Below are positions 1-64,000 of a stretch of DNA of 64,000 nt, piece after piece (the first letter of the stretch is position 1; the number at the start of each line of letters is the position of its first letter). The notes below the pieces were generated by a model, which was given only the letters and a program-made list of their open reading frames with translations, ran no database searches and had not been told where the DNA came from. The translations under genes and the position numbers were made by a program. This DNA is from Sphingomonas hengshuiensis (GTDB taxonomy: Bacteria > Pseudomonadota > Alphaproteobacteria > Sphingomonadales > Sphingomonadaceae): the NCBI RefSeq assembly GCF_000935025.1, contig NZ_CP010836.1:2170001-2234000 (forward strand), read 5' to 3'.

Positions 1-183
1 CGGCGACAGCAGCGATTCGTCGATCGTCACGCCGATGATCCGGCCCTTGGCGGTCGCCTTGACCTTCACCAGCCCGCCGCCCGATGCGCCCTCGACTTCG
101 ATCGTGTCGAGGTTCGCCTGTGCCTTGGTCAGTTCGGCCTGCACATTCTGCGCCATGGCCATGATGTCTTCGAGGCTCTTCAT
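1..183 (-). CDS. YbaB/EbfC family nucleoid-associated protein (3' part missing)
   Basis: Reading the minus strand from an ATG at 183 gives a protein beginning MKSLEDIMAMAQNVQAEL and continuing through a Gly-rich turn (EGASGGGLVKV) into KGRIIGVTIDESLL. This is the N-terminal half of the small YbaB/EbfC DNA-binding family, dimeric proteins that bind DNA and are usually encoded just after dnaX and before recR. Its start codon overlaps the dnaX stop (ATGA), so the two are translationally coupled. About 60 residues are visible; the rest lies beyond base 1. The family assignment is firm from order and sequence; the precise cellular role is not. Confidence 0.9.
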   Translation of the reverse strand, partial: MKSLEDIMAMAQNVQAELTKAQANLDTIEVEGASGGGLVKVKATAKGRIIGVTIDESLLSP

Positions 184-1793
184 GCCTGCATACTCCGTCG
201 GGTGGTCCAGCCGATCAGTTCGGCTTCAGGGAAGGAAACGAGCGCCGCCGCCACCAGCGGCGATTGCAACACCGCCGCGCGCTCGGCGGCTTCGTTCGCG
301 GCCTGCTCCTCGCGCAGCGTCGGGGCGTCGCTTTCGACGAGCTGCAGCCGCCAGTTGACCCCGGTCGTGTCGCGCAGCGCCGCGGCGAGATCGCGGAGGA
401 AATCATGCGGCAGGCTCCGCGCCGCGCCGAAGTGCACGTCGGCGCCGTCGAAGCGCACCGGGCGCAGATAATCGCGCACCTGTTGCGCAAGCTGGAGCCG
501 GCGATTGGCCTCCAGATGCGCGGCAAGCTCGGCCATGCTGCCCGGCATCGCGGGCGCGGCAGGCTGTGCGGCACCGGGGGCGGCAGGCGCGACGGCGCCG
601 CTGGCGATCTGCCGCGCCAGTTCGCCTGGGTCGGGGAGCTGCGAGGCGTGGATCACGCGCAGCAGCGCCATTTCGCACGCCTCGATCGGCAGCGCGGCCT
701 TTGCCACTTCGTCGTGCCCGCGCAGCACCAATTGCCAGAGGCGATGCAGCGCGGGGAAGGACAGCCCCGACGCCCAGCGTTCGAGCGCGCCCAGTTCCTC
801 GGCGGACTGGCCCGCAGTGGGCACGCTGCCCAGCTTGACCAGGGTGACGCCGTGGACGGTCTCGAGCAGCGTGCGCAGCACCGCCTGCGGATCGACGCCA
901 AGGTCATATTGCCCGCGCAGCGACGCCAGCGCGCCGAGCGCGTCGCCCGCCAGCAACAGGCCGAAAAGGTCGCGGATCGCGCCGCGATCGGACAGGCCGA
1001 GCATCGCGCGCACCGCTTCGGCGCGCACCCCCTCGCCTTCGATCCCTGCATGCGCGATCGCCTGGTCGAGGATCGACAGCCCGTCGCGTGCCGACCCCTC
1101 CGCCGCGCGCGCGATCAGCGCCAGCGCCTCGGGCTCGGCCTCCACCCCTTCCGCCTCCGACACGCGGGCGAAATGCGCGGCGAGCAGCTCGGCGGGGATG
1201 CGGCGCAGGTCGAAACGCTGGCAGCGCGACAGCACCGTCACCGGCACCTTGTTCACTTCGGTCGTCGCGAACAGGAACTTCACATGCGCGGGAGGCTCCT
1301 CCAGCGTCTTGAGAAGCCCGTTGAACGCCGCCTTGGACAGCATATGGACTTCGTCGATGATGTAGATCTTGTAGCGCGCCGAGACTGCCGAATAGCGCGA
1401 CGCCTCGATAATCTCGCGGATGTCGTCGATGCCGGTATGGCTGGCGGCGTCCATTTCGATCACGTCGATATGCCGCCCCTCGGCAATCGCGCGGCACGGC
1501 TCGCACACCCCGCACGGATCGATCGTCGGGCCGCCATGGCCATCGGGCCCGACGCAATTGAGCGCCTTGGCGATCAGCCGCGCGGTCGAGGTCTTGCCCA
1601 CCCCGCGCACCCCGGTCAGCAGGAAGGCATGCGCCAGCCGGTCGCGCCGAATCGCATTGCCCAGCGTGGTGACCATCGCGTCCTGCCCGATCAGTTCGCT
1701 GAAGGTCTGGGGCCGGTATTTGCGCGCCAGGACGCGATAGGCCTCGGCCTTTGGCTGGGGCGGTTCGTCGAGGCTTAGGAAGGAATCGGACAT
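180..1793 (-). CDS. dnaX: DNA polymerase III subunit gamma/tau
   Basis: Clamp-loader ATPase of the replicative polymerase, 537 residues. The AAA+ core shows Walker A GVRGVGKT at about residues 61-68, the zinc module with Cys80 and CGVCEPC at 94-100, Walker B IIDEVH at about 145-150, and the sensor segment LFATTEVNKVPVTVLSRCQRFDL. After about residue 370 there is a Pro/Ala-rich linker and a short C-terminal domain, as expected for a tau-type alphaproteobacterial protein. No A-rich slippery heptamer for making gamma by frameshift was noticed. The ATG at 1793 is the first in frame, and the protein begins the conserved YRVLARKYRPQTF block about 20 residues in. The YbaB gene follows with a 4-base overlap. 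Confidence 0.97.
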   Translation of the reverse strand: MSDSFLSLDEPPQPKAEAYRVLARKYRPQTFSELIGQDAMVTTLGNAIRRDRLAHAFLLTGVRGVGKTSTARLIAKALNCVGPDGHGGPTIDPCGVCEPCRAIAEGRHIDVIEMDAASHTGIDDIREIIEASRYSAVSARYKIYIIDEVHMLSKAAFNGLLKTLEEPPAHVKFLFATTEVNKVPVTVLSRCQRFDLRRIPAELLAAHFARVSEAEGVEAEPEALALIARAAEGSARDGLSILDQAIAHAGIEGEGVRAEAVRAMLGLSDRGAIRDLFGLLLAGDALGALASLRGQYDLGVDPQAVLRTLLETVHGVTLVKLGSVPTAGQSAEELGALERWASGLSFPALHRLWQLVLRGHDEVAKAALPIEACEMALLRVIHASQLPDPGELARQIASGAVAPAAPGAAQPAAPAMPGSMAELAAHLEANRRLQLAQQVRDYLRPVRFDGADVHFGAARSLPHDFLRDLAAALRDTTGVNWRLQLVESDAPTLREEQAANEAAERAAVLQSPLVAAALVSFPEAELIGWTTRRSMQA

Positions 1794-2165
1794 GTCAGCC
1801 CACCCTAGCCGGACACGGGCCGGGTGTCGAAGGGCGAGCGGCGCCGGGGAGGCGAAGTTTACGAAGTTTAGGCGTGTGCGGGTCTGCGCCCACCCGGTTC
1901 CCTGCGCGCGGCCATACCCATGGCGGCGGCGATGCGGGAGTGCGAAGTTTACGAAGTTTAGGCTTCCGCGCGCATGCGGGCACGCGCCCCCGCGCGCGCG
2001 CGCCGACCCGCGGGGGCGGCGATGCGGGGATGGCGGGGGTGCGCGAGGTCATCCTTTGTTCCTGCCATAAGGGCCCGGTTGTAGGACAGCGGATTCGCGA
2101 TCCGGCACGACGAACCTTGTGTGGCACAGGCTGTGCCGTTCGTGACGGGCGGGTGATGGAAAGGT
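1794..2165. other. Gene-free stretch between dnaX and the SRP RNA
   Basis: About 370 bases upstream of dnaX with no convincing gene. It holds the dnaX promoter region (not resolved), a pair of short direct repeats described separately, and a very GC-rich tract around 1980-2030 with alternating CG. Open frames here are by-products of base composition. Confidence 0.6.
1852..1963. repeat. Two direct repeats containing GAAGTTTACGAAGTTTA, 90 bases apart
   Basis: The same 22-base string, containing GAAGTTTACGAAGTTTA and itself a tandem of GAAGTTTA-like units, occurs at 1852-1873 and 1942-1963. These AT-rich islands stand out in a very GC-rich surround. They could be a dispersed sphingomonad repeat or a regulator binding site in front of dnaX; the sequence alone does not decide. 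Confidence 0.6.
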
Positions 2166-2254
2166 GGGAGCCGGAACGACCCGAAGCGAAATCGTTGTGG
2201 CTGCTTCCTTCCGGACCTGACCAGGTTGGCGACGACTGCGTCCGCCCGACTCCC
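2166..2254 (-). ncRNA. ffs: Signal recognition particle RNA, small bacterial (4.5S-like) type
   Basis: The minus strand carries the nearly invariant SRP domain-IV loop, GGTCAGGTCCGGAAGGAAGC, followed by the A-rich/GCC strand of the same hairpin. The ends pair: GGGAGTCGG at the 5' end (minus strand) with CCGGCTCCC at the 3' end, closing a hairpin of about 89 bases. The RNA forms the core of the particle with Ffh and directs membrane proteins to SecYEG. The ends given are those of the paired stem; the mature transcript may extend a few bases. Position beside dnaX is common in alphaproteobacteria. Confidence 0.88.
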
Positions 2255-2303
2255 GCGGCGCATATGGGGGAAGCCGCCGGGCGTGGCAAGGGGTTGAGAA
2301 GCG

Positions 2304-2335
2304 GCGGGGGAGCGCCCCGAAGGACGCTCCCCCGC
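2304..2335 (-). terminator. GC-rich hairpin after the small secreted-protein gene
   Basis: GCGGGGGAGCG (2304-2314) is perfectly complementary to CGCTCCCCCGC (2325-2335), with a 10-base loop. It lies just 3' of the stop codon at 2343 on the minus strand. There is no following T tract, so intrinsic termination is likely but not certain. Confidence 0.5.
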
Positions 2336-2342
2336 ATCGGCA

Positions 2343-2624
2343 TCAGCGGCGGACGCGCACCTGGCGGCAGGTGCGGATGCGGCGATGGTTGCGCCAGCGA
2401 TTGGTGCAGACGGTGCGCGTGGCATTGCGGCGATGCCCGCGACGCACGCCCGAGCGGCGGCGATCTTCGCGGACGACGACGCGCGTCTGCTCCGCCGTCG
2501 TCGCGGCTGCGATCGCCGACGCGGTCACGAGCGGCGTGGCCGTTGCGGGTGCGACGACGCTGGCGGACGCCGGAATCGCGAAAAATCCCGCAGCGGCAAC
2601 CGCTGCGATCATGAATGCCTTCAT
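2343..2624 (-). CDS. Small basic secreted protein of unknown function
   Basis: A 93-residue protein. The ATG at 2624 is preceded by GGAGGAAGTTACA, a strong ribosome binding site, and opens a clear signal peptide (MKAFMIAAVAAAGFFAIPASA). The mature part has an Ala/Thr-rich linker and then an Arg-rich tail with two Cys in the pattern RTVCTNRWRNHRRIRTCRQVR. Small secreted or periplasmic proteins with a similar Arg/Cys tail are frequent in sphingomonads, without known function. It could bind a polyanion such as nucleic acid or polysaccharide; this is only inferred from charge. Confidence 0.75.
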   Translation of the reverse strand: MKAFMIAAVAAAGFFAIPASASVVAPATATPLVTASAIAAATTAEQTRVVVREDRRRSGVRRGHRRNATRTVCTNRWRNHRRIRTCRQVRVRR

Positions 2625-3003
2625 TGTAACTTCCTCCGAAGCAGGGAGAGCCCTGCTCCTGCCGAAGCTCCGACCGGGGCAATAGGTTCCCTCGCCCCGG
2701 CTCCGCTGCCCGACCGAACCCTCGCTCAGCGACTTTTTGAAAGCTCGCGAAAGAACGAACTTCAGGGCAGCGCCGTCCTCCGCCCGCATACATCGGACGG
2801 CGTTTTATCTGCTTCCGTCACCCTGAACTCGTTTCAGGGTCCAACGCGCAACACGGGAATTCGCAGCTTGTGGCGCGTTGGATGCTGAAACAAGTTCAGC
2901 ATGACGAAGTAAAACTAAGTGCGCAAACTCAGCTGCGATTGCACTGGCCGGGCGGGGGGACCGGGCCGGTGCCGCGAATGCGCCATAGCGCATTTCGCTG
3001 TCC
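2625..3003. other. Intergenic region with repeat and weak hairpin
   Basis: About 380 bases. The left part (2625-2780) should hold the promoter of the secreted-protein gene. The middle holds the inverted repeat at 2816-2906. Near the ferredoxin stop there is a hairpin, AATGCGC-cata-GCGCATT (2977-2994), a possible terminator for the ferredoxin gene but without a T tract. No gene is seen. Confidence 0.55.
2816..2906. repeat. Dispersed inverted repeat (REP-like)
   Basis: CGTCACCCTGAACTCGTTTC at 2816 and its near-complement ending CAAGTTCAGCATGACG at 2906 form two imperfect arms of about 34 bases around a 23-base centre. The internal CCTGAA/TTCAGG pairs also allow small hairpins. The layout is typical of mobile palindromic repeats of sphingomonads, carried as intergenic units. 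Confidence 0.7.
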
Positions 3004-3339
3004 TCAGCGCCCCTGCATGTCGCGGTGTCCGGGGGGCATCCGCACCGTCAGGCCGTCAAGATCGGGAGTCAGCAGGATCTGGCACGCCAGCCGGCTGGTC
3101 CGCGTGGCACCCACCGCCAGGTCGAGCATGTCCTCCTCCTCCTCGCTCGCGCGGGGCAGGCGTTCGAAATCCTCGTCGGCGACGATGACATGGCAGGTCG
3201 AGCACGACATCTGCCCCTCGCACGTGCCCTCGAGCGGCTGGCCGTCATTCTGCGCGAGTTCGAGCAGGCGGTCGCCCTCCCCGCCCTCGACTTCGCGGAG
3301 CCGGGCGCCGTCGGCGCTGACGAAGCGGACGCGGATCAT
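3004..3339 (-). CDS. [2Fe-2S] ferredoxin, adrenodoxin type
   Basis: A 111-residue electron carrier. The cluster ligands are clear: Cys40, Cys46 and Cys49 in CEGQMSCSTC and Cys86 in RLACQI, the adrenodoxin/Fdx spacing (C-X5-C-X2-C then a distant C). The acidic helix ASEEEEDMLD is the usual partner-docking surface. It starts within the end of the upstream cysteine desulfurase gene (4-base overlap), so it belongs to the same operon. That pairing suggests a role in Fe-S assembly or in delivering electrons to P450-type or hydroxylase partners. Confidence 0.93.
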   Translation of the reverse strand: MIRVRFVSADGARLREVEGGEGDRLLELAQNDGQPLEGTCEGQMSCSTCHVIVADEDFERLPRASEEEEDMLDLAVGATRTSRLACQILLTPDLDGLTVRMPPGHRDMQGR

Positions 3340-3686
3340 GCCGCCGCCTGCTGCGCGCGCGCCGCTGCCTCGATGCGGTCGATCGCCTCCATCACTTCCC
3401 CTTCGGTGGTGTAGCGCCCGAACCCCAGCCGGATGCTGGAGCGCGCCTGCGCATCGCTGAGGCCCAATGCACGCAGGACATGGCTGGGCCGTCCCGACCC
3501 ACTGGCACAGGCCGAGCCCGCCGAAAAGGCGATGTCGCGCAGATCGGACATCAGCCGGGCGACGTCGAGCCCGTCACGGCGGAGGTTTAGGTTGCCGGGG
3601 TAGCGGGCGGAGGGGGAGCCGTTGAGGTGCCATTCCGCCTCTCCCCTCCCTGCAAGGGAGGGCAATCGCATATGGGATAACTCTTT

Positions 3687-3784
3687 GTCATCCTGACGAA
3701 AGTCAGGATCCATTCGGTGCTCCGTCTGCGCTTCTTCATCCAGCGGAGCGGCTAATTGGATCCCAGCCTTCGCTGGGATGACGG
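3687..3784 (+). repeat. Composite dispersed repeat, copy 1
   Basis: Begins GTCATCCTGACGAAAGTCAG (hairpin CCTGAC-GAAA-GTCAGG) and ends CCCAGCCTTCGCTGGGATGA (hairpin CCCAGC-CTTC-GCTGGG with small variants). About 50 less conserved bases lie between. The same two hairpins bound copies at 45509-46660 (split by an IS) and 52313-52407 (opposite orientation). The conserved ends with a variable middle suggest a mobile, non-coding unit. Confidence 0.8.
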
Positions 3785-3917
3785 CGTTTATGGGCTCTTG
3801 CTGCCCTATCCGATTGTCGCTCCCTGCAAGGGAGGGGTCGGGGGTGGGTGCCGGCGCCGAAGGCGGCGGCCTGACCGCGGCGGCAGGAGGCTCGCTTTGC
3901 TCGCCACCCACCCCCAG

Positions 3918-3981
3918 CCCCTCCCTTGCAGGGAGGGGAGCGAGATGGGGCCCCTCCCTTGCAGGGAGGGGAGCGAGATGG
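3918..3981. repeat. 33-base tandem duplication
   Basis: CCCCTCCCTTGCAGGGAGGG plus the following GAGCGAGATGG is present twice, starting at 3918 and 3951. The period of 33 bases equals 11 codons, so the broken desulfurase frame shows the peptide HLAPLPAREG twice. Confidence 0.85.
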
Positions 3982-4761
3982 AGCCGCTCGCACGCCGTCT
4001 CGAACAGCCGCGCGACGTGCGCCGCGTCGGCTTCGCGCCGCGTTGCCGCCAGCGTAGCCGCCGCGCCGAACCCGGCGCACAGCGCGGGCGAGAGCGTGCC
4101 CGAGCGTCCGCCCGGCTCCTGCCCGCCGCCATGGAGCAGCGGCGCGAGGGGCACGCCGCCTCGGACCCACAAAGCGCCGATGCCCTTTGGCCCGTGGATC
4201 TTGTGCGCCGATACCGCGACCAGATCGCATCCCTCAGGCACCGGCACGCGGCCATAGCCCTGCACTGCGTCGCACAGGAAAAGCGCACCCGCTTCATGCG
4301 CCAGCGCGGCGAGTTCGGCGATCGGCTGGATCACCCCGATCTCGTTATTGACCAGCATCGCCGCGACCAGCCCGGTGCCGGGCGTGATCGCCGCGCGGGC
4401 GGCGGCGAGGTCGACCAGCCCGTCCTCGCCGACCGGCAGCAATGTCACGGCGCGCCCCTTGCGCGCCTCTGCCGCGACGGTGTCGAGCACGGCGGCATGT
4501 TCGGTCGCCCAGGTGACGATCGGGCCGGTGCTGCCCTGGATCGCCCAGTTGAGCGCCTCGGTCGCGCCGCTGGTGAAGCTCAGCGTGCCGCCGGGCGGGA
4601 GCAACGCGGCCACGGCGTCGCGCGCCACCTCCACCGCCGCCTTTGCCGCGCGTCCGGGGCGTGGGGGGAGTGCGGGTTGGCGTGCTGGCGCTCCAGCCAG
4701 GGGAGCATCGCGGCCAGCGCCTCGGGCGCGAGCGGCGTCGTCGCCTGGTAATCGAGATAGA

Positions 4762-5859
4762 TCACGCCGCGCGCGCCTTTGCCTCGGCGGCGATCGTGCG
4801 CCAGTGATCGAGGAACGCGCCGACTTCGCGCTCGCTCGTCCCCCGGCCGAAGCTGACGCGGACGACTTCGCGCAGCTCGGGCTCGCTCCAGCCCATTGCC
4901 GAGAGGACATGGCTGGGGCGCATGCTGCCCGACGAACAGGCGCTGCCGGCCGAGACGGCGATGCCCGCCATGTCGAAACGGATAAGCTGTGCGGCAGCGG
5001 AGACGCCCGGCATCCGGTACGCGCCGATCAGCGGCGTGCGCGGGCTGTCGGCGCCCACGACTTCGCCCCCGCCCGCGACGATTGCCGCCTCCAGCCCGGC
5101 GCGTAGCCGGACCATGCGCGGCAGATCCTCGGGCACCGCGAGCGCGGCGGCGAAGCCCAGCGCGCCGGGGAGGTTCTCGGTCCCCGCGCGATAGCCCTTT
5201 TCCTGCCCGCCCATCGGCAGCAGCATTCCGAAATCGCGAACGAGCAGCGCCCCCACCCCCGGCGGCCCGCCGCGCTTGTGCGCCGACACCACGACCAGAT
5301 CGGCGTGGCGGATCACGGCATCGTCGGCGCGCGCGGGCATTTGCGCGGCATCGACCATCAGGATGGCGTCGGCGGCGTGGACGATTTCGGCGATGGCGGC
5401 GATCGGCTGGCGCACCCCGGTCTCGCTATTCGCCCATTGGACGCAGACCAAAGCGCGGCCCGGCGTGGCGAGCGCGGCGCGCAGGGCGTCGAGATCGACG
5501 ATCCCGCCCGCATCGACCGGCAGCACCGCCGCGCCCTCGCCATGGCGGAGCACCGAATCATGCTCGACCGAGGTGATGATCCGCCGCGCGGCCATCGACC
5601 GGCCCAGCGCCATCTGGATCGATTCGCTTGCCCCGCCGGTCAGCAACGTCTCGTGCGGCCAGCCATAGGCGGCGGCGATGCGGCGGCGGGCATCCTCCAG
5701 CGCCGCACGCGCCGCGCGCCCCTGGGCATGGGGCGAGGAGGGGTTGGCCCAATGCTCCATCCCCTGTGCCACCGCCGCGCGCGCTTGCGCCAGAATCGGT
5801 GTGGTCGCAGCGTGATCGAGATAGAGTCTGTCGGCCAAATCCTGTTCCAATTGCGTCAT
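4762..5859 (-). CDS. Cysteine desulfurase family protein (aminotransferase class V)
   Basis: A 365-residue PLP enzyme that would remove sulfur from L-cysteine as an enzyme persulfide for Fe-S clusters or thiolation. Seen: N-terminal LYLDHAATTP, NPSSPHAQGR, His100 (VEHDSVLR), the PLP lysine Lys195 in VSAHKRGGPPG, and the catalytic Cys308 in SAGSACSSGSMRPSHVL. The length is slightly short of IscS (about 400) but the fold elements are all present. It is followed, with a GTGA overlap, by a second desulfurase gene and then a ferredoxin, and its start is 72 bases from a divergent hydrolase-fold gene. Whether it is the housekeeping enzyme or a specialised one cannot be told here. Confidence 0.9.
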   Translation of the reverse strand: MTQLEQDLADRLYLDHAATTPILAQARAAVAQGMEHWANPSSPHAQGRAARAALEDARRRIAAAYGWPHETLLTGGASESIQMALGRSMAARRIITSVEHDSVLRHGEGAAVLPVDAGGIVDLDALRAALATPGRALVCVQWANSETGVRQPIAAIAEIVHAADAILMVDAAQMPARADDAVIRHADLVVVSAHKRGGPPGVGALLVRDFGMLLPMGGQEKGYRAGTENLPGALGFAAALAVPEDLPRMVRLRAGLEAAIVAGGGEVVGADSPRTPLIGAYRMPGVSAAAQLIRFDMAGIAVSAGSACSSGSMRPSHVLSAMGWSEPELREVVRVSFGRGTSEREVGAFLDHWRTIAAEAKARAA

Positions 5860-5931
5860 GGCGTGCCGCGCCTATATAGCGCGCAACTCCCCGCGCTCCA
5901 CCGCGCGCTCCAAATTCAAGGCAGAGCTATA

Positions 5932-6588
5932 GTGCCAGAAGTCATTTTCCCCGGTCCCGAAGGTCGCCTCGAGGGGCGTTTCAACCCCGCGCCGCGCCCG
6001 CGCGCACCCGTTGCGATGATCCTCCACCCGCATCCCAATGCCGGCGGCACGATGAACAACCGCATCACGCAGGAGCTGTACAAGACGTTCCAGCGGCGCG
6101 GTTTCGCCACGCTGCGCTTCAATTTCCGCGGCGTCGGCAAGAGCCAGGGCGTGTTCGACAACGGCATCGGCGAATTGTCCGACGCGGCGAGCGCGCTGGA
6201 TTGGGTCCAGAGCTTCCACCCCGAGGCGTCGACCACCTGGGTCGCGGGCTTCGGTTTCGGCGCGTGGATCGGGATGCAGCTGCTGATGCGCCGCCCGGAG
6301 ATTCGCGGCTTCATCTCGGTCGCGCCGCCGGCGAACATGTTCGACTTCACCTTCCTGGCGCCCTGCCCTTCGTCGGGCATCATCATCCAGGGCGAACAGG
6401 ATGAAGTCGTCACGCCGGGCGCGGTGCAGAAGCTGGTCGACAAGCTGCGCACGCAGAAGCACATCACCATCCACCACGACACCATCCCCGGCGCGAACCA
6501 TTTCTTCGAGCATGAGATGGAGCAGCTGATGGGGAGCGTGGACAGCTATCTCGACATGCGGCTGGACCCGAACTCGCCGATACGGTGA
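5932..6588 (+). CDS. Alpha/beta-hydrolase-fold protein lacking the Ser nucleophile
   Basis: A 218-residue cytosolic protein of the COG2945-like alpha/beta hydrolase group. Start GTG at 5932 is chosen because homologous sequence (PEVIFPGPEGRLEG) begins there; the longer upstream frame lies across the divergent gene. HPHPNAGGTM with the oxyanion region, Asp157 (GEQDEVV) and His190 (GANHFF) are present. The nucleophile elbow, normally GFSFG in this family, reads GFGFG (residues 106-110), so the catalytic Ser is Gly108. It may be a pseudo-hydrolase. Its conserved place next to cysteine desulfurase genes hints at a link to sulfur or Fe-S metabolism, but no function is established. Confidence 0.85.
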   Translation: MPEVIFPGPEGRLEGRFNPAPRPRAPVAMILHPHPNAGGTMNNRITQELYKTFQRRGFATLRFNFRGVGKSQGVFDNGIGELSDAASALDWVQSFHPEASTTWVAGFGFGAWIGMQLLMRRPEIRGFISVAPPANMFDFTFLAPCPSSGIIIQGEQDEVVTPGAVQKLVDKLRTQKHITIHHDTIPGANHFFEHEMEQLMGSVDSYLDMRLDPNSPIR

Positions 6589-6592
6589 GGGG

Positions 6593-6811
6593 TTATGGGC
6601 GCGGGAGGTTAGCCGCGCCCCCCGCCATCATCGCGGCGGTCGCCTCGGCGGGGCCGCGATAGGCTTCCTGGTGCTCGGCACTCCAATAGAGCAGCGAGTC
6701 GATCGAGATGCGCGCGCCGCTGACCGCGCACAGGACGAAGCGCCCCGGGCGGACGACTTCATAGTCGGAGGCGCAATAGAGGATGTGAGCGGGGACGGCA
6801 GGGTCTAGCAT
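6593..6811 (-). CDS. DUF2093 domain-containing protein
   Basis: A 72-residue protein with the core ILYCASDYEVVRPGRFVLCAV...IDSLLYWSAEHQEAY, which matches the small alphaproteobacterial DUF2093 family. Function unknown. It converges on the hydrolase-fold gene, whose stop is only four bases away. The ATG at 6811 is the only reasonable start. Two Cys are visible but not in a CxxC pair. Confidence 0.8.
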   Translation of the reverse strand: MLDPAVPAHILYCASDYEVVRPGRFVLCAVSGARISIDSLLYWSAEHQEAYRGPAEATAAMMAGGAANLPRP

Positions 6812-6900
6812 CCCGTCTATTTAGGACGCGCAGCAACAAAACGAAATGCCCCAGACCGATTGGCGGGAGCCCGCGACACGCGCAGGCCCCCGCCTGTGGG

Positions 6901-9155
6901 TCATTTCGCCGGGCAGAAGCGCGGCGTGGGCTTCAGATGCGCGGCGCCGAGGGTCAGCGTCGCGGTGGCCGCCGACTCCGCCGACGAGCCGCCCAGCGTC
7001 AGGCGATAGCTTCCCGCCGCCAGCCGCCAGCACTTCGCGGCATCGTCATAATCGGCGAGGAGGCGCGGATCGATCGTGACCGACACCTGCTTCGACTGGC
7101 CGGGGCGAGATCGACCTTCTGGAAGCCGACGAGGCGGCGGGGCGCTTCCCAGCCGCTGCCCGCGGCATAGAGCTGCGCCACCGCCTTGCCGCGCACTGCG
7201 CCGGTGTTGCGCACGGTGAAGCTGGCGGTGATCGCCTTTGCCGACGCCTTGGCCGAGAGCGCGCTATAGCCGAACGTCGTGTAGGACAGGCCGTGCCCGA
7301 AGGCGTAGGCGGGCTGGATGCCCTTCAGATCGTACCATTTATAGCCGACCGCTGCGCCCTCGGTATACTGCACATCGCCCTTGGCGGGCTCGGCGGGGTG
7401 CGGGAGTTCGGCGAGCGAGGCGGGGAAGCTCAGCGGCAGATGGCCCGAGGGATTGACCTTGCCCGTCAGGACATTGGCGATCGCCTCGCCCCCCGCGGTG
7501 CCGGGGAACCAGGCCGACAGGATCGCCGCGACCTTGGGGGCCCAGGGCGTCAGCACCGCGCCGCCGCTCTGGAGCACGACCACCGTCTTGGGGTTCGCCG
7601 ATGCGACCGTATCGATCAGCGCGTCCTGCCCGTCCTTGAGCGACAGCGACACGTCGAACGCCTCGCCCGCCCATTGGGTGGCGAAGACGATCGCGACGTC
7701 GGCGGCCCTGGCCGCGCTGGCCGCCGCCGCCGCGTCCTTGCCGTCGACGAAATCGATCTGCGCGCCCGGATGCGCGCGGCGCAGCGCATCGAGCGGCGAC
7801 GAGGGGTAATACATGATCGGGCCGGGCCAGAATTTGGGCTCGAGACCGGGCACGGCATTGCCGCCCTTGGGATAGACCAGCGACGAGCCGCCGCCGGCGA
7901 TCACACCCTTGTCGGCATAGCCGCCGATCACCACGATCCGCTTCGCGGTGCCCGCCAGCGGGAGCACGCCGCCGCTGTTCTTGAGCAGCACGATGCTGTC
8001 CTCGGCATCGGCGCGGGTGATCGCGGCGTGGCTGGCGAGCATCGCGTCGGGCAGGTCCATCGCGGCATCGGTCACGGGGCGGTCGAACAGCCCGTGGCGG
8101 AACATCGCATAGAGGATGCGCGACGCCATCGCATCGAGCTGCGCGGGCTTGACGCTGCCCTCGGCCAGCGCCTTCTTCAGCTCCTCGCCGAGATAGGGCT
8201 TCTCGTCGAACGGATAGCCCGATTGCTGGTCGAGCCCGGCGGCGACCGAAGGGACGGTGGAATGCACCGCGCCCCAATCGGACATCACATAGCCCTTATA
8301 GCCCCAGGCGCCGCGCAGCACGTCCTTGAGCAGCCACGCGCTTTCGCACGCGAACGGTCCGTTGACGCGGTTGTACGAGCACATCACCGATCCGGGATTG
8401 CCCTTCTCGATCGCCAGTTCGAACGCGAGCAGGTCCGACAGATGCGCCGCCTTGGGATCGATCACCGAATTGCCGGCGTTGCGATCGGTTTCCTGGTCGT
8501 TGATCGCGAAATGCTTGATCGTCGAGATGATGCCATTCGACTGGATGCCCGCGATCTGCGCGCCGACCATCGTCCCCGCCAGCAACGGGTCCTCGCCGCC
8601 ATATTCGAAATTGCGCCCGTTGCGCGGTTCGCGCGCAAGGTTGACGCCGCCCGCAAGCATCACGTTGAACCCCGATGCGCGCGCCTCGGCGCCGATCATC
8701 GCGCCGCCCTTATACGCCAGTTCGGGGTCCCAGGTCGCGGCGGTCGCGAGGTTCGATGGCAACGCTGTCCGCTCGCGTTTGCGCGCAGCCCCGCCCTGCG
8801 TCGCGACCCCGATACCGGCATCGGTCAGCCACTGCGCGGGGATGCCCAGCCGGGGGATGGCGGGGATATAGCCCGCCGATCCGGCGCGCGCCTCTACGGG
8901 CGCCTTGAATTTCTTCGGCGGGAAATCGGTGCCGAAATAGCCGAAGACGAGGACCAGCTTCTCGTCCTGCGTCAGCCGCGGCAGCAGCAGCGCGACGCGC
9001 GCCTCGGGCGTCAGCCGGGCGTTCGCCCAGGGCCGGTCCTGCGCCACCGCCGGTGCCGGGGGCTGTCCCGCCGTCGCCAGCGACGCCAGCCCGCCCGCGC
9101 CCGCAATCGCCGCTGCGACGAGCGCACCTGCCTTCACCCTGTTCCTGCTCTTCAT
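6901..9155 (-). pseudogene. Glycoside hydrolase family 3 beta-glucosidase-like protein, frameshifted near the C-terminus
   Basis: Exported GH3 enzyme of the BglX type, about 751 residues if the frame is repaired. ATG at 9155 has GGAGAGG upstream and opens a signal peptide (MKSRNRVKAGALVAAAIAGAGG). The (beta/alpha)8 domain includes KHFAINDQETDRN and the nucleophile Asp (about residue 293) in GYVMSDWGA. The second domain and a fibronectin-III-like C-terminal domain follow. Near 7102 the frame changes: DLAP in one frame is continued by GQSKQVSVTIDPRLLADYDD in another, ending at 6901. One missing C in minus-strand GCCCCGG explains it. As written, the protein would lose its last 68 or so correct residues but keep the catalytic core. 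It would release terminal beta-linked glucose, xylose or similar sugars in the periplasm. Confidence 0.85.
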
Positions 9156-9357
9156 CGTCGTTCCTCTCCATTCGTCCGGTCGAACCGTTTTCGGGGAATA
9201 GCGCAAGCGCCGCGCCAAGACACTGTCTTCGCGGCGCTGCTCGCGGGGCGGAGACCTGACGATCCACCCGTGATCGTGCACCCCCTACCAAAGACCGACG
9301 AAACCCCCGCGGCACATTCAAGCTGCCGCAGAATGCCGCCGGGGCCGCCCGGCGCAC

Positions 9358-9396
9358 AAAAAAATGCTCCGCCGCCAAGGGGTGGGGCGGCGGAGC
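9358..9396 (-). terminator. Intrinsic terminator after TonB-dependent receptor 1
   Basis: On the minus strand GCTCCGCCGCC pairs perfectly with GGCGGCGGAGC (stems at 9386-9396 and 9366-9376, 9-base loop) and is followed by A and seven T. It separates the receptor gene from the downstream GH3 gene, which must then have its own promoter in 9156-9350. Confidence 0.88.
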
Positions 9397-9439
9397 AGCA
9401 GGGAGAAGGGTGCCGGGGCGGCGGGCGCCCCGGCGAAGG

Positions 9440-12400
9440 TCAGAAGCGCCCGCGGATGCCGACCAGCACGGTGCGGCCCGGATTATATTCGTTGAAGGTC
9501 GCGTTCTCGTACTGGAAGTAGCTGCTCTGTGCTTCCTTGGTGATGTTGATCACGTTGACCACCAGGGTCGGCAGGTATTTGTTATTGAAAATCTTGCCCA
9601 AATCGAGATTGCCCGAGAAGTCGAGCTGGGCATAGTCGCGACCGAAGATCGCCGCCTGGGTGATGCCGTTCTGGTTGGCACCCGAGCCCTGCGACCCTTC
9701 GTTGAAGGTATAGGTCAGCCGCGTCGACAGGCCGTTGCCTTCATAATAGCCGGTCAGCGTGTAGGTGGTCGGCGCGACGCCGATCGCCACCGCCGGTGCC
9801 CCTGCCCCATCGCCCTTCTGGTCGATCAGCGTCAGATTGCCCTGGAAGCCGAAGCCCCGGACCCCGGCGAAGCTGGTCAGGAAGTCCAGCGGCTGGGTGA
9901 CCTGGAACTCGAGGCCGTTGACCTTGAGCTTGCCGTCCGAATTGACCTGCTGCTGGACCACGACGGGCACGTCGTTGAGCGACTGGCCCGCCGCCGCGCG
10001 CGTTGCGAGCGCGTCGCGCTGCGCCTGGGTGAGCGAATCAACCGTGATCCCGTACTGGTTGAAGAACGAGAAAGGCACGGTGCGCAGCCCGTTGACGGTG
10101 AAGCCGGTGATCGACTTACGGAACGCCGCGAACGCGATCACGCCTTCCCCGCCGGTGTAGAATTCGAACCCGACATCGATATTCGTCGAGATATACGGAT
10201 CGAGCGCGCTGTTGCCGACATTGCCGACGTCCGCCGACGGCGCGACGAAGCTGGCGCCCGGAAGCATCGCGTTCGGATCGGGCCGCGTCATCGTCTTCGA
10301 GAACGAACCGCGCGCCACGGCGATGCCGTGGAAGTCGAACGCCGCGCTCACCGAGGGCAGGAAGTTCGAATAGAGCGTGTTCGTCTTCGAGAAATTGATC
10401 GTGTTGGGATAGCGACCGCCATCGGCAATCGTCGCGTTGCGCGGATCGGGAACGGAGATGCGTCCGCCGATGATCTGCTCGGTGCGGACATAGCGGAGCC
10501 CGCCGTTGAGCCGCAGCGTGTTCTCGCCGACGTCGATCGCGCCATTGCCCTCGACAAAGGTGCCGGTGACCTTTTCCTGCACCAGCCCGCCATTGGCGCC
10601 GCTGCTGCCGGTGCCGGTCTCGCCCGAGGCGGCGAGCAGCGCGTCATAGCCGGTCGCCGAGCGCACCTTGTCCCAGTCGACGGTGATGAAGCCGTTGCTG
10701 CCGGGCTTCAGATAACTGGGCACCGCCGCCGTCGGGATGAGCGACCCGGCATAGCTGATCGGCACGCCGCCCGCAGTATAGTTGGTGCCATAGCCCAGAA
10801 AGGCCGGGAACCCGGCGGGGGTCGCCGTGCCGGGCTGGTTGAGCCCGGTGCACGGCGTCGTGCCGGTATTGGGCGCGGGCAGCGAAACATTGGGACCGTT
10901 GCCGCAGATCGCATTCTGCCAGGGCGCCGTGTTGTCGTACGGCGTGATCCGGCGCATCGTGTCGTCATAGGCCGCGCCCACGCGCACGCTGAACCGCGTC
11001 GAATCGCCGAACAACAGGCTGCCGCGCACCCCCTTGGTCTCGGTCGTGCGCTCCTCGCCGTTCAGATTGACGCGACCGCCCCCGGCCCAGCCGAAATTGG
11101 CCGGGTTGTTCAGGTCGATGTTGGTCGTGATCTGCGGAATGCCGCCATTGTTGACATAGGTCACCGTCGCGCCGCTGTTCGGCGGGGTGATCACGAGGAA
11201 CGTCGGGCTTTCGCGGCGGAAAGTGCTCTTGGTGTAATTGCCCTGGATGTCGCCGGTGATCCAGTCGTTGACGACGAAATCAAGCCCGGGATTGACACCC
11301 CAATAATCCTGCCGATCCTTGTACGGGCGATATTCGAGGAAAAACTGCGCATTGGCATAGGTGCCCTTGGTGACCACGCAGCCCGCCGAGCAATCCGAGC
11401 GATCATAGGTCGTGTTGAGTGGGATCACGGCGCCGTTGCGGCCGACCCAGTTCATCGCGGCGCGGGTGAAGTCGGTGTCGCGCTTGGCGTACATGCCGTC
11501 GACATAGAAATGCAGCGCGTCGCTGGGGCGATATTCGAGCGAGACCAGGCCGTTATAGCGCGTGCGCTCGCCGATCTCGGTCCGCGGGCGGCTGAGGCGC
11601 GGGAGCAGCCCGTTGTCGATCTGGTCGATCGTCGCGCCGGGATTGCGCGCGAGCAGGAACGCCTGGTCGATCACGGTGCCTGCGACCAGTCCGTTGCCGG
11701 CATTGGCCGGGACCGTGCCGGGAATCGTGAAATTGCCGCCGCCGGTGCCGTTCAGCGTCCCGCTGGTCCGCTGCGTCGCGCTCAGATTGGGGTTGGTCCA
11801 GCCGATGGTCTCATAGCCGTCGACGCGGAAATGGTTGCGCACCGCAGCACCGCCGACGAGAATGCCGAAATCGCCGAAGGTCGCGCTGGCGAGGACATGG
11901 CCGCGATAGCCCCATTTGTCCGCGGAACTCACCTTCGAGCCCTGAAGGCCATAGCTCACATAGGGCTTGGGATTGTCGAAGGGACGCGCGGACCGCAGGT
12001 TCACGGTGCCTGCGGCGCCGCCTTCGACTTGGCTCGCCACCGGCGACTTGCTGACAGTCAGCTGCGTGAACAATTCGGTCGGGAGCAGGTCGAGATCGAC
12101 TTCGCGGTTGGTGCTCTGCGCATCGAACCGCACCGAAGCGACGGCGACCGGCGCGCCGTTCAACAGCACGCGGGTAAAGTTGGTGCCGAGCCCGCGGATC
12201 GCGACGTTCGCGCCCTCGCCGGTGACTTCGCGGCTGATCGTGACGCCGGGAATGCGGTTGACCGATTCGGCGATGTTGGTGTCGGGGAACTTGCCGATAT
12301 CCTCGGCGAAGATCGTGTCGGTGAAGCCGATCGAGTTCTTCTTGGCGTTGGTCTGGCTCTCCAGCGAGGCGCGGTAGCCGCTGACGACGATCTCCGCATC

Positions 12401-12544
12401 GGGCTCGGGAACCTGCTGGTCCGCAGCGGAGGCCGCCGGGTCGGCGGGCGCGGTCTGCGCCTGGACCAGCGACGGAAGCATCAGGCACGAGAGCGCTGCG
12501 GCACCAAGAAGCCCGCGGCGAATTCTTACCGAACGAGAAATCAT
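9440..12544 (-). CDS. TonB-dependent receptor (carbohydrate-type)
   Basis: A 1034-residue outer-membrane transporter. A signal peptide ends near LPSLVQAQ. The plug domain starts with EIVVSGYRASLESQTNAKK (TonB-box region), then DTIFAEDIGKFPDTNIAESV and RIPGVTISRE, and the barrel ends in the usual terminal Phe (VLVGIRGRF). The form is that of the large Caulobacter/Xanthomonas receptor class that imports oligosaccharides using TonB-ExbBD energy. A terminator follows it, and a LacI-type operator-like palindrome and two short direct repeats lie within about 110 bases upstream. The neighbouring glycosidases suggest the substrate is a plant glycan fragment or glycoside; its identity is not visible here. 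Confidence 0.93.
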   Translation of the reverse strand: MISRSVRIRRGLLGAAALSCLMLPSLVQAQTAPADPAASAADQQVPEPDAEIVVSGYRASLESQTNAKKNSIGFTDTIFAEDIGKFPDTNIAESVNRIPGVTISREVTGEGANVAIRGLGTNFTRVLLNGAPVAVASVRFDAQSTNREVDLDLLPTELFTQLTVSKSPVASQVEGGAAGTVNLRSARPFDNPKPYVSYGLQGSKVSSADKWGYRGHVLASATFGDFGILVGGAAVRNHFRVDGYETIGWTNPNLSATQRTSGTLNGTGGGNFTIPGTVPANAGNGLVAGTVIDQAFLLARNPGATIDQIDNGLLPRLSRPRTEIGERTRYNGLVSLEYRPSDALHFYVDGMYAKRDTDFTRAAMNWVGRNGAVIPLNTTYDRSDCSAGCVVTKGTYANAQFFLEYRPYKDRQDYWGVNPGLDFVVNDWITGDIQGNYTKSTFRRESPTFLVITPPNSGATVTYVNNGGIPQITTNIDLNNPANFGWAGGGRVNLNGEERTTETKGVRGSLLFGDSTRFSVRVGAAYDDTMRRITPYDNTAPWQNAICGNGPNVSLPAPNTGTTPCTGLNQPGTATPAGFPAFLGYGTNYTAGGVPISYAGSLIPTAAVPSYLKPGSNGFITVDWDKVRSATGYDALLAASGETGTGSSGANGGLVQEKVTGTFVEGNGAIDVGENTLRLNGGLRYVRTEQIIGGRISVPDPRNATIADGGRYPNTINFSKTNTLYSNFLPSVSAAFDFHGIAVARGSFSKTMTRPDPNAMLPGASFVAPSADVGNVGNSALDPYISTNIDVGFEFYTGGEGVIAFAAFRKSITGFTVNGLRTVPFSFFNQYGITVDSLTQAQRDALATRAAAGQSLNDVPVVVQQQVNSDGKLKVNGLEFQVTQPLDFLTSFAGVRGFGFQGNLTLIDQKGDGAGAPAVAIGVAPTTYTLTGYYEGNGLSTRLTYTFNEGSQGSGANQNGITQAAIFGRDYAQLDFSGNLDLGKIFNNKYLPTLVVNVINITKEAQSSYFQYENATFNEYNPGRTVLVGIRGRF

Positions 12545-12595
12545 TTCGTCCTCCCCAATTATGTCCCTGCTTAACAGGCGACGATTGTTGCGCAG

Positions 12596-12608
12596 TGGTA
12601 GCGCTAAC
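12596..12608. promoter_or_regulatory. LacI-family operator-like palindrome upstream of receptor 1
   Basis: TGGTAGCGCTAAC is a near-perfect palindrome around GC, 52 bases upstream of the receptor start. It resembles the TGTTAGCGCTACCA-type operators bound by LacI-family sugar regulators of alphaproteobacteria, such as Caulobacter XylR. A regulator would have to be encoded outside this window. Confidence 0.55.
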
Positions 12609-12618
12609 GGGATTCCTA

Positions 12619-12656
12619 ACTTGTATGAGTACAGCGTGTCAACACTTGTATGAGTA
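12619..12656. promoter_or_regulatory. Direct repeats ACTTGTATGAGTA upstream of receptor 1
   Basis: ACTTGTATGAGTA occurs at 12619-12631 and again at 12644-12656, 25 bases apart, next to the LacI-like palindrome. Two identical 13-mers in a 208-base intergenic region suggest a binding site, perhaps of a GntR-family regulator (TTGTAT/ATACAA halves), or overlapping promoter elements. Confidence 0.5.
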
Positions 12657-12679
12657 TAGGCTCAGAGGGCGCAGACGAT

Positions 12680-12711
12680 AAAAAGGGGGCGCCGCGGTCC
12701 GCGACGCCCCC
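12680..12711 (-). terminator. Intrinsic terminator after TonB-dependent receptor 2
   Basis: Minus strand: GGGGGCGTCGCG pairs with CGCGGCGCCCCC (one mismatch, short loop) and is followed by TTTTTATC. It sits 41 bases past the stop of the receptor at 12753, so receptor 1 downstream is a separate transcription unit. Confidence 0.85.
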
Positions 12712-12752
12712 GAGGGTCGTACCTTGAGAGGAATGGGGCTTAAGGCACGAAA

Positions 12753-15596
12753 TTAAAACGTGGTTCGGAGCCCGAGGTAGAATTGCCGGCCGTTGAGGCG
12801 ATAATTGACCCAGCGATCGGCGGTCGAGCTGGTATATTGGACATCGGCCTGGTTGGTCAGGTTGATCCCCTCCAGGCTGATCGTGAGGTTCTTGATCACC
12901 TCATAGGAGATCGAGGCATCGACATAGGTTGCGGCGCGGGTGCCGCTGACGTCCTGGTTGAACGAGGCCGGGACGCCGGTGAGGAATTTGTCGCGATAAT
13001 TGGCCGACACGCGCGTCTGGAACCCGCCCTGTTCGTAATAGAGCGTGCCGTTCAGCGAGTTTTTCGAAAGGTTGAGCAGCGTCGCGGTGACCAGCGCGGT
13101 GCCCGCACGATATTTGATGCTCGAATCGACATAGGTGTAATTCGCCAGCACCCCGAAGTTCGACAGGAAGCCCGGCAGGAAGGTCAGCTGCTGCTGGACG
13201 TTGAACTCGACGCCCTTGAGCGGGCCGCCGGGGGTATTGACGACGTTGGTGATCACGAAATCGGTGTCGGGGGTGACATTGGTCCCGGCCAGCAGCTCGA
13301 TCGGAAGCCCGGTCGACGAATAGGGCGCGGTGACCGTGTTCGACTGGATATAGGTGCTGATATTCTTGTAGAACGCGCCGACCGAGACGATCGCGCCGCG
13401 CGCCGGATACCATTCGACCGACAGATCGAGATTGTCCGACTTGAACGGATCGAGATAGGCGTTGCCCGTGCTGACGGTACGCGATCCGCCCGACACGCTG
13501 ACCGTCGTCGCGCCGGCAAGATTTCCGAGCGGCGGACGCGCGATCACCTTTGCCGCGGCGAGGCGCACCGACAGCTTGTCGGTGGGATCGAGCACCAGAT
13601 TGATCGACGGCAGGAAGTTGCGATAGGTGCGGTTGACCTCGGTCGGCACCACCCCCGAGGCGTTCACCGTCGTCGGCACCGTCGTCAGGAAGTTCGATTG
13701 CTGTTCGGTGATGACATAGCGCCCGCCGAGATTGCCGCGCAGCCGCATGTCGCCCAACTGCGTGTCGAGCATCGCCATGCCGTACAGCGCCCAATCCTTC
13801 TCGGTGATCGCACGATTGTCACCGCGCGCCGCCGAAACCGTGCTCGACAGCTCGGTGCGTCCGGTGTTGCTGAAGATCTGATACGCATCCTGGAACGCGC
13901 TGATATTGGGCGCGGTCCAGCATTTGGTGTTGCCGTCGGGCATCGTGAACGCGCCGAACCCGCAAAACTGCTCGGTCAGCGAGGCGATCGTATAGCCCGC
14001 CGGGATCGCCGGGAAATTGGCCTCGCCCTGGACATAGCGCAGCGCCTGCGACGCGAATTCATATTTCTTGAACTCGCCGCCCGCGCGCAGCTTGAGCACG
14101 TCGGTCGCCGCGAAGGTGAAGTCGAGCCGCGCGGTGGTGTTGCGGTTCTGGATATAATTGGGGCGCAGCCGGATTTCGGGGCCGGTCGCGCCGGTGCCCC
14201 CCGGCTGCGTCACGCGCGGGCCGAAATACCAGTTATTGGGGTTGGTCACGTCGACACCCCAGTTGATCTTCGGCGCATTCTGGCCGAGCGGGCGAAGATC
14301 GTACGAGAAATTGTCGACGTTGAACGAGTCGATCTGCGTCGAGATATCGACGAAATTGTCGAAATCCGACCGCGAATGCCCGACCAGCGCGCTCATCGAC
14401 AGCCGGTCGCTCAGCTCCTGCTTGCCCGACAGTGTCGCCTGGAGGAACTCGGTCGTGAAATTGTCGCGGTTATGCTCCGAGCGGAGATCGACATTGTCGA
14501 ACAGGCCATAGACCAGCGAATTGTTCGAATCGACGACGCCGTCGCGGATGATCGTCTCGGGCTTGCCGCCCTGTGACGCGGCGCGGCTGAAGCCGATCGG
14601 TTCGAGCGCCCAGTCGTCGCGATCGACCTTGAACTTCGAATAAAGGACGTCGAGCACGACTTCGGTGCCGTCGACGGGCTTCCACTGCGCGCTGCCGGTG
14701 ACGCCCAGCCGCTCGGTCTTGCCGACGCCCTGGACATAGCGCGGGAAGCGCGGGTTGTAGACGGTGCCGTTATTGACCTGGTTGAACACCGCGACATTGG
14801 TGCCGGCGCAGGCCGCGGGCGTCGCGGTGGGGTTGCAGAACCCGCCATCGCCGGTGCCCTGGTTCCAGTCGCCCGAATTGCTCTGCTGGTAATTGCCCGA
14901 TGCGCGCGAATAGGCGGCGGAGAGCAGCACGCCGAAGGTGCCGTCGCGATTCTGCGTCGCGAACACGCCGGCGATGCGCGGATCGGCCTTTTTCGCCTGA
15001 TCGTTATAGCCGACCTGTGCCGACAGCGTCAGCACGGTGCCGTTGAAGCTGAGCGGGCGCGAGGTCGTCAGGTCGACGGTGGCGCCCAGCGACCCTTCGG
15101 GAAGGTCCGCCGAGGCGGTCTTGCGCACGTCGATCTGGCTGAACAGTTCGGAGGCGAAGACGTTGAAATCGAAACCGCGCGAGCGATTGGCGCCGTTATA
15201 GCCATCGGTCGTCGCCTGGCTTTCCATGCCGTTGATCCGCGTCGCGGTGAAATCGCCGCCGAGCCCGCGGACCGAGATCGAGCGGCCCTGCCCCTGATCG
15301 CGCGAGATCGCGATGCCGGGCACGCGCTGGATCGACTCGGCGAGGTTGTTGTCGGGGAATTTCGCGATGTCCTCGGCGACGATCGTGTCGACGACGCCGG
15401 TATTCTGGCGCTTGATCTCAAGCGCGCGCTCAAGGCTGCCGCGGAAGCCGGTGACGACGATTTCTTCCTGCGCGCCGGTGTCGAGCGTCTCGGCGGGTTG
15501 CGCGGGAACGTCCTGCGCGTGCGCCGCCGAGGCGATCAGTGCAGTCGATGCGAGCAACGCAAGGCGCGACGAGGCGCCGAATGTAGTGAGTGCCAT
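12753..15596 (-). CDS. TonB-dependent receptor (carbohydrate-type)
   Basis: A 947-residue outer-membrane receptor. The ATG at 15596 follows GGGGAGGGAATTGTC and opens a signal peptide ending at AHAQD; an earlier frame start lacks one. Plug motifs: EEIVVTGFRGSLERALEIKR, then VAEDIAKFPDNNLAESIQR and PGIAISRDQGQGRSISVRGLG. The barrel ends FYLGLRTTF with terminal Phe. It is a different sub-branch from receptor 1, so the two probably import different or differently sized ligands. It lies downstream of the glycosidase operon with a 116-base gap that contains a LacI-type half palindrome, and it ends in a strong terminator. Confidence 0.93.
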   Translation of the reverse strand: MALTTFGASSRLALLASTALIASAAHAQDVPAQPAETLDTGAQEEIVVTGFRGSLERALEIKRQNTGVVDTIVAEDIAKFPDNNLAESIQRVPGIAISRDQGQGRSISVRGLGGDFTATRINGMESQATTDGYNGANRSRGFDFNVFASELFSQIDVRKTASADLPEGSLGATVDLTTSRPLSFNGTVLTLSAQVGYNDQAKKADPRIAGVFATQNRDGTFGVLLSAAYSRASGNYQQSNSGDWNQGTGDGGFCNPTATPAACAGTNVAVFNQVNNGTVYNPRFPRYVQGVGKTERLGVTGSAQWKPVDGTEVVLDVLYSKFKVDRDDWALEPIGFSRAASQGGKPETIIRDGVVDSNNSLVYGLFDNVDLRSEHNRDNFTTEFLQATLSGKQELSDRLSMSALVGHSRSDFDNFVDISTQIDSFNVDNFSYDLRPLGQNAPKINWGVDVTNPNNWYFGPRVTQPGGTGATGPEIRLRPNYIQNRNTTARLDFTFAATDVLKLRAGGEFKKYEFASQALRYVQGEANFPAIPAGYTIASLTEQFCGFGAFTMPDGNTKCWTAPNISAFQDAYQIFSNTGRTELSSTVSAARGDNRAITEKDWALYGMAMLDTQLGDMRLRGNLGGRYVITEQQSNFLTTVPTTVNASGVVPTEVNRTYRNFLPSINLVLDPTDKLSVRLAAAKVIARPPLGNLAGATTVSVSGGSRTVSTGNAYLDPFKSDNLDLSVEWYPARGAIVSVGAFYKNISTYIQSNTVTAPYSSTGLPIELLAGTNVTPDTDFVITNVVNTPGGPLKGVEFNVQQQLTFLPGFLSNFGVLANYTYVDSSIKYRAGTALVTATLLNLSKNSLNGTLYYEQGGFQTRVSANYRDKFLTGVPASFNQDVSGTRAATYVDASISYEVIKNLTISLEGINLTNQADVQYTSSTADRWVNYRLNGRQFYLGLRTTF

Positions 15597-15687
15597 GACA
15601 ATTCCCTCCCCATGATGATTATGTCCGCAAATCTTCGTTTGCGTTGGCAGGGAGTTCGCACGAGGCAAAAACGAAAGCAAGCGAAAA

Positions 15688-15701
15688 TGTTAGCGCAATC
15701 A
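15688..15701. promoter_or_regulatory. LacI-type operator-like site upstream of receptor 2
   Basis: TGTTAGCGCAATCA is an imperfect palindrome around GC with the left half TGTTAGC, like the site in front of receptor 1. It is about 92 bases upstream of the receptor 2 start, in the gap after the GH106 gene. Shared sites suggest common control of both receptors. Confidence 0.4.
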
Positions 15702-15712
15702 TCCAGAAGAGG

Positions 15713-18700
15713 TCAGCGAATCTCGACGGGTCCTATCAGGCCAGCGGGGCGCAGCGGCGAGGTTGCGTCATAGGGTGCGATCGGGGCGAAGGTCTGGGGT
15801 GCGGCGCCGGGCTGGCGGTCGCCGATCAGGCGGTTCTGCCAATAATTGCCGACGAGGATTTCGACGCGATTCCGCCCTTTTTGCAGGGATCCGGCCAGCG
15901 AGAGCCGTGCCGGGTGCCACCACACTACGCCCAGATCGCGGCCGTTGACGATCACGCGCGCCATGTCGCCCAGCACGCCGAGATCGATCTCGGCGCTGGC
16001 CGGATCGAAGCCGTCCGGAAGATCGAAGCTGCGCACATAGCGTGCACGCCCCGAATAATAGCGGATCGCCGGGTCGGCATCCTGCGCCCAGGAATGAAGC
16101 GATTCGAAAGTGGTTTGCGCAGGTGCGCCCATCCCGTCGAGGAAATGGACCTGCCACGGACCGCCGAGCGCAAGCTGCGCGCGCGCGGGCAGCGGATGGG
16201 CGACCGCCGCGCCCTGGCTTCGCACGACGACGAAACGCGAGCCATAGCCGGGGAGCGCGACGCGCAGCCGCGCGCCCTCCGCGCTCCGCACCGATGCGAG
16301 CGGCGCCCGGCTGCCATCCTCGGCATTCCAGACTTCGGCGACGGTGCCGCCCCCCTCGGCCCGCAGCGTCACTTCGCCGTCGAACGGCGTCGCTGCGGGA
16401 TTGGACAGGAAATAGACATCGCCGTCCGCCAGCCGCCGATGCGTCCAGTCGAGCCGGGCGCCCGCGACATCGGGGCGCACCCCTGCCCGCGCCAGCGCGG
16501 CGCCGGGAGTCGCGTCATTCCGGATAGGCCCTGCCCGCCCCCATAATGCCGCGCGCAGCCGGGCGAATTCGCGGGCGTCATCGCCTAGCCCGACCGGCGC
16601 GACCGGCGGCGCTCCCGACAGCATTGCCCCCTGCGCCGCGAGCCGATCGAGCGCACGGAGCGTCGCTACGCTCATCCGTCGCACCCCCGGCGCAATCGCC
16701 AGCACGCGATAGCGCGCGCCGCCCGGCGTGACGATCGCGCCGCGATCGACGGTCAGCCGCGCGAGCGTCTCGGCGTCGAGGAAATCATAGTCATAGCCCT
16801 CGGGCCGGGGATAGCCGTGCGGCGGGCCGACCGGGGCCTCCTCGCCGTAGAACACCGCGAGATCGGCGGCGGGGCTGCCCTGCTGGAGCAGGAACGACGC
16901 GCGCGAGAGATAGGAGACCCAGCCATCGGCGAGATCGGCCCAAGCCTCGTTGCGGGTGAAATGCTGGCCATATTGGCGCAGCGTCATCCCCGGGCGGCGC
17001 CCGTCGGTGAAGGGCTGGTGCGCCGAGGTGTGCATCACGATGCGATTGACGCCCTCGGCAAAGAAGCGGTCGACCGGGCGGCGCCATTCGCGCGGGCCGG
17101 TGCCCCAGGGCTCGTCGCCCATCGTGGTCAGCGCCTCGGCGGCGACCAGCGGCTTGCCGTGGAGATGCGCCGCCGACGCGGCCTCGCGGATATCGGCGAT
17201 ATGCTCGGGCTTGGGCGCGCCGCCTTCGGGCCAGTACCAATATTCGCCCATCGGCACGTCGGCGCGCGCCTTGGCCTGGATGCCGTCGGCGACGGTGGGC
17301 AGATCGGTGCCCGGCGCCTCGGCATAATAGGTCAGCCCGCGCGCGCGGAGCACCTGGGCGAAGACGCCGTAGTGGTTGTCGGCGATCAGATCGGCGATGG
17401 TGCGGCGCCAGTCGGCGAGGAAGCGTTCGGACTGCGCACTGTCGCCGACGACGCGGCCCGCGATCGCGGGGAGCCAGGGCAGCGGGTCATAGCCGCGCAG
17501 CCGCCGGAAGGCGGCGAACAGGCCCGGGCTCCAGCTCTGCTGCCCCGCCTCCCAGCTATCGGTGATCGCGACGTCCATCCGCCCGTTCGGGCCGACCGCA
17601 TCGACATACCGATCGTAGAAGCGCGTGGCATAGCCGCGGACGGCGTCGGCATCGAGCTTGTCGACTTCGAGCCCGACGCTCTCCGCCGAGGCGGGGACCG
17701 AGCGCCTGCCGGTGAGCGACCAGCCGAACCGCAGCACCGCCCAGCGCCCGGCGGGGGGGCGCCAGTCGAGCGTGCCGTCGGGGGCGAGCTTGCTGGTGAG
17801 ATCCAGCACCGCGCCCGCCGGGGTGGCGCGCGCGGTGCCGGTGCGGACGGCGGTATAGTCGAGCAGCGTGCCGAACCCGGCCTGCTCCTCGACGCGGTCG
17901 AGCCGCGGGCCGACCGCGAACCGCGCCTCGCGTATGTTCAGCGGCGCGGTGAGCCCCTCGAACGCGACGCGCCATTCGCGCGAGGCGTGGCCGGGGAGCG
18001 CGAAGCTGCGCACGGGTGCGGCCTTTTGCGCGGTGCCGGGGAGCGTCGCGCGGATGCGGCCCGTAGCGTCGCGCACCGTGCCCGCGGGGATCGCGCCATC
18101 GACGGCGAGCGTGAACGCCCCCGGCGCGACGGCGCGATCGAAGCGGAACACCAGCTCGGCGCGCCCGCCGACCGGCGCGAGCGTCGTCGCCGCATCGTAG
18201 CGGCCATCGCCGAGCAGCGCGGAATCGCGCGCGCCGGAGATCGTGACGCGCGGCGCCGTCGCCTCGGCGGGGCTCAGTCGGTAGGCGAGCACCGCGACGT
18301 CGTCGCCCAGCTCGGGCTGGCGGAAGCGATCGGCGATCGCGAGGTCCTGATAGGGGCCGCTGACGCGGGGCGGCGGCGGGAGGACGATGCGCCCCTTGCC
18401 CGGCCCGACGATCGTCTCCGACCAGACGAGCTTCTTCATTGCCTGCGCGGCGGTCACGCCGGGATCGCCGCTGACGCTCCACCCGCCGCTCGACTGCGCG
18501 CCGAAGCTCAGGTCGAGCCGCTTGGCCGCCTCGGCGGCGACGCGGACGGCGTGGCGCCATTCGGGGGTGCCGAAGCCGATGCGCTTCTCGACATATTGCG
18601 GGATCGGGGGTGAGCCGAAGGCGATGTCGAACAGGAACACCCCGCCCATCCCCGAACGCCGCATCCATTCGAGGTCGAGCCGGATGCCCTCCTCGCTGAC

Positions 18701-18844
18701 ATTGCCGTTGATCCATTGCCAATACGCGAGCGGGCGGGCGTCGGGCGGCGGCGCGCGGAAGCCCTCCGCGAGCGGATCGGCCTGTTGCGCGGCGACGGGG
18801 GCGGCGCCCGCGAGCAGCAGCGCGACGAGGGCGAGCCGCTTCAT
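15713..18844 (-). CDS. Glycoside hydrolase family 106 protein (alpha-L-rhamnosidase-like)
   Basis: A 1043-residue secreted enzyme. The ATG at 18844 overlaps the GH31 stop (ATGA) and starts a signal peptide (MKRLALVALLLAGAAPVAAQ). The N-terminal block ARPLAYWQWINGNVSEEGI, then DLEWMRRSGMGGVFLFD and TPEWRHAV, is diagnostic for GH106. The C-terminal part has the galactose-binding-like module with DLGVLGDMARVIVNGRDLGVVWW found in this family. Characterised members remove alpha-L-rhamnose from plant glycans, including rhamnogalacturonan II, or from glycosides. It is the last gene of a minus-strand run that begins with transketolase genes. The substrate here is unproven. Confidence 0.85.
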   Translation of the reverse strand: MKRLALVALLLAGAAPVAAQQADPLAEGFRAPPPDARPLAYWQWINGNVSEEGIRLDLEWMRRSGMGGVFLFDIAFGSPPIPQYVEKRIGFGTPEWRHAVRVAAEAAKRLDLSFGAQSSGGWSVSGDPGVTAAQAMKKLVWSETIVGPGKGRIVLPPPPRVSGPYQDLAIADRFRQPELGDDVAVLAYRLSPAEATAPRVTISGARDSALLGDGRYDAATTLAPVGGRAELVFRFDRAVAPGAFTLAVDGAIPAGTVRDATGRIRATLPGTAQKAAPVRSFALPGHASREWRVAFEGLTAPLNIREARFAVGPRLDRVEEQAGFGTLLDYTAVRTGTARATPAGAVLDLTSKLAPDGTLDWRPPAGRWAVLRFGWSLTGRRSVPASAESVGLEVDKLDADAVRGYATRFYDRYVDAVGPNGRMDVAITDSWEAGQQSWSPGLFAAFRRLRGYDPLPWLPAIAGRVVGDSAQSERFLADWRRTIADLIADNHYGVFAQVLRARGLTYYAEAPGTDLPTVADGIQAKARADVPMGEYWYWPEGGAPKPEHIADIREAASAAHLHGKPLVAAEALTTMGDEPWGTGPREWRRPVDRFFAEGVNRIVMHTSAHQPFTDGRRPGMTLRQYGQHFTRNEAWADLADGWVSYLSRASFLLQQGSPAADLAVFYGEEAPVGPPHGYPRPEGYDYDFLDAETLARLTVDRGAIVTPGGARYRVLAIAPGVRRMSVATLRALDRLAAQGAMLSGAPPVAPVGLGDDAREFARLRAALWGRAGPIRNDATPGAALARAGVRPDVAGARLDWTHRRLADGDVYFLSNPAATPFDGEVTLRAEGGGTVAEVWNAEDGSRAPLASVRSAEGARLRVALPGYGSRFVVVRSQGAAVAHPLPARAQLALGGPWQVHFLDGMGAPAQTTFESLHSWAQDADPAIRYYSGRARYVRSFDLPDGFDPASAEIDLGVLGDMARVIVNGRDLGVVWWHPARLSLAGSLQKGRNRVEILVGNYWQNRLIGDRQPGAAPQTFAPIAPYDATSPLRPAGLIGPVEIR

Positions 18845-21219
18845 GATGCGCGCACCGTGATCGCGGCGCCGCGATACTCGACCGCCTGCCCCGGCGCGGC
18901 ATCGATGCCGACCCCCGTGCCGGGTGCTACGAACACTATGCGGAAGCGCCGCACGCCGGGTGCGCCCTTCCATGTGCCGACGCGCTTGCCGATCGTCAGC
19001 GTGCCGCGCGCCTCGTCCCAGCGGATCGGCACGATCGCGCGCTCGCCACGGGAATAGCCCTGCCCGTCGCCTTCATCCTCGTACAAGTCGAACGCGCCGT
19101 CCGCGCCGCGATAGACGCGCAGCTCGACCGGGCCGAACGGGTCCTGATCGGCGTGTTCGACCACCTCGCCCAGCGGCAGGATCGAACCGTCGCGGACGAA
19201 CAGCGGGATGCGCTCCAGCGGGGCATCGGCGTTGATCCAGCGTCCGCCCGGCTGGCGCGCGCCGGTCCAGAAATCGGTCCAGCCTGTCTTGGGCAGGTAC
19301 AGCGTGCGCGTCCGCGCGCCTTCCTTGGTGATCGGATTGACGAGGAGCGCGGGGCCGAACAGGAACTGGTCGGCGATGTTCCACACCTTCTCGTCGGTGC
19401 GCCAGTCCATCACCAGCGGGCGCATGATCGTGCCATGCGCGTCGGTCACCTGCCATGCGAGCGAATAGAGATAGGGCAGCAGCCGGTAGCGCAGCCGGTT
19501 GAACGCCAGCAGCGTCGGGGTGGCGTCGCCATAGCTGAACACGCTGTTCTCGTTGGTCGAGCGCTTGCCATGGGTGCGGAACAGCGGGTTGAACACGCCA
19601 TATTGCCACCAGCGCGTGTAGAGCTCGCGAAAGGCGGGGTCGCGGGTGTCGGGTCCCTTGGGCGGGGAATCGAGCACGCCGAGATAATAGCCGCCGATAT
19701 CGGTGGTCCAATAGGGCATCCCCGACAGCGCGAAGTTGAGCCCGCCCGCAATCTGTTTCTCGAAGGTCGGGAAGGCATTGGCGATATCGCCCGACCAGCT
19801 CGCCGCGCCATGCGCCTGCACCCCCGCGAACGACGAGCGCGAGAGCAGGAACACGCGCTTGTCCTGCCGCGCCTGGACCCAGCGATCATGGACATTGGCG
19901 GTGTGCGCGAAGGGGAAATAGTTCGAATAGAACGCCCCCGGCCCGATCGCGAGGCGGCGCGACTGGATCGTGCGATCGGTGCGCGCCATTGCCGACAGAT
20001 GCAGTTCGGGCTCGTCACCGTCGAGCCAGAACGCGTCCCACCCCTGCGCCAGCAGCGGCCCGGCGAGCGTGTTCCAATAGCGGTCGGCGGCTTCCGTGCT
20101 CGTCGGGTCGTAGAGCTGGGTGCCGGGGACGAGCTGTCCCGCCCCCTTCGTCTGCGCATACTGGTTCGAACTGGTCGAGAGCAGCGGCCAGATCGAGATC
20201 ATGGTGTGGACGTTGCGGTCGCCCAGCCGCTTGAGCATCGCGGGGACGTCGGGATATTCGGCGGTCTTGAATTCCTTGTCGCCCATGCGCTGCCACCAGC
20301 GCCAGTCCTGCACCACGACATCCATCGGCGCACCGCCCTCGCGGTTCATCGCGGCGGCCTGTTCGAGCTGCGCGCCGGTGGCATAATGGTCCATCGACTG
20401 GAACAGCCCATAGGCCCAGCGCGGGAACATCGGCGCCTGGCCGGTGAGCGCGCGATACTGGCCGACCAGATCGTCCATCTCCGGCCCATAGGCGAAATAA
20501 TAGTCGATGCCGTCGGTGCTCTCCGCGGTGACCTTCAGCTCGGTCGGGAAGCGATTGTCGACGCGCGAGGCGGCGGCGGTGTTCCAGAACAGGCCATAGC
20601 CTGCGGTCGAGACCATGAAGGGAATCGCGATATCGGTGTTCGACTGGGCGAGTTCGACCACCGAACCCTGATAGTTCATCAGCCCCGACTGATGCTGGCC
20701 GAGGCCATAGAGCCCCTGGCGCAGGATCGGGTGGAACAGGATTTCGACATCATAGAGCGACGGCTCGACCGCGCCGGGCCGGTAGGCGCGCGGGCCGTTG
20801 CCGACTTCGCCGAGCAGGCGAGTGCCGTCGGGCGCCATGAACACGATAGTGCCGTTCGCCTCGGAAATGGCGAGCTTCACGCCGCCGGCATCGGCCAGCA
20901 CCTGCCCCGCCGGTGCCGCGGCGGCGGCACCGCCCGGCGCCTGCGCCCCTGCCCCATCCTGTGCAGCGCTGGCGCGCTCCAGCCGCGGCTTGACCGGGGT
21001 GCAGGCGCTGCGGATCCACGGGCGCGGCAATACGGGGGGCGCCGCGCCTTCGGGGCGGGCGACGACATGGACGAGATTGGGCCCGCAAAATTCGATGCGG
21101 ACGCGCTCGGTCGGGGTGCGCAGGACCAGGCCCCCCGCCTCCTCGCCGACCTGCGCCATCGCGGCCGGTGCCGCTGCACTCAGCAGCAGGGCGGCAAGTC
21201 CCTTTGCGGTTCGACGCAT
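18841..21219 (-). CDS. Glycoside hydrolase family 31 protein (alpha-xylosidase/alpha-glucosidase type)
   Basis: A 792-residue exported enzyme. The ATG at 21219 is preferred over the GTG two codons earlier because GGGAG stands at proper distance; a signal peptide ends at AAMAQ. The catalytic domain shows PRWAYGLFQSMDHY, then VVQDWRWW and the nucleophile Asp400 in FWLDGDEPE, and the acid/base region ASWSGDIANAF. The C-terminal beta domains include YLPKTGWTDFWTG. An Ala/Pro/Gly-rich insertion at about residues 83-108 interrupts the N-terminal beta domain. WLDxxEPE is typical of alpha-xylosidase-like GH31 members, so alpha-xylosides are a reasonable target. It lies between DUF1593 (40 bases upstream) and GH106 (overlapping). 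Confidence 0.88.
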   Translation of the reverse strand: MRRTAKGLAALLLSAAAPAAMAQVGEEAGGLVLRTPTERVRIEFCGPNLVHVVARPEGAAPPVLPRPWIRSACTPVKPRLERASAAQDGAGAQAPGGAAAAAPAGQVLADAGGVKLAISEANGTIVFMAPDGTRLLGEVGNGPRAYRPGAVEPSLYDVEILFHPILRQGLYGLGQHQSGLMNYQGSVVELAQSNTDIAIPFMVSTAGYGLFWNTAAASRVDNRFPTELKVTAESTDGIDYYFAYGPEMDDLVGQYRALTGQAPMFPRWAYGLFQSMDHYATGAQLEQAAAMNREGGAPMDVVVQDWRWWQRMGDKEFKTAEYPDVPAMLKRLGDRNVHTMISIWPLLSTSSNQYAQTKGAGQLVPGTQLYDPTSTEAADRYWNTLAGPLLAQGWDAFWLDGDEPELHLSAMARTDRTIQSRRLAIGPGAFYSNYFPFAHTANVHDRWVQARQDKRVFLLSRSSFAGVQAHGAASWSGDIANAFPTFEKQIAGGLNFALSGMPYWTTDIGGYYLGVLDSPPKGPDTRDPAFRELYTRWWQYGVFNPLFRTHGKRSTNENSVFSYGDATPTLLAFNRLRYRLLPYLYSLAWQVTDAHGTIMRPLVMDWRTDEKVWNIADQFLFGPALLVNPITKEGARTRTLYLPKTGWTDFWTGARQPGGRWINADAPLERIPLFVRDGSILPLGEVVEHADQDPFGPVELRVYRGADGAFDLYEDEGDGQGYSRGERAIVPIRWDEARGTLTIGKRVGTWKGAPGVRRFRIVFVAPGTGVGIDAAPGQAVEYRGAAITVRAS

Positions 21220-21259
21220 CTTCACTCTCCCGTCGTTTCGTTGCGCGTCGGTCGCGCGG

Positions 21260-22690
21260 CTATTTCGCGCGCGGGTTCACCGTCACGATTGCGCGGCGAT
21301 AGGCGTAGAGCGCCGGCGTCCCGGCATCGCGCGCTTCGAGGATGATGTGGAAGCGCGTCGGCGCGCTCACCTCGGGCGCGACGAAGCGCGTGTGGAGCGG
21401 ATCGCCGCGCTGGACCTCGACCGCGGGGTTGCGGTTGGTCGCCTCGGACTCGCGATACTGCCACCAGTCATAGGCGACCGTGTCGCCATCGGGGTCCTTC
21501 GATCCCTCGGCAGAGAGGCGGACGGTGTCGCCCGAGGTCGCGGTCATCTCGACTGCTTCGGTGCCGGCGATGCCGTTGAGCACGAGCTGCGGGTTATGGT
21601 TCGCGCCCTTGTAGCTGGATTGCAGCGTCCATTGGATGCGCCCGGCAAAGTCATGCTGGAACGCCTCGCGCCAGCGCCAGATCGTCGCCTTGTTGGTCTG
21701 GCGGACCTTGCCGTCGATGCCGACCACCAGGTCGCTGGTGTCGGTCCACACCCCGTCCCATTCGGAAACCTTGCCATAGCGCCCGCCCCAGCTGCCATAA
21801 TCGGGATGCTCGGGGCTGCCGAGGCCGTTGGGGATCAGATAGAGGAAGCTCGGCGTGTCGCCTTCCATGATGAATTCGAAGCTGGGGTAGAGCGACCCCA
21901 GCGGCCCGCGCTGGATATTCTCGCGGATCCATTCCTTCGACACCGTGGTGAAGTCCGGCCCGTCGAAATAATACATGCGGTCGCCCGAAATCCCGCCCCA
22001 GGTCGACAGATTATAGTGGCGGTGCGCGGTGAGGCTCACGATCCAGAACAGGTCGGGGAACTGGCGCCGGACCCAGGGGCCGGCATTGTCCTGGTCGGAG
22101 ATCGAATAGACGCGCAGTTTCGCGACGAACTTCGCCACCTCTGCGGGCGTGCGCGTCTGGCGGACCTTCCACATCGCCTGCGCGAGGTCGACTGCGCCGC
22201 CCCAGACGGTGATCCACACCGGGCGCGGATCGGGCTTGTCGACTGTCCGGATGATCCAGTCGGACGCCGCGCTATCCTTGCCCTCGCCCACCCCGAGCAT
22301 CCCGAATTCGGGGCGGCCGGGCTTGACCACCGAACGCAGAGTGTCGGCGCTCGGCCAGCCCTTGGCATGGACCTTCAGATTGGGCAGCGCCTTTTCATAG
22401 CCGTCGATGCGCCGGGTGATCTGTTCGGGGTGGACCGAATCCATCAGGTGGCGCGACGTGGAGGGCACCAGCCCCTCGACATCCCATTCATTGGCATAGA
22501 GCAGGAAGCGGACCATCGATTCCATGTCGTCGGGGTCCGATCCGACATCGGTGAGCACGATGACGCGCGGCTTGGCCGGCGCGGGCGTCGCCTGTTGCGC
22601 CAGCGCGGGAAGCGCTGCGGCGCCGATCGCCGTCCCGACCGTCGCGGCGGCGGCGAGCAGCCGGGCCATGGCCCCGATTGTGATCCTCAT
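21260..22690 (-). CDS. DUF1593 family secreted protein (nucleoside-hydrolase-like)
   Basis: A 476-residue exported protein with a signal peptide ending near ALPALAQ. The N-terminal domain begins PRVIVLTDVGSDPDDMESMV, whose Asp48/Asp52/Asp54/Asp55 resemble the Ca-binding DxDxxxDD motif of nucleoside hydrolases. A C-terminal Ig-like domain has SKDPDGDTVAYDWWQYRESE and ends VTVNPRAK. The family is often annotated as cellulose-binding or sugar-binding without biochemical proof. It follows the FGGY kinase gene by 24 bases and precedes GH31. Its fold family hydrolyses pentofuranosides, and the operon appears to serve a pentose, so a periplasmic furanosidase role is a fair hypothesis. Confidence 0.8.
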   Translation of the reverse strand: MRITIGAMARLLAAAATVGTAIGAAALPALAQQATPAPAKPRVIVLTDVGSDPDDMESMVRFLLYANEWDVEGLVPSTSRHLMDSVHPEQITRRIDGYEKALPNLKVHAKGWPSADTLRSVVKPGRPEFGMLGVGEGKDSAASDWIIRTVDKPDPRPVWITVWGGAVDLAQAMWKVRQTRTPAEVAKFVAKLRVYSISDQDNAGPWVRRQFPDLFWIVSLTAHRHYNLSTWGGISGDRMYYFDGPDFTTVSKEWIRENIQRGPLGSLYPSFEFIMEGDTPSFLYLIPNGLGSPEHPDYGSWGGRYGKVSEWDGVWTDTSDLVVGIDGKVRQTNKATIWRWREAFQHDFAGRIQWTLQSSYKGANHNPQLVLNGIAGTEAVEMTATSGDTVRLSAEGSKDPDGDTVAYDWWQYRESEATNRNPAVEVQRGDPLHTRFVAPEVSAPTRFHIILEARDAGTPALYAYRRAIVTVNPRAK

Positions 22691-22714
22691 ATGCCTCTCC
22701 TCAGTCTTGCTTTT

Positions 22715-24184
22715 TTATCGTTCGTGCAGTCCCGCCGAAGCCCCAACAGCGGCGCGCCATCGCGCATGCAGCGCCGCGCGATCGGCGGGGTCGGCGCGGG
22801 GTTCGAAACGGTCCTGCTCGATCGGCGGCCAGCGCGCGGGCGCCAGCCCCGCCGCTTCCGCCGCGAGCCACGCGACGCCGCGCGCGCCCAGCTCCAGCTG
22901 ACGCGGGCGCAGCACCGGGCGACCGATCGCATCGGCCAGCATCTGCATCAACAGATCATTGCCCGCCGCGCCGCCATCGACCGACAGCGACGCCAGCGGG
23001 GCGCCGAGATCGGCGTCCATCGCCATCGCGACATCGCCGATCTGGAGCGCAATCCCCTCCAGCACCGCGCGCGCGACATGCGCCGGCTCGGTGCCGAGCG
23101 ACATCCCGCTCAGCAGCCCGCGCGCGTCGGACTCCCAATGCGGCGCGCCCAGCCCGGCGAGCGCGGGGACGAACACCACGCCTTCGCTCGCGGGCACCGA
23201 GGCGGCGAGCGCGGTCAGCGCCTGTTCGTCCTTGAGGTTGAGCAGCCGCGTCGCGAACGCCGCGGCATGGCCAGACACCGCGACATTGCCCTCCAGCGCA
23301 TGGACCACGGCACCGCCGCGCCCCCAGGCGATCGTGCCCGACAGCCCGTGCGCCGATGCGACGCGCCCGTCGGTGACCGCCATCAGCGACGATCCGGTAC
23401 CGCACGTCACCTTCGCCTCGCCCGGCCCGGCAAAGCCATGGCCGAGCAGCGCCGCGTGCGAATCGCCGAGCATCGCGTGGATCGGCAGCCCCTCCGGCGC
23501 GCCCGCGCCCGACGTGGTGCCGAACCGCGCATCGGACGAGCGCACCTGCGGGAGCAGCGATCGGGGAATGCCGAACAGCGCCAGCATCTCTTCGTCCCAA
23601 TCGCCGGTATCGAGCGACAGGAGCTGGGTGCGCGAGGCGTTGCTGACATCGGTCGCGTGGACCGCGCCGCCGGTCAGGTGCCAGAGCAGCCAGCTGTCGA
23701 CCGTCCCGGCGCGCAGTTCGCCCGCCTCGGCGCGGGCGCGGGCGCCGGGGACTTCGTCGAGCAGCCAGCCAAGCTTCGTGCTCGGAAACAGCGGGTCGAT
23801 GCCCAGCCCGGTGCGCGCGACGATCCGCGCCGCATGCGGGCGCAGCGCGGCGCAGCGTTCGGAGGTGCGGCGGCATTGCCAGCTGATCGCGGGCGCCAGC
23901 GGTTCGCCGGTCTCGGCATCCCAAAGCAGGATCGTCTCGCGCTGGTTGGCGATGGCGATCGCCGCGACGTCGCATCCGGGCGTCGTCGCGATCAGCTCGG
24001 CGATCGCGCCCGCGACGCTGCCCCAGATCGCCTCGCCCGATTGCTCGGCCCAGCCGGGGCGCGGGTGGCGCACGCCGAGCGGGTGCGCGGCGCGCCCGAG
24101 CACCGCGCCGCTATCCGCCGCGAACAGCAGCGCCTTGGTATTCGTCGTGCCCTGATCGACCGCGAGGATCGCCGGACGCGGCAT
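22715..24184 (-). CDS. FGGY-family carbohydrate kinase (candidate D-apulose kinase)
   Basis: A 489-residue cytosolic kinase with two actin-like domains. It begins ILAVDQGTTNTKALLF, then NQRETILLWD, PSTKLGWLLDE and GDSHAALLGH, and carries the phosphate/adenosine region TCGTGSSLMAV and the C-terminal SVDGGAAGNDLLMQ. The overall look is glycerol kinase-like, but the place between transketolase subunit genes and glycosidases argues for a ketose such as D-apulose or a pentulose. Its start overlaps the stop of the transketolase C-subunit gene by one base. Expected reaction if the apiose model holds: D-apulose + ATP to D-apulose 4-phosphate. Confidence 0.85.
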   Translation of the reverse strand: MPRPAILAVDQGTTNTKALLFAADSGAVLGRAAHPLGVRHPRPGWAEQSGEAIWGSVAGAIAELIATTPGCDVAAIAIANQRETILLWDAETGEPLAPAISWQCRRTSERCAALRPHAARIVARTGLGIDPLFPSTKLGWLLDEVPGARARAEAGELRAGTVDSWLLWHLTGGAVHATDVSNASRTQLLSLDTGDWDEEMLALFGIPRSLLPQVRSSDARFGTTSGAGAPEGLPIHAMLGDSHAALLGHGFAGPGEAKVTCGTGSSLMAVTDGRVASAHGLSGTIAWGRGGAVVHALEGNVAVSGHAAAFATRLLNLKDEQALTALAASVPASEGVVFVPALAGLGAPHWESDARGLLSGMSLGTEPAHVARAVLEGIALQIGDVAMAMDADLGAPLASLSVDGGAAGNDLLMQMLADAIGRPVLRPRQLELGARGVAWLAAEAAGLAPARWPPIEQDRFEPRADPADRAALHARWRAAVGASAGLHER

Positions 24185-25134
24185 CACGCGCGCGCGGCGA
24201 CGAGTTCGCGCGCCGCCTGCGCCATCCCTGCTGCGGTCAGCCCATAATGTTCGAGCAGCCATTCCGCCGATCCGGTGGTGACGAACCCCGGAAAGCCCAG
24301 GATGCGCACCGGCACCGGGCGCGACCCGACGACGCATTCGGCGACCGCGCCGCCCAGCCCGCCGCGAACGACATGCTCCTCCGCGGTGACGATCCCACCG
24401 GTTGCGGCGGCGGCGAGCACCGCTTCTTCGTCGAGCGGCGCGATCGAGCTCATGTTGAGCACCCGCGCCTCGATCCCCTCGGCGGCGAGCGTTTCGGCAG
24501 CCTCCAGCGCGCGGTGGACCAGCACGCCGCATGCGAGGATCGCGACATCGTCGCCTGCGCGGAGCAGCTCGGCCTTGCCCGGCTGGAACACCGCATCGGC
24601 GCTGCGCTCCAGCGCCGGGACGGGCATCCGGCTGATCCGGACGAACACCGGGCCGTCATGCGCCGCCGCCCATTTGATCGCCTCCGCGGTTTCCCACGGA
24701 TCGGCGGGGACAATCACGGTCAGCCCCTTCATCGCGCGCAGCCAGGCCAGATCCTCGATGCTGTGATGCGTCGCGCCCAGCTCGCCATAGGCGACGCCGC
24801 TGGAGATGCCGCAGAGCTTCACATTGGCGTTGCTGTACGCGACATCGGCCTTGATCTGCTCGAGCGCGCGCCCGGTCAGGAAGCAGGAGGCGCCGCTGAC
24901 AAAGGGCACCTTGCCGCCATTGGCCAGCCCTGCGCCGACGCCGACCATATTCTGTTCGGCGATGCCGACATTGATCAGCCGGGTCGGGAACTTGTCGCGG
25001 AACTTGCCGAGCTTGCTCGACCCGACCGAGTCATTGACCACCGCGACGATCCGCGAATCCGCCGCCGCGAGCGCCTCCAGCGCCTCCACATAGGCATTGC
25101 GGCAATCATGGCCGGCCGCACCCTTGTCGATCAT
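24184..25134 (-). CDS. Transketolase family, C-terminal subunit (candidate apulose-4-phosphate transketolase)
   Basis: A 316-residue protein holding the pyrimidine-binding and C-terminal domains of a transketolase split in two. Seen: INVGIAEQNMVGVGAGLA (the Glu that activates thiamine diphosphate), GELGATHHSIEDLAWLRAM, VPADPWETAEAIKWA, and a C-terminal domain with HVVRGGLGGAVAE. The ATG at 25134 overlaps the N-subunit stop (ATGA), so both subunits are made in step. Split transketolases occur in several sugar pathways; the apulose-4-phosphate enzyme (AptA/AptB) is one and is usually encoded with an FGGY kinase, as here. Confidence 0.9.
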   Translation of the reverse strand: MIDKGAAGHDCRNAYVEALEALAAADSRIVAVVNDSVGSSKLGKFRDKFPTRLINVGIAEQNMVGVGAGLANGGKVPFVSGASCFLTGRALEQIKADVAYSNANVKLCGISSGVAYGELGATHHSIEDLAWLRAMKGLTVIVPADPWETAEAIKWAAAHDGPVFVRISRMPVPALERSADAVFQPGKAELLRAGDDVAILACGVLVHRALEAAETLAAEGIEARVLNMSSIAPLDEEAVLAAAATGGIVTAEEHVVRGGLGGAVAECVVGSRPVPVRILGFPGFVTTGSAEWLLEHYGLTAAGMAQAARELVAARA

Positions 25135-25988
25135 TCCGGCTGCTCCCCGTCGAGTTCGGCCAGCGCCTGGGCGAACTGTGCGTCGGTGGGCACGCCATGG
25201 TGCCACCCCGCCTGATTTTCCATGTAGCTGACGCCGCGCCCCTTCACGGTGCGCGCGATCACGCATAGCGGCTTGCTGCGCGGGGTCGCGGGCGCAGCGA
25301 GCACGTCGAGCAGCTGCGCGGCATCATGCCCGTCGATCTCGACCACGTCCCAGCCGAAGGCGCGCCATTTGTCGGCCAGCGGCTCGAGCGAATTGGTGTC
25401 CTCGGTCGGCGCGCCCTGCTGCAAATTGTTGCGGTCGACGATCGCGGTGAGATTGCCCAGCCCGCGATGCCCGGCGAACATCGCCGCTTCCCACATGCTG
25501 CCTTCCTGCAACTCGCCGTCGCCGGTGAGCACGAAGACGCGATAGTCGGCGGCGTCGATCTGCCCCGCGACGGCAATGCCGACCGCGACCGGCAGCCCAT
25601 GGCCGAGCGGCCCGGTATTGGTCTCGACCCCCGGCAGATAGGTGCGGTTGGGATGGCCGTTGAGCCGCGACTGCGGCGCGAGATAGGTCTCCAACTCGGC
25701 CTCGGAAAAATAGCCCGCCCCGGCCAGCGCGGCATAGAGCGCGCCGGTGCAATGCCCCTTGCTCATCACGAAGCGATCGCGCGACGGATCGTTCGGAACC
25801 GCAGGATCGAATCGGAGAACCCCGAAATAGATCGCAGCGAGGATATCCGCCGCGGACAGATCGCCGCCGGGATGCCCCTGGCCGGCGCGATGGATCATCG
25901 TCAGCGCCTGTCGGCGAATCCAGTTGCCGCGCACCTGGATCGTCGCAGGCAGCGCCTCGACGCCACGCAGTTTCGTTTCGTTACCCAA
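25131..25988 (-). CDS. Transketolase family, N-terminal subunit (candidate apulose-4-phosphate transketolase)
   Basis: A 285-residue thiamine-diphosphate-binding half. Motifs: HRAGQGHPGGDLSAADIL, KGHCTGALYAAL, NTGPLGHGLPVAVGIA and the cofactor motif GDGELQEGSMWEA ending in DRNNLQ. I start it at TTG 25988, which has AGGAGG five bases upstream; a GTG five codons earlier (26003) lacks a proper ribosome site. It is the first gene of a minus-strand run (two transketolase subunits, kinase, DUF1593, GH31, GH106), divergent from the ABC transporter operon. Confidence 0.9.
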   Translation of the reverse strand: MGNETKLRGVEALPATIQVRGNWIRRQALTMIHRAGQGHPGGDLSAADILAAIYFGVLRFDPAVPNDPSRDRFVMSKGHCTGALYAALAGAGYFSEAELETYLAPQSRLNGHPNRTYLPGVETNTGPLGHGLPVAVGIAVAGQIDAADYRVFVLTGDGELQEGSMWEAAMFAGHRGLGNLTAIVDRNNLQQGAPTEDTNSLEPLADKWRAFGWDVVEIDGHDAAQLLDVLAAPATPRSKPLCVIARTVKGRGVSYMENQAGWHHGVPTDAQFAQALAELDGEQPE

Positions 25989-26044
25989 GCCATCCTCCTG
26001 CACTCCCGCCTACCGCCAGACTCGGCCCGCGGCAACGGGGTCAT

Positions 26045-26080
26045 TTGCGTTTTCTTTCGTTTCTTTAGCTTTTTCCTTTC
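26045..26080. promoter_or_regulatory. CTTTC-rich tract, possible DeoR-family operator
   Basis: In the 172-base divergent gap the sequence TTTTCTTTCGTTTCTTTAGC, followed by TTTTTCCTTTC, repeats CTTTC-like units. DeoR-family sugar regulators such as E. coli AgaR bind sites built of repeated CTTTC. A DeoR-type gene lies in the plus-strand operon, so it may control both directions from here. Base composition differs sharply from the GC-rich surround. Confidence 0.5.
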
Positions 26081-26160
26081 ATAGCGCAACGACTCTGTTT
26101 GACATCGCTGCGTCTGCCTGACTAACCAGTGGCACGCCGCGGCCATGCAGAGCCGCGCAA

Positions 26161-26838
26161 ATGGAGACGATGCGCGGGATGGCTCACCCCCCAAGGCCTA
26201 ACAGATCGGGTTATGCGCGCACAGGCGGCGCCCTGCTCGCCTGTGCGCTGCTGGGCGGGTGCACCTTGCTGCCGATCGACGAGGCGCGGATGCTGCGCGA
26301 GCGGAGCAGCGGGTCGTTCGACGCCACGCGCTATGTCGCCGAAATCTGGGACAGCCGCGCCCGCCCGGCGCTGGCCGCGCGCACCGTCGCGATCGACGCG
26401 GTGCGGACCGCCGATCTCGACCGTTTCGGCGCCGAGCAGGGCCGCCGCGCGGGCGAGGGTTCGCCCTGGACCTTCGTCGTCGAGGGCGAGGCCGTCGTCC
26501 GCGAAGCCCGGACCGACCAGCCGCGCGGTACGCTGACGATCGACACGCCCGGCGGCGGCGCGACGATCCTGACCGGGCCGGTGATCAGCGGCAGCGCGAT
26601 TCGCGACGCGCTGCCCTTTATCCGCTTCGACGGGTTCTCGGACCAGATCGCCTATGCCGAAGTCGGCGCCGAGCTGACCGAGCGCGCGCTCCGCCCGCTC
26701 CAGCCGACGCTCCGCAGCCTGCGCGTCGGCGACCGCGTGCGCTTCCGCGGCGTCGCGAGCATCGTCGCGCCGGGCGATCCGATCGCGATCACCCCCTTTG
26801 AGATCGCGCGCATCGGCGGCGGAGACGCCGCGCGATGA
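26161..26838 (+). CDS. DUF2291 family lipoprotein
   Basis: A 225-residue protein, probably a periplasm-facing lipoprotein: a hydrophobic segment runs into the lipobox LLGGC at about residues 34-38. The rest has a GTLTIDTPGGGATILTGPVISGSAIRDALPFI region typical of DUF2291. Genes of this family sit beside ribose-type sugar ABC transporters, and its stop overlaps the ATPase start (ATGA). The role is unknown; it may assist capture or delivery of the sugar. Starts at codon 4 or codon 7 of this frame are also possible. Confidence 0.75.
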   Translation: METMRGMAHPPRPNRSGYARTGGALLACALLGGCTLLPIDEARMLRERSSGSFDATRYVAEIWDSRARPALAARTVAIDAVRTADLDRFGAEQGRRAGEGSPWTFVVEGEAVVREARTDQPRGTLTIDTPGGGATILTGPVISGSAIRDALPFIRFDGFSDQIAYAEVGAELTERALRPLQPTLRSLRVGDRVRFRGVASIVAPGDPIAITPFEIARIGGGDAAR

Positions 26839-28346
26839 TTCGCATCGCCGCGCGCAGCATCGTCAAGCGCTATGGCGCAGTCCACGCGCTGCGCGATGTC
26901 GACCTCGACATCCATGGCGGCGCGGTCAACGTGCTGATCGGCGAAAATGGCGCGGGCAAATCGACGCTGATGCGGATCATCGCGGGCGTCGAGACGCCGG
27001 ACGACGGCAGTCTGCTGCTCGACGGGGCGCCGATCCGGCTGCGTTCGGTGCAGGACGCCGCGGCGCATGGCATCGGGATCGTCCACCAGGAACTGAGCCT
27101 CTGCCCCAATCTGAGCGTCGCGGAGAATATCTTCCTCGATCGCGGCATCGCCGGCGGACTGGCGCTGCATCCGCGCGCCGAGCGCGCGCGGGCCGCCGAA
27201 CTGCTCGCGCGGCTGGGCGCGGCGATCGATCCCGCGACGCCGGTCGGCGCGCTGCGCGTCGGCGAGCAGCAGATCGTCGAGATCGCCCGCGCCCTATCGC
27301 GCGACGTATCCGTGCTGATCCTCGACGAGCCGACTTCGGCGCTGAGCGCGGCGGAGACCGAGCGGCTGTTCGCGGTGATCGGCGAGCTGCGCGCGGCGGG
27401 GGTCGCGATCGTCTATATCTCGCACCGGCTGGAAGAGATTGTGCGGATCGGCGACCATGTCACCGTGCTGCGCGACGGGCGCCGCGTCGCCTATGCCGGG
27501 CGCGGCGAATTCTCGGTCGACTGGATCGTCGGGCATATGCTGGGCGATCAGGCGATGCCCCGGCGGCGCGACGCCGTCGTGGCGGGTCCCGAAGTGCTGC
27601 GCGTCGACGACCTGTCGGTGCCGCGCGCGAGCGGCGGGCTGGCGGTCGACCGAGTCGGCTTTGCCGCGCATGCAGGCGAGATCACGGCGCTGTACGGGCT
27701 GCTTGGCGCAGGGCGTTCCGAGCTGTTCGAGGCGATTTGCGGCGCGGGCGAATCGCGCGGTTCGATCCGCGTCGAGGGGGTCGAGCTGGCATCGCTGCCG
27801 CTGCGCGCCCGGCTTGCACGCGGCGTCCAATATGTCCCCGAGGATCGCAAGACCGAGGGGCTGTTCCACAATTTCGCAGTGGGGCAGAACCTGTCGGTAT
27901 CGGTGCTCGACCGGCTGCGTCGCGGGCTGTTGTCGCCCGCGCGCGAGACCGAATCGGTGATGCCGATGATGCAGCGGATGGGGGTCAAGGCGCCCTCGCC
28001 GCACGCGCCGATCGGCACGCTGTCGGGCGGCAACCAGCAAAAGGTGCTGATCGGCCGCTCGCTGCTCCCCGGCCCCCGCGTGCTGTTGCTCGACGAGCCG
28101 GGGCGCGGCGTCGATGTCGGTGCGCGCGCGGAAATCTTCGCGGCGATGCGCGACCTTGCGGCGCAGGGCATCGCGATCCTGTTTTCGACCTCCGACCTGA
28201 TCGAGGCGCTGGGCGCCGCCGATCGCATCCTGGTGATGGCGGGCGGGCGGATCACCGCCGACCTGCGCGCCGCCGAGGCGACCGAGGAGGCGCTGGTCCG
28301 CGCCGCCAACCATACCCCCTCTTCCCGCATAGCCGAGGCCGCATGA
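26835..28346 (+). CDS. Sugar ABC transporter ATP-binding protein (RbsA-like, two nucleotide-binding domains)
   Basis: A 503-residue double ATPase that powers import of a monosaccharide. Domain 1: Walker A GENGAGKST, Q-loop HQELSL, signature-like LRVGEQQIVEIARAL and Walker B VLILDEPTSAL. Domain 2: degenerate Walker A (GLLGAGRSELF), complete signature LSGGNQQKVLIGRSL, and LLLDEPGRGVDVGA. This asymmetry is normal for the ribose/xylose family. The next gene is the permease, overlapping by four bases. Confidence 0.94.
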   Translation: MIRIAARSIVKRYGAVHALRDVDLDIHGGAVNVLIGENGAGKSTLMRIIAGVETPDDGSLLLDGAPIRLRSVQDAAAHGIGIVHQELSLCPNLSVAENIFLDRGIAGGLALHPRAERARAAELLARLGAAIDPATPVGALRVGEQQIVEIARALSRDVSVLILDEPTSALSAAETERLFAVIGELRAAGVAIVYISHRLEEIVRIGDHVTVLRDGRRVAYAGRGEFSVDWIVGHMLGDQAMPRRRDAVVAGPEVLRVDDLSVPRASGGLAVDRVGFAAHAGEITALYGLLGAGRSELFEAICGAGESRGSIRVEGVELASLPLRARLARGVQYVPEDRKTEGLFHNFAVGQNLSVSVLDRLRRGLLSPARETESVMPMMQRMGVKAPSPHAPIGTLSGGNQQKVLIGRSLLPGPRVLLLDEPGRGVDVGARAEIFAAMRDLAAQGIAILFSTSDLIEALGAADRILVMAGGRITADLRAAEATEEALVRAANHTPSSRIAEAA

Positions 28347-29376
28347 CGACCACCGCCGACACCCCTGCGGCGCAGAAGCGCGGCGCGCTCGATCTGCTGA
28401 TCCGGCTGCGCGCGCTGATCGCGCTGTTCGTGGTGCTCGCTTTCTTCTCGGCGATGGCGCCGAATTTCCTGTCGGTCGCGAACACGCTGATCATGGCGAA
28501 GCACATCGCGGTCATCGCGATCCTGGGGATCGGGATGACCTTCGTCGTGCTGACCGGCGGAATCGACTTGTCGGTGGGGTCGATCGCCGGGCTGTCGGGG
28601 ATGGTCGCGGGCGCGCTGATCCTCAACGGGGTAGAGCTGACTCCGCTCGGGCTGGTCGCCTTCCCGTCGATCCCGCTGGTGATCCTGGCCGTGGTCGCGC
28701 TGGGGGCGTGCATTGGCGTGGCCAATGGCGTGCTCGTCACGCGCTTCGGCGTGGCGCCGTTCATCGCGACTCTGGGGATGCTGTATGTCGCGCGCGGCGC
28801 CGCGCTGCTGCTGTCCGACGGCGCGACCTTCCCCAATCTGATCGGCAGCGCCGATTTCGGCAACCAGGGCTTTCCCTTTCTCGGCTCGGGGCGGCTGCTC
28901 GGCATCCCGGTGCCGGTGCTGCTGCTGGCGCTGCTGGCGGTGGCGGCGAGCTTCGCGGCGGCGCGGACGGCATTCGGGCGGCGCATCTATGCGGTCGGCG
29001 GCAATGAGCGCGCGGCGTTCCTGTCGGGCATCCGCGTCGGACGCGTCAAAATCTATGCCTATGTCATTTCGGGCGCCTGCGCCGCGCTGGTCGGGCTGAT
29101 CGTCGCGTCGGACCTGGTCTCCGCGCACCCGGCATCGGGCGAGACGTTCGAGCTGAGCGCGATCGCCGCAGTCGTGCTGGGCGGCGCGTCGCTCAGCGGC
29201 GGACGCGGGACGATCGGCGGCACGCTGATCGGCGCGTGCGTGATCGGCGCGCTGGGCGACGGGATGGTGATGCTGGGGATCAGCGAGTTCTGGCAGATGG
29301 TGATCAAGGGGGCAGTGATTGTCGGTGCCGTCATGCTAGACCAGCTGCAGCTCCGCATGACGCGGGGCAGCTGGAG

Positions 29377-29380
<4 letters not shown>
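28343..29380 (+). CDS. Sugar ABC transporter permease (RbsC-like)
   Basis: A 345-residue inner-membrane protein with about ten hydrophobic segments. Family marks: GIGMTFVVLTGGIDLSVGSIAGLSG, NGVLVTRFGVAPFIATLGML, and the cytoplasmic coupling loop with FGRRIYAVGGNERAAFLSGI. Ends QLQLRMTRGSWR. The start ATG at 28343 overlaps the ATPase stop, and its own stop overlaps the DeoR start, so the genes are tightly coupled. Forms the membrane channel of the ribose-type importer. Confidence 0.94.
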
Positions 29381-31130
<1,750 letters not shown>

Positions 31131-31146
31131 TCGGAAGGAAGACGCG

Positions 31147-32124
31147 ATGGCGAGCGAACAGAAGTTCGGCGCAGGGATCTGGCATTTCGCGACCTATGTC
31201 GATCGCTATGCGACCGATGGCTATGGCCCGCCGCGCACGCTGATCGAGATGATCGACATGGCCGGCCAGGTCGGCGACCTGTCGGTGGTCGACATCAACT
31301 ATCCGTTCGCCGACCCCAAGCTCAGCCTCGACGCCGTCGATGTCGCGCTCAAGCGCAACAATCTCGAGGTCATCGGGATCACGCCGGAAATCTATACCCG
31401 CGAATTCGCCAAGGGCGCCTTCACCAATCCCGATCCGGGGGTGCGCCGCCGCGCCAACGAGCTGATCAACGACGCCGCCAATGTCGTCCGCCGCTTCGGC
31501 GCCAAATATGTGAAGCTGTGGCCGGGCCAGGATGGCTGGGACTATCCGTTCCAGGTCGATCATGGCGACCTGTGGCGCGCCAGCCTCGACGGCGTCGGCG
31601 AACTCGCGCAGCAGAACCCCGACCTGCAATTCGTGATCGAATATAAGCCGCGCGAGCCGCGCAACCATATGAGCTTCGACAGCGTCGCGCGCACCTTGCT
31701 GGGGATCGAGAAGATCGGGCTGCCCAATGTCGGCATCCTGCTCGATTTCGGCCATTCGCTGTACGGCGGCGAATCCCCCGCCGACGCGGCGCAGCTCGCG
31801 ATCGACCATGGCCGGCTGTTCGGGATGGACGTGAACGACAATCTGCGCGGATGGGACGACGACATGATCGCCGGATCGGTCCACCCGATCGAGCTGTTCG
31901 AATTCTTCTACACGCTGCGCAAGAACAAGTGGGAAGGCGTGTGGCAGCTCGACCAGTTCCCGTTCCGCGAGGATTGCGTCGGCGCGGCGCAGAGCGCGAT
32001 CGGTTTCCTCAAGCATATCGAAAAGGCACTCAACCGGCTCGATTTCGACGCGATGCGCGCCGCGCAGGCGAAGCAGGACGCCGTCACTGCACTGAATCTG
32101 GCGCGGTCGGCCCTGTTCGGCTGA
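31147..32124 (+). CDS. Sugar isomerase/epimerase, TIM-barrel (candidate D-apiose isomerase)
   Basis: A 325-residue xylose-isomerase-like TIM-barrel protein. Start ATG at 31147 follows GGAAGGAAGACGCG. Seen: [47 protein letters not shown], and candidate metal ligands Glu ([13 protein letters not shown]), Asp (LLDFGHSL), Asp (GMDVNDN) and Glu/Asp late in the barrel ([13 protein letters not shown]). It lies 16 bases after the binding-protein gene as last gene of the transporter operon. With a ketose kinase and split transketolase in the divergent operon, the simplest role is aldose to ketose conversion, D-apiose to D-apulose in the known pathway. An L-rhamnose isomerase-like role is less likely, since no aldolase gene is present. 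Confidence 0.85.
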
Positions 32125-32249
32125 CCGGGTCGAAACGCCTTCGTCACGACTTGGGCTGGCGGCACGCTTTCTGTTAACCCTGTCGCCAAGGCGATTCGGA
32201 GCAGAGGCATGCAGGGGGCCAAGGCGGGTATCGGAACGGGCGCGCGGCG

Positions 32250-32879
32250 ATGATCGCCGCGTTCCTGCTCCGCGCCGGGCCGGGCCCCGCCCCCGCCGCG
32301 CCGGTCGACTGGGCGAGTTGGGCGCAGGTCGGGCTGCTCGTGCTGGCGATCCTGTGCGCGGCCTGCATCGTGCGTGCGGCCACCCCGGCGCCGCCCGCGA
32401 CCAGCCAAAGCAAGGCGTTTGCGCGCTTCGTCCGCACCGGAGTCGAGCGGCACAGCCAGACCATCGTGACGTTGTTCAAGGACCGGCTGCAACAGGTCCC
32501 CGCCGACTTTACCGAGGCACAGGCCTATATCCGCGGGCTGCGCAAGGAATTGCGCCTGCCGCTCGGCTTTATCGCGCAGGTCGGGAAACCGGGGTTCGAC
32601 GCATGGCCCGACCTCAAGCTGTACGAGGCATTCCACGCCTGGGCCGAGCCGATCCACTATACCGACGGGCTGTTGCAGGACATGCTGGCCGACCTGATCG
32701 CGGCATCGAACAAGGCGCTGGTCGGGCCGCTGCTCGAACAGTTTCGCCGCAACGAATGGAGCATCCGCGTCGATCTGCTCGATTTCGAGACGCGGCGGGC
32801 GGCGGTGGTCAAGGCGGCGAAGGCGATCGAAGAGCCCGGGGACAAGGCGAAAGGCAGCGCGCATGCCGCACATGGCTGA
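32250..32879 (+). CDS. Membrane-anchored protein of unknown function
   Basis: A 209-residue protein that I do not recognise. One transmembrane segment (about residues 25-44, WAQVGLLVLAILCAACIV) precedes a helical, charged domain that would face the cytoplasm, with LFKDRLQQVPADFTEAQAYI and LYEAFHAWAEPIHYTDGLLQ. The 125 bases upstream of the ATG show no clear ribosome site. It stands alone after the transporter operon and is followed by two other small unknown genes on the same strand. Confidence 0.6.
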   Translation: MIAAFLLRAGPGPAPAAPVDWASWAQVGLLVLAILCAACIVRAATPAPPATSQSKAFARFVRTGVERHSQTIVTLFKDRLQQVPADFTEAQAYIRGLRKELRLPLGFIAQVGKPGFDAWPDLKLYEAFHAWAEPIHYTDGLLQDMLADLIAASNKALVGPLLEQFRRNEWSIRVDLLDFETRRAAVVKAAKAIEEPGDKAKGSAHAAHG

Positions 32880-33004
32880 TCGCGCGCCGACACCGGGTTC
32901 GCGACCAATGCCCGCTGCGGCGCGACAATCCGCAATTCCCCGCCATTGCCGCGTCCCCCGCGCCCCGCTACCCCTATCGCCGGGGGAGATTTGGGGTGGG
33001 TTCG

Positions 33005-33235
33005 ATGGCCGACGTCTTTGTATTCCTGTACGCGATGCTCGCGGGGTTCGTTCTGCTGGCGATGCAGCGCAATGCGCGCGAACACCGCCCCAATCCGCAA
33101 ATGGTGACGATGGTCGGCTGGGGGCTGTTCTCGCTCTCCTCGACGCTCGCGGTGCTGCTCGGCGCTGTCGCGCTCGCGCTCGCGCTGGGGCTTCACGTCC
33201 CGCTCCCCGCAGCCTTCACGACCTCCCCCTTCTGA
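33005..33235 (+). CDS. Small two-span membrane protein, unknown
   Basis: A 76-residue protein: a first hydrophobic helix (ADVFVFLYAMLAGFVLLAM), a short polar loop RNAREHRPNPQMV, and a second helix (GWGLFSLSSTLAVLLGAVAL). The sequence before the ATG is rich in GGGG/GGAG. No family recognised. Confidence 0.6.
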   Translation: MADVFVFLYAMLAGFVLLAMQRNAREHRPNPQMVTMVGWGLFSLSSTLAVLLGAVALALALGLHVPLPAAFTTSPF

Positions 33236-33397
33236 TCGCAAGGCCCGTCCCGTCCGAGGACCGCCCCGCGACGCCACCGCACGCCGTCCACGACGCGATG
33301 CCGCAACACAGCCCTGCGATGGAGGCGACACGCAGCGGCTGACCGACCTGCGCGCGGGCGGCGTTGCGCGCGACTTTCGATTCTGGGGGGAAATTCG

Positions 33398-33805
33398 ATG
33401 GGCTTTTTCGACTGGTTCAAACGACGCGTACAGCCGCCAGCCGAGGCCGCGCCGCCTCCCGCGCCGGAAGTCCTCGAACCCGATACGCCGTGGCGGGTGG
33501 GATGCGGCGACGACGATGTGTGGATGATCGATCCGGAGGGCGTTCGCCGATCGGTGGCGCTCGCCGACCTGTTCGCCATCGCGATCGAAGCCAGCGATAC
33601 CGGGACCGCGGGGCTCGACGTCTGGTGGCTCTTCTATGGGGAGGACGAGGACCTCGCCTTTTCGGCGCCACTGGGCGCGGCGGGACAGGCAGCGATGGTC
33701 GCGCGGCTTTCGACGCTGCCGGGGTTCCGGCACGATCGGCTGGCCGAGGCGACCGAATCGTCCGACGTCGACACTTTCGTCCTGTGGCAGCGCCCGTTCG
33801 ACTGA
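33398..33805 (+). CDS. Hypothetical small acidic protein
   Basis: A 135-residue protein with GGGGGGAAATTCG before the ATG, a good ribosome site. It begins MGFFDWFKRRVQPPAEAAPP, a short basic head with a Pro/Ala linker, then a compact acidic domain with WRVGCGDDDVWMIDPEG and WWLFYGEDEDLAF. No signal peptide or membrane helix. Family not recognised. Confidence 0.6.
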   Translation: MGFFDWFKRRVQPPAEAAPPPAPEVLEPDTPWRVGCGDDDVWMIDPEGVRRSVALADLFAIAIEASDTGTAGLDVWWLFYGEDEDLAFSAPLGAAGQAAMVARLSTLPGFRHDRLAEATESSDVDTFVLWQRPFD

Positions 33806-33907
33806 GTCGCGGGATTCCGGGTTTTGGGTACGGAGCGCAGGGGCGCGATGCCGTAGCGTCGGAAAGTCCGGTATGGACAGCCTTGCCGGTTGCGCTATCA
33901 CTCCGGC

Positions 33908-34852
33908 ATGGCTCTTCCCGCTCTCTTCGATCGCCTCCGGCTCCCCGTGATCGGGTCGCCGCTGTTCATCATCTCGGTGCCCGATCTGGTGATCGCGCAG
34001 TGCAAGGCGGGGATCGTCGGCTCGTTCCCGGCGCTCAACGCGCGGCCGCAGGGGGTGCTCGACGAATGGCTGCACCGGATTACCGAGGAGCTGGCGGCAT
34101 GGGATCGCGATCACCCGGATACGCCCGCGGCGCCGTTCGCGGTCAACCAGATCGTGCATCGCTCGAACACACGGCTGGAGCAGGACGTCGCGACCTGCGC
34201 CAAGTGGAAGGTGCCGATCGTCATCACGTCGCTCGGCGCGCGGCCCGAACTCAACGACGCCGTGCATGGCTGGGGCGGGATCACGCTGCATGACGTGATC
34301 GACGACCGGTTCGCGCACAAGGCAGTTGAGAAGGGCGCCGACGGACTGATCCTGGTCGCGACGGGCGCGGGCGGCCATGCGGGCAAGCTCAACCCGTTCC
34401 CGCTCGTCCAGGAAGTGCGCGACTGGTTCGACGGCCCGGTGATCCTGTCGGGCGCGATCGCCACCGGGCGCGCGATCCTGGCGGCGCAGGTGCTGGGCGC
34501 CGACCTCGCCTATATCGGCTCACCCTTCATCGCCGCCGAGGAAGCCAATGCGACCCCCGATTACAAGCAGGGCATCGTCGAGGGCAGCGCCGAGGACATC
34601 GTCTATTCGAACCTGTTCACCGGGGTTCACGGCAATTACCTGCGCGCGTCGATCGTCCGCGCCGGGCTCGACCCCGACAATCTGCCGGTCAGCGACCCCA
34701 GCGCGATGGATTTCGGCGGGGCGAAGGCGTGGAAGGATATCTGGGGGTCGGGCCAGGGCATCGGCGCGGTCCGCCAGGTCGAGCCCGCCGCGACGATGAT
34801 CGCGCGGCTGCGCGATGACTATGCGGCTGCGAAGGCGGCGATCTGCGGCTAG
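33908..34852 (+). CDS. NAD(P)H-dependent flavin oxidoreductase (nitronate monooxygenase-like)
   Basis: A 314-residue FMN enzyme with TIM-barrel fold. Seen: LPVIGSPLFIISVPDLVIAQ, CKAGIVGSFPALNAR, VPIVITSLGA, the phosphate-binding GADGLILVATGAGGHAG, and GAIATGRAILAAQVLGADLAYIGSPF. These match the nitronate monooxygenase/2-nitropropane dioxygenase family, which oxidises alkyl nitronates or related toxic compounds. ATG at 33908 is preferred as it starts the conserved block; six codons upstream are possible. It stands alone. Confidence 0.88.
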   Translation: MALPALFDRLRLPVIGSPLFIISVPDLVIAQCKAGIVGSFPALNARPQGVLDEWLHRITEELAAWDRDHPDTPAAPFAVNQIVHRSNTRLEQDVATCAKWKVPIVITSLGARPELNDAVHGWGGITLHDVIDDRFAHKAVEKGADGLILVATGAGGHAGKLNPFPLVQEVRDWFDGPVILSGAIATGRAILAAQVLGADLAYIGSPFIAAEEANATPDYKQGIVEGSAEDIVYSNLFTGVHGNYLRASIVRAGLDPDNLPVSDPSAMDFGGAKAWKDIWGSGQGIGAVRQVEPAATMIARLRDDYAAAKAAICG

Positions 34853-34886
34853 ACTCTGTTTCAGTGAAGCGGCGCCGGGCGGCGGC

Positions 34887-35348
34887 TCAAAACGCCGCGG
34901 CGAGACGCTGCATCATGGTCCGCGCGGGGCTGTCGACGATCAGGTGCATGTCCGCGGTCGCGTCGATGCGGGCGACGCGGCGATACAGGTCGGTGCTGGT
35001 CGCGATGATCGTCGCGGCCTGGGGCGGCATTGTCGCCAGCGTCGCGCCGTCGGTCTCTGCGGCGAAGCCCAGCCGGCGCGAGGGCGTGCGGGCATCGCCG
35101 GGCGAAAGCTCGCCCGAATCGACGGCGCGCTGCGTCAGCAGCCATGCGATGATGTGCATCAGCCGCGTCGTCACCTTCAGCGACTCACACGAGAACGAAA
35201 CGCGGTCCAGCGGAGCGAGCACGTCGCGCTCGAACCGCCCCGCCTCGTCGAAATAGGTGCGCGCCTCGTCCGCAAGCAGCATCGCCTCGACATAGAGCGA
35301 GTCGACCAGCCGGCGATGCATGCGCGAAGTGTCCGGTTGCCCCACCAT
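34887..35348 (-). CDS. rcdA: DUF1465 family protein (RcdA-type cell-cycle adaptor)
   Basis: A 153-residue helical protein. DUF1465 is the family of Caulobacter RcdA, an adaptor that helps ClpXP degrade CtrA and other cell-cycle proteins. Seen: SLYVEAMLLADEARTYFDEA, DRVSFSCESLKVTTRLMHII, then WLLTQRAVDSGELS. The ATG at 35348 is chosen over a TTG two codons earlier. The conserved core ends near TDLYRRVARID. Its neighbour upstream encodes a YdcH-like protein, also minus strand. Confidence 0.82.
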   Translation of the reverse strand: MVGQPDTSRMHRRLVDSLYVEAMLLADEARTYFDEAGRFERDVLAPLDRVSFSCESLKVTTRLMHIIAWLLTQRAVDSGELSPGDARTPSRRLGFAAETDGATLATMPPQAATIIATSTDLYRRVARIDATADMHLIVDSPARTMMQRLAAAF

Positions 35349-35440
35349 GGGCAATTGGGTGCCACAGCGCCCGAAGCAACGAAATGCTTAATATAGGAGA
35401 GACTGCGTCCCGTTCCGGGAGCGTATCGAGCGCCGCCCGG

Positions 35441-35638
35441 TCAGGCAATGATGTCGGGAATCAGTTCGTCCTCGAGCATCGCGATCTCGTCGCGCAGCTT
35501 TAGCTTGCGCTTCTTCAGCCGCGCAGCCTGGAGCTGGTCCGCCGTCGACAGCGCGAGCAGCGCGGCGATTGCCGCGTCCAGATCCCGATGTTCGGTACGC
35601 AGCGCATCCAGCCGCCGTTCGATCTCGCCTGCGTCCAT
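35441..35638 (-). CDS. YdcH/DUF465 family small coiled protein
   Basis: A 65-residue helical hairpin protein: IERRLDALRTEHRDLDAAIA, then LQAARLKKRKLKLRDEIAML. The second half is the family signature (LKKxKLxLKDEI). ATG at 35638. Function unknown; such proteins are abundant and linked to growth or stress in a few cases. Another member is encoded divergently at 35807. Confidence 0.85.
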   Translation of the reverse strand: MDAGEIERRLDALRTEHRDLDAAIAALLALSTADQLQAARLKKRKLKLRDEIAMLEDELIPDIIA

Positions 35639-35806
35639 GCCTGTCCCCGTCCGCGGCGTCCTTCCTGCACGATGCAGGCGGGTTGGGCAACGGACCATCG
35701 CGGCTTTTCGGCAGGCCATCGCTACGTAATGATTCGGAGCACGACAAACGCAGCGAAAGATGTTCTATTTCGTTCCCCCGGTAGCCCTTGAAGGAGGAAC
35801 GCTTCC

Positions 35807-35959
35807 ATGCATAGCGCGCATTTGTCGGCACTTACGGCCAAGCATTCGAACTTGGACCAGCGAATCGCCACCGAGTCGCAGCGACCGTTACCGGATCAGA
35901 TCCTGCTGGCCGAATTGAAGAAGCGGAAGCTTCGCGTCAAGGAGGAGCTGAGCCGCTAG
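35807..35959 (+). CDS. Second YdcH/DUF465 family small protein
   Basis: A 50-residue protein (MHSAHLSALTAKHSNLDQRI...) with the family motif LAELKKRKLRVKEELSR at the C-terminus. A very good ribosome site, AAGGAGG, stands 9 bases before the ATG. It is divergent from the other YdcH gene, with 168 bases between. The two proteins are only about half identical over the signature, so they are paralogues rather than a recent duplication. Confidence 0.82.
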   Translation: MHSAHLSALTAKHSNLDQRIATESQRPLPDQILLAELKKRKLRVKEELSR

Positions 35960-36052
35960 GCGGCGCTTCCGACGGCTTTGTTCCGGGGTGTGGCCGTCGG
36001 GCCGCACTCCGGGCGAGGCCGTGAAGGGCGGGCGACGCCCAGGTGGGATGGT

Positions 36053-36451
36053 TCAGCGCCGCGTGACGATCGGCTTTGCATAGACCGGCGTATGCGCGCC
36101 CTTGCCCACCGGCTTGCGCGCGAGCAACGGGTCGATCGCGATATCGAACGCCACGCCCACCCTGCCCTCGGCAGCCCAGGCGATCTTGCCCTTCACCCAG
36201 CCCACGCCGCGAACCTCGATCTCGACGGGCGTATCGCGCGCGACGGGTGCTGCATATTCGGCCATCAACCCGCCGGGCGACAGGTTGCGGACGCGGACCT
36301 GCTCCACCGCGTCGCTGCCGTCGACGCGGAACTGCGCGCCCAGCAACAGGCTGTCGCGGGAACCGCTGCGCTGGCCGTTGAAATCATCGGCGGAAATCGC
36401 GCTCAGGGGGTCGTTCGGAAATTGATCCATCGACTGTGCTCGTACGCCCAT
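36053..36451 (-). CDS. PilZ domain protein
   Basis: A 132-residue cytosolic protein with a single PilZ domain. The motif RVRNLSPGGLMAEY (D/N-x-S-x-x-G) and a preceding Arg region (RSGSRDSLLLG) mark the c-di-GMP pocket, and VGVAFDIAID closes the barrel. The initial RxxxR is not textbook, so ligand binding is not assured. An alternative start is the ATG at 36430. It would couple c-di-GMP levels to motility, adhesion or cell-cycle output. Confidence 0.8.
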   Translation of the reverse strand: MGVRAQSMDQFPNDPLSAISADDFNGQRSGSRDSLLLGAQFRVDGSDAVEQVRVRNLSPGGLMAEYAAPVARDTPVEIEVRGVGWVKGKIAWAAEGRVGVAFDIAIDPLLARKPVGKGAHTPVYAKPIVTRR

Positions 36452-36536
36452 TGCAACTCACGCACCAATAGACCCGCAATCCCTGTCAAAACCGTTAACC
36501 GCACGCAAAGGTACGCGGCTTCGAAGTCGTTTCGGA

Positions 36537-37001
36537 CTATTCTTCGCGCGACACTTTCTCGTTACGCTCGTGGCGCTCCTGCGCCTCGACGGTCATCGTC
36601 GCGATCGGACGCGCTTCGAGCCGCGCGAGCGAAATCGGTTCGCCGGTGACTTCGCAATAGCCATATTCGCCCTCTTCGATTCGACGCAGCGCGGCGTCGA
36701 TCTTCGAGATCAGCTTGCGCTGGCGATCGCGGGTGCGCAGTTCGATCGACCAGTCGGTCTCGCTCGATGCGCGGTCGGTCAGGTCGGCCTCGCGCAGCGA
36801 GTCGGTCTGTAGCTGGTTGAGCGTGCCCGCCGCCTCGCGGTAAATCGCGTCCTTCCATGCCAGCAGCTTGTCGCGGAAATACTCCGCCTGCCGCGGGTTC
36901 ATGAAAGGTTCGTCGCTGCTCGGACGATATCCGTCGCCATCATTGGCAGCCGACGGAAGGGGTTTACCAGGTTCGTCGAAGCGATCCAAAACCGTTGCCA
37001 T
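36537..37001 (-). CDS. dksA: RNA polymerase-binding protein DksA/TraR family
   Basis: A 154-residue transcription factor that enters the RNA polymerase secondary channel and works with ppGpp. ATG at 37001 has GGAGAGTGGG upstream. Coiled coil: LLAWKDAIYREAAGTLNQLQ...LTDRASSETDW with acidic tip residues. The C-terminal region reads YGYCEVTGEPISLARLEARP, then TVEAQERHE, so only one of the four usual zinc-finger Cys remains. Cys-poor DksA is common in alphaproteobacteria and keeps function without zinc. No neighbour suggests an operon. Confidence 0.9.
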   Translation of the reverse strand: MATVLDRFDEPGKPLPSAANDGDGYRPSSDEPFMNPRQAEYFRDKLLAWKDAIYREAAGTLNQLQTDSLREADLTDRASSETDWSIELRTRDRQRKLISKIDAALRRIEEGEYGYCEVTGEPISLARLEARPIATMTVEAQERHERNEKVSREE

Positions 37002-37414
37002 CCCACTCTCCACCCAGTCGAACCGACAGCCGAGCCGCCGGTAGGACCTTTGCCCGCCCGCGCTATACTGACGCAAGAGGCTATAAACAAGCGCGGTAAT
37101 CGGCGGCCCGTCGCTTCTAAAATCCCATAAAGAGGGGGAAATTAGCCGATGCTGAACCGAAACGGCTGGAACTGCGGCGATTTACGGTTTCGAAAGGCAG
37201 CCCGCGCGCCCGCGCGAGGCAAAGCTGTGCCAGCATCGGACATTAACCATCACTCCACCGCCGGACCGTGCCGAAATGGCGAAAGATCACGGTTAATGGC
37301 GGTTAACGCGCTTGCACTTAATGCTTTGTTTTGCACTTTCGCTGCAGCAGTAGCGCAACCGCGCGGACGGTCCGACGGGGGGCGCGTGCCGGCAAAAGGA
37401 AGAATGGGGATAGC
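37002..37414. other. Intergenic region, 413 bases, with possible CtrA boxes
   Basis: No gene seen. It contains the dksA promoter side and the leader of the repeat-rich surface protein. TTAACCAT at 37243-37250 equals the CtrA half-site consensus, and TTAA-(6 bases)-TTAA at 37293-37306 is one base short of the CtrA spacing. Two TTGCACTT strings occur at about 37313 and 37331. Confidence 0.5.
37243..37306 (+). promoter_or_regulatory. Candidate CtrA-binding sites
   Basis: TTAACCAT (37243-37250) and TTAATGGCGGTTAA (37293-37306), 110 to 170 bases before the surface-protein start. CtrA, the alphaproteobacterial cell-cycle regulator, binds TTAA-N7-TTAA or TTAACCAT. The AT-rich TTAA words stand out in this GC-rich genome. 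No -10/-35 pair was confirmed. Confidence 0.35.
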
Positions 37415-38497
37415 ATGTCGGTTCGCATGGCCTTGGCTAAACTCTGCGCCTGCGCCTGCGGGGGCGCGGTAGTCGGCGGCAGCGGAGTCTATGTCTCCGA
37501 GCGCGTCCAGCAGCCCCGCGTCGCCAAGCATTATGTCGTCGCGAAGAAGCGGGTCGTCCGCAAGACGGTACGCCGGACCACACCCCGCGTCGTGCGCCGC
37601 ACCGTCACGACGACCACCAGCCAGGGCCAGCCGCAGGTGGTCGTGCTCACGGCACAGGGCGCGCCGATCCCGCTTCCCCCCTCCAGCGGCGTGGCGGTCT
37701 CGGGCGCGAGCGGATCGGGCAGCGCGGGCGTGATCGGCGGATCGGGCGGCGGCGGCTTCATGGGCGGGTTCTTCGCCGGCGGGTTCTTCGGAAGCTCCGG
37801 CGGTTCGGGGGGCAGCAGTTCGGGGACCAGCAGCGGGATCAACATCGAAATCTCATCGACCTCCAGCTCCAGCGGCGGATCGACCAGCACGGGCGGGTCG
37901 TCGACTTCGACCGGCGGCTCCTCGACGTCCAGCGGTGCGGTCAGTTCGACCTCGTCGACGGGCGGATCGTCCTCGTCCACGTCCAGCGGCGCGGTCAGCT
38001 CGACCTCCTCTACCGGCGGGTCGTCCACCGGCGGATCGAGTTCGTCCACCTCGAGCGGCGGATCGAGTTCGTCCACGTCGAGCGGCGGCAGCAGCGGCGA
38101 TGTGTCTTCCTCGACATCGAGCGGCGGATCGAGCGGCGATGTGTCGTCGTCCACGTCGAGCGGGGTTTCGTCCTCGACCTCGTCGTCCACCTCCTCCTCG
38201 ACATCGAGCGGCGTTTCCTCGTCCACCTCGACCTCCAGCGGTGTCGCGTCGTCGACATCCTCCTCGTCGAGCGGGTCGAGCGGCTGGAGCAACTCGAGCG
38301 GGTGGAGCAACTCCAGCGGCTGGAATTCGAGCAGCCACGGGTCCAGCGGGCATCATGGCGGGTCGAGCGGCACCTCGTCCGGCGGTCCGGCGCCGGTCCC
38401 TGCCCCGCCGATGATCCTGTTGTTCGGGGGCGCCGCCGCCGCGCTGGTCGCGCGCAAGCGGCTGATGCGCAGGAAGGACCAGGCGGCGACCGCCTGA
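37415..38497 (+). CDS. Ser/Thr/Gly-repeat surface protein with PEP-CTERM-like C-terminus
   Basis: A 360-residue low-complexity protein. ATG at 37415 follows AAAAGGAAGAATGGGGATAGC. An N-terminal Cys/Ala segment (LAKLCACACGGAVVGGSGVY) is followed by a basic Thr/Val/Arg stretch (KKRVVRKTVRRTTPRVVRRT), a Gly-rich patch, and about 190 residues built of SSTSSGG, SSSSTSSG and STGG units, then SGWSNSSGW repeats. The tail VPAPPMILLFGGAAAALVARKRLMRRK looks like a PEP-CTERM sorting signal (Pro-rich motif, membrane helix, Arg cluster). It is probably exported, anchored and exposed, perhaps glycosylated. Function unknown. Confidence 0.75.
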   Translation: MSVRMALAKLCACACGGAVVGGSGVYVSERVQQPRVAKHYVVAKKRVVRKTVRRTTPRVVRRTVTTTTSQGQPQVVVLTAQGAPIPLPPSSGVAVSGASGSGSAGVIGGSGGGGFMGGFFAGGFFGSSGGSGGSSSGTSSGINIEISSTSSSSGGSTSTGGSSTSTGGSSTSSGAVSSTSSTGGSSSSTSSGAVSSTSSTGGSSTGGSSSSTSSGGSSSSTSSGGSSGDVSSSTSSGGSSGDVSSSTSSGVSSSTSSSTSSSTSSGVSSSTSTSSGVASSTSSSSSGSSGWSNSSGWSNSSGWNSSSHGSSGHHGGSSGTSSGGPAPVPAPPMILLFGGAAAALVARKRLMRRKDQAATA

Positions 38498-38512
38498 TCC
38501 TCCGGGGCCGAT

Positions 38513-38956
38513 TCAGTCGGCGCTGGCCACTGCTTCCTCGATCTGCGGGATGGTGTGTCCGGTCAGGTCCTTGTTGATCTCGCCGGTCAGCCGGTCGCTC
38601 ACCGTCACATGATAATGTTTGCGCAGCTCGCCCAGCGTGCGCGGCGGAGCGACGACGATCAGTGACTCGAAATCATTCCCCAGCGCGCGCTTCTTGAGCA
38701 TCTCGGCGGCTTCGGCGGCGAAACGGTCTTCGTCGAGCTGGTGGAAATCGGTCTGCTCATAGGCGCTGCGGCCCGGGCCGACGCTGGAGAAGGAGCGGCC
38801 CGGCGCATCGGTGCCCTGATCGCGCGTCGCATCGCTGTCCTGCTCGCGGTTTTCCTCGACCTGAAGGTTCGGGTGAGTCGCGTCGCCGGCGTTGCGCAGG
38901 AACAGCATCTTGCGGCCATCGGCCACCAGGACCACGGCGTCATGAGCAATTTGCAT
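38513..38956 (-). CDS. Host attachment family protein
   Basis: A 147-residue cytosolic protein. ATG at 38956 has AAGGAGACTGAT before it. The sequence begins MQIAHDAVVLVADGRKMLFL, then GRSAYEQTDFHQLDEDRFAA and FESLIVVAPPRTLGELRKHY, and ends DLTGHTIPQIEEAV. This is the host-attachment family (related to the eRF1-like baeRF fold) first linked to plant attachment in Agrobacterium-type bacteria; the biochemical role is unknown. It converges on the surface-protein gene. Confidence 0.85.
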   Translation of the reverse strand: MQIAHDAVVLVADGRKMLFLRNAGDATHPNLQVEENREQDSDATRDQGTDAPGRSFSSVGPGRSAYEQTDFHQLDEDRFAAEAAEMLKKRALGNDFESLIVVAPPRTLGELRKHYHVTVSDRLTGEINKDLTGHTIPQIEEAVASAD

Positions 38957-39045
38957 ATCAGTCTCCTTGTTTGACAATATCTTACCAACGCCGGGCCTAG
39001 CCCCAGGGTTGCGCCGCCCTCACGCCCCCGCCATAGCCTCGCGCC

Positions 39046-40320
39046 ATGCATGACATCCGCTCCATCCGGGATGATCCCGAGGCTTTCGACCGCGCTTTGG
39101 CGCGCCGTGGGCTCGCACCGCTCTCTGCCGACCTGCTGGCGCTCGACGAGCGCCGCCGCGCGCTGATCACCGAGGCGCAGACGGTGCAGGCGCGCCGCAA
39201 CGAAGCGTCGAAGGCGATCGGCGCGGCGAAGGCGCGGCGCGACGACCCCACCGACCTGATGGCCGAAGTCGCCGCGCTCAAGGAGCGGATGCCGCAGATC
39301 GACGCCGAGGAAAAGGCAGTGGGCGAGCAGCTGAACGGCGTGCTCGCGACGATCCCCAATTTGCCGTTGTCCGACGTGCCCTTTGGTCGCGACGAGGACG
39401 ACAATGCGCTGGTCGACAGCCACGGCACGCCGCGCGCCTTCGACTTCCCACCGAAGGAGCATGATGCGATCGGCCCCGCACTGGGGCTCGATTTCGAGAC
39501 CGGCGCCGCGATGTCCGGTGCGCGCTTTACGGTGGTTCGCGGGGCGGCGGCACGGCTGCACCGCGCGCTGGGGCAGTTCATGCTCGACACGCTCACCGGC
39601 GAGCATGGCTATGAGGAAGTCGTGCCGCCGCTGCTGGTGCGCGACGAGGCGCTGTTCGGCACCGGGCAGCTGCCCAAATTCGCCGAAGACCTGTTCCGGA
39701 CCACCGATGGCCGCTGGCTGATCCCCACCGCCGAAGTCAGCCTGACCAACATCGTCGCGGGCAAGATCCTCAGCCAGCAGGAACTGCCGCTGCGCTTCGC
39801 CGCGCTCACCGCCTGTTTCCGCTCGGAGGCGGGCGCGGCGGGGCGCGACACGCGCGGCTATATCCGCCAGCATCAGTTCGAGAAGGTCGAGATGGTGTCG
39901 ATCGTCACCCCCGACGCCTCCGAGGCCGAGCATGAGCGGATGACGTTGTGCGCCGAGGGTATCCTCGACACGCTCGGCCTGCCCTTCCGCCGGATGAAGC
40001 TGTGCACCGGCGACATGGGGTTCACGGCGGCGCGCACCTATGACCTTGAAGTGTGGCTGCCCGGACAGGACCGCTATCGCGAGATTTCGAGCTGTTCGAC
40101 CTGCACCGATTTCCAGGCGCGGCGGATGAACACGCGCTACCGGCCCGAGGGCGAGAAGGGCACGCGCTTCGTCCACACGCTCAACGGATCGGGGCTCGCC
40201 GTGGGTCGCACGCTCGTCGCGGTGCTGGAGAATTACCAGCAGGCCGGTGGTTCGGTCGCGGTGCCCGAGGTGCTGCGGCCCTATCTGGGCGGGCTCGAAC
40301 TGCTGGAGGCACGCGGCTGA
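39046..40320 (+). CDS. serS: Seryl-tRNA synthetase
   Basis: A 424-residue class II synthetase charging tRNA-Ser with serine. An N-terminal antiparallel coiled coil (about residues 30-95) is followed by the catalytic core: [35 protein letters not shown], motif 2 [26 protein letters not shown], and motif 3 [18 protein letters not shown]. Full length. The surE gene follows, sharing one base. Confidence 0.97.
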
Positions 40321-41084
40321 TGCGCATCCTGCTCACCAATGACGATGGCTATCACGCCCGCGGGCTGGCGGTGCTGGAGCGGATCGCGCGGACGATCTCC
40401 GACGACATCACCGTGGTTGCGCCCGCCGAGGAACAATCGGGCAAGGGCCGCTCGCTGACGCTGACCGAGCCGTTCCGCGTGCGCCGCCATGCCGAGAACC
40501 GCTATGCGGTTCGCGGCACCCCGACAGACTGTGTGATGTTCGCTTTGGCCGAGGTTATGGCCGATGCGAAGCCCGATCTGATCCTGTCGGGGGTCAATCG
40601 CGGCGGAAATCTTGCAGAGGATGTGAGCTATTCCGGGACAGTTTCGGCGGCGATGGAAGGCGCGCTCGCCGGAATCCGGTCGGTCGCGCTGAGCCAGCGT
40701 TACGAGTCGACCGGCATGGGCGACCAGGTCCCGTTCGACACCGCCGAGGCCTGGGGGGCGCGCGCGCTGCTCCCGCTGCTCGACATGGAATGGGCGCCCC
40801 GAACCCTCGTAAATATCAACTTTCCCCCTGTGGCGGCGGACGCGGTGCAGGGAATCAAGCCGGTCGCGCAGGGGCTTCGCGACTATGGCCGGGTCGCGAT
40901 GGACAAGCGCGTCGACCCGCGCGGATTCACCTATTACTGGCTCGCAATGGGACGTTTGCCGATGGTGCCGCTGCCCGACACCGACCTCGAGGCAATAGAA
41001 AACGGCTTCGTCACAGTCACTCCGTTGCATTTAGACCTCACGCATAGAGACTCGCTCGAGAGACTGGTTGGCGTTTATAGTTAA
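40320..41084 (+). CDS. surE: 5'/3'-nucleotidase SurE
   Basis: A 254-residue metal-dependent survival phosphatase that dephosphorylates nucleoside monophosphates. [16 protein letters not shown] carries the Asp-Asp metal site; EEQSGKGRSLTL and LSGVNRGGNLAEDVSYSGTVSAA are the other family motifs. The ATG overlaps the serS stop (TGATG). The order serS-surE-nlpD-like is conserved in alphaproteobacteria. Confidence 0.96.
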   Translation: MRILLTNDDGYHARGLAVLERIARTISDDITVVAPAEEQSGKGRSLTLTEPFRVRRHAENRYAVRGTPTDCVMFALAEVMADAKPDLILSGVNRGGNLAEDVSYSGTVSAAMEGALAGIRSVALSQRYESTGMGDQVPFDTAEAWGARALLPLLDMEWAPRTLVNINFPPVAADAVQGIKPVAQGLRDYGRVAMDKRVDPRGFTYYWLAMGRLPMVPLPDTDLEAIENGFVTVTPLHLDLTHRDSLERLVGVYS

Positions 41085-41087
41085 TGG

Positions 41088-42191
41088 ATGAGTGAGATTG
41101 GGGAGGGTCGCCGCCGGTTAGGAGCGGCGCTGGTGCTGGGGGCGATGCTGTCCGGCTGTATTCCGAGTACGGGGTATCGGGGCGAAGTCTATGACCGCCC
41201 AGCACCCGATCCGCGTGCACAGCCGCGCGCTTCGCAGCAGGAGCAGCCGGCGTTCGAGCGGCGATCGATCGACCAGGACATCCGCGCGTTGCCCGCGCCC
41301 CCGCCCGCCTGGGAAGCCCGCACCGTCGTCCCCGACGCGCGGCGGGTGGCGGCGAGCAGCTATGTCGTCCAGCGCGACGATTCGCTGCGCGGCATCGCGG
41401 TCAAGACCGGCGCGGGATCGGAGGCGATCGCACGCGCCAATGGCATCCGTCCGCCCTATATGCTCCGTCCCGGCCAGCGGCTGCTGATCCCCGGCGGGCT
41501 CTATCATCAGGTCCGCGCCGGCGACACGGGGATCGCGATCGCGCGCGCCTATGGCGTGTCCTGGTCGCGGGTGATCACCGCGAACGCACTGGAGGAGCCC
41601 TATGTCCTGCGCATGGGGCAGCGGCTGCTGATCCCCGACACGGGGCCAGAAACGCGCGAGCAGCGCGCCGCGCGCTTCCATATCGACATCGACGATATCC
41701 TGACCGGCGGCGAACCCGCCCTCGCGCGCAACACGCAGCCCACGGCGCCGACCGCCTCTTCGGCGCGCGTGCTGCCGCCGACCGCGGCGGTGAAGGCGCC
41801 GGTGCGGCTGACCGGGCAATTCGCGTGGCCCGCGCGCGGCAACCTGATCAAGCGCTTCGGTCCGGGCGCCAGCGGCGAGCGGAGCGACGGGATCAAGATC
41901 GCGGTCCCGCTCGACACGCCGGTCCTCGCCGCAGCGGACGGCGTCGTCGCCTATGTCGGCAGCGACGTCCCGGCGCTGGGCGGGCTGGTGATCCTGAAGC
42001 ACGGGGCCGGCTGGACCAGCGTGTACGGCCATGCCAGCCAGCTGCTTGTCCAGCGCGGACAAGCGGTTAAGAAGGGTCAGATGATCGCGCTTTCAGGCAA
42101 TTCGGGATTTGCGGACCGTCCGGAGCTCCATTTCGAGCTTCGCGAGGGCCGTACCCCCGTCGATCCGGTCCCCCGCCTGCCGCCGCGCTGA
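41088..42191 (+). CDS. LysM and M23 (LytM) domain lipoprotein, NlpD/EnvC-like
   Basis: A 367-residue envelope protein. A lipobox AMLSGC at residues about 19-24 predicts lipidation. Two LysM domains (about residues 93-135 and 139-183, each ending GQRLLIP) bind peptidoglycan. The C-terminal LytM domain has SDGIKIAVPLDTPVLAAADG, VYGHASQLLV and LHFELREG. The first zinc His (HxxxD) is not present (ERSDGIK), so the domain is probably not catalytic and, like NlpD/EnvC, would activate amidases during cell division. Starts three bases after surE. Confidence 0.9.
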   Translation: MSEIGEGRRRLGAALVLGAMLSGCIPSTGYRGEVYDRPAPDPRAQPRASQQEQPAFERRSIDQDIRALPAPPPAWEARTVVPDARRVAASSYVVQRDDSLRGIAVKTGAGSEAIARANGIRPPYMLRPGQRLLIPGGLYHQVRAGDTGIAIARAYGVSWSRVITANALEEPYVLRMGQRLLIPDTGPETREQRAARFHIDIDDILTGGEPALARNTQPTAPTASSARVLPPTAAVKAPVRLTGQFAWPARGNLIKRFGPGASGERSDGIKIAVPLDTPVLAAADGVVAYVGSDVPALGGLVILKHGAGWTSVYGHASQLLVQRGQAVKKGQMIALSGNSGFADRPELHFELREGRTPVDPVPRLPPR

Positions 42192-43201
42192 TGCCGGTGC
42201 TGCCCCCGGCAACGCTCAAGCGCAAATCGGGCATGCCGGTGTGGCTGGCGATCGGCTGGCGAGTCGGGGCGGTGCTGGCGCTGCTCGCGCTGGCGATCGG
42301 CGTGCACTGGCTGGAGCGTGACGGGTTGAAGGACATGGCCGACGGGCATGTCAGCTTCCTCGACATCATCTATTTCACGTCGATTTCGATCACCACCACC
42401 GGCTATGGCGACATCGTGCCGGTGACGACCAGCGCGCGGATGTTCGACGCGCTGGTCGTCACGCCGATCCGCATCTTCGTGGTGCTGCTGTTCATCGGCA
42501 CGGCGTATAATTTCGTGCTCAAGCGAACCTGGGAAAAATGGCGGATGGCAGCGATTCAGCGCAACCTGACCGGCCACATCATCGTGGCGGGATTCGGCAA
42601 GACCGGGTCGGAGGCGGTCGACGAGCTGGTCGCGCGCGGCACCGATCCGGCGAAGTTCGTGGTGATCGACGCCGACGCGGATTCGATCGCGCGGGCGCAT
42701 GCCTGTGGCTGCACGGTGCTGCTGGGCGATGCGACGCGCGACGCGGTGCTCGCCGATGTGCGGATCGAGCGGGCGGAGGCGATGATCGTGGCGGCGGGGC
42801 GCGACGACACCTCGATCCTGATCACGCTGACCGCGCGCCACCTCGCCCCGAATCTGCCGATCAGCGTGATCGTGCGCGCGGAGGATAACGAACTGCCCGC
42901 GCGCGCGGCGGGGGCGACCACGGTGATCAACCCGGTAAGCTTTGCCGGGCTGCTGCTCGCGAGTTCGTGTACCGGGCCGCACATCGCCGATTATCTGCTG
43001 GACCTCGCCTCGATCCATGGCCGAGTCGCGCTGGCCGAGCGCACCGTCGCGCCGCACGAAGTGGGCAAGCCGCTGTCGGCGCTCGACACCGGGCTGGGGC
43101 TGCGCGTCTATCGAGACGGAAAGCCGTACAGCTTCGCCGAGCCCGAGGCGCAGGCGCTGCAAGCGGGGGACGGAATCGTGGAGATCGTCACGCGTTCGTG
43201 A
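42191..43201 (+). CDS. Potassium channel with RCK/TrkA-N domain
   Basis: A 336-residue inner-membrane channel. Two transmembrane helices flank the pore loop with filter TTTGYGDIVPVT (about residues 66-77). The cytoplasmic RCK part has the Rossmann motif IIVAGFGKTGSEAV, VIDADADSIARA and GDATRDAVL. A TrkA-C-like end gates on ligand (DTGLGLRVYRDGKPY). The ATG shares its A with the stop of the M23 gene. A very strong hairpin follows the stop. Confidence 0.92.
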   Translation: MPVLPPATLKRKSGMPVWLAIGWRVGAVLALLALAIGVHWLERDGLKDMADGHVSFLDIIYFTSISITTTGYGDIVPVTTSARMFDALVVTPIRIFVVLLFIGTAYNFVLKRTWEKWRMAAIQRNLTGHIIVAGFGKTGSEAVDELVARGTDPAKFVVIDADADSIARAHACGCTVLLGDATRDAVLADVRIERAEAMIVAAGRDDTSILITLTARHLAPNLPISVIVRAEDNELPARAAGATTVINPVSFAGLLLASSCTGPHIADYLLDLASIHGRVALAERTVAPHEVGKPLSALDTGLGLRVYRDGKPYSFAEPEAQALQAGDGIVEIVTRS

Positions 43202-43203
43202 GT

Positions 43204-43311
43204 CTGTTTCAGCTTCACTGAAACAGGGCGGCACCGGCCCGCTCCCCCACCCGGCCACCCATAGAATACACTGCCGTTGGGTGGCCGGGTGGGGGAGCGG
43301 GCCGGTGCCGC
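43204..43311. repeat. Very strong inverted repeat/terminator-like structure after the K+ channel gene
   Basis: First a short hairpin, CTGTTTCAG-cttca-CTGAAACAG (43204-43226). Then two perfect 34-base complementary arms, 43228-43261 (GCGGCACCGGCCCGCTCCCC...) and 43278-43311, around a 16-base AT-richer centre. It would form a cruciform or a stable RNA hairpin and could act as terminator between the channel and the DUF486 gene. It may be a mobile palindromic repeat; a GGGCCGGTGCCGC string of the same kind occurs near 2963-2975. Confidence 0.85.
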
Positions 43312-43368
43312 TCAGCGACGCTGAAAACGAATCTTGACGCGGCGCCGACGTAGGCGTTGAGGCGCGAC

Positions 43369-43728
43369 ATGAGCAGCGCCCTCCTTGCCCGCCTCCTCCC
43401 CGTGCTGATGCTGATCGCGTCGAACGTCTTCATGACCTTCGCCTGGTACGGGCACCTCAAGTTCAAGCACACGCCGCTGCTGATCGTGATCCTGGTGAGC
43501 TGGGGAATCGCGTTCTTCGAATATTGCCTGGCCGTGCCCGCCAACCGGATCGGCAGCGGGGTGTATTCCGCAGCCCAGCTCAAGGGGATGCAGGAAGTCA
43601 TCACGCTGACCGTATTTGCGGGCTTTTCGGTGCTGTATCTGGGGCAGAAGATCACCGTGAACCACCTGATCGGCTTCGCGCTGATCGCAGCGGGGGCATG
43701 GTTCCTGTTCCGCACCCCTGCGGTCTGA
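43369..43728 (+). CDS. DUF486 family membrane protein (DMT-like)
   Basis: A 119-residue protein with four hydrophobic helices: [56 protein letters not shown], and [15 protein letters not shown]. The core YGHLKFK and [16 protein letters not shown] identify DUF486, related to small multidrug-resistance/DMT proteins. Function unknown. ATG at 43369 preferred over a TTG four codons earlier. Confidence 0.88.
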
Positions 43729-43768
43729 CTGGCAATTTCCTCAGAAATCCCTATGTGCGGCGCCAATC

Positions 43769-45106
43769 ATGGCAACCAAACTCCCCGAGGCGCCCCGCGT
43801 GGGCATGGTGTCGCTCGGCTGTCCCAAGAACCTGGTCGACAGCGAGCGTATCCTGACAAAGCTGCGTAGCGACGGCTATGCGATGTCGCCCGACTATGCC
43901 GGGGCCGATGTCGTGCTCGTCAACACCTGCGGATTCCTCGACAGCGCGAAGGAAGAATCGCTCGAGGCGATCGGCGAGGCGATCGCCGAGAATGGCCGCG
44001 TCATCGTCACCGGATGCATGGGCAAGGAGGCGGAGGTGATCCGCGCGCGCTTCCCCAACGTCCTCGCCGTGACCGGTGCGCATCAATATGAGGAAGTCGT
44101 CGGCGCGGTCCACGAAGCGGCACCGATGCCGCCCAGCGCGTTCCTCAACCTCGTGCCCGACAGCGGGCTGAAGCTCACGCCGCGCCATTACAGCTATCTG
44201 AAGATCTCGGAGGGCTGCAACCATCGCTGCGCCTTTTGCATCATCCCGTCGATTCGCGGCGACCTTGTCTCGCGCCGCCCCGACGCGATCCTGCGCGAGG
44301 CCGAGAAGCTGGTCGAGGCGGGGACCAAGGAGCTGCTGGTCATCAGCCAGGACACCTCCGCCTATGGCATCGACATCCGCAAGCAGCCGCGGATGTGGAA
44401 GGGGCAGGAAGTCATTCCCCACATGACCGACCTTGCCCGCGAACTCGGCAAGATCGCGCCCTGGGTCCGGCTCCATTATGTCTACCCCTACCCCCATGTC
44501 GACCAGGTCATCCCGCTGATGGCCGAGGGGCTGGTGCTCCCCTATCTCGACATTCCGTTCCAGCACGCCTCCCCGCGTGTGCTCCGCGCGATGAAGCGCC
44601 CCGCCAACGAAGCCAAGGTGCTCGAACGGCTGGCGGCGTGGCGTGAGATTTGCCCGGACATCACGATCCGCAGCTCGTTCGTCGTCGGCTTTCCCGGCGA
44701 GACCGAGGAGGATTTCCAGTATCTGCTAGACTGGCTCGACGAGGCCCAGCTCGACCGCGTCGGCGCCTTCCGCTTCGAGCCCGTCGAGGGCGCGCAGGCG
44801 AATGACTTTGAGGGCCAGGTACCCGAGGCGGTCAAGGAAGAGCGCTATGCCCGCGTGATGGAGCGCACCGCCGCGATCTCCGCCGCCAAGCTCCAGGCAA
44901 AGATCGGCCGCACGCTCGAAGTGCTCATCGACGAAGTCGGTGACGAAGGCGCGACGGGCCGCAGCCAGGCCGATGCACCCGAAATCGATGGCGAGGTGTT
45001 CCTGCGCGACGCCAGCCACCTCCGCCAGGGCGATATCGTCCGGGTGGAAATCGAAGACGCCGACGAGCATGATCTGTTCGGCGTTCCCCTTCCCGCGCAA
45101 ATGTGA
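43769..45106 (+). CDS. rimO: Ribosomal protein uS12 methylthiotransferase RimO
   Basis: A 445-residue radical-SAM enzyme that adds a methylthio group to an Asp of ribosomal protein S12. The UPF0004 domain has SLGCPKN, NTCGF and TGCMG, ligands of the auxiliary cluster. The radical SAM cluster is CNHRCAFC, and [11 protein letters not shown] and a C-terminal TRAM domain (LEVLIDEV...[11 protein letters not shown]) complete it. Full length. DUF6481 follows six bases later. Confidence 0.97.
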
Positions 45107-45112
45107 GATTCC

Positions 45113-45466
45113 ATGAGTTATAAAATCCCGACATTCCAGGATCGCGTCGCCAGCGCCTCGGCGGCAAAGAAGGCCGCGCTCGAAAAGCTGCGCGCCAAGC
45201 CCAAGCTCGACGAAGCCGAGCTGGCCGAGCGCAAGGCCGCGCGCCTCCAGCGCGAAGCCGAGGAAGAGGCCAAGCGCGAAGCCAAGCGCGCCGCGATCGA
45301 AGCCGAGAAGGCCGCGATCGAGCAGGCCAAGCTCGACAAGATCGCCGAGGAAGAGGCCGAGAAGGAACGCCTGGCCGCCGAGCGCAAGGCAAAGGCGCCG
45401 CCGACCTCCGCCGAGCTGAAGGCACTGCGCGACGCCCGCTACGCCGCGCGCAAGGCGCGTAAGTAA
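45113..45466 (+). CDS. DUF6481 family protein, charged coiled coil
   Basis: A 117-residue Ala/Glu/Lys-rich protein, almost wholly a predicted single helix: AKREAKRAAIEAEKAAIEQA and similar runs. It opens MSYKIPTFQDRVASASAAKK and ends DARYAARKARK. DUF6481 is confined to alphaproteobacteria; function unknown. Probably co-transcribed with rimO, six bases apart. Confidence 0.85.
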   Translation: MSYKIPTFQDRVASASAAKKAALEKLRAKPKLDEAELAERKAARLQREAEEEAKREAKRAAIEAEKAAIEQAKLDKIAEEEAEKERLAAERKAKAPPTSAELKALRDARYAARKARK

Positions 45467-45584
45467 GCGGTTCGCGCCCTTAGTGCGGCAGCGACCGCAC
45501 AATGGACCGTCATCCTGACGAAAGTCAGGATCCATTCGCCTCTCCGTTGGTGCTTATGCCTCATGGGTGGCGAGAATGGATCCC

Positions 45585-46637
45585 CCGGACTCACGGAACA
45601 AGTGCACCACCTGCTAAGGTGATTGCGCGATGGGACGACATTACAGGCAACTCAGCCTCGACGAGCGGATCGAGATATACCGCCTTCATGAAGGCGGTAT
45701 ATCTTGCCGACAGATTGCCACCGCGATCGGGCGTGATCACACGACGGTCGGTCGGGAACTCAGGCGCAATAGCAAGCCGACCAAGGTCTGGCCCGGCGGC
45801 TATGCGCCCGGGCGTGCCCATAGGCTCGCGATCAGACGACGACGATGGGACTGCCGTTTCAAGCTGGCGCGCCAGCCGGACCTGCGAGATATCGTGAAGA
45901 ACGGCCTTGCGATGGGATGCTCTCCCGAACAGATCGCCGGCCGACTGGCGCTTGAGCACGGTCGCACCATGGTCAGCCACGAGTCAATCTATCGATACGT
46001 CTATCATCGCTCGGCCCAGAAGGACTATTGGCACCGCCTTCTGCCCCGCTGCAAGGCAAGGCGCGGCCGCTATGGCCGCCAGGGCGGAAGCCCGGCCAGC
46101 TTCATCAAACAGCGCAGGCCGATCGGCGAACGCCCCCTCGAAGCCCGGGATCGCGCACAGCCGGGCCATTGGGAAGCCGACTATATGCTGTTCGCCCGAT
46201 ATGGGCACAATGTCCTCGTCCTGCACGAGCGCCACACACGCTACACCATCCTCGACAAGCCACCCCACCGCAGAGCCGAGCTGACCGCACGCCGGATCAC
46301 ACGCAGACTGCGCCATATCCCCCAGGATCTGCGCAGGACCATCAGCTTCGACAACGGCACCGAGTTCGCCGAACATCACCGCCTTCACGACAGCCTCGGC
46401 ATCCAGACCTTCTTCTGCGATGTCCGAGCCCCATGGCAAAAGGGCGGTGTCGAAAACACCATCGGCCGACTGCGCCGAAGCCTGCCTCGCAAAACCGACC
46501 TCGACACCGTCAGCCACAGACAACTCCGTGCCTGTGCCGACCGGCTCAACAACATCCCCAGAAAATGCCTTGGCTTCCTCACACCCGCCGAGGCATTCTC
46601 CAAAATCTCAACCGGTGCACTTCAACCGTGAGTCCAC
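45585..46637 (+). mobile_element. IS30-family insertion sequence, complete
   Basis: About 1053 bases. Terminal inverted repeats: GGACTCACGGAACAAGTGCA at the left (from 45587) and its near-complement at the right (46614-46635), 19 of 22 matching. ATCCC stands directly on both sides (45580-45584 and 46638-46642), a likely target duplication. It contains one transposase gene that fills nearly the whole element. It lies between the rimO-DUF6481 genes and a serine hydrolase and disrupts no gene. Being intact, it may still move. Confidence 0.9.
45630..46631 (+). CDS. IS30-family transposase
   Basis: A 333-residue DDE transposase. The N-terminal helix-turn-helix is RQLSLDERIEIYRLHEGGIS, then IGRDHTTVGRELRRN. 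Catalytic residues: Asp in HWEADYMLF, Asp in TISFDNGTEFAEHH, Glu in PWQKGGVENTIGRLRR. Full length and uninterrupted. Codons for residues IYRLHEGGIS form a perfect 30-base palindrome (45674-45703). The stop is a few bases inside the right terminal repeat. Confidence 0.95.
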   Translation: MGRHYRQLSLDERIEIYRLHEGGISCRQIATAIGRDHTTVGRELRRNSKPTKVWPGGYAPGRAHRLAIRRRRWDCRFKLARQPDLRDIVKNGLAMGCSPEQIAGRLALEHGRTMVSHESIYRYVYHRSAQKDYWHRLLPRCKARRGRYGRQGGSPASFIKQRRPIGERPLEARDRAQPGHWEADYMLFARYGHNVLVLHERHTRYTILDKPPHRRAELTARRITRRLRHIPQDLRRTISFDNGTEFAEHHRLHDSLGIQTFFCDVRAPWQKGGVENTIGRLRRSLPRKTDLDTVSHRQLRACADRLNNIPRKCLGFLTPAEAFSKISTGALQP

Positions 46638-46783
46638 ATCCCAGCCTGCGCTGGGATGACGAGCTTGGGGGCGACGATCGCGGCTCACTTTGCTTTTGCG
46701 CAGGGTATAACCAACGCCTAACCTCCGGGTGACGCCGCGCGCTGCGGTGCCTATGGTCGCGCCTCGACTCTCCCGGAGGCTCC

Positions 46784-48187
46784 ATGTTCCGCACCGCGCT
46801 CGCCGCATTCCTGCTCGCCGCCACCCCGGCGGCGGCGCAACAGCTGACCCCGCAGGAAACCGCGCAGGTCGACGCAATCGTCGCCAGGGCGCTGCAATCG
46901 ACGCAGGTCCCCAGCGCCTCGATCGCGATCGTCCGCGACGGCAGGATCGTCTATGCCAAGGCCTATGGCGATCAGGGGCCGGGCATCGCCAAGGGGCCCA
47001 GCACCGACGCCAAATACCCGATCGCGTCGATCTCCAAGCAGTTCACCGCCGCCGCGCTGCTGCTGCTCGAGGATGAGGGCAAGCTGCGCCTCGACGACAA
47101 GGTCGCCAAATTCTTCCCCGACATATCGGGTGCCGACAAGGTGAGCATCCGCCAACTGCTCAGCCACACGGCGGGCCTCCAGGATTACTGGCCGCAGGAT
47201 TACAGTTTCGCCGCGATGGAAAAGCCGGTGACGCCGCAGGAGATCGTCGATCGCTGGGGCAAGAAGCCGCTCGATTTCGAGCCCGGCACGGCGTGGCAAT
47301 ATAGCAATACCGGCTATGTCGTTGCGGGGATGATCGCGGAAAAGGCGTCGGGGATGCCGCTGCTCGATTACCTCAACGCCCGCGTCTTCAAGCCATTGGG
47401 GATGAAGCCGGTCGATCAGGATTTGGCAATCGGCAAGGGCTATCCGCTGCCCACGCACCGCTTCGCGCTCGGCCCGGTGCGCCCCGCCAAGCCCGCCGCG
47501 CATGGCTGGCTATGGGCGGCGGGCGAGCTGGCGATGACCGCGAGCGACCTCGCGAAATGGGACATTGCGCGGATCGAGCGCAGCGTGCTGACGCCCGAGG
47601 ATTGGAAAGAACAGGAGACCGTGGTGTCGCTGACCGGCGGCGGATCGACGCGCTACGGGCTGGGGGTATCGCTTGGCGAGCATGGCGGCACCCCCGAAGT
47701 GTCGCATGGCGGCGAGGCAGTCGGGTTCCTCTCGTCGAACGTCGTCCTGCCCGAGAAGCGCTTCGCGGTCGTCGCGCTGGTCAACGCCGATTTCGGCGGG
47801 GCGCAGGACGCGATTACCGACGGCGTGACCAACCTGTTCTTCCCGGTCGCAGCAGCAGCCCCTGCCCAGAACCTCAACCAGGTCCGCGACGCGCTGGCCC
47901 GCACGCTCTACGACCAGCTCCGCAGCGGGACGCTGGATCGCGCGATGCTGACCGCGAACGCCAATTATTATTTCGATGCGACCACGACCGGCGACTATCG
48001 CGACAGCCTGACCGCGCTCGGCGCGCCGGTGTCGATCGTGCCGCTCGGCGGCCCGCGTCTGCGCGGCGGGTTCGTCAACCGCAACTATGCGATCAATTTC
48101 GCCGACCGGCGGCTGATCGCGATCACCTATGCCGAGCCCGGCGCTGCTGGAAAGTTCGAGCAGTTCATCGTGATGCCCGGCGAATGA
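46784..48187 (+). CDS. Serine hydrolase, beta-lactamase/class C family
   Basis: A 467-residue secreted enzyme. A signal peptide ends at PAAAQQ. Catalytic motifs: SISK (Ser82/Lys85), YSN (Tyr173), and a HGG late in the domain (VSHGGEAVGFL). It belongs with D-aminopeptidase/esterase-type class C relatives and is probably a peptidase or esterase in the periplasm rather than a clinical beta-lactamase. A C-terminal extension of about 110 residues (ANANYYFDATTTG...) resembles lipocalin-like tails of such proteins. The next gene overlaps its stop. Confidence 0.85.
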   Translation: MFRTALAAFLLAATPAAAQQLTPQETAQVDAIVARALQSTQVPSASIAIVRDGRIVYAKAYGDQGPGIAKGPSTDAKYPIASISKQFTAAALLLLEDEGKLRLDDKVAKFFPDISGADKVSIRQLLSHTAGLQDYWPQDYSFAAMEKPVTPQEIVDRWGKKPLDFEPGTAWQYSNTGYVVAGMIAEKASGMPLLDYLNARVFKPLGMKPVDQDLAIGKGYPLPTHRFALGPVRPAKPAAHGWLWAAGELAMTASDLAKWDIARIERSVLTPEDWKEQETVVSLTGGGSTRYGLGVSLGEHGGTPEVSHGGEAVGFLSSNVVLPEKRFAVVALVNADFGGAQDAITDGVTNLFFPVAAAAPAQNLNQVRDALARTLYDQLRSGTLDRAMLTANANYYFDATTTGDYRDSLTALGAPVSIVPLGGPRLRGGFVNRNYAINFADRRLIAITYAEPGAAGKFEQFIVMPGE

Positions 48188-49098
48188 TGCGCCCGTTGCT
48201 GGCTGCATCGGCGCTGTGGCTCGCGCTGGCGGGGGCGAGCGCGCCCGATACGCCGCGGATCGAGCGCGTCGACCCGCTGACCGTGCAGGACGATGATTTC
48301 GCCCGCCACCGCGACCCCGCCGAGTGGAAGGGGCTGCGCGTCGACCGCATCAGCTTCACCGAGGAGCGCGGCCATTGGCGGATGTGGCGGATCGCCAACC
48401 GCGCGCGCTCCGGCCCGCTATGGTTCGTGCCACACGACAATGAGAATGCAGGGTTCGAGGCGGCGCTGGTCGCGGTGCGGCGCTATGGCGGCGTGATCGT
48501 CGCCGTCGATTCGGGAGTGTCGCCCGGCGACGACGGCATCCGCTTCAATCGCGCCGTCGAGTACGGCCCGCCGATCGACCCCAACCGCAATTTCGACAGC
48601 GCCCTGCCCGGCTATGCCCGCGCGGTGCTGGCGAATTATCGGGGGCCGGGTCCGGTGATCGCGCTCCACACCAATTCGCCCGGCTTCGACCCGACCGATT
48701 CGAAGTGCAACCGCGACGATCCCAAGACCAATGGTGTGATCTCGATCCGCTTCTGCGACGACACGCTGATCCCCAGCGCGTCGCAATCGCGCGCCTATCC
48801 GTTCGACGACGACGACACCGTCGCCTTCGCCACCTTCCTCGCAAAGGGCACCCCGAGCGACGCCTATTGCCGCGACCAGATGGTCGGCGCCGATTTCAAC
48901 GTGGTGCAGGAACGCGTGCTGACCAGCGACGGCTCGGCGTCCAACTACGCCGTGCTCCACGGGCTGCGCTATCTCAATTTCGAGACGCAGGAGCGTGGGC
49001 TGGAACCGGCGGCACTGGCGGGCGCGCGCGACCGGCTGCTGTGGATGATCGACCGCGCGATCGCGCTGTGTGCTCCGGAAGTGAAGGCGGCTCGGTGA
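48184..49098 (+). CDS. Secreted M14-like zinc carboxypeptidase-type protein
   Basis: A 304-residue protein with a signal peptide (MMRPLLAASALWLALAGASA). It holds the order of residues of M14/AstE metallopeptidases: HDNE (His84, Glu87), DPNRNF (Asn134/Arg135 region), LHTN (His162) and a late LNFETQ (Glu267). The assignment rests on these motifs, not on overall similarity. It starts inside the stop of the serine hydrolase gene (ATGATG), so the two secreted enzymes are co-translated and may work on the same peptides, for instance peptidoglycan stems. ATG at 48187 is an alternative start. Confidence 0.65.
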   Translation: MMRPLLAASALWLALAGASAPDTPRIERVDPLTVQDDDFARHRDPAEWKGLRVDRISFTEERGHWRMWRIANRARSGPLWFVPHDNENAGFEAALVAVRRYGGVIVAVDSGVSPGDDGIRFNRAVEYGPPIDPNRNFDSALPGYARAVLANYRGPGPVIALHTNSPGFDPTDSKCNRDDPKTNGVISIRFCDDTLIPSASQSRAYPFDDDDTVAFATFLAKGTPSDAYCRDQMVGADFNVVQERVLTSDGSASNYAVLHGLRYLNFETQERGLEPAALAGARDRLLWMIDRAIALCAPEVKAAR

Positions 49099-49172
49099 CG
49101 GACGCGGTCGGCCTTGTCGACCCTGCGGAATGCGCTAAATTGCACCAATAATATGATGCGATGGGGTTCGGC

Positions 49173-49418
49173 ATGGCGACGGTACGCAAGACGATCACGC
49201 TGACCGAGCAGCAGGATGCGTGGATCGCCGCGCAGATCGACGCCGGCCACTATACCAACGACAGCGAGGCGATCCGCGACCTTATCCGGCGCGAGCAGGA
49301 GCGGAGTTTCGAGATTGAGAGCCTGCGCCATGCGTTGATCGCGGGCGAGCAGAGCGGCGAGCCCGAGCGCTTCGACTTCGCGGCGTTCAAGCGGCGAAAA
49401 TCCGCGCAAAATGGCTGA
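49173..49418 (+). CDS. Type II antitoxin, ParD/CopG-like
   Basis: An 81-residue ribbon-helix-helix protein: VRKTITLTEQQDAWIAAQID, then GHYTNDSEAIRDLIRREQER. The acidic/aromatic C-terminus would wrap the toxin. ATG at 49173. The toxin gene overlaps its last eight bases, the usual arrangement. It probably represses its own promoter in 49099-49172. Confidence 0.9.
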   Translation: MATVRKTITLTEQQDAWIAAQIDAGHYTNDSEAIRDLIRREQERSFEIESLRHALIAGEQSGEPERFDFAAFKRRKSAQNG

Positions 49419-49701
49419 ATATCGGCTCAGTCCGAAGGCACAGCGCGATCTCGAATCGGTATTCGATTATACCAGGGCGCAATGGGGATTGCCCCAGGCC
49501 ATGCGCTACATCGATCTGATTGAAGCCGCCTGCGCCGATCTTGCCGAAGCGCCGCATCGCGCGCAGGACTGCACGCACATCCGCCCTGGCTATCGCCGGC
49601 GGACTGTAGAGCAGCACGTCCTCTATTTTCGGCTGGCGAGCCATGGCATCGCCATCATTCGAATCCTCCATCAGCGCATGGATACGGCCCGTCACCTGTG
49701 A
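49411..49701 (+). CDS. Type II toxin, ParE/RelE family
   Basis: A 96-residue protein: YRLSPKAQRDLESVFDYTRA, the conserved middle (PHRAQDCTHIRPGYRRRTVE) and HVLYFRLASHGIAIIRILHQ close to the C-terminus. ParE toxins block DNA gyrase; RelE types cut mRNA. RPGYRR...HVLYF and the ILHQRMD end favour ParE. Overlaps the antitoxin gene by eight bases. Confidence 0.9.
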   Translation: MAEYRLSPKAQRDLESVFDYTRAQWGLPQAMRYIDLIEAACADLAEAPHRAQDCTHIRPGYRRRTVEQHVLYFRLASHGIAIIRILHQRMDTARHL

Positions 49702-49719
49702 GCAGGCGTACCCTCTCCT

Positions 49720-52170
49720 CTACTCCGGCAATGCATAGGCGATGAGTTCGTCGCTCACCGGCGTCTCCATGAAATGGTGCCCGCCGGCCATGATGACCAG
49801 ATATTGCTTGCCGTTGATCTCATAGGTCATCGGCGTCGCCTGCCCGCCACCGGGCAGCACGTCCTTCCACAGCGTCTTGCCGGTGCGCAGGTCGATCGCG
49901 CGGATCAGGTTGTCGGTCGCGGCGGCAATGAAGATCAGCCCGCCCGCGGTGACCACCGACCCGCCATTATTGGGCGTCCCGATCGTGATCGGCAGCATCG
50001 AGGGGATGCCGAACGGCCCGTTGGTGCGCGCCTCGCCCAGCGGGCGGTCCCAGATCGTCTTGCCCGTCGCCATGTCGATCGCGCGGATCCCGCCATAGGG
50101 CGGCTGCTTGCACAGCATCCCCGTAAAGGGCAGCCGCCAGCCGGCGTTGACGTTGACTGCATAGGGGGTGTTGGCCTGCGGATCGCCCGCGCCTTCCGCG
50201 CCGCCGATTTCGCCGCGCGCCTGGTCGCGCGGCGCCCAGCCGCGCCGATTGGCCTCGGCGCGCGGGACCAGCCGGACGTAATTGGGCATGTCGTTGTAAT
50301 TGGCGACGATCACCCCGCGCTGCGGATCGACGGCGACGCCGCCCCAGTCGGTCCCGCCATTATAGCCGGGATATTGCACCGAATGCCGGTCGGCCTCGGG
50401 CGGGGTGTAGAACCCCTTGTAGCTCGCACGGCGGAACTGGATGCGGCACACCATCTGGTCGATTGGCGACATGCCCCACATGTCACGCTCGGTCAGCTCG
50501 GGCTTGCGCAGCGTATGCCATAGCGACACCGGCTGGGTCGCCGCGCGCTGCTGCGGCTCGACGCCGATCTGCGGGGCGCGAACCTCGCCCACCGGAGTCA
50601 GCGGCTGGCCGGTGCGGCGATCGAGGATGTAGATGTCGCCCTGTTTCGACGGCAGCACGATCGCCGGCACGCCCTGATAGTCGACCAGCGTCGCCTCCGC
50701 GCCGAAATCATAGTCCCACACGTCGTGGCGCACCGCCTGGAACCGCCAGCGCGGCTTGCCCGTGGTCACGTCGAGCGCAACGAGCGAGGTTGCGAACTGG
50801 TGCTCCTCCGGGCGGCGCAGGCTTGAATAATAATCGGCGGAGGCATTGCCCATCGGCAGATAGACCAGCCCGAGCTGCTCGTCGCCCGACGCCATCGTCC
50901 ACATGTTCGGCGTGCCGCGCGACCATTGCTGCCCCGCCGGCGGATAGCCGTTCCATTCGGGGTGCATCATGTCCCAGCCCCAGCGGAGCTGGCCGGTCAC
51001 CACGTCGAACCCCTGGATGACACCCGACGGCGCCCAGCGATCCTGTCCGTCGAGGATCTGGTGCCCGACAACGAGCACGCCGCGCACCAGCGTCGGCGGC
51101 GAGGTGATCGAGACATAGCCGTCGGGGGTGCTGCCCATCCCGATCTTGGTATCCATCTGCCCATTGGTGCCGAAATCGGCGCAGGGCTTGCCGGTGCGCG
51201 CGTCGACTGCGATCAGCCGGGCGTCGAGCGTCCCCTCGATGATCCGAGTCGCACAGGGCTGGTCGGGCATGATCCCCGGCTTGGCGTAATAGACGACGCC
51301 GCGACAGGCGGCGGTATAGGGGATCGCGGTATCCGGCACCTTGGGATCGAAGCGCCAGCGTTGCGCGCCGGTGGCGGGATCGAGCGCGATCAGGATGTTC
51401 TTGGGGGTGCAGAGATAGAGGCTGTCCCCGATCTTGAGCGGGGTAGTCTCCGCGCCATAGGTGCCCTTGGCGGCGGTCGAGGGCATGTCGCCGGTGTGGA
51501 TGCCCCATGCCCGTTGCAGCTTGCCGACATTGTCCGGGTTGATCTGCGCCAGCGCCGAATAGCGCCGCGCGGCGCCGGTGCCGCCATAGGAGGGCCAGTC
51601 CGCGCCGACCTGCTGCCCCGAGGGGTCGGCCATCCCGCCCGTCCCCGCCGCGGGCAGCGCGCCCAGGATCGGATTGGGTCCGCTCGCCGCCGCCGCCCAG
51701 AAATTGGCGATGGTCAGCACTAGCGCCAGCGCCACGCCCGAAAACGCCATCCGCCAGCGATTATGCCGCGCGCTGAGCGTCGGCAATGCCAGCAGCACGG
51801 CGAACAGCAGCACGACCGGCGCGATCACGCGCGGCACCTGCGCCCAGGCATTGGCGCCGACTTCCCACCATGCCCAGGCAACGCTCGCGACGACGATTGC
51901 AACGTATAGCCACCCGCCTACGGTCTGCCCGCGGATCAACAGCACCCCCGCAGCGATCATCGCCGCGCCGGTTACCAGGTAATAGATCGACCCGCCGAGC
52001 ACCGCCAGCCACGCGCCGCCGAGCAGCAGCACCAGCCCGATCGCCCCCACCAGCGCGCCGACCGCGATCGATGCCCAGCTTCCCCACCGCCGTCGCGGGC
52101 TCATGGGCTCGGCGGCAGGAGGGGCGATGGGCGCCCCGTCAAAGCTGGAATCGGCGCGATAATCGGTCAC
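49720..52170 (-). CDS. gcd: Membrane-bound PQQ-dependent glucose/quinate/shikimate-type dehydrogenase
   Basis: An 816-residue inner-membrane quinoprotein with its catalytic domain in the periplasm; oxidises glucose to gluconolactone and passes electrons to ubiquinone. Five hydrophobic segments come first (residues about 30-165), then the beta-propeller: DWPSYGGTGAARRYSALAQI, PTLVRGVLVVGH, HDVWDYDFGAE, GMSPIDQMVCRIQF and NAGWRLPFTGMLCKQPPYGG. GTG at 52170 is chosen because GGAAGG is seven bases upstream; the GTG 20 codons earlier lies in a palindromic region. E. coli Gcd is similar in length. Confidence 0.92.
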   Translation of the reverse strand: MTDYRADSSFDGAPIAPPAAEPMSPRRRWGSWASIAVGALVGAIGLVLLLGGAWLAVLGGSIYYLVTGAAMIAAGVLLIRGQTVGGWLYVAIVVASVAWAWWEVGANAWAQVPRVIAPVVLLFAVLLALPTLSARHNRWRMAFSGVALALVLTIANFWAAAASGPNPILGALPAAGTGGMADPSGQQVGADWPSYGGTGAARRYSALAQINPDNVGKLQRAWGIHTGDMPSTAAKGTYGAETTPLKIGDSLYLCTPKNILIALDPATGAQRWRFDPKVPDTAIPYTAACRGVVYYAKPGIMPDQPCATRIIEGTLDARLIAVDARTGKPCADFGTNGQMDTKIGMGSTPDGYVSITSPPTLVRGVLVVGHQILDGQDRWAPSGVIQGFDVVTGQLRWGWDMMHPEWNGYPPAGQQWSRGTPNMWTMASGDEQLGLVYLPMGNASADYYSSLRRPEEHQFATSLVALDVTTGKPRWRFQAVRHDVWDYDFGAEATLVDYQGVPAIVLPSKQGDIYILDRRTGQPLTPVGEVRAPQIGVEPQQRAATQPVSLWHTLRKPELTERDMWGMSPIDQMVCRIQFRRASYKGFYTPPEADRHSVQYPGYNGGTDWGGVAVDPQRGVIVANYNDMPNYVRLVPRAEANRRGWAPRDQARGEIGGAEGAGDPQANTPYAVNVNAGWRLPFTGMLCKQPPYGGIRAIDMATGKTIWDRPLGEARTNGPFGIPSMLPITIGTPNNGGSVVTAGGLIFIAAATDNLIRAIDLRTGKTLWKDVLPGGGQATPMTYEINGKQYLVIMAGGHHFMETPVSDELIAYALPE

Positions 52171-52228
52171 GGGCTGGCCTTCCGATGCTGGGTAATCGGG
52201 CAACAAGCCGGCAACAGTCGGGGTTCCC

Positions 52229-52248
52229 ACATGAACGAAAATTCATGT
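52229..52248. promoter_or_regulatory. Palindrome ACATGAA-CGAAAA-TTCATGT upstream of gcd
   Basis: Seven-base perfect arms around six bases, about 60 bases before the gcd start codon. AT-rich in a GC-rich region; a possible operator. No regulator gene nearby supports a name. Confidence 0.4.
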
Positions 52249-52312
52249 TCGCCGCCCCCACCCCGGCAGGGGGCAGGGCAGTCGAATATGACATCGGGCA
52301 GCCATAGATGCG

Positions 52313-52407
52313 GTCATCCCAGCGAAGGCTGGGACCCATTCAGCCACTCCGCTCGACCTAAGAGCCGCTACCTAGCACCGAATGGATCCTGACTTTCGTC
52401 AGGATGG
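52313..52407 (-). repeat. Composite dispersed repeat, copy 3 (reverse orientation)
   Basis: Starts GTCATCCCAGCGAAGGCTGG and ends CCTGACTTTCGTCAGGATGG, the reverse of copies at 3687 and 45509, with about 45 less conserved bases between the two hairpins. Confidence 0.8.
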
Positions 52408-52484
52408 CTCGGTTTCTGCCAAATGCGATTTCCCTGCGGCAGGGGGGACTAGCCGTTGGCCGCCCGCCGCCCTAGGTTGTGGCC

Positions 52485-53879
52485 ATGTCCGATCTCTCCT
52501 CGCTGATTCAGCCCGACCGCGGCCAGCCCGCGCGCACCATCCACATCATCGATGCCAAGGGCTATGACGAATGGCTGGGGGCCCAGCCGCCCCGCCATCG
52601 CGCCGCCGCCGTGGCGCAGAAGCTGTCGCCCACCGGCTATTCCAACGCGATCCTCCCCGGTGACGGGCCGGAGGATTGGTCGGTCGTCACCGTCGTCGCC
52701 AAGGCCGACAAGCTGGGAATCTGGTGCCTCGCCAAGCTCGCCGAGACGCTGCCCGAGGGCACCTATCGCGTCGAGGGCACCGAGCCCGGCAAGGCGCTGT
52801 ATGGCTGGCTGACCGCGCAGTATAAGTTCGATCGCTACAAGAAGAAGGACGGCAAGGCGCAGGGCCCGCGCATCCTCCTGACCGGCGATCCGGCGAAGAT
52901 GGACGAGGCGCTGCGCATGGCCGGCGTCGCGTTCAAGCTGCGCGACCGGATCAATATCGGCGCCAACGACATGGGCCCCGCCGACCTGGAAGAGGCGGCG
53001 ACCGACCTGGCCAAGGCCTATGGCGCGACGCTCAGCGTCGTGAAGGGGCCGGAGGTCGAGAAGGGCTATGGCCTGCTCTGGGCAGTCGGCAAGGCTGCGG
53101 GCAAGGGTCGCGAGCCACGGCTGATCGAAATCGAATGGGGCAACCCCGATCACCCGCGCGTCGCGATCATCGGCAAGGGCGTGTGCTTCGATACCGGCGG
53201 GCTCGACATCAAGCCGGCATCGGGGATGCGGCTGATGAAGAAGGACATGGGCGGCGCCGCGCACGCGCTGGCACTCGCCGAGCTGGTGATGCAGAACCGC
53301 CTGCCGGTGCGGCTGCACATGCTGGTCCCCGCCGTGGAAAACTCGATCAATGGCGAGGCGACGCGCCCCGGCGACGTGATGATTTCGCGCAAGGGGCTCA
53401 GCGTCGAGAACAGCAATACCGATGCCGAAGGGCGGCTGATCCTGGCGGACGCGCTGACCAAGGCGGCGGAGGCCAATCCCGAGCTGGTGTTCGACTTCGC
53501 GACGCTGACCGGCGCCGCCCGCGTCGCGCTGGGCGCCGATCTCCAGGCGGTGTTCGCCAATGACGATACGCTCGCGTCGGAGCTGATGAACGCTGCCGAG
53601 ACCGAGAACGACCCGATGTGGCGGATGCCGCTCTACGATCCGTACAAGGATCTGCTAAAGTCCGACGTGGCGGACATGGTCAACGCCGCCGAGGGCCCGT
53701 TCGGCGGGGCGATCACCGCCGCTTTGTTCCTCAAGGAATTCGTGCCGGACAAGGCGCAATGGGCGCATTTCGACATTTTCTGCTGGAACGGCAGCGCGAA
53801 GCCGGGCCGTCCCAAGGGTGCCGAGGCAGTCAGCCTGCGCGCGACGTGGAAAGTGCTCAAGGACCGCTACGGCGGATAA
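52485..53879 (+). CDS. Leucyl aminopeptidase family protein (M17)
   Basis: A 464-residue cytosolic di-zinc/manganese aminopeptidase. Motifs: IIGKGVCFDTGGLDIKP (metal Lys/Asp), MKKDMGGAAHALAL, RPGDVMISRKGLSVENSNTD and the family signature NTDAEGRLILADAL. Full length. The ATG at 52485 is preferred over GTG two codons before. Removes N-terminal residues during peptide turnover. Confidence 0.95.
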   Translation: MSDLSSLIQPDRGQPARTIHIIDAKGYDEWLGAQPPRHRAAAVAQKLSPTGYSNAILPGDGPEDWSVVTVVAKADKLGIWCLAKLAETLPEGTYRVEGTEPGKALYGWLTAQYKFDRYKKKDGKAQGPRILLTGDPAKMDEALRMAGVAFKLRDRINIGANDMGPADLEEAATDLAKAYGATLSVVKGPEVEKGYGLLWAVGKAAGKGREPRLIEIEWGNPDHPRVAIIGKGVCFDTGGLDIKPASGMRLMKKDMGGAAHALALAELVMQNRLPVRLHMLVPAVENSINGEATRPGDVMISRKGLSVENSNTDAEGRLILADALTKAAEANPELVFDFATLTGAARVALGADLQAVFANDDTLASELMNAAETENDPMWRMPLYDPYKDLLKSDVADMVNAAEGPFGGAITAALFLKEFVPDKAQWAHFDIFCWNGSAKPGRPKGAEAVSLRATWKVLKDRYGG

Positions 53880-53882
53880 GCC

Positions 53883-56255
53883 TCAGCCGGGCCGCAGCGT
53901 CGTGCGCGCTGCGGCCACGGCGTCGACTGCGGCCCGCGTGAACGGCATCGGCTGCATCGCGCCCGCCGCCCAGGGGCGATATTGGTCGCGATAATGCGGC
54001 GAGCGCGGGTCGTTCGACTGGCCGGGCAGGTTGAGCATCCGCGCATTGTCCCACGCGCCGACGTCGATCACCTGCAAATAGCTCGCGCCCCCTGCCACGC
54101 GCCAGTCGAGCCCCGAACCCAGCCAGCGCGCCATCACCGTATAGCCATCGCCCCCAGACCCCTCGCCCTCGATCGGCGGGAACGCCGCGGCGATCGCCGG
54201 GATCGCCGATAGCGGGTGGCGGATACGGATTTTGTGGAGCGTGCCATAGCGCCAGCCCGCCGGGTCTGCCCCCAACAGCGTGCCCGCGGTGCTCCACGCC
54301 GCGGCGAGGGCCGCATCCAGCATCGCGTCGCGCGCCGCCGCCGGATCGCTCCCCAACCGCGCATCGGGCCGCGCGAGCAGCTCCAGCAGCACCGATGCGC
54401 CGATCGTCGTCACCAGCGCCCTGGCGCGCTCGGGCACGATCGCCGCGAGCATCCGCTTGCCTAGGTCGCGCCACACGATCTCGAACAACGCCGCCGCGCC
54501 GCTGTCCGCCGCGATCCGCGCATCCCATCCGCGCAGCATCTCGACCGCAGGCCGCGCCGCCGCCGAGGGACGCGCGGGCAACAGCGCGAGCAGCTGCTGC
54601 GCCGGAGTCGAGAACGTGTCGTATTGCAGGGCGATGCTGTCCGCGACGCTGTGCTTGTCCTGCCGCGCCAGCACGTCGGCGATCCGGTTGTAGCGATAGG
54701 GATCGCGGAACGAGAAGGCGGGAATGCGGTCGCGCGGCCAGTCGCCAGGCAGATTGTCCTGGTTGGCCGAGGCGAACCAGCCCTTGGCGGGGTTATACTC
54801 GCCCGGCATCGTGCGATAGTCGCGCCGCCCGGTCCAGTCGTAGCGCCCGTCGCCCGGCATGGGCAACAGCCCGTCACCGCGCTTGCGCACCGGCGCGAAG
54901 CCGATCACCTGCCACCCGGTATTGCCGTCGACATCGGCATAATGGAGGTTGGTCGGCGACGGATGCAGGCGGCACGCCTTGCGAAGGCTCGCCCAGTCCT
55001 TGGCCAGGTTGATCGCGATCATCGCAAAGGCGCCATGCCCGCCCGGCTGCTGCCCGATCGTCGCGAGCACGGTCGCGCGCCGCCGCGCGGGGTCGTGCGC
55101 GATCACTGCACCCTGCACCGCATAGCGCTGCGTCACGCGCTCGGGCGCAGCGTCCTTGACCGCGATCACCTCCTCGACGCGATCGAACCGCTTCCACCCC
55201 CCGTCATGGCGATAGCGCTCGGGATCGTCGGGATCGAGTTCGAGGACGAACAGGTCGGACTGGTCGATATGCGAATTGGTCCGCCCGAACGCGAAGCGAT
55301 CGGTATGCCCCTGCATGATCCCCGGCAACCCCGGCGCACCGCCGCCGATCACGTCGAGCCCCGGCGCGCTCAGATGCGCGACATGGCGCGGGCCGAAGCC
55401 GCCAATGCCCAGATGCGGATCGTTCGCCAGGATCGCGCGCCCCGTCGCGGTCCGCGAGGGCGCGACCGTCCACGCATTGCTGCCGGCATTGGCGCGCTCG
55501 GTAGGCCCGGCGGGATCGGCGGCGGGACGCTCGGGCGCGAACGGCAGCCCGCCGAGCCGCAGCACGCCCAGATCGGCCTCGCTCACCGCCGCGACGTCGA
55601 GCCCCTCGGGCACGCGCAACGTCCAGGCCGGGCGCAGCGGCGCGATAATCTCGTCGAGCGCGAGCAGCCCCAGCGCCGCCAGCTGCGCGCGCCGGACTTC
55701 GTCATCGGCATTGCCGACCGCGCCGTCACGGGCGCGCACCAGGTCGACTATATCCCAATGCAGCGGCGCGACCTTGAGGATCTGATATTCGAGCGGGAGC
55801 AGCGACGGGTCAGCGAGCACCTCGTCGACTCGGGCGTTGATCCCCGCGACATAGGCGCGCGCGCAGGCCAGCACGTCGCGGGGCACGCCGCGCAACTCGG
55901 CCTCCAGATCGCCGCGATAGTGGAACAGCCGCGCGGCGGCGTCGTGCGCCGCGAACCGCGCGCCGAACACCTCGGCCAGCCGCCCCAGCTCGCGGCGATG
56001 CCCCAGGTCGATCTGGAACAGCCGGTCGCGCGCGACGACATAGCCCTGGCCGAAAAACGCGTCGGGGATCGACGCCGCGCGGATATGCGGGGTGCCGAAG
56101 CGGTCATCGACGATGTCGATCGGCGCCCTGGCACCGCGCACGCGGGTCTGGCGCGCGGGCAGCGCCTGCAGCCACGCCGGGGCCGCCGTCGCGGCGGCAG
56201 CGCCGGTCACCAGCGCCGCACTGGTGGCCAGCAGGAAGGATCGACGGTTCAGCAT
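53883..56255 (-). CDS. Penicillin acylase family protein (Ntn hydrolase)
   Basis: A 790-residue secreted acylase precursor. ATG at 56255 with GGGGAA upstream; the N-terminus LNRRSFLLATSAALVTG is Tat-like. The alpha chain begins IDIVDDRFGTPHIRA; the self-cleavage site is at ERANAG|SNAWTVAP, giving the catalytic Ser at the beta-chain N-terminus. Later IGGGAPGLPGIMQGHTDRFA and the ARQDKHSVADSIALQYD region match the family. Substrates may be beta-lactams or N-acyl homoserine lactones; the sequence does not tell. It converges on the aminopeptidase gene, three bases apart. Confidence 0.9.
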   Translation of the reverse strand: MLNRRSFLLATSAALVTGAAAATAAPAWLQALPARQTRVRGARAPIDIVDDRFGTPHIRAASIPDAFFGQGYVVARDRLFQIDLGHRRELGRLAEVFGARFAAHDAAARLFHYRGDLEAELRGVPRDVLACARAYVAGINARVDEVLADPSLLPLEYQILKVAPLHWDIVDLVRARDGAVGNADDEVRRAQLAALGLLALDEIIAPLRPAWTLRVPEGLDVAAVSEADLGVLRLGGLPFAPERPAADPAGPTERANAGSNAWTVAPSRTATGRAILANDPHLGIGGFGPRHVAHLSAPGLDVIGGGAPGLPGIMQGHTDRFAFGRTNSHIDQSDLFVLELDPDDPERYRHDGGWKRFDRVEEVIAVKDAAPERVTQRYAVQGAVIAHDPARRRATVLATIGQQPGGHGAFAMIAINLAKDWASLRKACRLHPSPTNLHYADVDGNTGWQVIGFAPVRKRGDGLLPMPGDGRYDWTGRRDYRTMPGEYNPAKGWFASANQDNLPGDWPRDRIPAFSFRDPYRYNRIADVLARQDKHSVADSIALQYDTFSTPAQQLLALLPARPSAAARPAVEMLRGWDARIAADSGAAALFEIVWRDLGKRMLAAIVPERARALVTTIGASVLLELLARPDARLGSDPAAARDAMLDAALAAAWSTAGTLLGADPAGWRYGTLHKIRIRHPLSAIPAIAAAFPPIEGEGSGGDGYTVMARWLGSGLDWRVAGGASYLQVIDVGAWDNARMLNLPGQSNDPRSPHYRDQYRPWAAGAMQPMPFTRAAVDAVAAARTTLRPG

Positions 56256-56381
56256 CGGCATTTCCCCGCATTGGTGCCATGAGGGGAAAGCTTGGGGGCG
56301 CCCCCGCCGCTTGTCCATGCGACAGGGGTTCGCCCGCAATAACCGCCAGTTATGGGGCGCCGCCGCCCCGATCGCGGCGGC

Positions 56382-57131
56382 TCAGCCCGCCAGCGTCGCC
56401 GCCGCCGCGATGATCGGCACGAACTTCGCCGCGGTCAGGCTCGCCCCACCGACCAGCGCGCCGTCGACATTGTCGACTGCCAGTATCTCGGCGGCGTTGG
56501 CCCCGGTCACCGATCCGCCATACAGGATGCGGATCGTCTCCGCCGCTTCGCCGACCATGTGCCGCAGCTTGGCCCGCGCGATCGCGTGGATCGCGGCGAT
56601 GTCCTCCAGCGTCGGGGTGCGCCCCGTGCCGATCGCCCAGCGCGGCTCATAGGCAATCGTCAGCCAATCGCCCGATGCGCCGTCGGGCAGCGACTTTTCG
56701 ATCTGCGACTGGACGATCCGCTCGGCGCGGCCCGCGTCGCGCTCGGCCTCGGTCTCGCCGCAGCACAGGATGACGCCGAGCCCGGCACGGCGCGCGGCCA
56801 TCGCCTTTGCCCAGGCGTCGTGGCTGGTTTCATGCTGATCCGCACGACGCTCGGAATGGCCGACGATCGCCAGCGTCGCCCCTGCCTCGCGCAGCATCGC
56901 CCCCGATACACACCCGGTATGCGCACCGGACTCAGCCTCGTGAACGTCCTGCGCGCCGATCGGCATCGCTCCCGCGGCCGCTGCGGCGCGCGTGATCAGC
57001 GTGAAGGGCACGCACAATGCCACGTCGACCTGCGGCGTCGCGGCGGCGGCCGCGGCAATCGCCTCGACTTCGCCGAGTTGTGCGTTCAGCCCGTGCATCT
57101 TCCAGTTTCCGGCCACCAGTTTGCGCCGCAT
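56382..57131 (-). CDS. tpiA: Triosephosphate isomerase
   Basis: A 249-residue glycolytic enzyme. MRRKLVAGNWKMHG (Asn, Lys), IVGHSERR (catalytic His) and IAYEPRWAIGTG (catalytic Glu), then ILYGGSVTGANA phosphate loop. ATG at 57131. Divergent from the PPIase gene, with 118 bases between, an order common in sphingomonads. Confidence 0.96.
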   Translation of the reverse strand: MRRKLVAGNWKMHGLNAQLGEVEAIAAAAAATPQVDVALCVPFTLITRAAAAAGAMPIGAQDVHEAESGAHTGCVSGAMLREAGATLAIVGHSERRADQHETSHDAWAKAMAARRAGLGVILCCGETEAERDAGRAERIVQSQIEKSLPDGASGDWLTIAYEPRWAIGTGRTPTLEDIAAIHAIARAKLRHMVGEAAETIRILYGGSVTGANAAEILAVDNVDGALVGGASLTAAKFVPIIAAAATLAG

Positions 57132-57249
57132 ATCCCCGTCCTCCCTATTGTGTCGTGGGCGATAGCAAGCCTGACGGACTGCACAAGCTTGAAGGGCGCG
57201 TCCTACCGCCCTAAAGCACGCCCGAACCTCCTCGAACGAACGGCCCTTC

Positions 57250-59199
57250 ATGCTCAAATTCTTCCGGAACTTCACCAAGTCGCGCTACGGCCTGATCGCG
57301 GTGTTCGTGTTCCTAGGGCTCATCGCGCTTGCCTTCGCGGCCAGCGACATCACCGGCGTCCGCACCACGAGCGGCGGCAGCACCGGCGGCGTCGTGGCCA
57401 AAGTGGGGGGGACCGACATCACCGATACCGAAGTGAAGGAGCGGATCGACCGCTTCATCCGCGGGCTTCAGCAGCAGGGCCAGAACGTCACCGTCGAGCA
57501 GTTCCTCGCCGAGGGCGGGCTCGAGCTTGCCGTGGACGAAATGATCAACAGTGCCGCGCTGGTCGAATTCGCCAAGCAATCGGGGATGCAGGTCAGCAAG
57601 AAGCTGGTCGATGGCGAAATCGCCAGCAACCCGTCCTTCGCGGGCTTTGACGGCAAGTTCAGCCAAAAGACCTATGAGGATCTGCTCGCGCAGAACCGCA
57701 TCTCGCCGGTCGCCTTCCGCAACAGCCTGACCGACGAGCGCTACAGCAACTGGCTGATCAACCGCGCCACGGTCAGCGCGCAGATCCCCGACGGCGTCGT
57801 CCTCCCCTATGCGTCGCTGCTGCTCGAACGCCGCACCGGCATTGTCGGGCTGGTCTCGACGATCGCGATGGACCCCGGCGCCGACCCGGACGAAAAGACG
57901 CTGACCGCCTATTACACCAGCAATCGCGCCCGCTATTCGGTGCCGCAGCGCCGGATCGTCCGCTATGCGCTGGTCAAGCCCGACGCGCTGCGCGCCACGC
58001 TCGCCGCAACCGATGCGGAGATCGCGGCGGCGTACAAGGCCAATGCCGCGCGCTATGCCGCCAGCGAGAAGCGCAGCGTGCGCCAGCTGATCGTGCTCGA
58101 CCAGGCGACCGCCAACAATGTCGCGGCGCAGGTGAAGGCGGGCAAGGCGATCACCGCCGTCGCCACCGCCGCCGGGCTGGAGCCGACCAATTTCGACGCG
58201 GTGGAAAAGGCCGCCTTGGCGCGCCAGACGACGACTGCGATCGCCGACGCCGCCTTCGCCGCACCGCAGGGCGGCGTCGTAGGCCCGGTGCGCTCGCAGC
58301 TCGGCTGGCATGTGCTCCAGGTCGAGAAGGTCGAAAAGATCGCCGCACGCACGCTGGAGCAGGTTCGCAGCGAGCTTGCCGACGAAGTCACCCAGCGCAA
58401 GACCGCAGAGGCTCTCGCCACGACTCGGCAGAGCATCGAGGACGGCATTGGCGACGACAAGAATTTCGACGAGACGATCGCCGCCGCCAAGCTCACGGCC
58501 GCGGTCACCCCGGCGCTGACCGCCGCGGGCACCAACCCCGACGATGCCGCCTATCAGCCCGATCCGGCGCTCGCCGCGATCATGCGTGCCGGCTTCGCCG
58601 CGACCGACCCGAATGACGACCCGCAGGTCGTGCCGGTCGGGCCCGATGGAAGCTTCGCCGTGGTCAAGCTCGACCGCGTCGTCGCCGCCGCCCCTCGCCC
58701 GCTCGCGCAGATCCGCGATCAGGTGAACAAGGACTATCTGGTCGAACAGGCGCTGCAAAAGGCACGTACGGCGGCCAATGCCGTCGTCGCGAAGCTCCAG
58801 AAGGGCGTGCCGATGCAACAGGCGCTGAGCGAAGCGGGCGTGACCAAGGGTCCGGCGCCGAAGCCGTTCGACTTCAAGCGCGCCGAAGTGCTTTCGCAGC
58901 AGATGGCGCCGTCGATCCAGATGGCGTTCCGCATGGCACCCAAGACCGCCAAGCTGGTCCAGGCGGAGAACCGCGCGGGCTATTATGTCGTCTATCTCGA
59001 CGCCGTCGAACAGCACAGCGCCGCGGGCGACCGTGCCGCGATCGATCGCGTCCGCGCCGACATCGCGCCGCAGCTGGGCGGCGAATATGCCCGCGAATTC
59101 ATCCAGTCGGTGCGCAGCCACATCAAGGTGACGCGCAACGACAAGGCGATCGCGGCGTTGCGCGCCGATCTGAGCCGCCAGGGCACGGCGGCCCGCTGA
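57250..59199 (+). CDS. SurA/PpiD-like peptidyl-prolyl isomerase, membrane anchored
   Basis: A 649-residue periplasmic folding factor. A single N-terminal membrane helix (about residues 14-31, GLIAVFVFLGLIALAFA) anchors it. The chaperone region (VVAKVGGTDITDTEVKERID...) is followed by a parvulin-type PpiC domain (about residues 240-380: AAPQGGVVGPVRSQLGWHVL) and a C-terminal chaperone part. PpiD of E. coli has 623 residues. trpE begins two bases after the stop. Confidence 0.92.
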   Translation: MLKFFRNFTKSRYGLIAVFVFLGLIALAFAASDITGVRTTSGGSTGGVVAKVGGTDITDTEVKERIDRFIRGLQQQGQNVTVEQFLAEGGLELAVDEMINSAALVEFAKQSGMQVSKKLVDGEIASNPSFAGFDGKFSQKTYEDLLAQNRISPVAFRNSLTDERYSNWLINRATVSAQIPDGVVLPYASLLLERRTGIVGLVSTIAMDPGADPDEKTLTAYYTSNRARYSVPQRRIVRYALVKPDALRATLAATDAEIAAAYKANAARYAASEKRSVRQLIVLDQATANNVAAQVKAGKAITAVATAAGLEPTNFDAVEKAALARQTTTAIADAAFAAPQGGVVGPVRSQLGWHVLQVEKVEKIAARTLEQVRSELADEVTQRKTAEALATTRQSIEDGIGDDKNFDETIAAAKLTAAVTPALTAAGTNPDDAAYQPDPALAAIMRAGFAATDPNDDPQVVPVGPDGSFAVVKLDRVVAAAPRPLAQIRDQVNKDYLVEQALQKARTAANAVVAKLQKGVPMQQALSEAGVTKGPAPKPFDFKRAEVLSQQMAPSIQMAFRMAPKTAKLVQAENRAGYYVVYLDAVEQHSAAGDRAAIDRVRADIAPQLGGEYAREFIQSVRSHIKVTRNDKAIAALRADLSRQGTAAR

Positions 59200-59201
59200 G
59201 C

Positions 59202-60707
59202 GTGGTACAGGGCGCCGAAGCCGCGCGCACCGCGCTCGCCGCGGGGCGCCCGGCGCTCCTCTGGCGGCGCCAGGTCGCCGATACCGAGACTCCGGTCGCC
59301 GCAGCGCTCAAGCTGATCGAGCCCGGGCGCGGCGATTTCCTGCTCGAATCGGTCGAGGGCGGCGCCACGCGCGGGCGCCACAGCCTGATCGGCCTTGCCC
59401 CCGACCTGGTGTTCCGCGCCACCGCCGGGGATGCGGCGATCAATCGCCGCTGGCTGACCGATCGCGCCGCCTTTGCCGATTGCGACGCGCCCGCGCTGGA
59501 GGCGCTACGCGCGCTGGTCGGCGCCTGCCGGATGGAGGTGCCGCCCGAACTGCCCCGCGCGCTTGCCTGCCTCGTCGGCTATTTCAGCTATGAGACGATC
59601 GGGCTGGTCGAGACGCTGCCGCGTCCGCCTGCCAATCCTCTGGGCGTGCCCGACATGATGTTCGTGCGCCCGACGGTGATCCTGATCTTCGACCGGCTGG
59701 CCGATTCGCTGTTCCTGGTCGCGCCGGTATGGCCCGACGCCGATACCGCGCCCGACGCGCTGGTCGAGGCCGCTGCCGAACGCATCGAGGCGACCGCCGC
59801 GCGGCTCGCCGGCCCCGCCCTCCCCGCGCCCGTCCGCGCCGAACCCGCCGAGATCGCGCTCAGCCCGGTGCTGGCGCCCGGTCGCTATGGCGAGATGGTG
59901 GCGCAGGCGAAGGACTATATCGCCGCGGGCGACATTTTTCAGGTGGTGCTGGCGCAGCGCTTCACCGCGCCGTTCACGCTGCCCCCGTTCGAACTCTACC
60001 GCGCGCTCCGCCGCGTGAACCCCTCGCCCTTTCTCTATCATCTCGACTTGCCCGGCTTCGCGCTGACCGGGTCGAGCCCGGAGATTCTGGTGCGCGCGCG
60101 CGACGGCGAAATCACGATCCGCCCGATCGCCGGCACCCGCCCGCGCGGCAAGACCGCCGCCGAGGACGAGGCAAACCGCACCAGCCTGCTCGCCGATCCC
60201 AAGGAGCGCGCCGAGCATCTGATGCTGCTCGATCTGGGCCGCAACGATGTCGGCCGCGCGGCGGACGCGGGCAGCGTGCGCGTGACCGACAGCTACACCG
60301 TCGAATTCTACAGCCATGTCATGCACATCGTCTCGAACGTCGTCGGCCGGCTGAAGCCGGGCAGCGACGCGCTCGACGCGCTGTTCGCGGGCTTTCCGGC
60401 GGGCACCGTCAGCGGCGCGCCAAAGGTGCGCGCGTGCCAGATCATCGCCGAGCTGGAGCCCGAAACGCGCGGGCCCTATGCGGGCGGGGTCGGCTATTTC
60501 TCGCCCGACGGCTCGATGGATTCATGCATCGTGCTGCGCACCGCGCTGGTCAAGGACGGGGTGATGCACGTCCAGTCGGGCGCGGGCATCGTCGCCGATT
60601 CGGACCCCGCCTATGAACAGCGCGAATGCGAGGCAAAGGCCGGCGCGCTGATCGCCGCCGCGCGCGAGGCCATCGCGCGGGCGGCGGAAAGCGGCTTCGG
60701 CCAGTAA
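59202..60707 (+). CDS. trpE: Anthranilate synthase component I
   Basis: A 501-residue enzyme that turns chorismate and glutamine/ammonia into anthranilate. Markers: LLESVEGGATRGRHSLIGLA near the N-terminus, the catalytic core FQVVLAQRF, SPFLYHLDLPGFALTGSSPE, IRPIAGTRPRGKT, HLMLLDLGRNDVGR and GAPKVRACQII. GTG at 59202 is two bases after the PPIase stop, suggesting co-transcription. No leader peptide/attenuator is possible in that gap. Confidence 0.96.
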   Translation: MVQGAEAARTALAAGRPALLWRRQVADTETPVAAALKLIEPGRGDFLLESVEGGATRGRHSLIGLAPDLVFRATAGDAAINRRWLTDRAAFADCDAPALEALRALVGACRMEVPPELPRALACLVGYFSYETIGLVETLPRPPANPLGVPDMMFVRPTVILIFDRLADSLFLVAPVWPDADTAPDALVEAAAERIEATAARLAGPALPAPVRAEPAEIALSPVLAPGRYGEMVAQAKDYIAAGDIFQVVLAQRFTAPFTLPPFELYRALRRVNPSPFLYHLDLPGFALTGSSPEILVRARDGEITIRPIAGTRPRGKTAAEDEANRTSLLADPKERAEHLMLLDLGRNDVGRAADAGSVRVTDSYTVEFYSHVMHIVSNVVGRLKPGSDALDALFAGFPAGTVSGAPKVRACQIIAELEPETRGPYAGGVGYFSPDGSMDSCIVLRTALVKDGVMHVQSGAGIVADSDPAYEQRECEAKAGALIAAAREAIARAAESGFGQ

Positions 60708-60730
60708 AGGGTGATGACGACCCCATAAAC

Positions 60731-60800
60731 CCGTTCGTGCTGAGCCTGTCGAAGCACGGTGAGTCTCACTGCCCCTTCGACAAGCTCAGGGCGAACGGTG
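60731..60800. repeat. Dispersed inverted repeat after trpE
   Basis: CCGTTCGTGCTGAGCCTGTC at the left and CCCTTCGACAAGCTCAGGGC with GAACGG at the right are near-complements around about 15 bases. The same repeat type (CCTGTCGAAG / CTTCGACA) is widespread in alphaproteobacteria. It may double as the trpE terminator. Confidence 0.75.
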
Positions 60801-60873
60801 GGGGGATGACTCAAGCTGATGTCATCCAACTCTAGCGGCGGGCAGCGCGCCGTCGCGCGCCGCCCCACCCCCC

Positions 60874-61332
60874 TCAATTATCGTCGGTCGGCTCGGCCGC
60901 AGCGCGCGCCTTGGCTTCGCGGTCGAGCTTCTCCTGCGCCCATTGCTGGATGAACTTGCGCGTGCAGCCGGTCTGGCCGCCGCTGCCGACCGGCGAGCAG
61001 CTGTTTGGCAGCCCCGCGCGATTGACTTCCTCGACCACTTCCATCCGACGCGACCAGGCCTGGCCGGTCGGGCCGTCCTTGGGCTGGTCGCGGAAACGCT
61101 TGGGAATGCGATAGGGCGAATCGCCCGCGACTGCGCACACCACGATCTCGTCGGGGTCCTGCGTCTTGGGGCATGCCTCGTCGGCGAACAGCAGCACCGA
61201 ACGGACGCGCTTGGGCGGGCCGTCGGGGGTGGTCTTGTCCTGCTGCGCGGCGGACGGCTTTTCCGGCGCGTCCTGTGCGGCGGCGGGGACGGCGGCCAGC
61301 GCCGCTAGGGCGATCAGCATCTTGGCAATCAT
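60874..61332 (-). CDS. Secreted protein of unknown function with four Cys
   Basis: A 152-residue protein. The ATG at 61332 has AGGAG six bases upstream and a signal peptide ends at PAAAQDAP. The mature part reads [23 protein letters not shown], then [12 protein letters not shown] and a Cys pair around [18 protein letters not shown]. Likely two disulfides. Family name not recognised; similar proteins are widespread in sphingomonads. It lies on the opposite strand between trpE and trpG. Confidence 0.75.
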
Positions 61333-61461
61333 GGAAACTCCTGGAACTCGAAACCTGCACGCCCTCTGCCGCGCCACCCTTGCGCCGCACTATGGCCGTG
61401 CCAAGGCAAATATGCGCCGCACCGATTGTGGGAATCCGCGAAACCCCCTAGTTCGGCGCGC

Positions 61462-62046
61462 ATGATCCTCGTGCTCGACAATTATGACAGCTTCACCTGG
61501 AACCTCGTCCACTACCTGATGGAGCTGGGCGCGGAGGTTCAGGTCGTCCGCAACGACGCGCTGACCGCGCGCGACGCGATCGCCAGCAATGCGCAGGCGT
61601 TCCTGATCTCGCCCGGCCCCTGCACCCCGAACGAGGCGGGGATCAGCCTCGATCTGGTCGCCGCCTGCGCCGATCTGGGCAAGCCGCTGCTCGGCGTGTG
61701 CCTGGGGCATCAGGCGATCGGCCAGCATTTCGGCGGCAGCGTGGTGCGCGGCGGGCTGATGCACGGCAAGACCTGCCCTGTCGAGCATGACGGCACCGGA
61801 CTGTTCACCGACCTCCCCTCGCCCTTCACCGCGACGCGCTATCACTCGCTGATCGTCACCGACATTCCCGATACGCTGGTGGTCAACGCGACGGCGAGCG
61901 ACGGATCGGTCATGGGCTTCCGCCACCGCGAGCTGCCGATCCACGGCGTCCAGTTCCACCCCGAAAGCATCGCGACCGAGCATGGCCATGCGATGCTCGC
62001 CAATTTCCTGCGCGCCGCGGGCATCGATGCGAAGGCGCTGGCGTGA
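61462..62046 (+). CDS. trpG: Anthranilate synthase component II (glutamine amidotransferase)
   Basis: A 194-residue class I amidotransferase supplying ammonia to TrpE, possibly also to PabB. Catalytic Cys in [15 protein letters not shown], His/Glu in [14 protein letters not shown]; starts [19 protein letters not shown]. trpD overlaps its stop (GTGA). Confidence 0.95.
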
Positions 62047-63035
62047 CGCGCATCGCGCTCCTCCCCGATCCGTCGTCGCCGCTTTCCCATGAAAGCGCCG
62101 CGCAGGCGTTCGGCGACATCCTCGACGGCGCGGTGCCGCCCGAGGCGATCGAAGCCTTCCTCATCGCGCTCGCGATCCGCGGCGAGACCAGCGTCGAGAT
62201 CGCCGAGGCCGCGCGCGCATTGCGGGCGCGGATGCTCGCGGTGACGGCGCCCCCCGGCGCGATCGACGTGTGCGGCACCGGCGGCGACGGCCATCACACG
62301 CTCAACGTCTCGACCGCGGTCAGCCTCGTCGTCGCCGCCTGCGGCGTCCCCGTCGCCAAGCATGGCAACCGCGCCGCATCGTCCAAGGCAGGCGCCGCCG
62401 ATACGCTCGAGGCACTCGGCCTCAACCTCGACCGCGCGACCGCCCGCGCCGAGGAATCGCTCCACGAACTCGGCATCGCCTTCCTCTTCGCACAGCACCA
62501 CCATCCCGCGCTCGCCCCGATCGCGCCGATCCGCCGCCGCATCGGGCGCCGCACGATCTTCAACCTGATGGGGCCGCTCGCAAACCCCGCGCATGTCACG
62601 CGCCAGCTCATCGGCATTGCCCGCCCCGACTATGCCGGCATCTATGCCGAGGCGCTCGTCCAGCTCGGCAGCGAGTCCGCAGCGGTGATTTCGGGCGAGG
62701 ACGGGCTCGACGAACTGTCGACCGAAAGCGCGAGCGTGGTCGTCAATGTCGGCAGCGCCCGCCTCCCCACACGGATCGCGCCCGAGGATGCCGGGCTGCC
62801 CCGCCACCCGCTCGCCGCGATTCGCGGCGGGGACGCCGCCCATAACGCCCTCGCGCTGCGCCGCCTGCTCCGGGGCGAGCCCGGCGCGTATCGCGACGCG
62901 GTGCTGCTCAACGCCGCCGCCGCGCTGATGGTCGCGGGGCACGCCGACACGCTGGCCGAGGGCGCGGAGGACGCCGCCGAGGCGATCGACGCCGGGCTCG
63001 CCAACACGCTGCTCGATTGCTGGATCGCCTTTTGA
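62043..63035 (+). CDS. trpD: Anthranilate phosphoribosyltransferase
   Basis: A 330-residue enzyme joining anthranilate to PRPP. PRPP loop [37 protein letters not shown] and [11 protein letters not shown] are present. GTG start at 62043 overlaps the trpG stop; trpC starts in its stop codon. Confidence 0.96.
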
Positions 63036-63805
63036 TGCCGACTATTCTCGACCGCATCCTCGAAACCAAGCGCGCCGAAGTCGCCGAGCGCAAGGCGCAG
63101 CCCCAGCCGCGCCCCGCGCCCACTGCCCCGCGCGGGTTCAAGGCCGCGCTCGACGCAAAGGTCGCGGCGGGCGGCTATGGCCTGATCGCCGAGATCAAGA
63201 AGGCCAGCCCGTCCAAGGGGCTGATCCGCCCCGATTTCGATCCCCCCGCCCACGCCCGCGCCTATCAGGCCGGCGGCGCCGCCTGCCTGTCGGTCCTCAC
63301 CGACCGCGACTATTTCCAGGGGCATGAGGACTATCTGATCGCCGCGCGCGCCGCCTGCGCGCTGCCGGTGATCCGCAAGGATTTCATGGTCGACCCGTGG
63401 CAGGTCGAGGAGTCCCGCGCGATCGGCGCCGACGCGATCCTGATCATCGTCGCCGCGCTCGACAACGGCCAGATGGCGGAGATCGAGGCTGCTGCGATCG
63501 AACAGGGCATGGACGCCCTTGTCGAAGTCCATGACGCGCACGAGCTGGAGCGCGCATTGGCGCTGCGCTCGCGGCTGATCGGCGTGAACAACCGCAATCT
63601 CAAGACCTTCGAAGTCGATCTGCAAAAAACCTACGACCTTGTCCGCCACGCCCCCGCCGGCTGTACCTTCGTCGCCGAATCGGGGCTCACGACGCGCGCC
63701 GATCTCGACGCGATGGCCGAGCATGGCATCGCCTGCTTCCTGATCGGCGAGGCGCTGATGCGGCAGGACGATGTCGCGGCGGCGACGCGGGCGTTGGTCG
63801 GGTGA
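63035..63805 (+). CDS. trpC: Indole-3-glycerol phosphate synthase
   Basis: A 256-residue TIM barrel closing the indole ring. Seen: [60 protein letters not shown] and VAESGLTT. Single-domain form, not fused to TrpF. The moaC gene overlaps the stop by GTGA. Confidence 0.97.
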
Positions 63806-64000
63806 CCGGGCTCACGCACCTCGACGAAAGCGGCGCCGCGCGCATGGTCGATGTCGGGGCCAAGCCCGTCACCCAGCGCGTCGCGGTAGCCACGGGCCGC
63901 ATCACCATGTCCGCCGAAGCCGCCGCCGCGATCGCCGCGGGCGCGGTGCAAAAGGGCGATGTCCTCGCCACCGCGCGGATTGCGGGGATCATGGCGGCGA
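63802..64000 (+). CDS. moaC: Cyclic pyranopterin monophosphate synthase MoaC (5' part)
   Basis: About 66 residues are visible: [20 protein letters not shown], then [14 protein letters not shown] and [16 protein letters not shown], the standard N-terminal half of MoaC in molybdenum cofactor synthesis. GTG at 63802 overlaps the trpC stop. The gene runs past the window end; trpC-moaC order is usual in sphingomonads. Confidence 0.95.

Follow-up and report, generated by a model that had tools for sequence, protein, structure and literature searches.

A probable D-apiose utilisation locus in Sphingomonas hengshuiensis joining release, uptake and catabolism, with a DUF1593/Sde182 protein as candidate apiose-releasing enzyme

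Homology and conserved synteny make it highly probable that the window analysed here, a 64-kb stretch of the Sphingomonas hengshuiensis chromosome, carries a D-apiose utilisation locus in which release, uptake and catabolism of the sugar are joined. Apiose is a rare plant sugar; it occurs in the pectin components RG-II and apiogalacturonan, and many glycosides of plants contain it. The newer part of the locus is its release side, as the catabolic half by itself would add one more example to a pathway already described. On the release side, gene neighbourhood suggests that a protein of the DUF1593/Sde182 family may act as the apiose-releasing enzyme.

Gene layout and the catabolic and import genes

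Every gene listed in the preliminary description was located in the window in the divergent arrangement given there. The genes form two tightly packed runs, 157 bp apart, and several adjacent genes in the runs of both strands overlap by 1–4 nt. The features are as follows:

9440..12544, minus strand: second TonB receptor, downstream of GH106
12753..15680, minus strand: TonB-dependent receptor of the module, adjoining GH106 (PF00593 and PF07715)
15713..18844, minus strand: GH106 alpha-L-rhamnosidase (PF17132, 740 bits)
18841..21225, minus strand: GH31 alpha-glycosidase (PF01055)
21260..22690, minus strand: Sde182/DUF1593 protein, proposed apiofuranosidase, with a fold like that of nucleoside hydrolases and an N terminus resembling a signal peptide (PF07632 and Sde0182_C)
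22715..24184, minus strand: FGGY kinase, AplK-like, putative D-apulose kinase (identity to E. coli AplK)
24184..25134, minus strand: putative apulose-4-phosphate transketolase, C-terminal subunit, AptB-like (PF02779 and PF02780)
25131..26003, minus strand: putative apulose-4-phosphate transketolase, N-terminal (ThDP-binding) subunit, AptA-like (PF00456)
26040..26085, no strand assigned: T-rich region upstream of the divergent runs, containing TTTCGTTTC and TTTCCTTTC; candidate operator for DeoR (recurrent motif)
26161..26838, plus strand: DUF2291 lipoprotein (PF10054)
26835..28346, plus strand: ribose-type ABC ATPase (E. coli apiose cluster ATPase)
28343..29380, plus strand: ribose-type ABC permease (E. 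coli apiose cluster permease)
29377..30171, plus strand: DeoR-family regulator (PF00455 and PF08220)
30168..31130, plus strand: periplasmic sugar-binding protein, probably for D-apiose (5ibq, E. coli apiose cluster)
31147..32124, plus strand: TIM-barrel isomerase, ApsI-like, putative D-apiose isomerase (3ktc)

The transketolase variant of the D-apiose pathway reportedly comprises ApsI, AplK and AptA/AptB, as described by Carter et al. in 2018, a study cited in PMC13001218. The isomerase of the present locus is assigned to the ApsI type by its identity to 3ktc of Pectobacterium atrosepticum SCRI1043 (199 of 319 residues, 62%), reportedly the assayed ApsI, and no other gene of this kind was found in the genome. 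The TIM-barrel protein scored far under the curated cut-offs for xylose isomerase (67 versus 447 bits) and rhamnose isomerase (63 versus 531 bits). The two transketolase subunits, encoded by adjacent genes, are nearer to AptA and AptB of E. coli SE15 than to the transketolases of the same genome: the N-terminal subunit has 45% identity (230 bits) to AptA versus 36% (132 bits) to the full-length enzyme, and the C-terminal subunit has 42% (214 bits) to AptB versus 29% (61 bits) and 34% (110 bits) to two transketolases of the genome, L001 and L004, respectively. In PMC13001218, apsI is described from Pectobacterium as the gene of D-apiose isomerase, and E. coli strains carrying the apiose cluster are reported to grow on D-apiose.

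The kinase is as near to the glycerol kinase L102 of its own genome (45%, 358 bits) as to AplK of E. coli SE15 (44%, 370 bits); as a candidate GlpK it reached 468 bits against a curated cut-off of 590. In the kinase tree, for which two GlpKs of the genome were the sole outgroup, AplK lies on a long branch inside the kinases linked to apsI, and tree and synteny together favour the AplK type.

The importer is of the ribose type by its domain content and by its identity to the corresponding proteins of the apiose cluster in E. coli SE15, amounting to 55% (351 bits) for the permease and 44% (425 bits) for the ATPase, and the lipoprotein has 30% identity to the DUF2291 protein of that cluster. The periplasmic binding protein is probably specific for D-apiose, as it shares 187 of 288 residues (65%) with 5ibq, presumably a complex with alpha-D-apiose, and 46% identity with the E. 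coli binding protein.

These comparisons, together with conserved synteny, support assigning the isomerase, the kinase, the transketolase and the importer to the D-apiose pathway, and they uphold the preliminary description in its claim of a transketolase-type pathway. Clustering with the enzymes of another sugar, named there in advance as contrary evidence, was not seen, the kinase alone being equally near to glycerol kinases. As substrate is not fixed by sequence similarity and the kinase is so close to glycerol kinases, the catabolic genes might be descendants of apiose genes that now act on another pentose or a related sugar; this is very unlikely, since a single known cluster accounts for the matches of the isomerase, the kinase, the two transketolase subunits and the importer, these genes stay together, and the isomerase is so distant from the curated xylose and rhamnose families.

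The locus has in common with the known D-apiose system an isomerase, an FGGY kinase, a two-subunit transketolase, a DUF2291 protein and a ribose-type importer in one cluster, but its tightly packed minus-strand run also takes in glycosidases and a TonB receptor. The E. coli cluster is annotated with a sugar-binding transcriptional regulator in place of the DeoR protein, and two SDR oxidoreductases where the isomerase stands here.

A survey of the isomerase found 342 relatives, from which 80 public loci were kept. The kinase was present in 76 of these 80 apsI loci and the two transketolase subunits together in 71; 52 had a DeoR relative, and only 20 had the full ABC set. The grouping of the catabolic genes is beyond chance, and the set recurs together in several phyla; therefore, the pathway itself is already known. 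In a library of open-access papers, none was found on apulose, on DUF1593 or on 5IBQ, 3KTC or 4RY0 with apiose, and those on apiose in Sphingomonas did not deal with this pathway, as judged by titles and the opening lines of abstracts.

The glycosidase and receptor module

Related modules, composed of a TonB receptor and GH31 with DUF1593 in two and GH106 in two, adjoin the apiose operon in three genomes of the Caulobacter type (loci L022/L113, L026/L118 and L039/L114). These loci share the receptor, GH31 and the full operon with the present locus, although their gene order is rearranged; in L113, a pectate lyase and a pectinesterase adjoin DUF1593. The GH31 orthologues have 56–58% identity and occur in only these Caulobacter-type loci, 3 of the 80, and the relatives of the receptor at 12753..15680 lie beside them at 58–61% identity and more than 1000 bits, which supports GH31 and this receptor as members of a recurrent module. 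Two nearby TonB receptors had been pointed out in the preliminary description, and both are present on the minus strand; only the GH106-adjacent one has a high-identity counterpart in the related modules. The joined locus, described there as unusual, is indeed uncommon but not unique.

The enzymes of the module leave room for another substrate. The nearest solved structures of GH31 are alpha-xylosidases (7kmp, 482 bits; 2xvg, 440 bits), and GH106 matches 6q2f (621 bits) better than 5mqm (375 bits), the former being a flavonoid rhamnosidase of Novosphingobium. Of the 31 searched genomes with any GH106, only 6 have it near apsI. We know of GH140 (PF13204) as the only recognised apiose-freeing family; no GH140 apiosidase was found in the locus or in the window, and the single match in the genome, at C1:4960779, adjoins GH78 and lies 2.77 Mb from the apiose locus, where apiose release could take place. 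Accordingly, it has to be considered that only the catabolic genes serve D-apiose, freed by the distant GH140/GH78 pair, and that a different plant glycan or glycoside, such as xyloglucan pieces or flavonoid rhamnosides, is the target of GH31, GH106, DUF1593 and the TonB receptor. We regard this as rather unlikely, because GH31 and the receptor accompany the apiose operon in another bacterial order, DUF1593 accompanies it in several lineages, and in RG-II rhamnose is attached directly to apiose by a bond that a rhamnosidase cuts, according to PMC7939467.

With regard to the RG-II side chain, the locus contains GH106 as a putative enzyme for the Rha-Api bond and no recognised apiosidase. In the RG-II degradation system of Bacteroides thetaiotaomicron, BT1012 is given as a beta-apiosidase and BT1001 as an alpha-rhamnosidase in PMC7939467. 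The present locus resembles this system in having a rhamnosidase next to a putative apiose-freeing step and differs from it in that DUF1593 stands in the place of GH140 and the catabolic genes are joined to the release genes. No paper joining RG-II, GH106 and GH140 was found in the library of open-access papers.

The DUF1593 protein as candidate for apiose release

The preliminary description had read the locus as a complete unit of release, import and catabolism but assigned no function to DUF1593, the sole candidate within the locus for freeing apiose.

Membership of the protein in the Sde182/DUF1593 family is clear (PF07632, 373.5 bits with a cut-off of 26.8; Sde0182_C, 79.8 bits with a cut-off of 27), and its fold is that of the nucleoside hydrolases. 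In a Foldseek search with the structure model, 2yhg of Saccharophagus degradans came first, the other matches listed were not nucleoside hydrolases, and nucleoside hydrolases appeared in the VIA list. Unlike the gene of 2yhg, the present gene lies within an apiose operon. Close relatives are also encoded in Pectobacterium, Kosakonia and Brenneria. Identity to the nucleoside hydrolases RihA, RihC and IU-NH is about 12–16%, and a profile comparison found no significant similarity between DUF1593 and RihA or RihC; the RihC relatives retrieved were near-identical enterobacterial proteins and were left out of further comparison.

Nucleoside hydrolases hold ribofuranose via a Ca2+ ion. In DUF1593, residues D48, D54, D55 and D278 are invariant in all 42 aligned relatives. 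D48 and D278 lie 230 residues apart, which, like the form TDPELDD found in a sister subfamily, fits a candidate Ca2+ site when residues are matched by eye; in the hhalign alignment, D48 fell on the first Asp of the motif instead. With D278 taken as the third Asp, the position of the catalytic His, which precedes the last Ca2+-binding Asp in nucleoside hydrolases, appears to be occupied by Gly277, present in all 42 relatives.

We know of no substrate on record for the DUF1593 family, despite thousands of members and a solved structure. We tentatively suggest that the apsI-linked DUF1593/Sde182 proteins might be apiofuranosidases, that is, O-glycosidases of the nucleoside-hydrolase fold in which Ca2+ would hold the cis-2,3-diol of beta-D-apiofuranose, as an alternative to GH140. 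It is also conceivable, if short of probable, that DUF1593 is a non-catalytic furanose-binding module capturing apiosyl glycans, with cleavage by an unrecognised enzyme. The glycine in place of the catalytic His agrees with such a module, as does the statement in the review PMC8910321 that Sde_0182 retains Ca2+, shows no activity on nucleosides and could be a module interacting with furanoses. The review also gives Sde_0182 three further carbohydrate-binding domains, a difference from the present protein. On the other hand, the presumed active-site cluster of acidic residues shows no variation among the 42 relatives, inactivity on N-nucleosides says nothing of O-furanosides, and the apiose island of Sphingomonas lycopersici has two DUF1593 genes and no other glycosidase recognised by Pfam, leaving DUF1593 as the sole such candidate there.

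The link to apsI was also seen across genomes. Whole genomes were searched for 50 of the 80 apsI loci; 26 of them had any DUF1593, and 17 of these carried it no further than 20 kb from apsI. The rate of 17/50 is overstated, because all 11 loci with a DUF1593 match in their flanks were chosen into the 50; the unselected rate is 11 of 80 loci, within about 10 kb. When matches of 100 bits or less (2 of 53) were left out, 24 of 51 DUF1593 matches lay near apsI, with about 0.4 expected, and 27 elsewhere.

DUF1593 was found near apsI mostly where GH140-like genes are absent. For exclusion between DUF1593 and PF13204, Fisher p values were 0.0005 at 20 kb, 0.0007 at 15 kb and 0.19 at 10 kb, and 0.026 at 20 kb for the strong PF13204 class only; contig numbers were assigned by hand for 10 genomes, and the contig of the weak PF13204 match is provisional in G025, G043, G044, G046 and G049. 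In a test that took relatedness into account, only 5 independent pairs were present, which places significance out of reach, and the case for strict exclusion is weak.

If DUF1593 frees apiose, a large orphan family would gain its first function and substrate, the nucleoside-hydrolase fold would gain an O-glycosidase role, and wider gene searches for apiose use would become possible. The question can be tested directly with one purified protein.

Proposed pathway and regulation

In the proposed pathway, in which the reactions, the natural substrate and the action of DUF1593 as an apiofuranosidase are all predictions, the TonB receptor would take up an apiose-bearing plant glycan fragment or glycoside, from which GH31, GH106 and DUF1593, the last as the likely apiofuranosidase in this scheme, would strip sugars; signal-like N termini, read by eye, suggest that these enzymes are periplasmic. 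The binding protein and the ribose-type ABC transporter would then import D-apiose, the isomerase would convert it to D-apulose, and the kinase would form D-apulose 4-phosphate. Finally, the split transketolase would transfer a two-carbon unit to glyceraldehyde 3-phosphate, yielding xylulose 5-phosphate and dihydroxyacetone phosphate, the reaction that Carter et al. are said to have reported in 2018.

The DeoR protein is the probable repressor of both runs. A promoter scan of the divergent upstream region found no sigma-70-like site. The motif AAACGAAA/TTTCGTTT occurs in 26 of 71 transketolase upstream regions, and the best 8-mer of one shuffle occurred in 9 of 71.

Gene order and a probable D-apiose pathway

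The gene coordinates of the preliminary description correspond to exact open reading frames in the window, and the divergent operon pair that it proposed was recovered, with all named genes on the strands assigned to them and neighbours often overlapping by 1–4 nt. The host genome comprises 5.2 Mb in 2 contigs. The locus (15713-32124) is arranged as follows:

Minus strand (-), reading away from the divergent promoter: transketolase N subunit, transketolase C subunit, FGGY kinase, Sde182/DUF1593, GH31, GH106
Minus strand (-), run continued beyond GH106: two TonB receptors, then GH3
Plus strand (+): DUF2291, ABC ATPase, permease, DeoR, binding protein, xylose-isomerase-like TIM barrel

Elsewhere in the window, two adjacent class-V aminotransferase frames (3336-5859) overlap by ~150 nt, and an HTH_38/rve integrase-core protein, presumably an IS30-type transposase, is encoded at 45630-46631, ~13 kb from the locus.

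Between the divergent runs, at 26040-26085, T-rich direct repeats TTTCGTTTC and TTTCCTTTC were found. The words TTTCGTTT/AAACGAAA occurred in 26/71 upstream regions of transketolase genes in related loci, compared with 9/71 for the best word in one shuffle; judged from sequence, the repeated word is a candidate DeoR operator.

The binding protein is identical at 187/288 residues to the solved structure 5ibq, which we take to be an alpha-D-apiose complex. In pairwise comparison, the isomerase is identical at 199/319 residues to 3ktc, a putative sugar isomerase from Erwinia carotovora atroseptica SCRI1043 (now Pectobacterium atrosepticum). One report describes apsI, the D-apiose isomerase gene, in a Pectobacterium cluster, and growth on D-apiose of E. 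coli strains carrying a related cluster (PMC13001218). Against the members of the apiose cluster fetched from E. coli SE15 as a reference, the window proteins showed identities of 44% (kinase), 45% (AptA-like) and 42% (AptB-like), and the importer showed 55% (permease), 44% (ATPase), 46% (binding protein) and 30% (DUF2291). Both transketolase subunits are nearer to AptA/AptB than to the transketolases of their own genome. The kinase alone is ambiguous, being 45% identical to a glycerol kinase of its own genome (L102) versus 44% to E. coli AplK; AplK nests among the apsI-linked kinases in a quick tree, although its branch is long and the outgroup consisted of just two glycerol kinases. Homology of the isomerase, transketolase subunits and importer supports the D-apiose transketolase pathway inferred previously, and the locus very probably serves D-apiose.

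Spread of the operon and its joined glycosidases

Scanning genome contigs yielded 342 isomerase relatives. At the loci of the best 80, spanning Alphaproteobacteria, other Proteobacteria, Actinomycetota, Myxococcota and one Bacteroidota MAG, the kinase was found at 76, both transketolase subunits at 71 and the full ABC set at 20. The catabolic operon is therefore known and widespread, yet sparse in the window's order, where an even draw found the isomerase in 7/246 genomes, including the present one. A 63% apsI relative on a Pantoea At-9b plasmid (L109:11980-12972) has no kinase or transketolase among its annotated neighbours; two Marinomonas relatives (L056 and L059, 75–76%) lack kinase or transketolase matches in their flanks, and neither PF13204 nor DUF1593 was found in their genomes.

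In three Caulobacter-type genomes, orthologues of the second TonB receptor (58–61%, >1000 bits) and of GH31 (56–58%) directly adjoin the apiose operon. DUF1593 (45–46%) stands beside the TonB receptor in two of these loci (L113 and L118), and GH106 is near the operon in L022, from the first of these genomes, and in L114. Most of the module seen in the window is therefore found again in another bacterial order, with its genes rearranged: the joining of glycosidases to catabolism is real and partly conserved, but it is not unique.

As regards the source of apiose, a pectate lyase and a pectinesterase adjoin DUF1593 in L113, and a pectate lyase adjoins the kinase in another locus, L115. On a Croceibacterium plasmid, apsI lies immediately beside DUF1593, and genes for pectate lyase and GH28 are found further away. 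These neighbours point to pectin as a plausible source. Among solved structures, the GH106 protein scores best against 6q2f (621 bits) and lower against 5mqm (375 bits). RG-II contains Rha-alpha1,3-Api-beta1,2-GalA, cut by the alpha-rhamnosidase BT1001 and the beta-apiosidase BT1012 (PMC7939467); a GH106 beside apiose genes would fit this order of cuts.

DUF1593 and GH140-type genes near apsI

The PF13204 (GH140-type) gene is absent from the locus, and the genome's single match lies 2.77 Mb away, beside GH78. This match belongs to an unlinked second locus of the genome (L090:12669-17230; C1:4948000-4967900), in which a GH140 apiosidase is paired with a GH78 rhamnosidase and MFS transporters. 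The window's DUF1593 is the only one in the genome.

The unselected rate of DUF1593 in apsI flanks was 11/80 (best 80 of 342 isomerase relatives). The 50 apsI genomes searched further were a non-random sample including all 11 of these loci; match positions within fetched loci were confirmed as open frames. In this selected sample, DUF1593 was present in 26/50 genomes and ≤20 kb from apsI in 17, with 24/51 matches near apsI versus ~0.4 expected under an even spread; PF13204 was near apsI in 32/39 genomes (49/70 matches) and GH106 in 6/31 (6/55 matches). The linkage of DUF1593 to apsI requires at least 8 changes on the isomerase tree.

PF13204 was near apsI in 5/17 genomes with a nearby DUF1593 versus 27/33 others (Fisher p 0.0005 at 20 kb), and DUF1593 was near apsI in 8/11 genomes without any PF13204. 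This avoidance gave p 0.19 at 10 kb, and considering relatedness left only 5 independent pairs and nothing significant. A weak PF13204 class (~60–80 bits, ~545 aa; for example, L010:12226-12996), distinct from the strong GH140-type class, is also frequent near apsI. The possible function of DUF1593 is the most valuable lead.

In Sphingomonas lycopersici, the operon shares a stretch of ~30 kb around apsI with two DUF1593 genes, a TonB receptor gene and a carboxylesterase gene, with no Pfam-recognised glycosidase among the other predicted reading frames scanned; the genome has no match to PF13204 or GH106. The operon of Caulobacter sp. 602-1 is also flanked by two DUF1593 genes, but the locus has a GH3-like stretch at its edge. 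A triosephosphate isomerase gene near this operon (L117:5508-6302) fits a pathway that would yield dihydroxyacetone phosphate.
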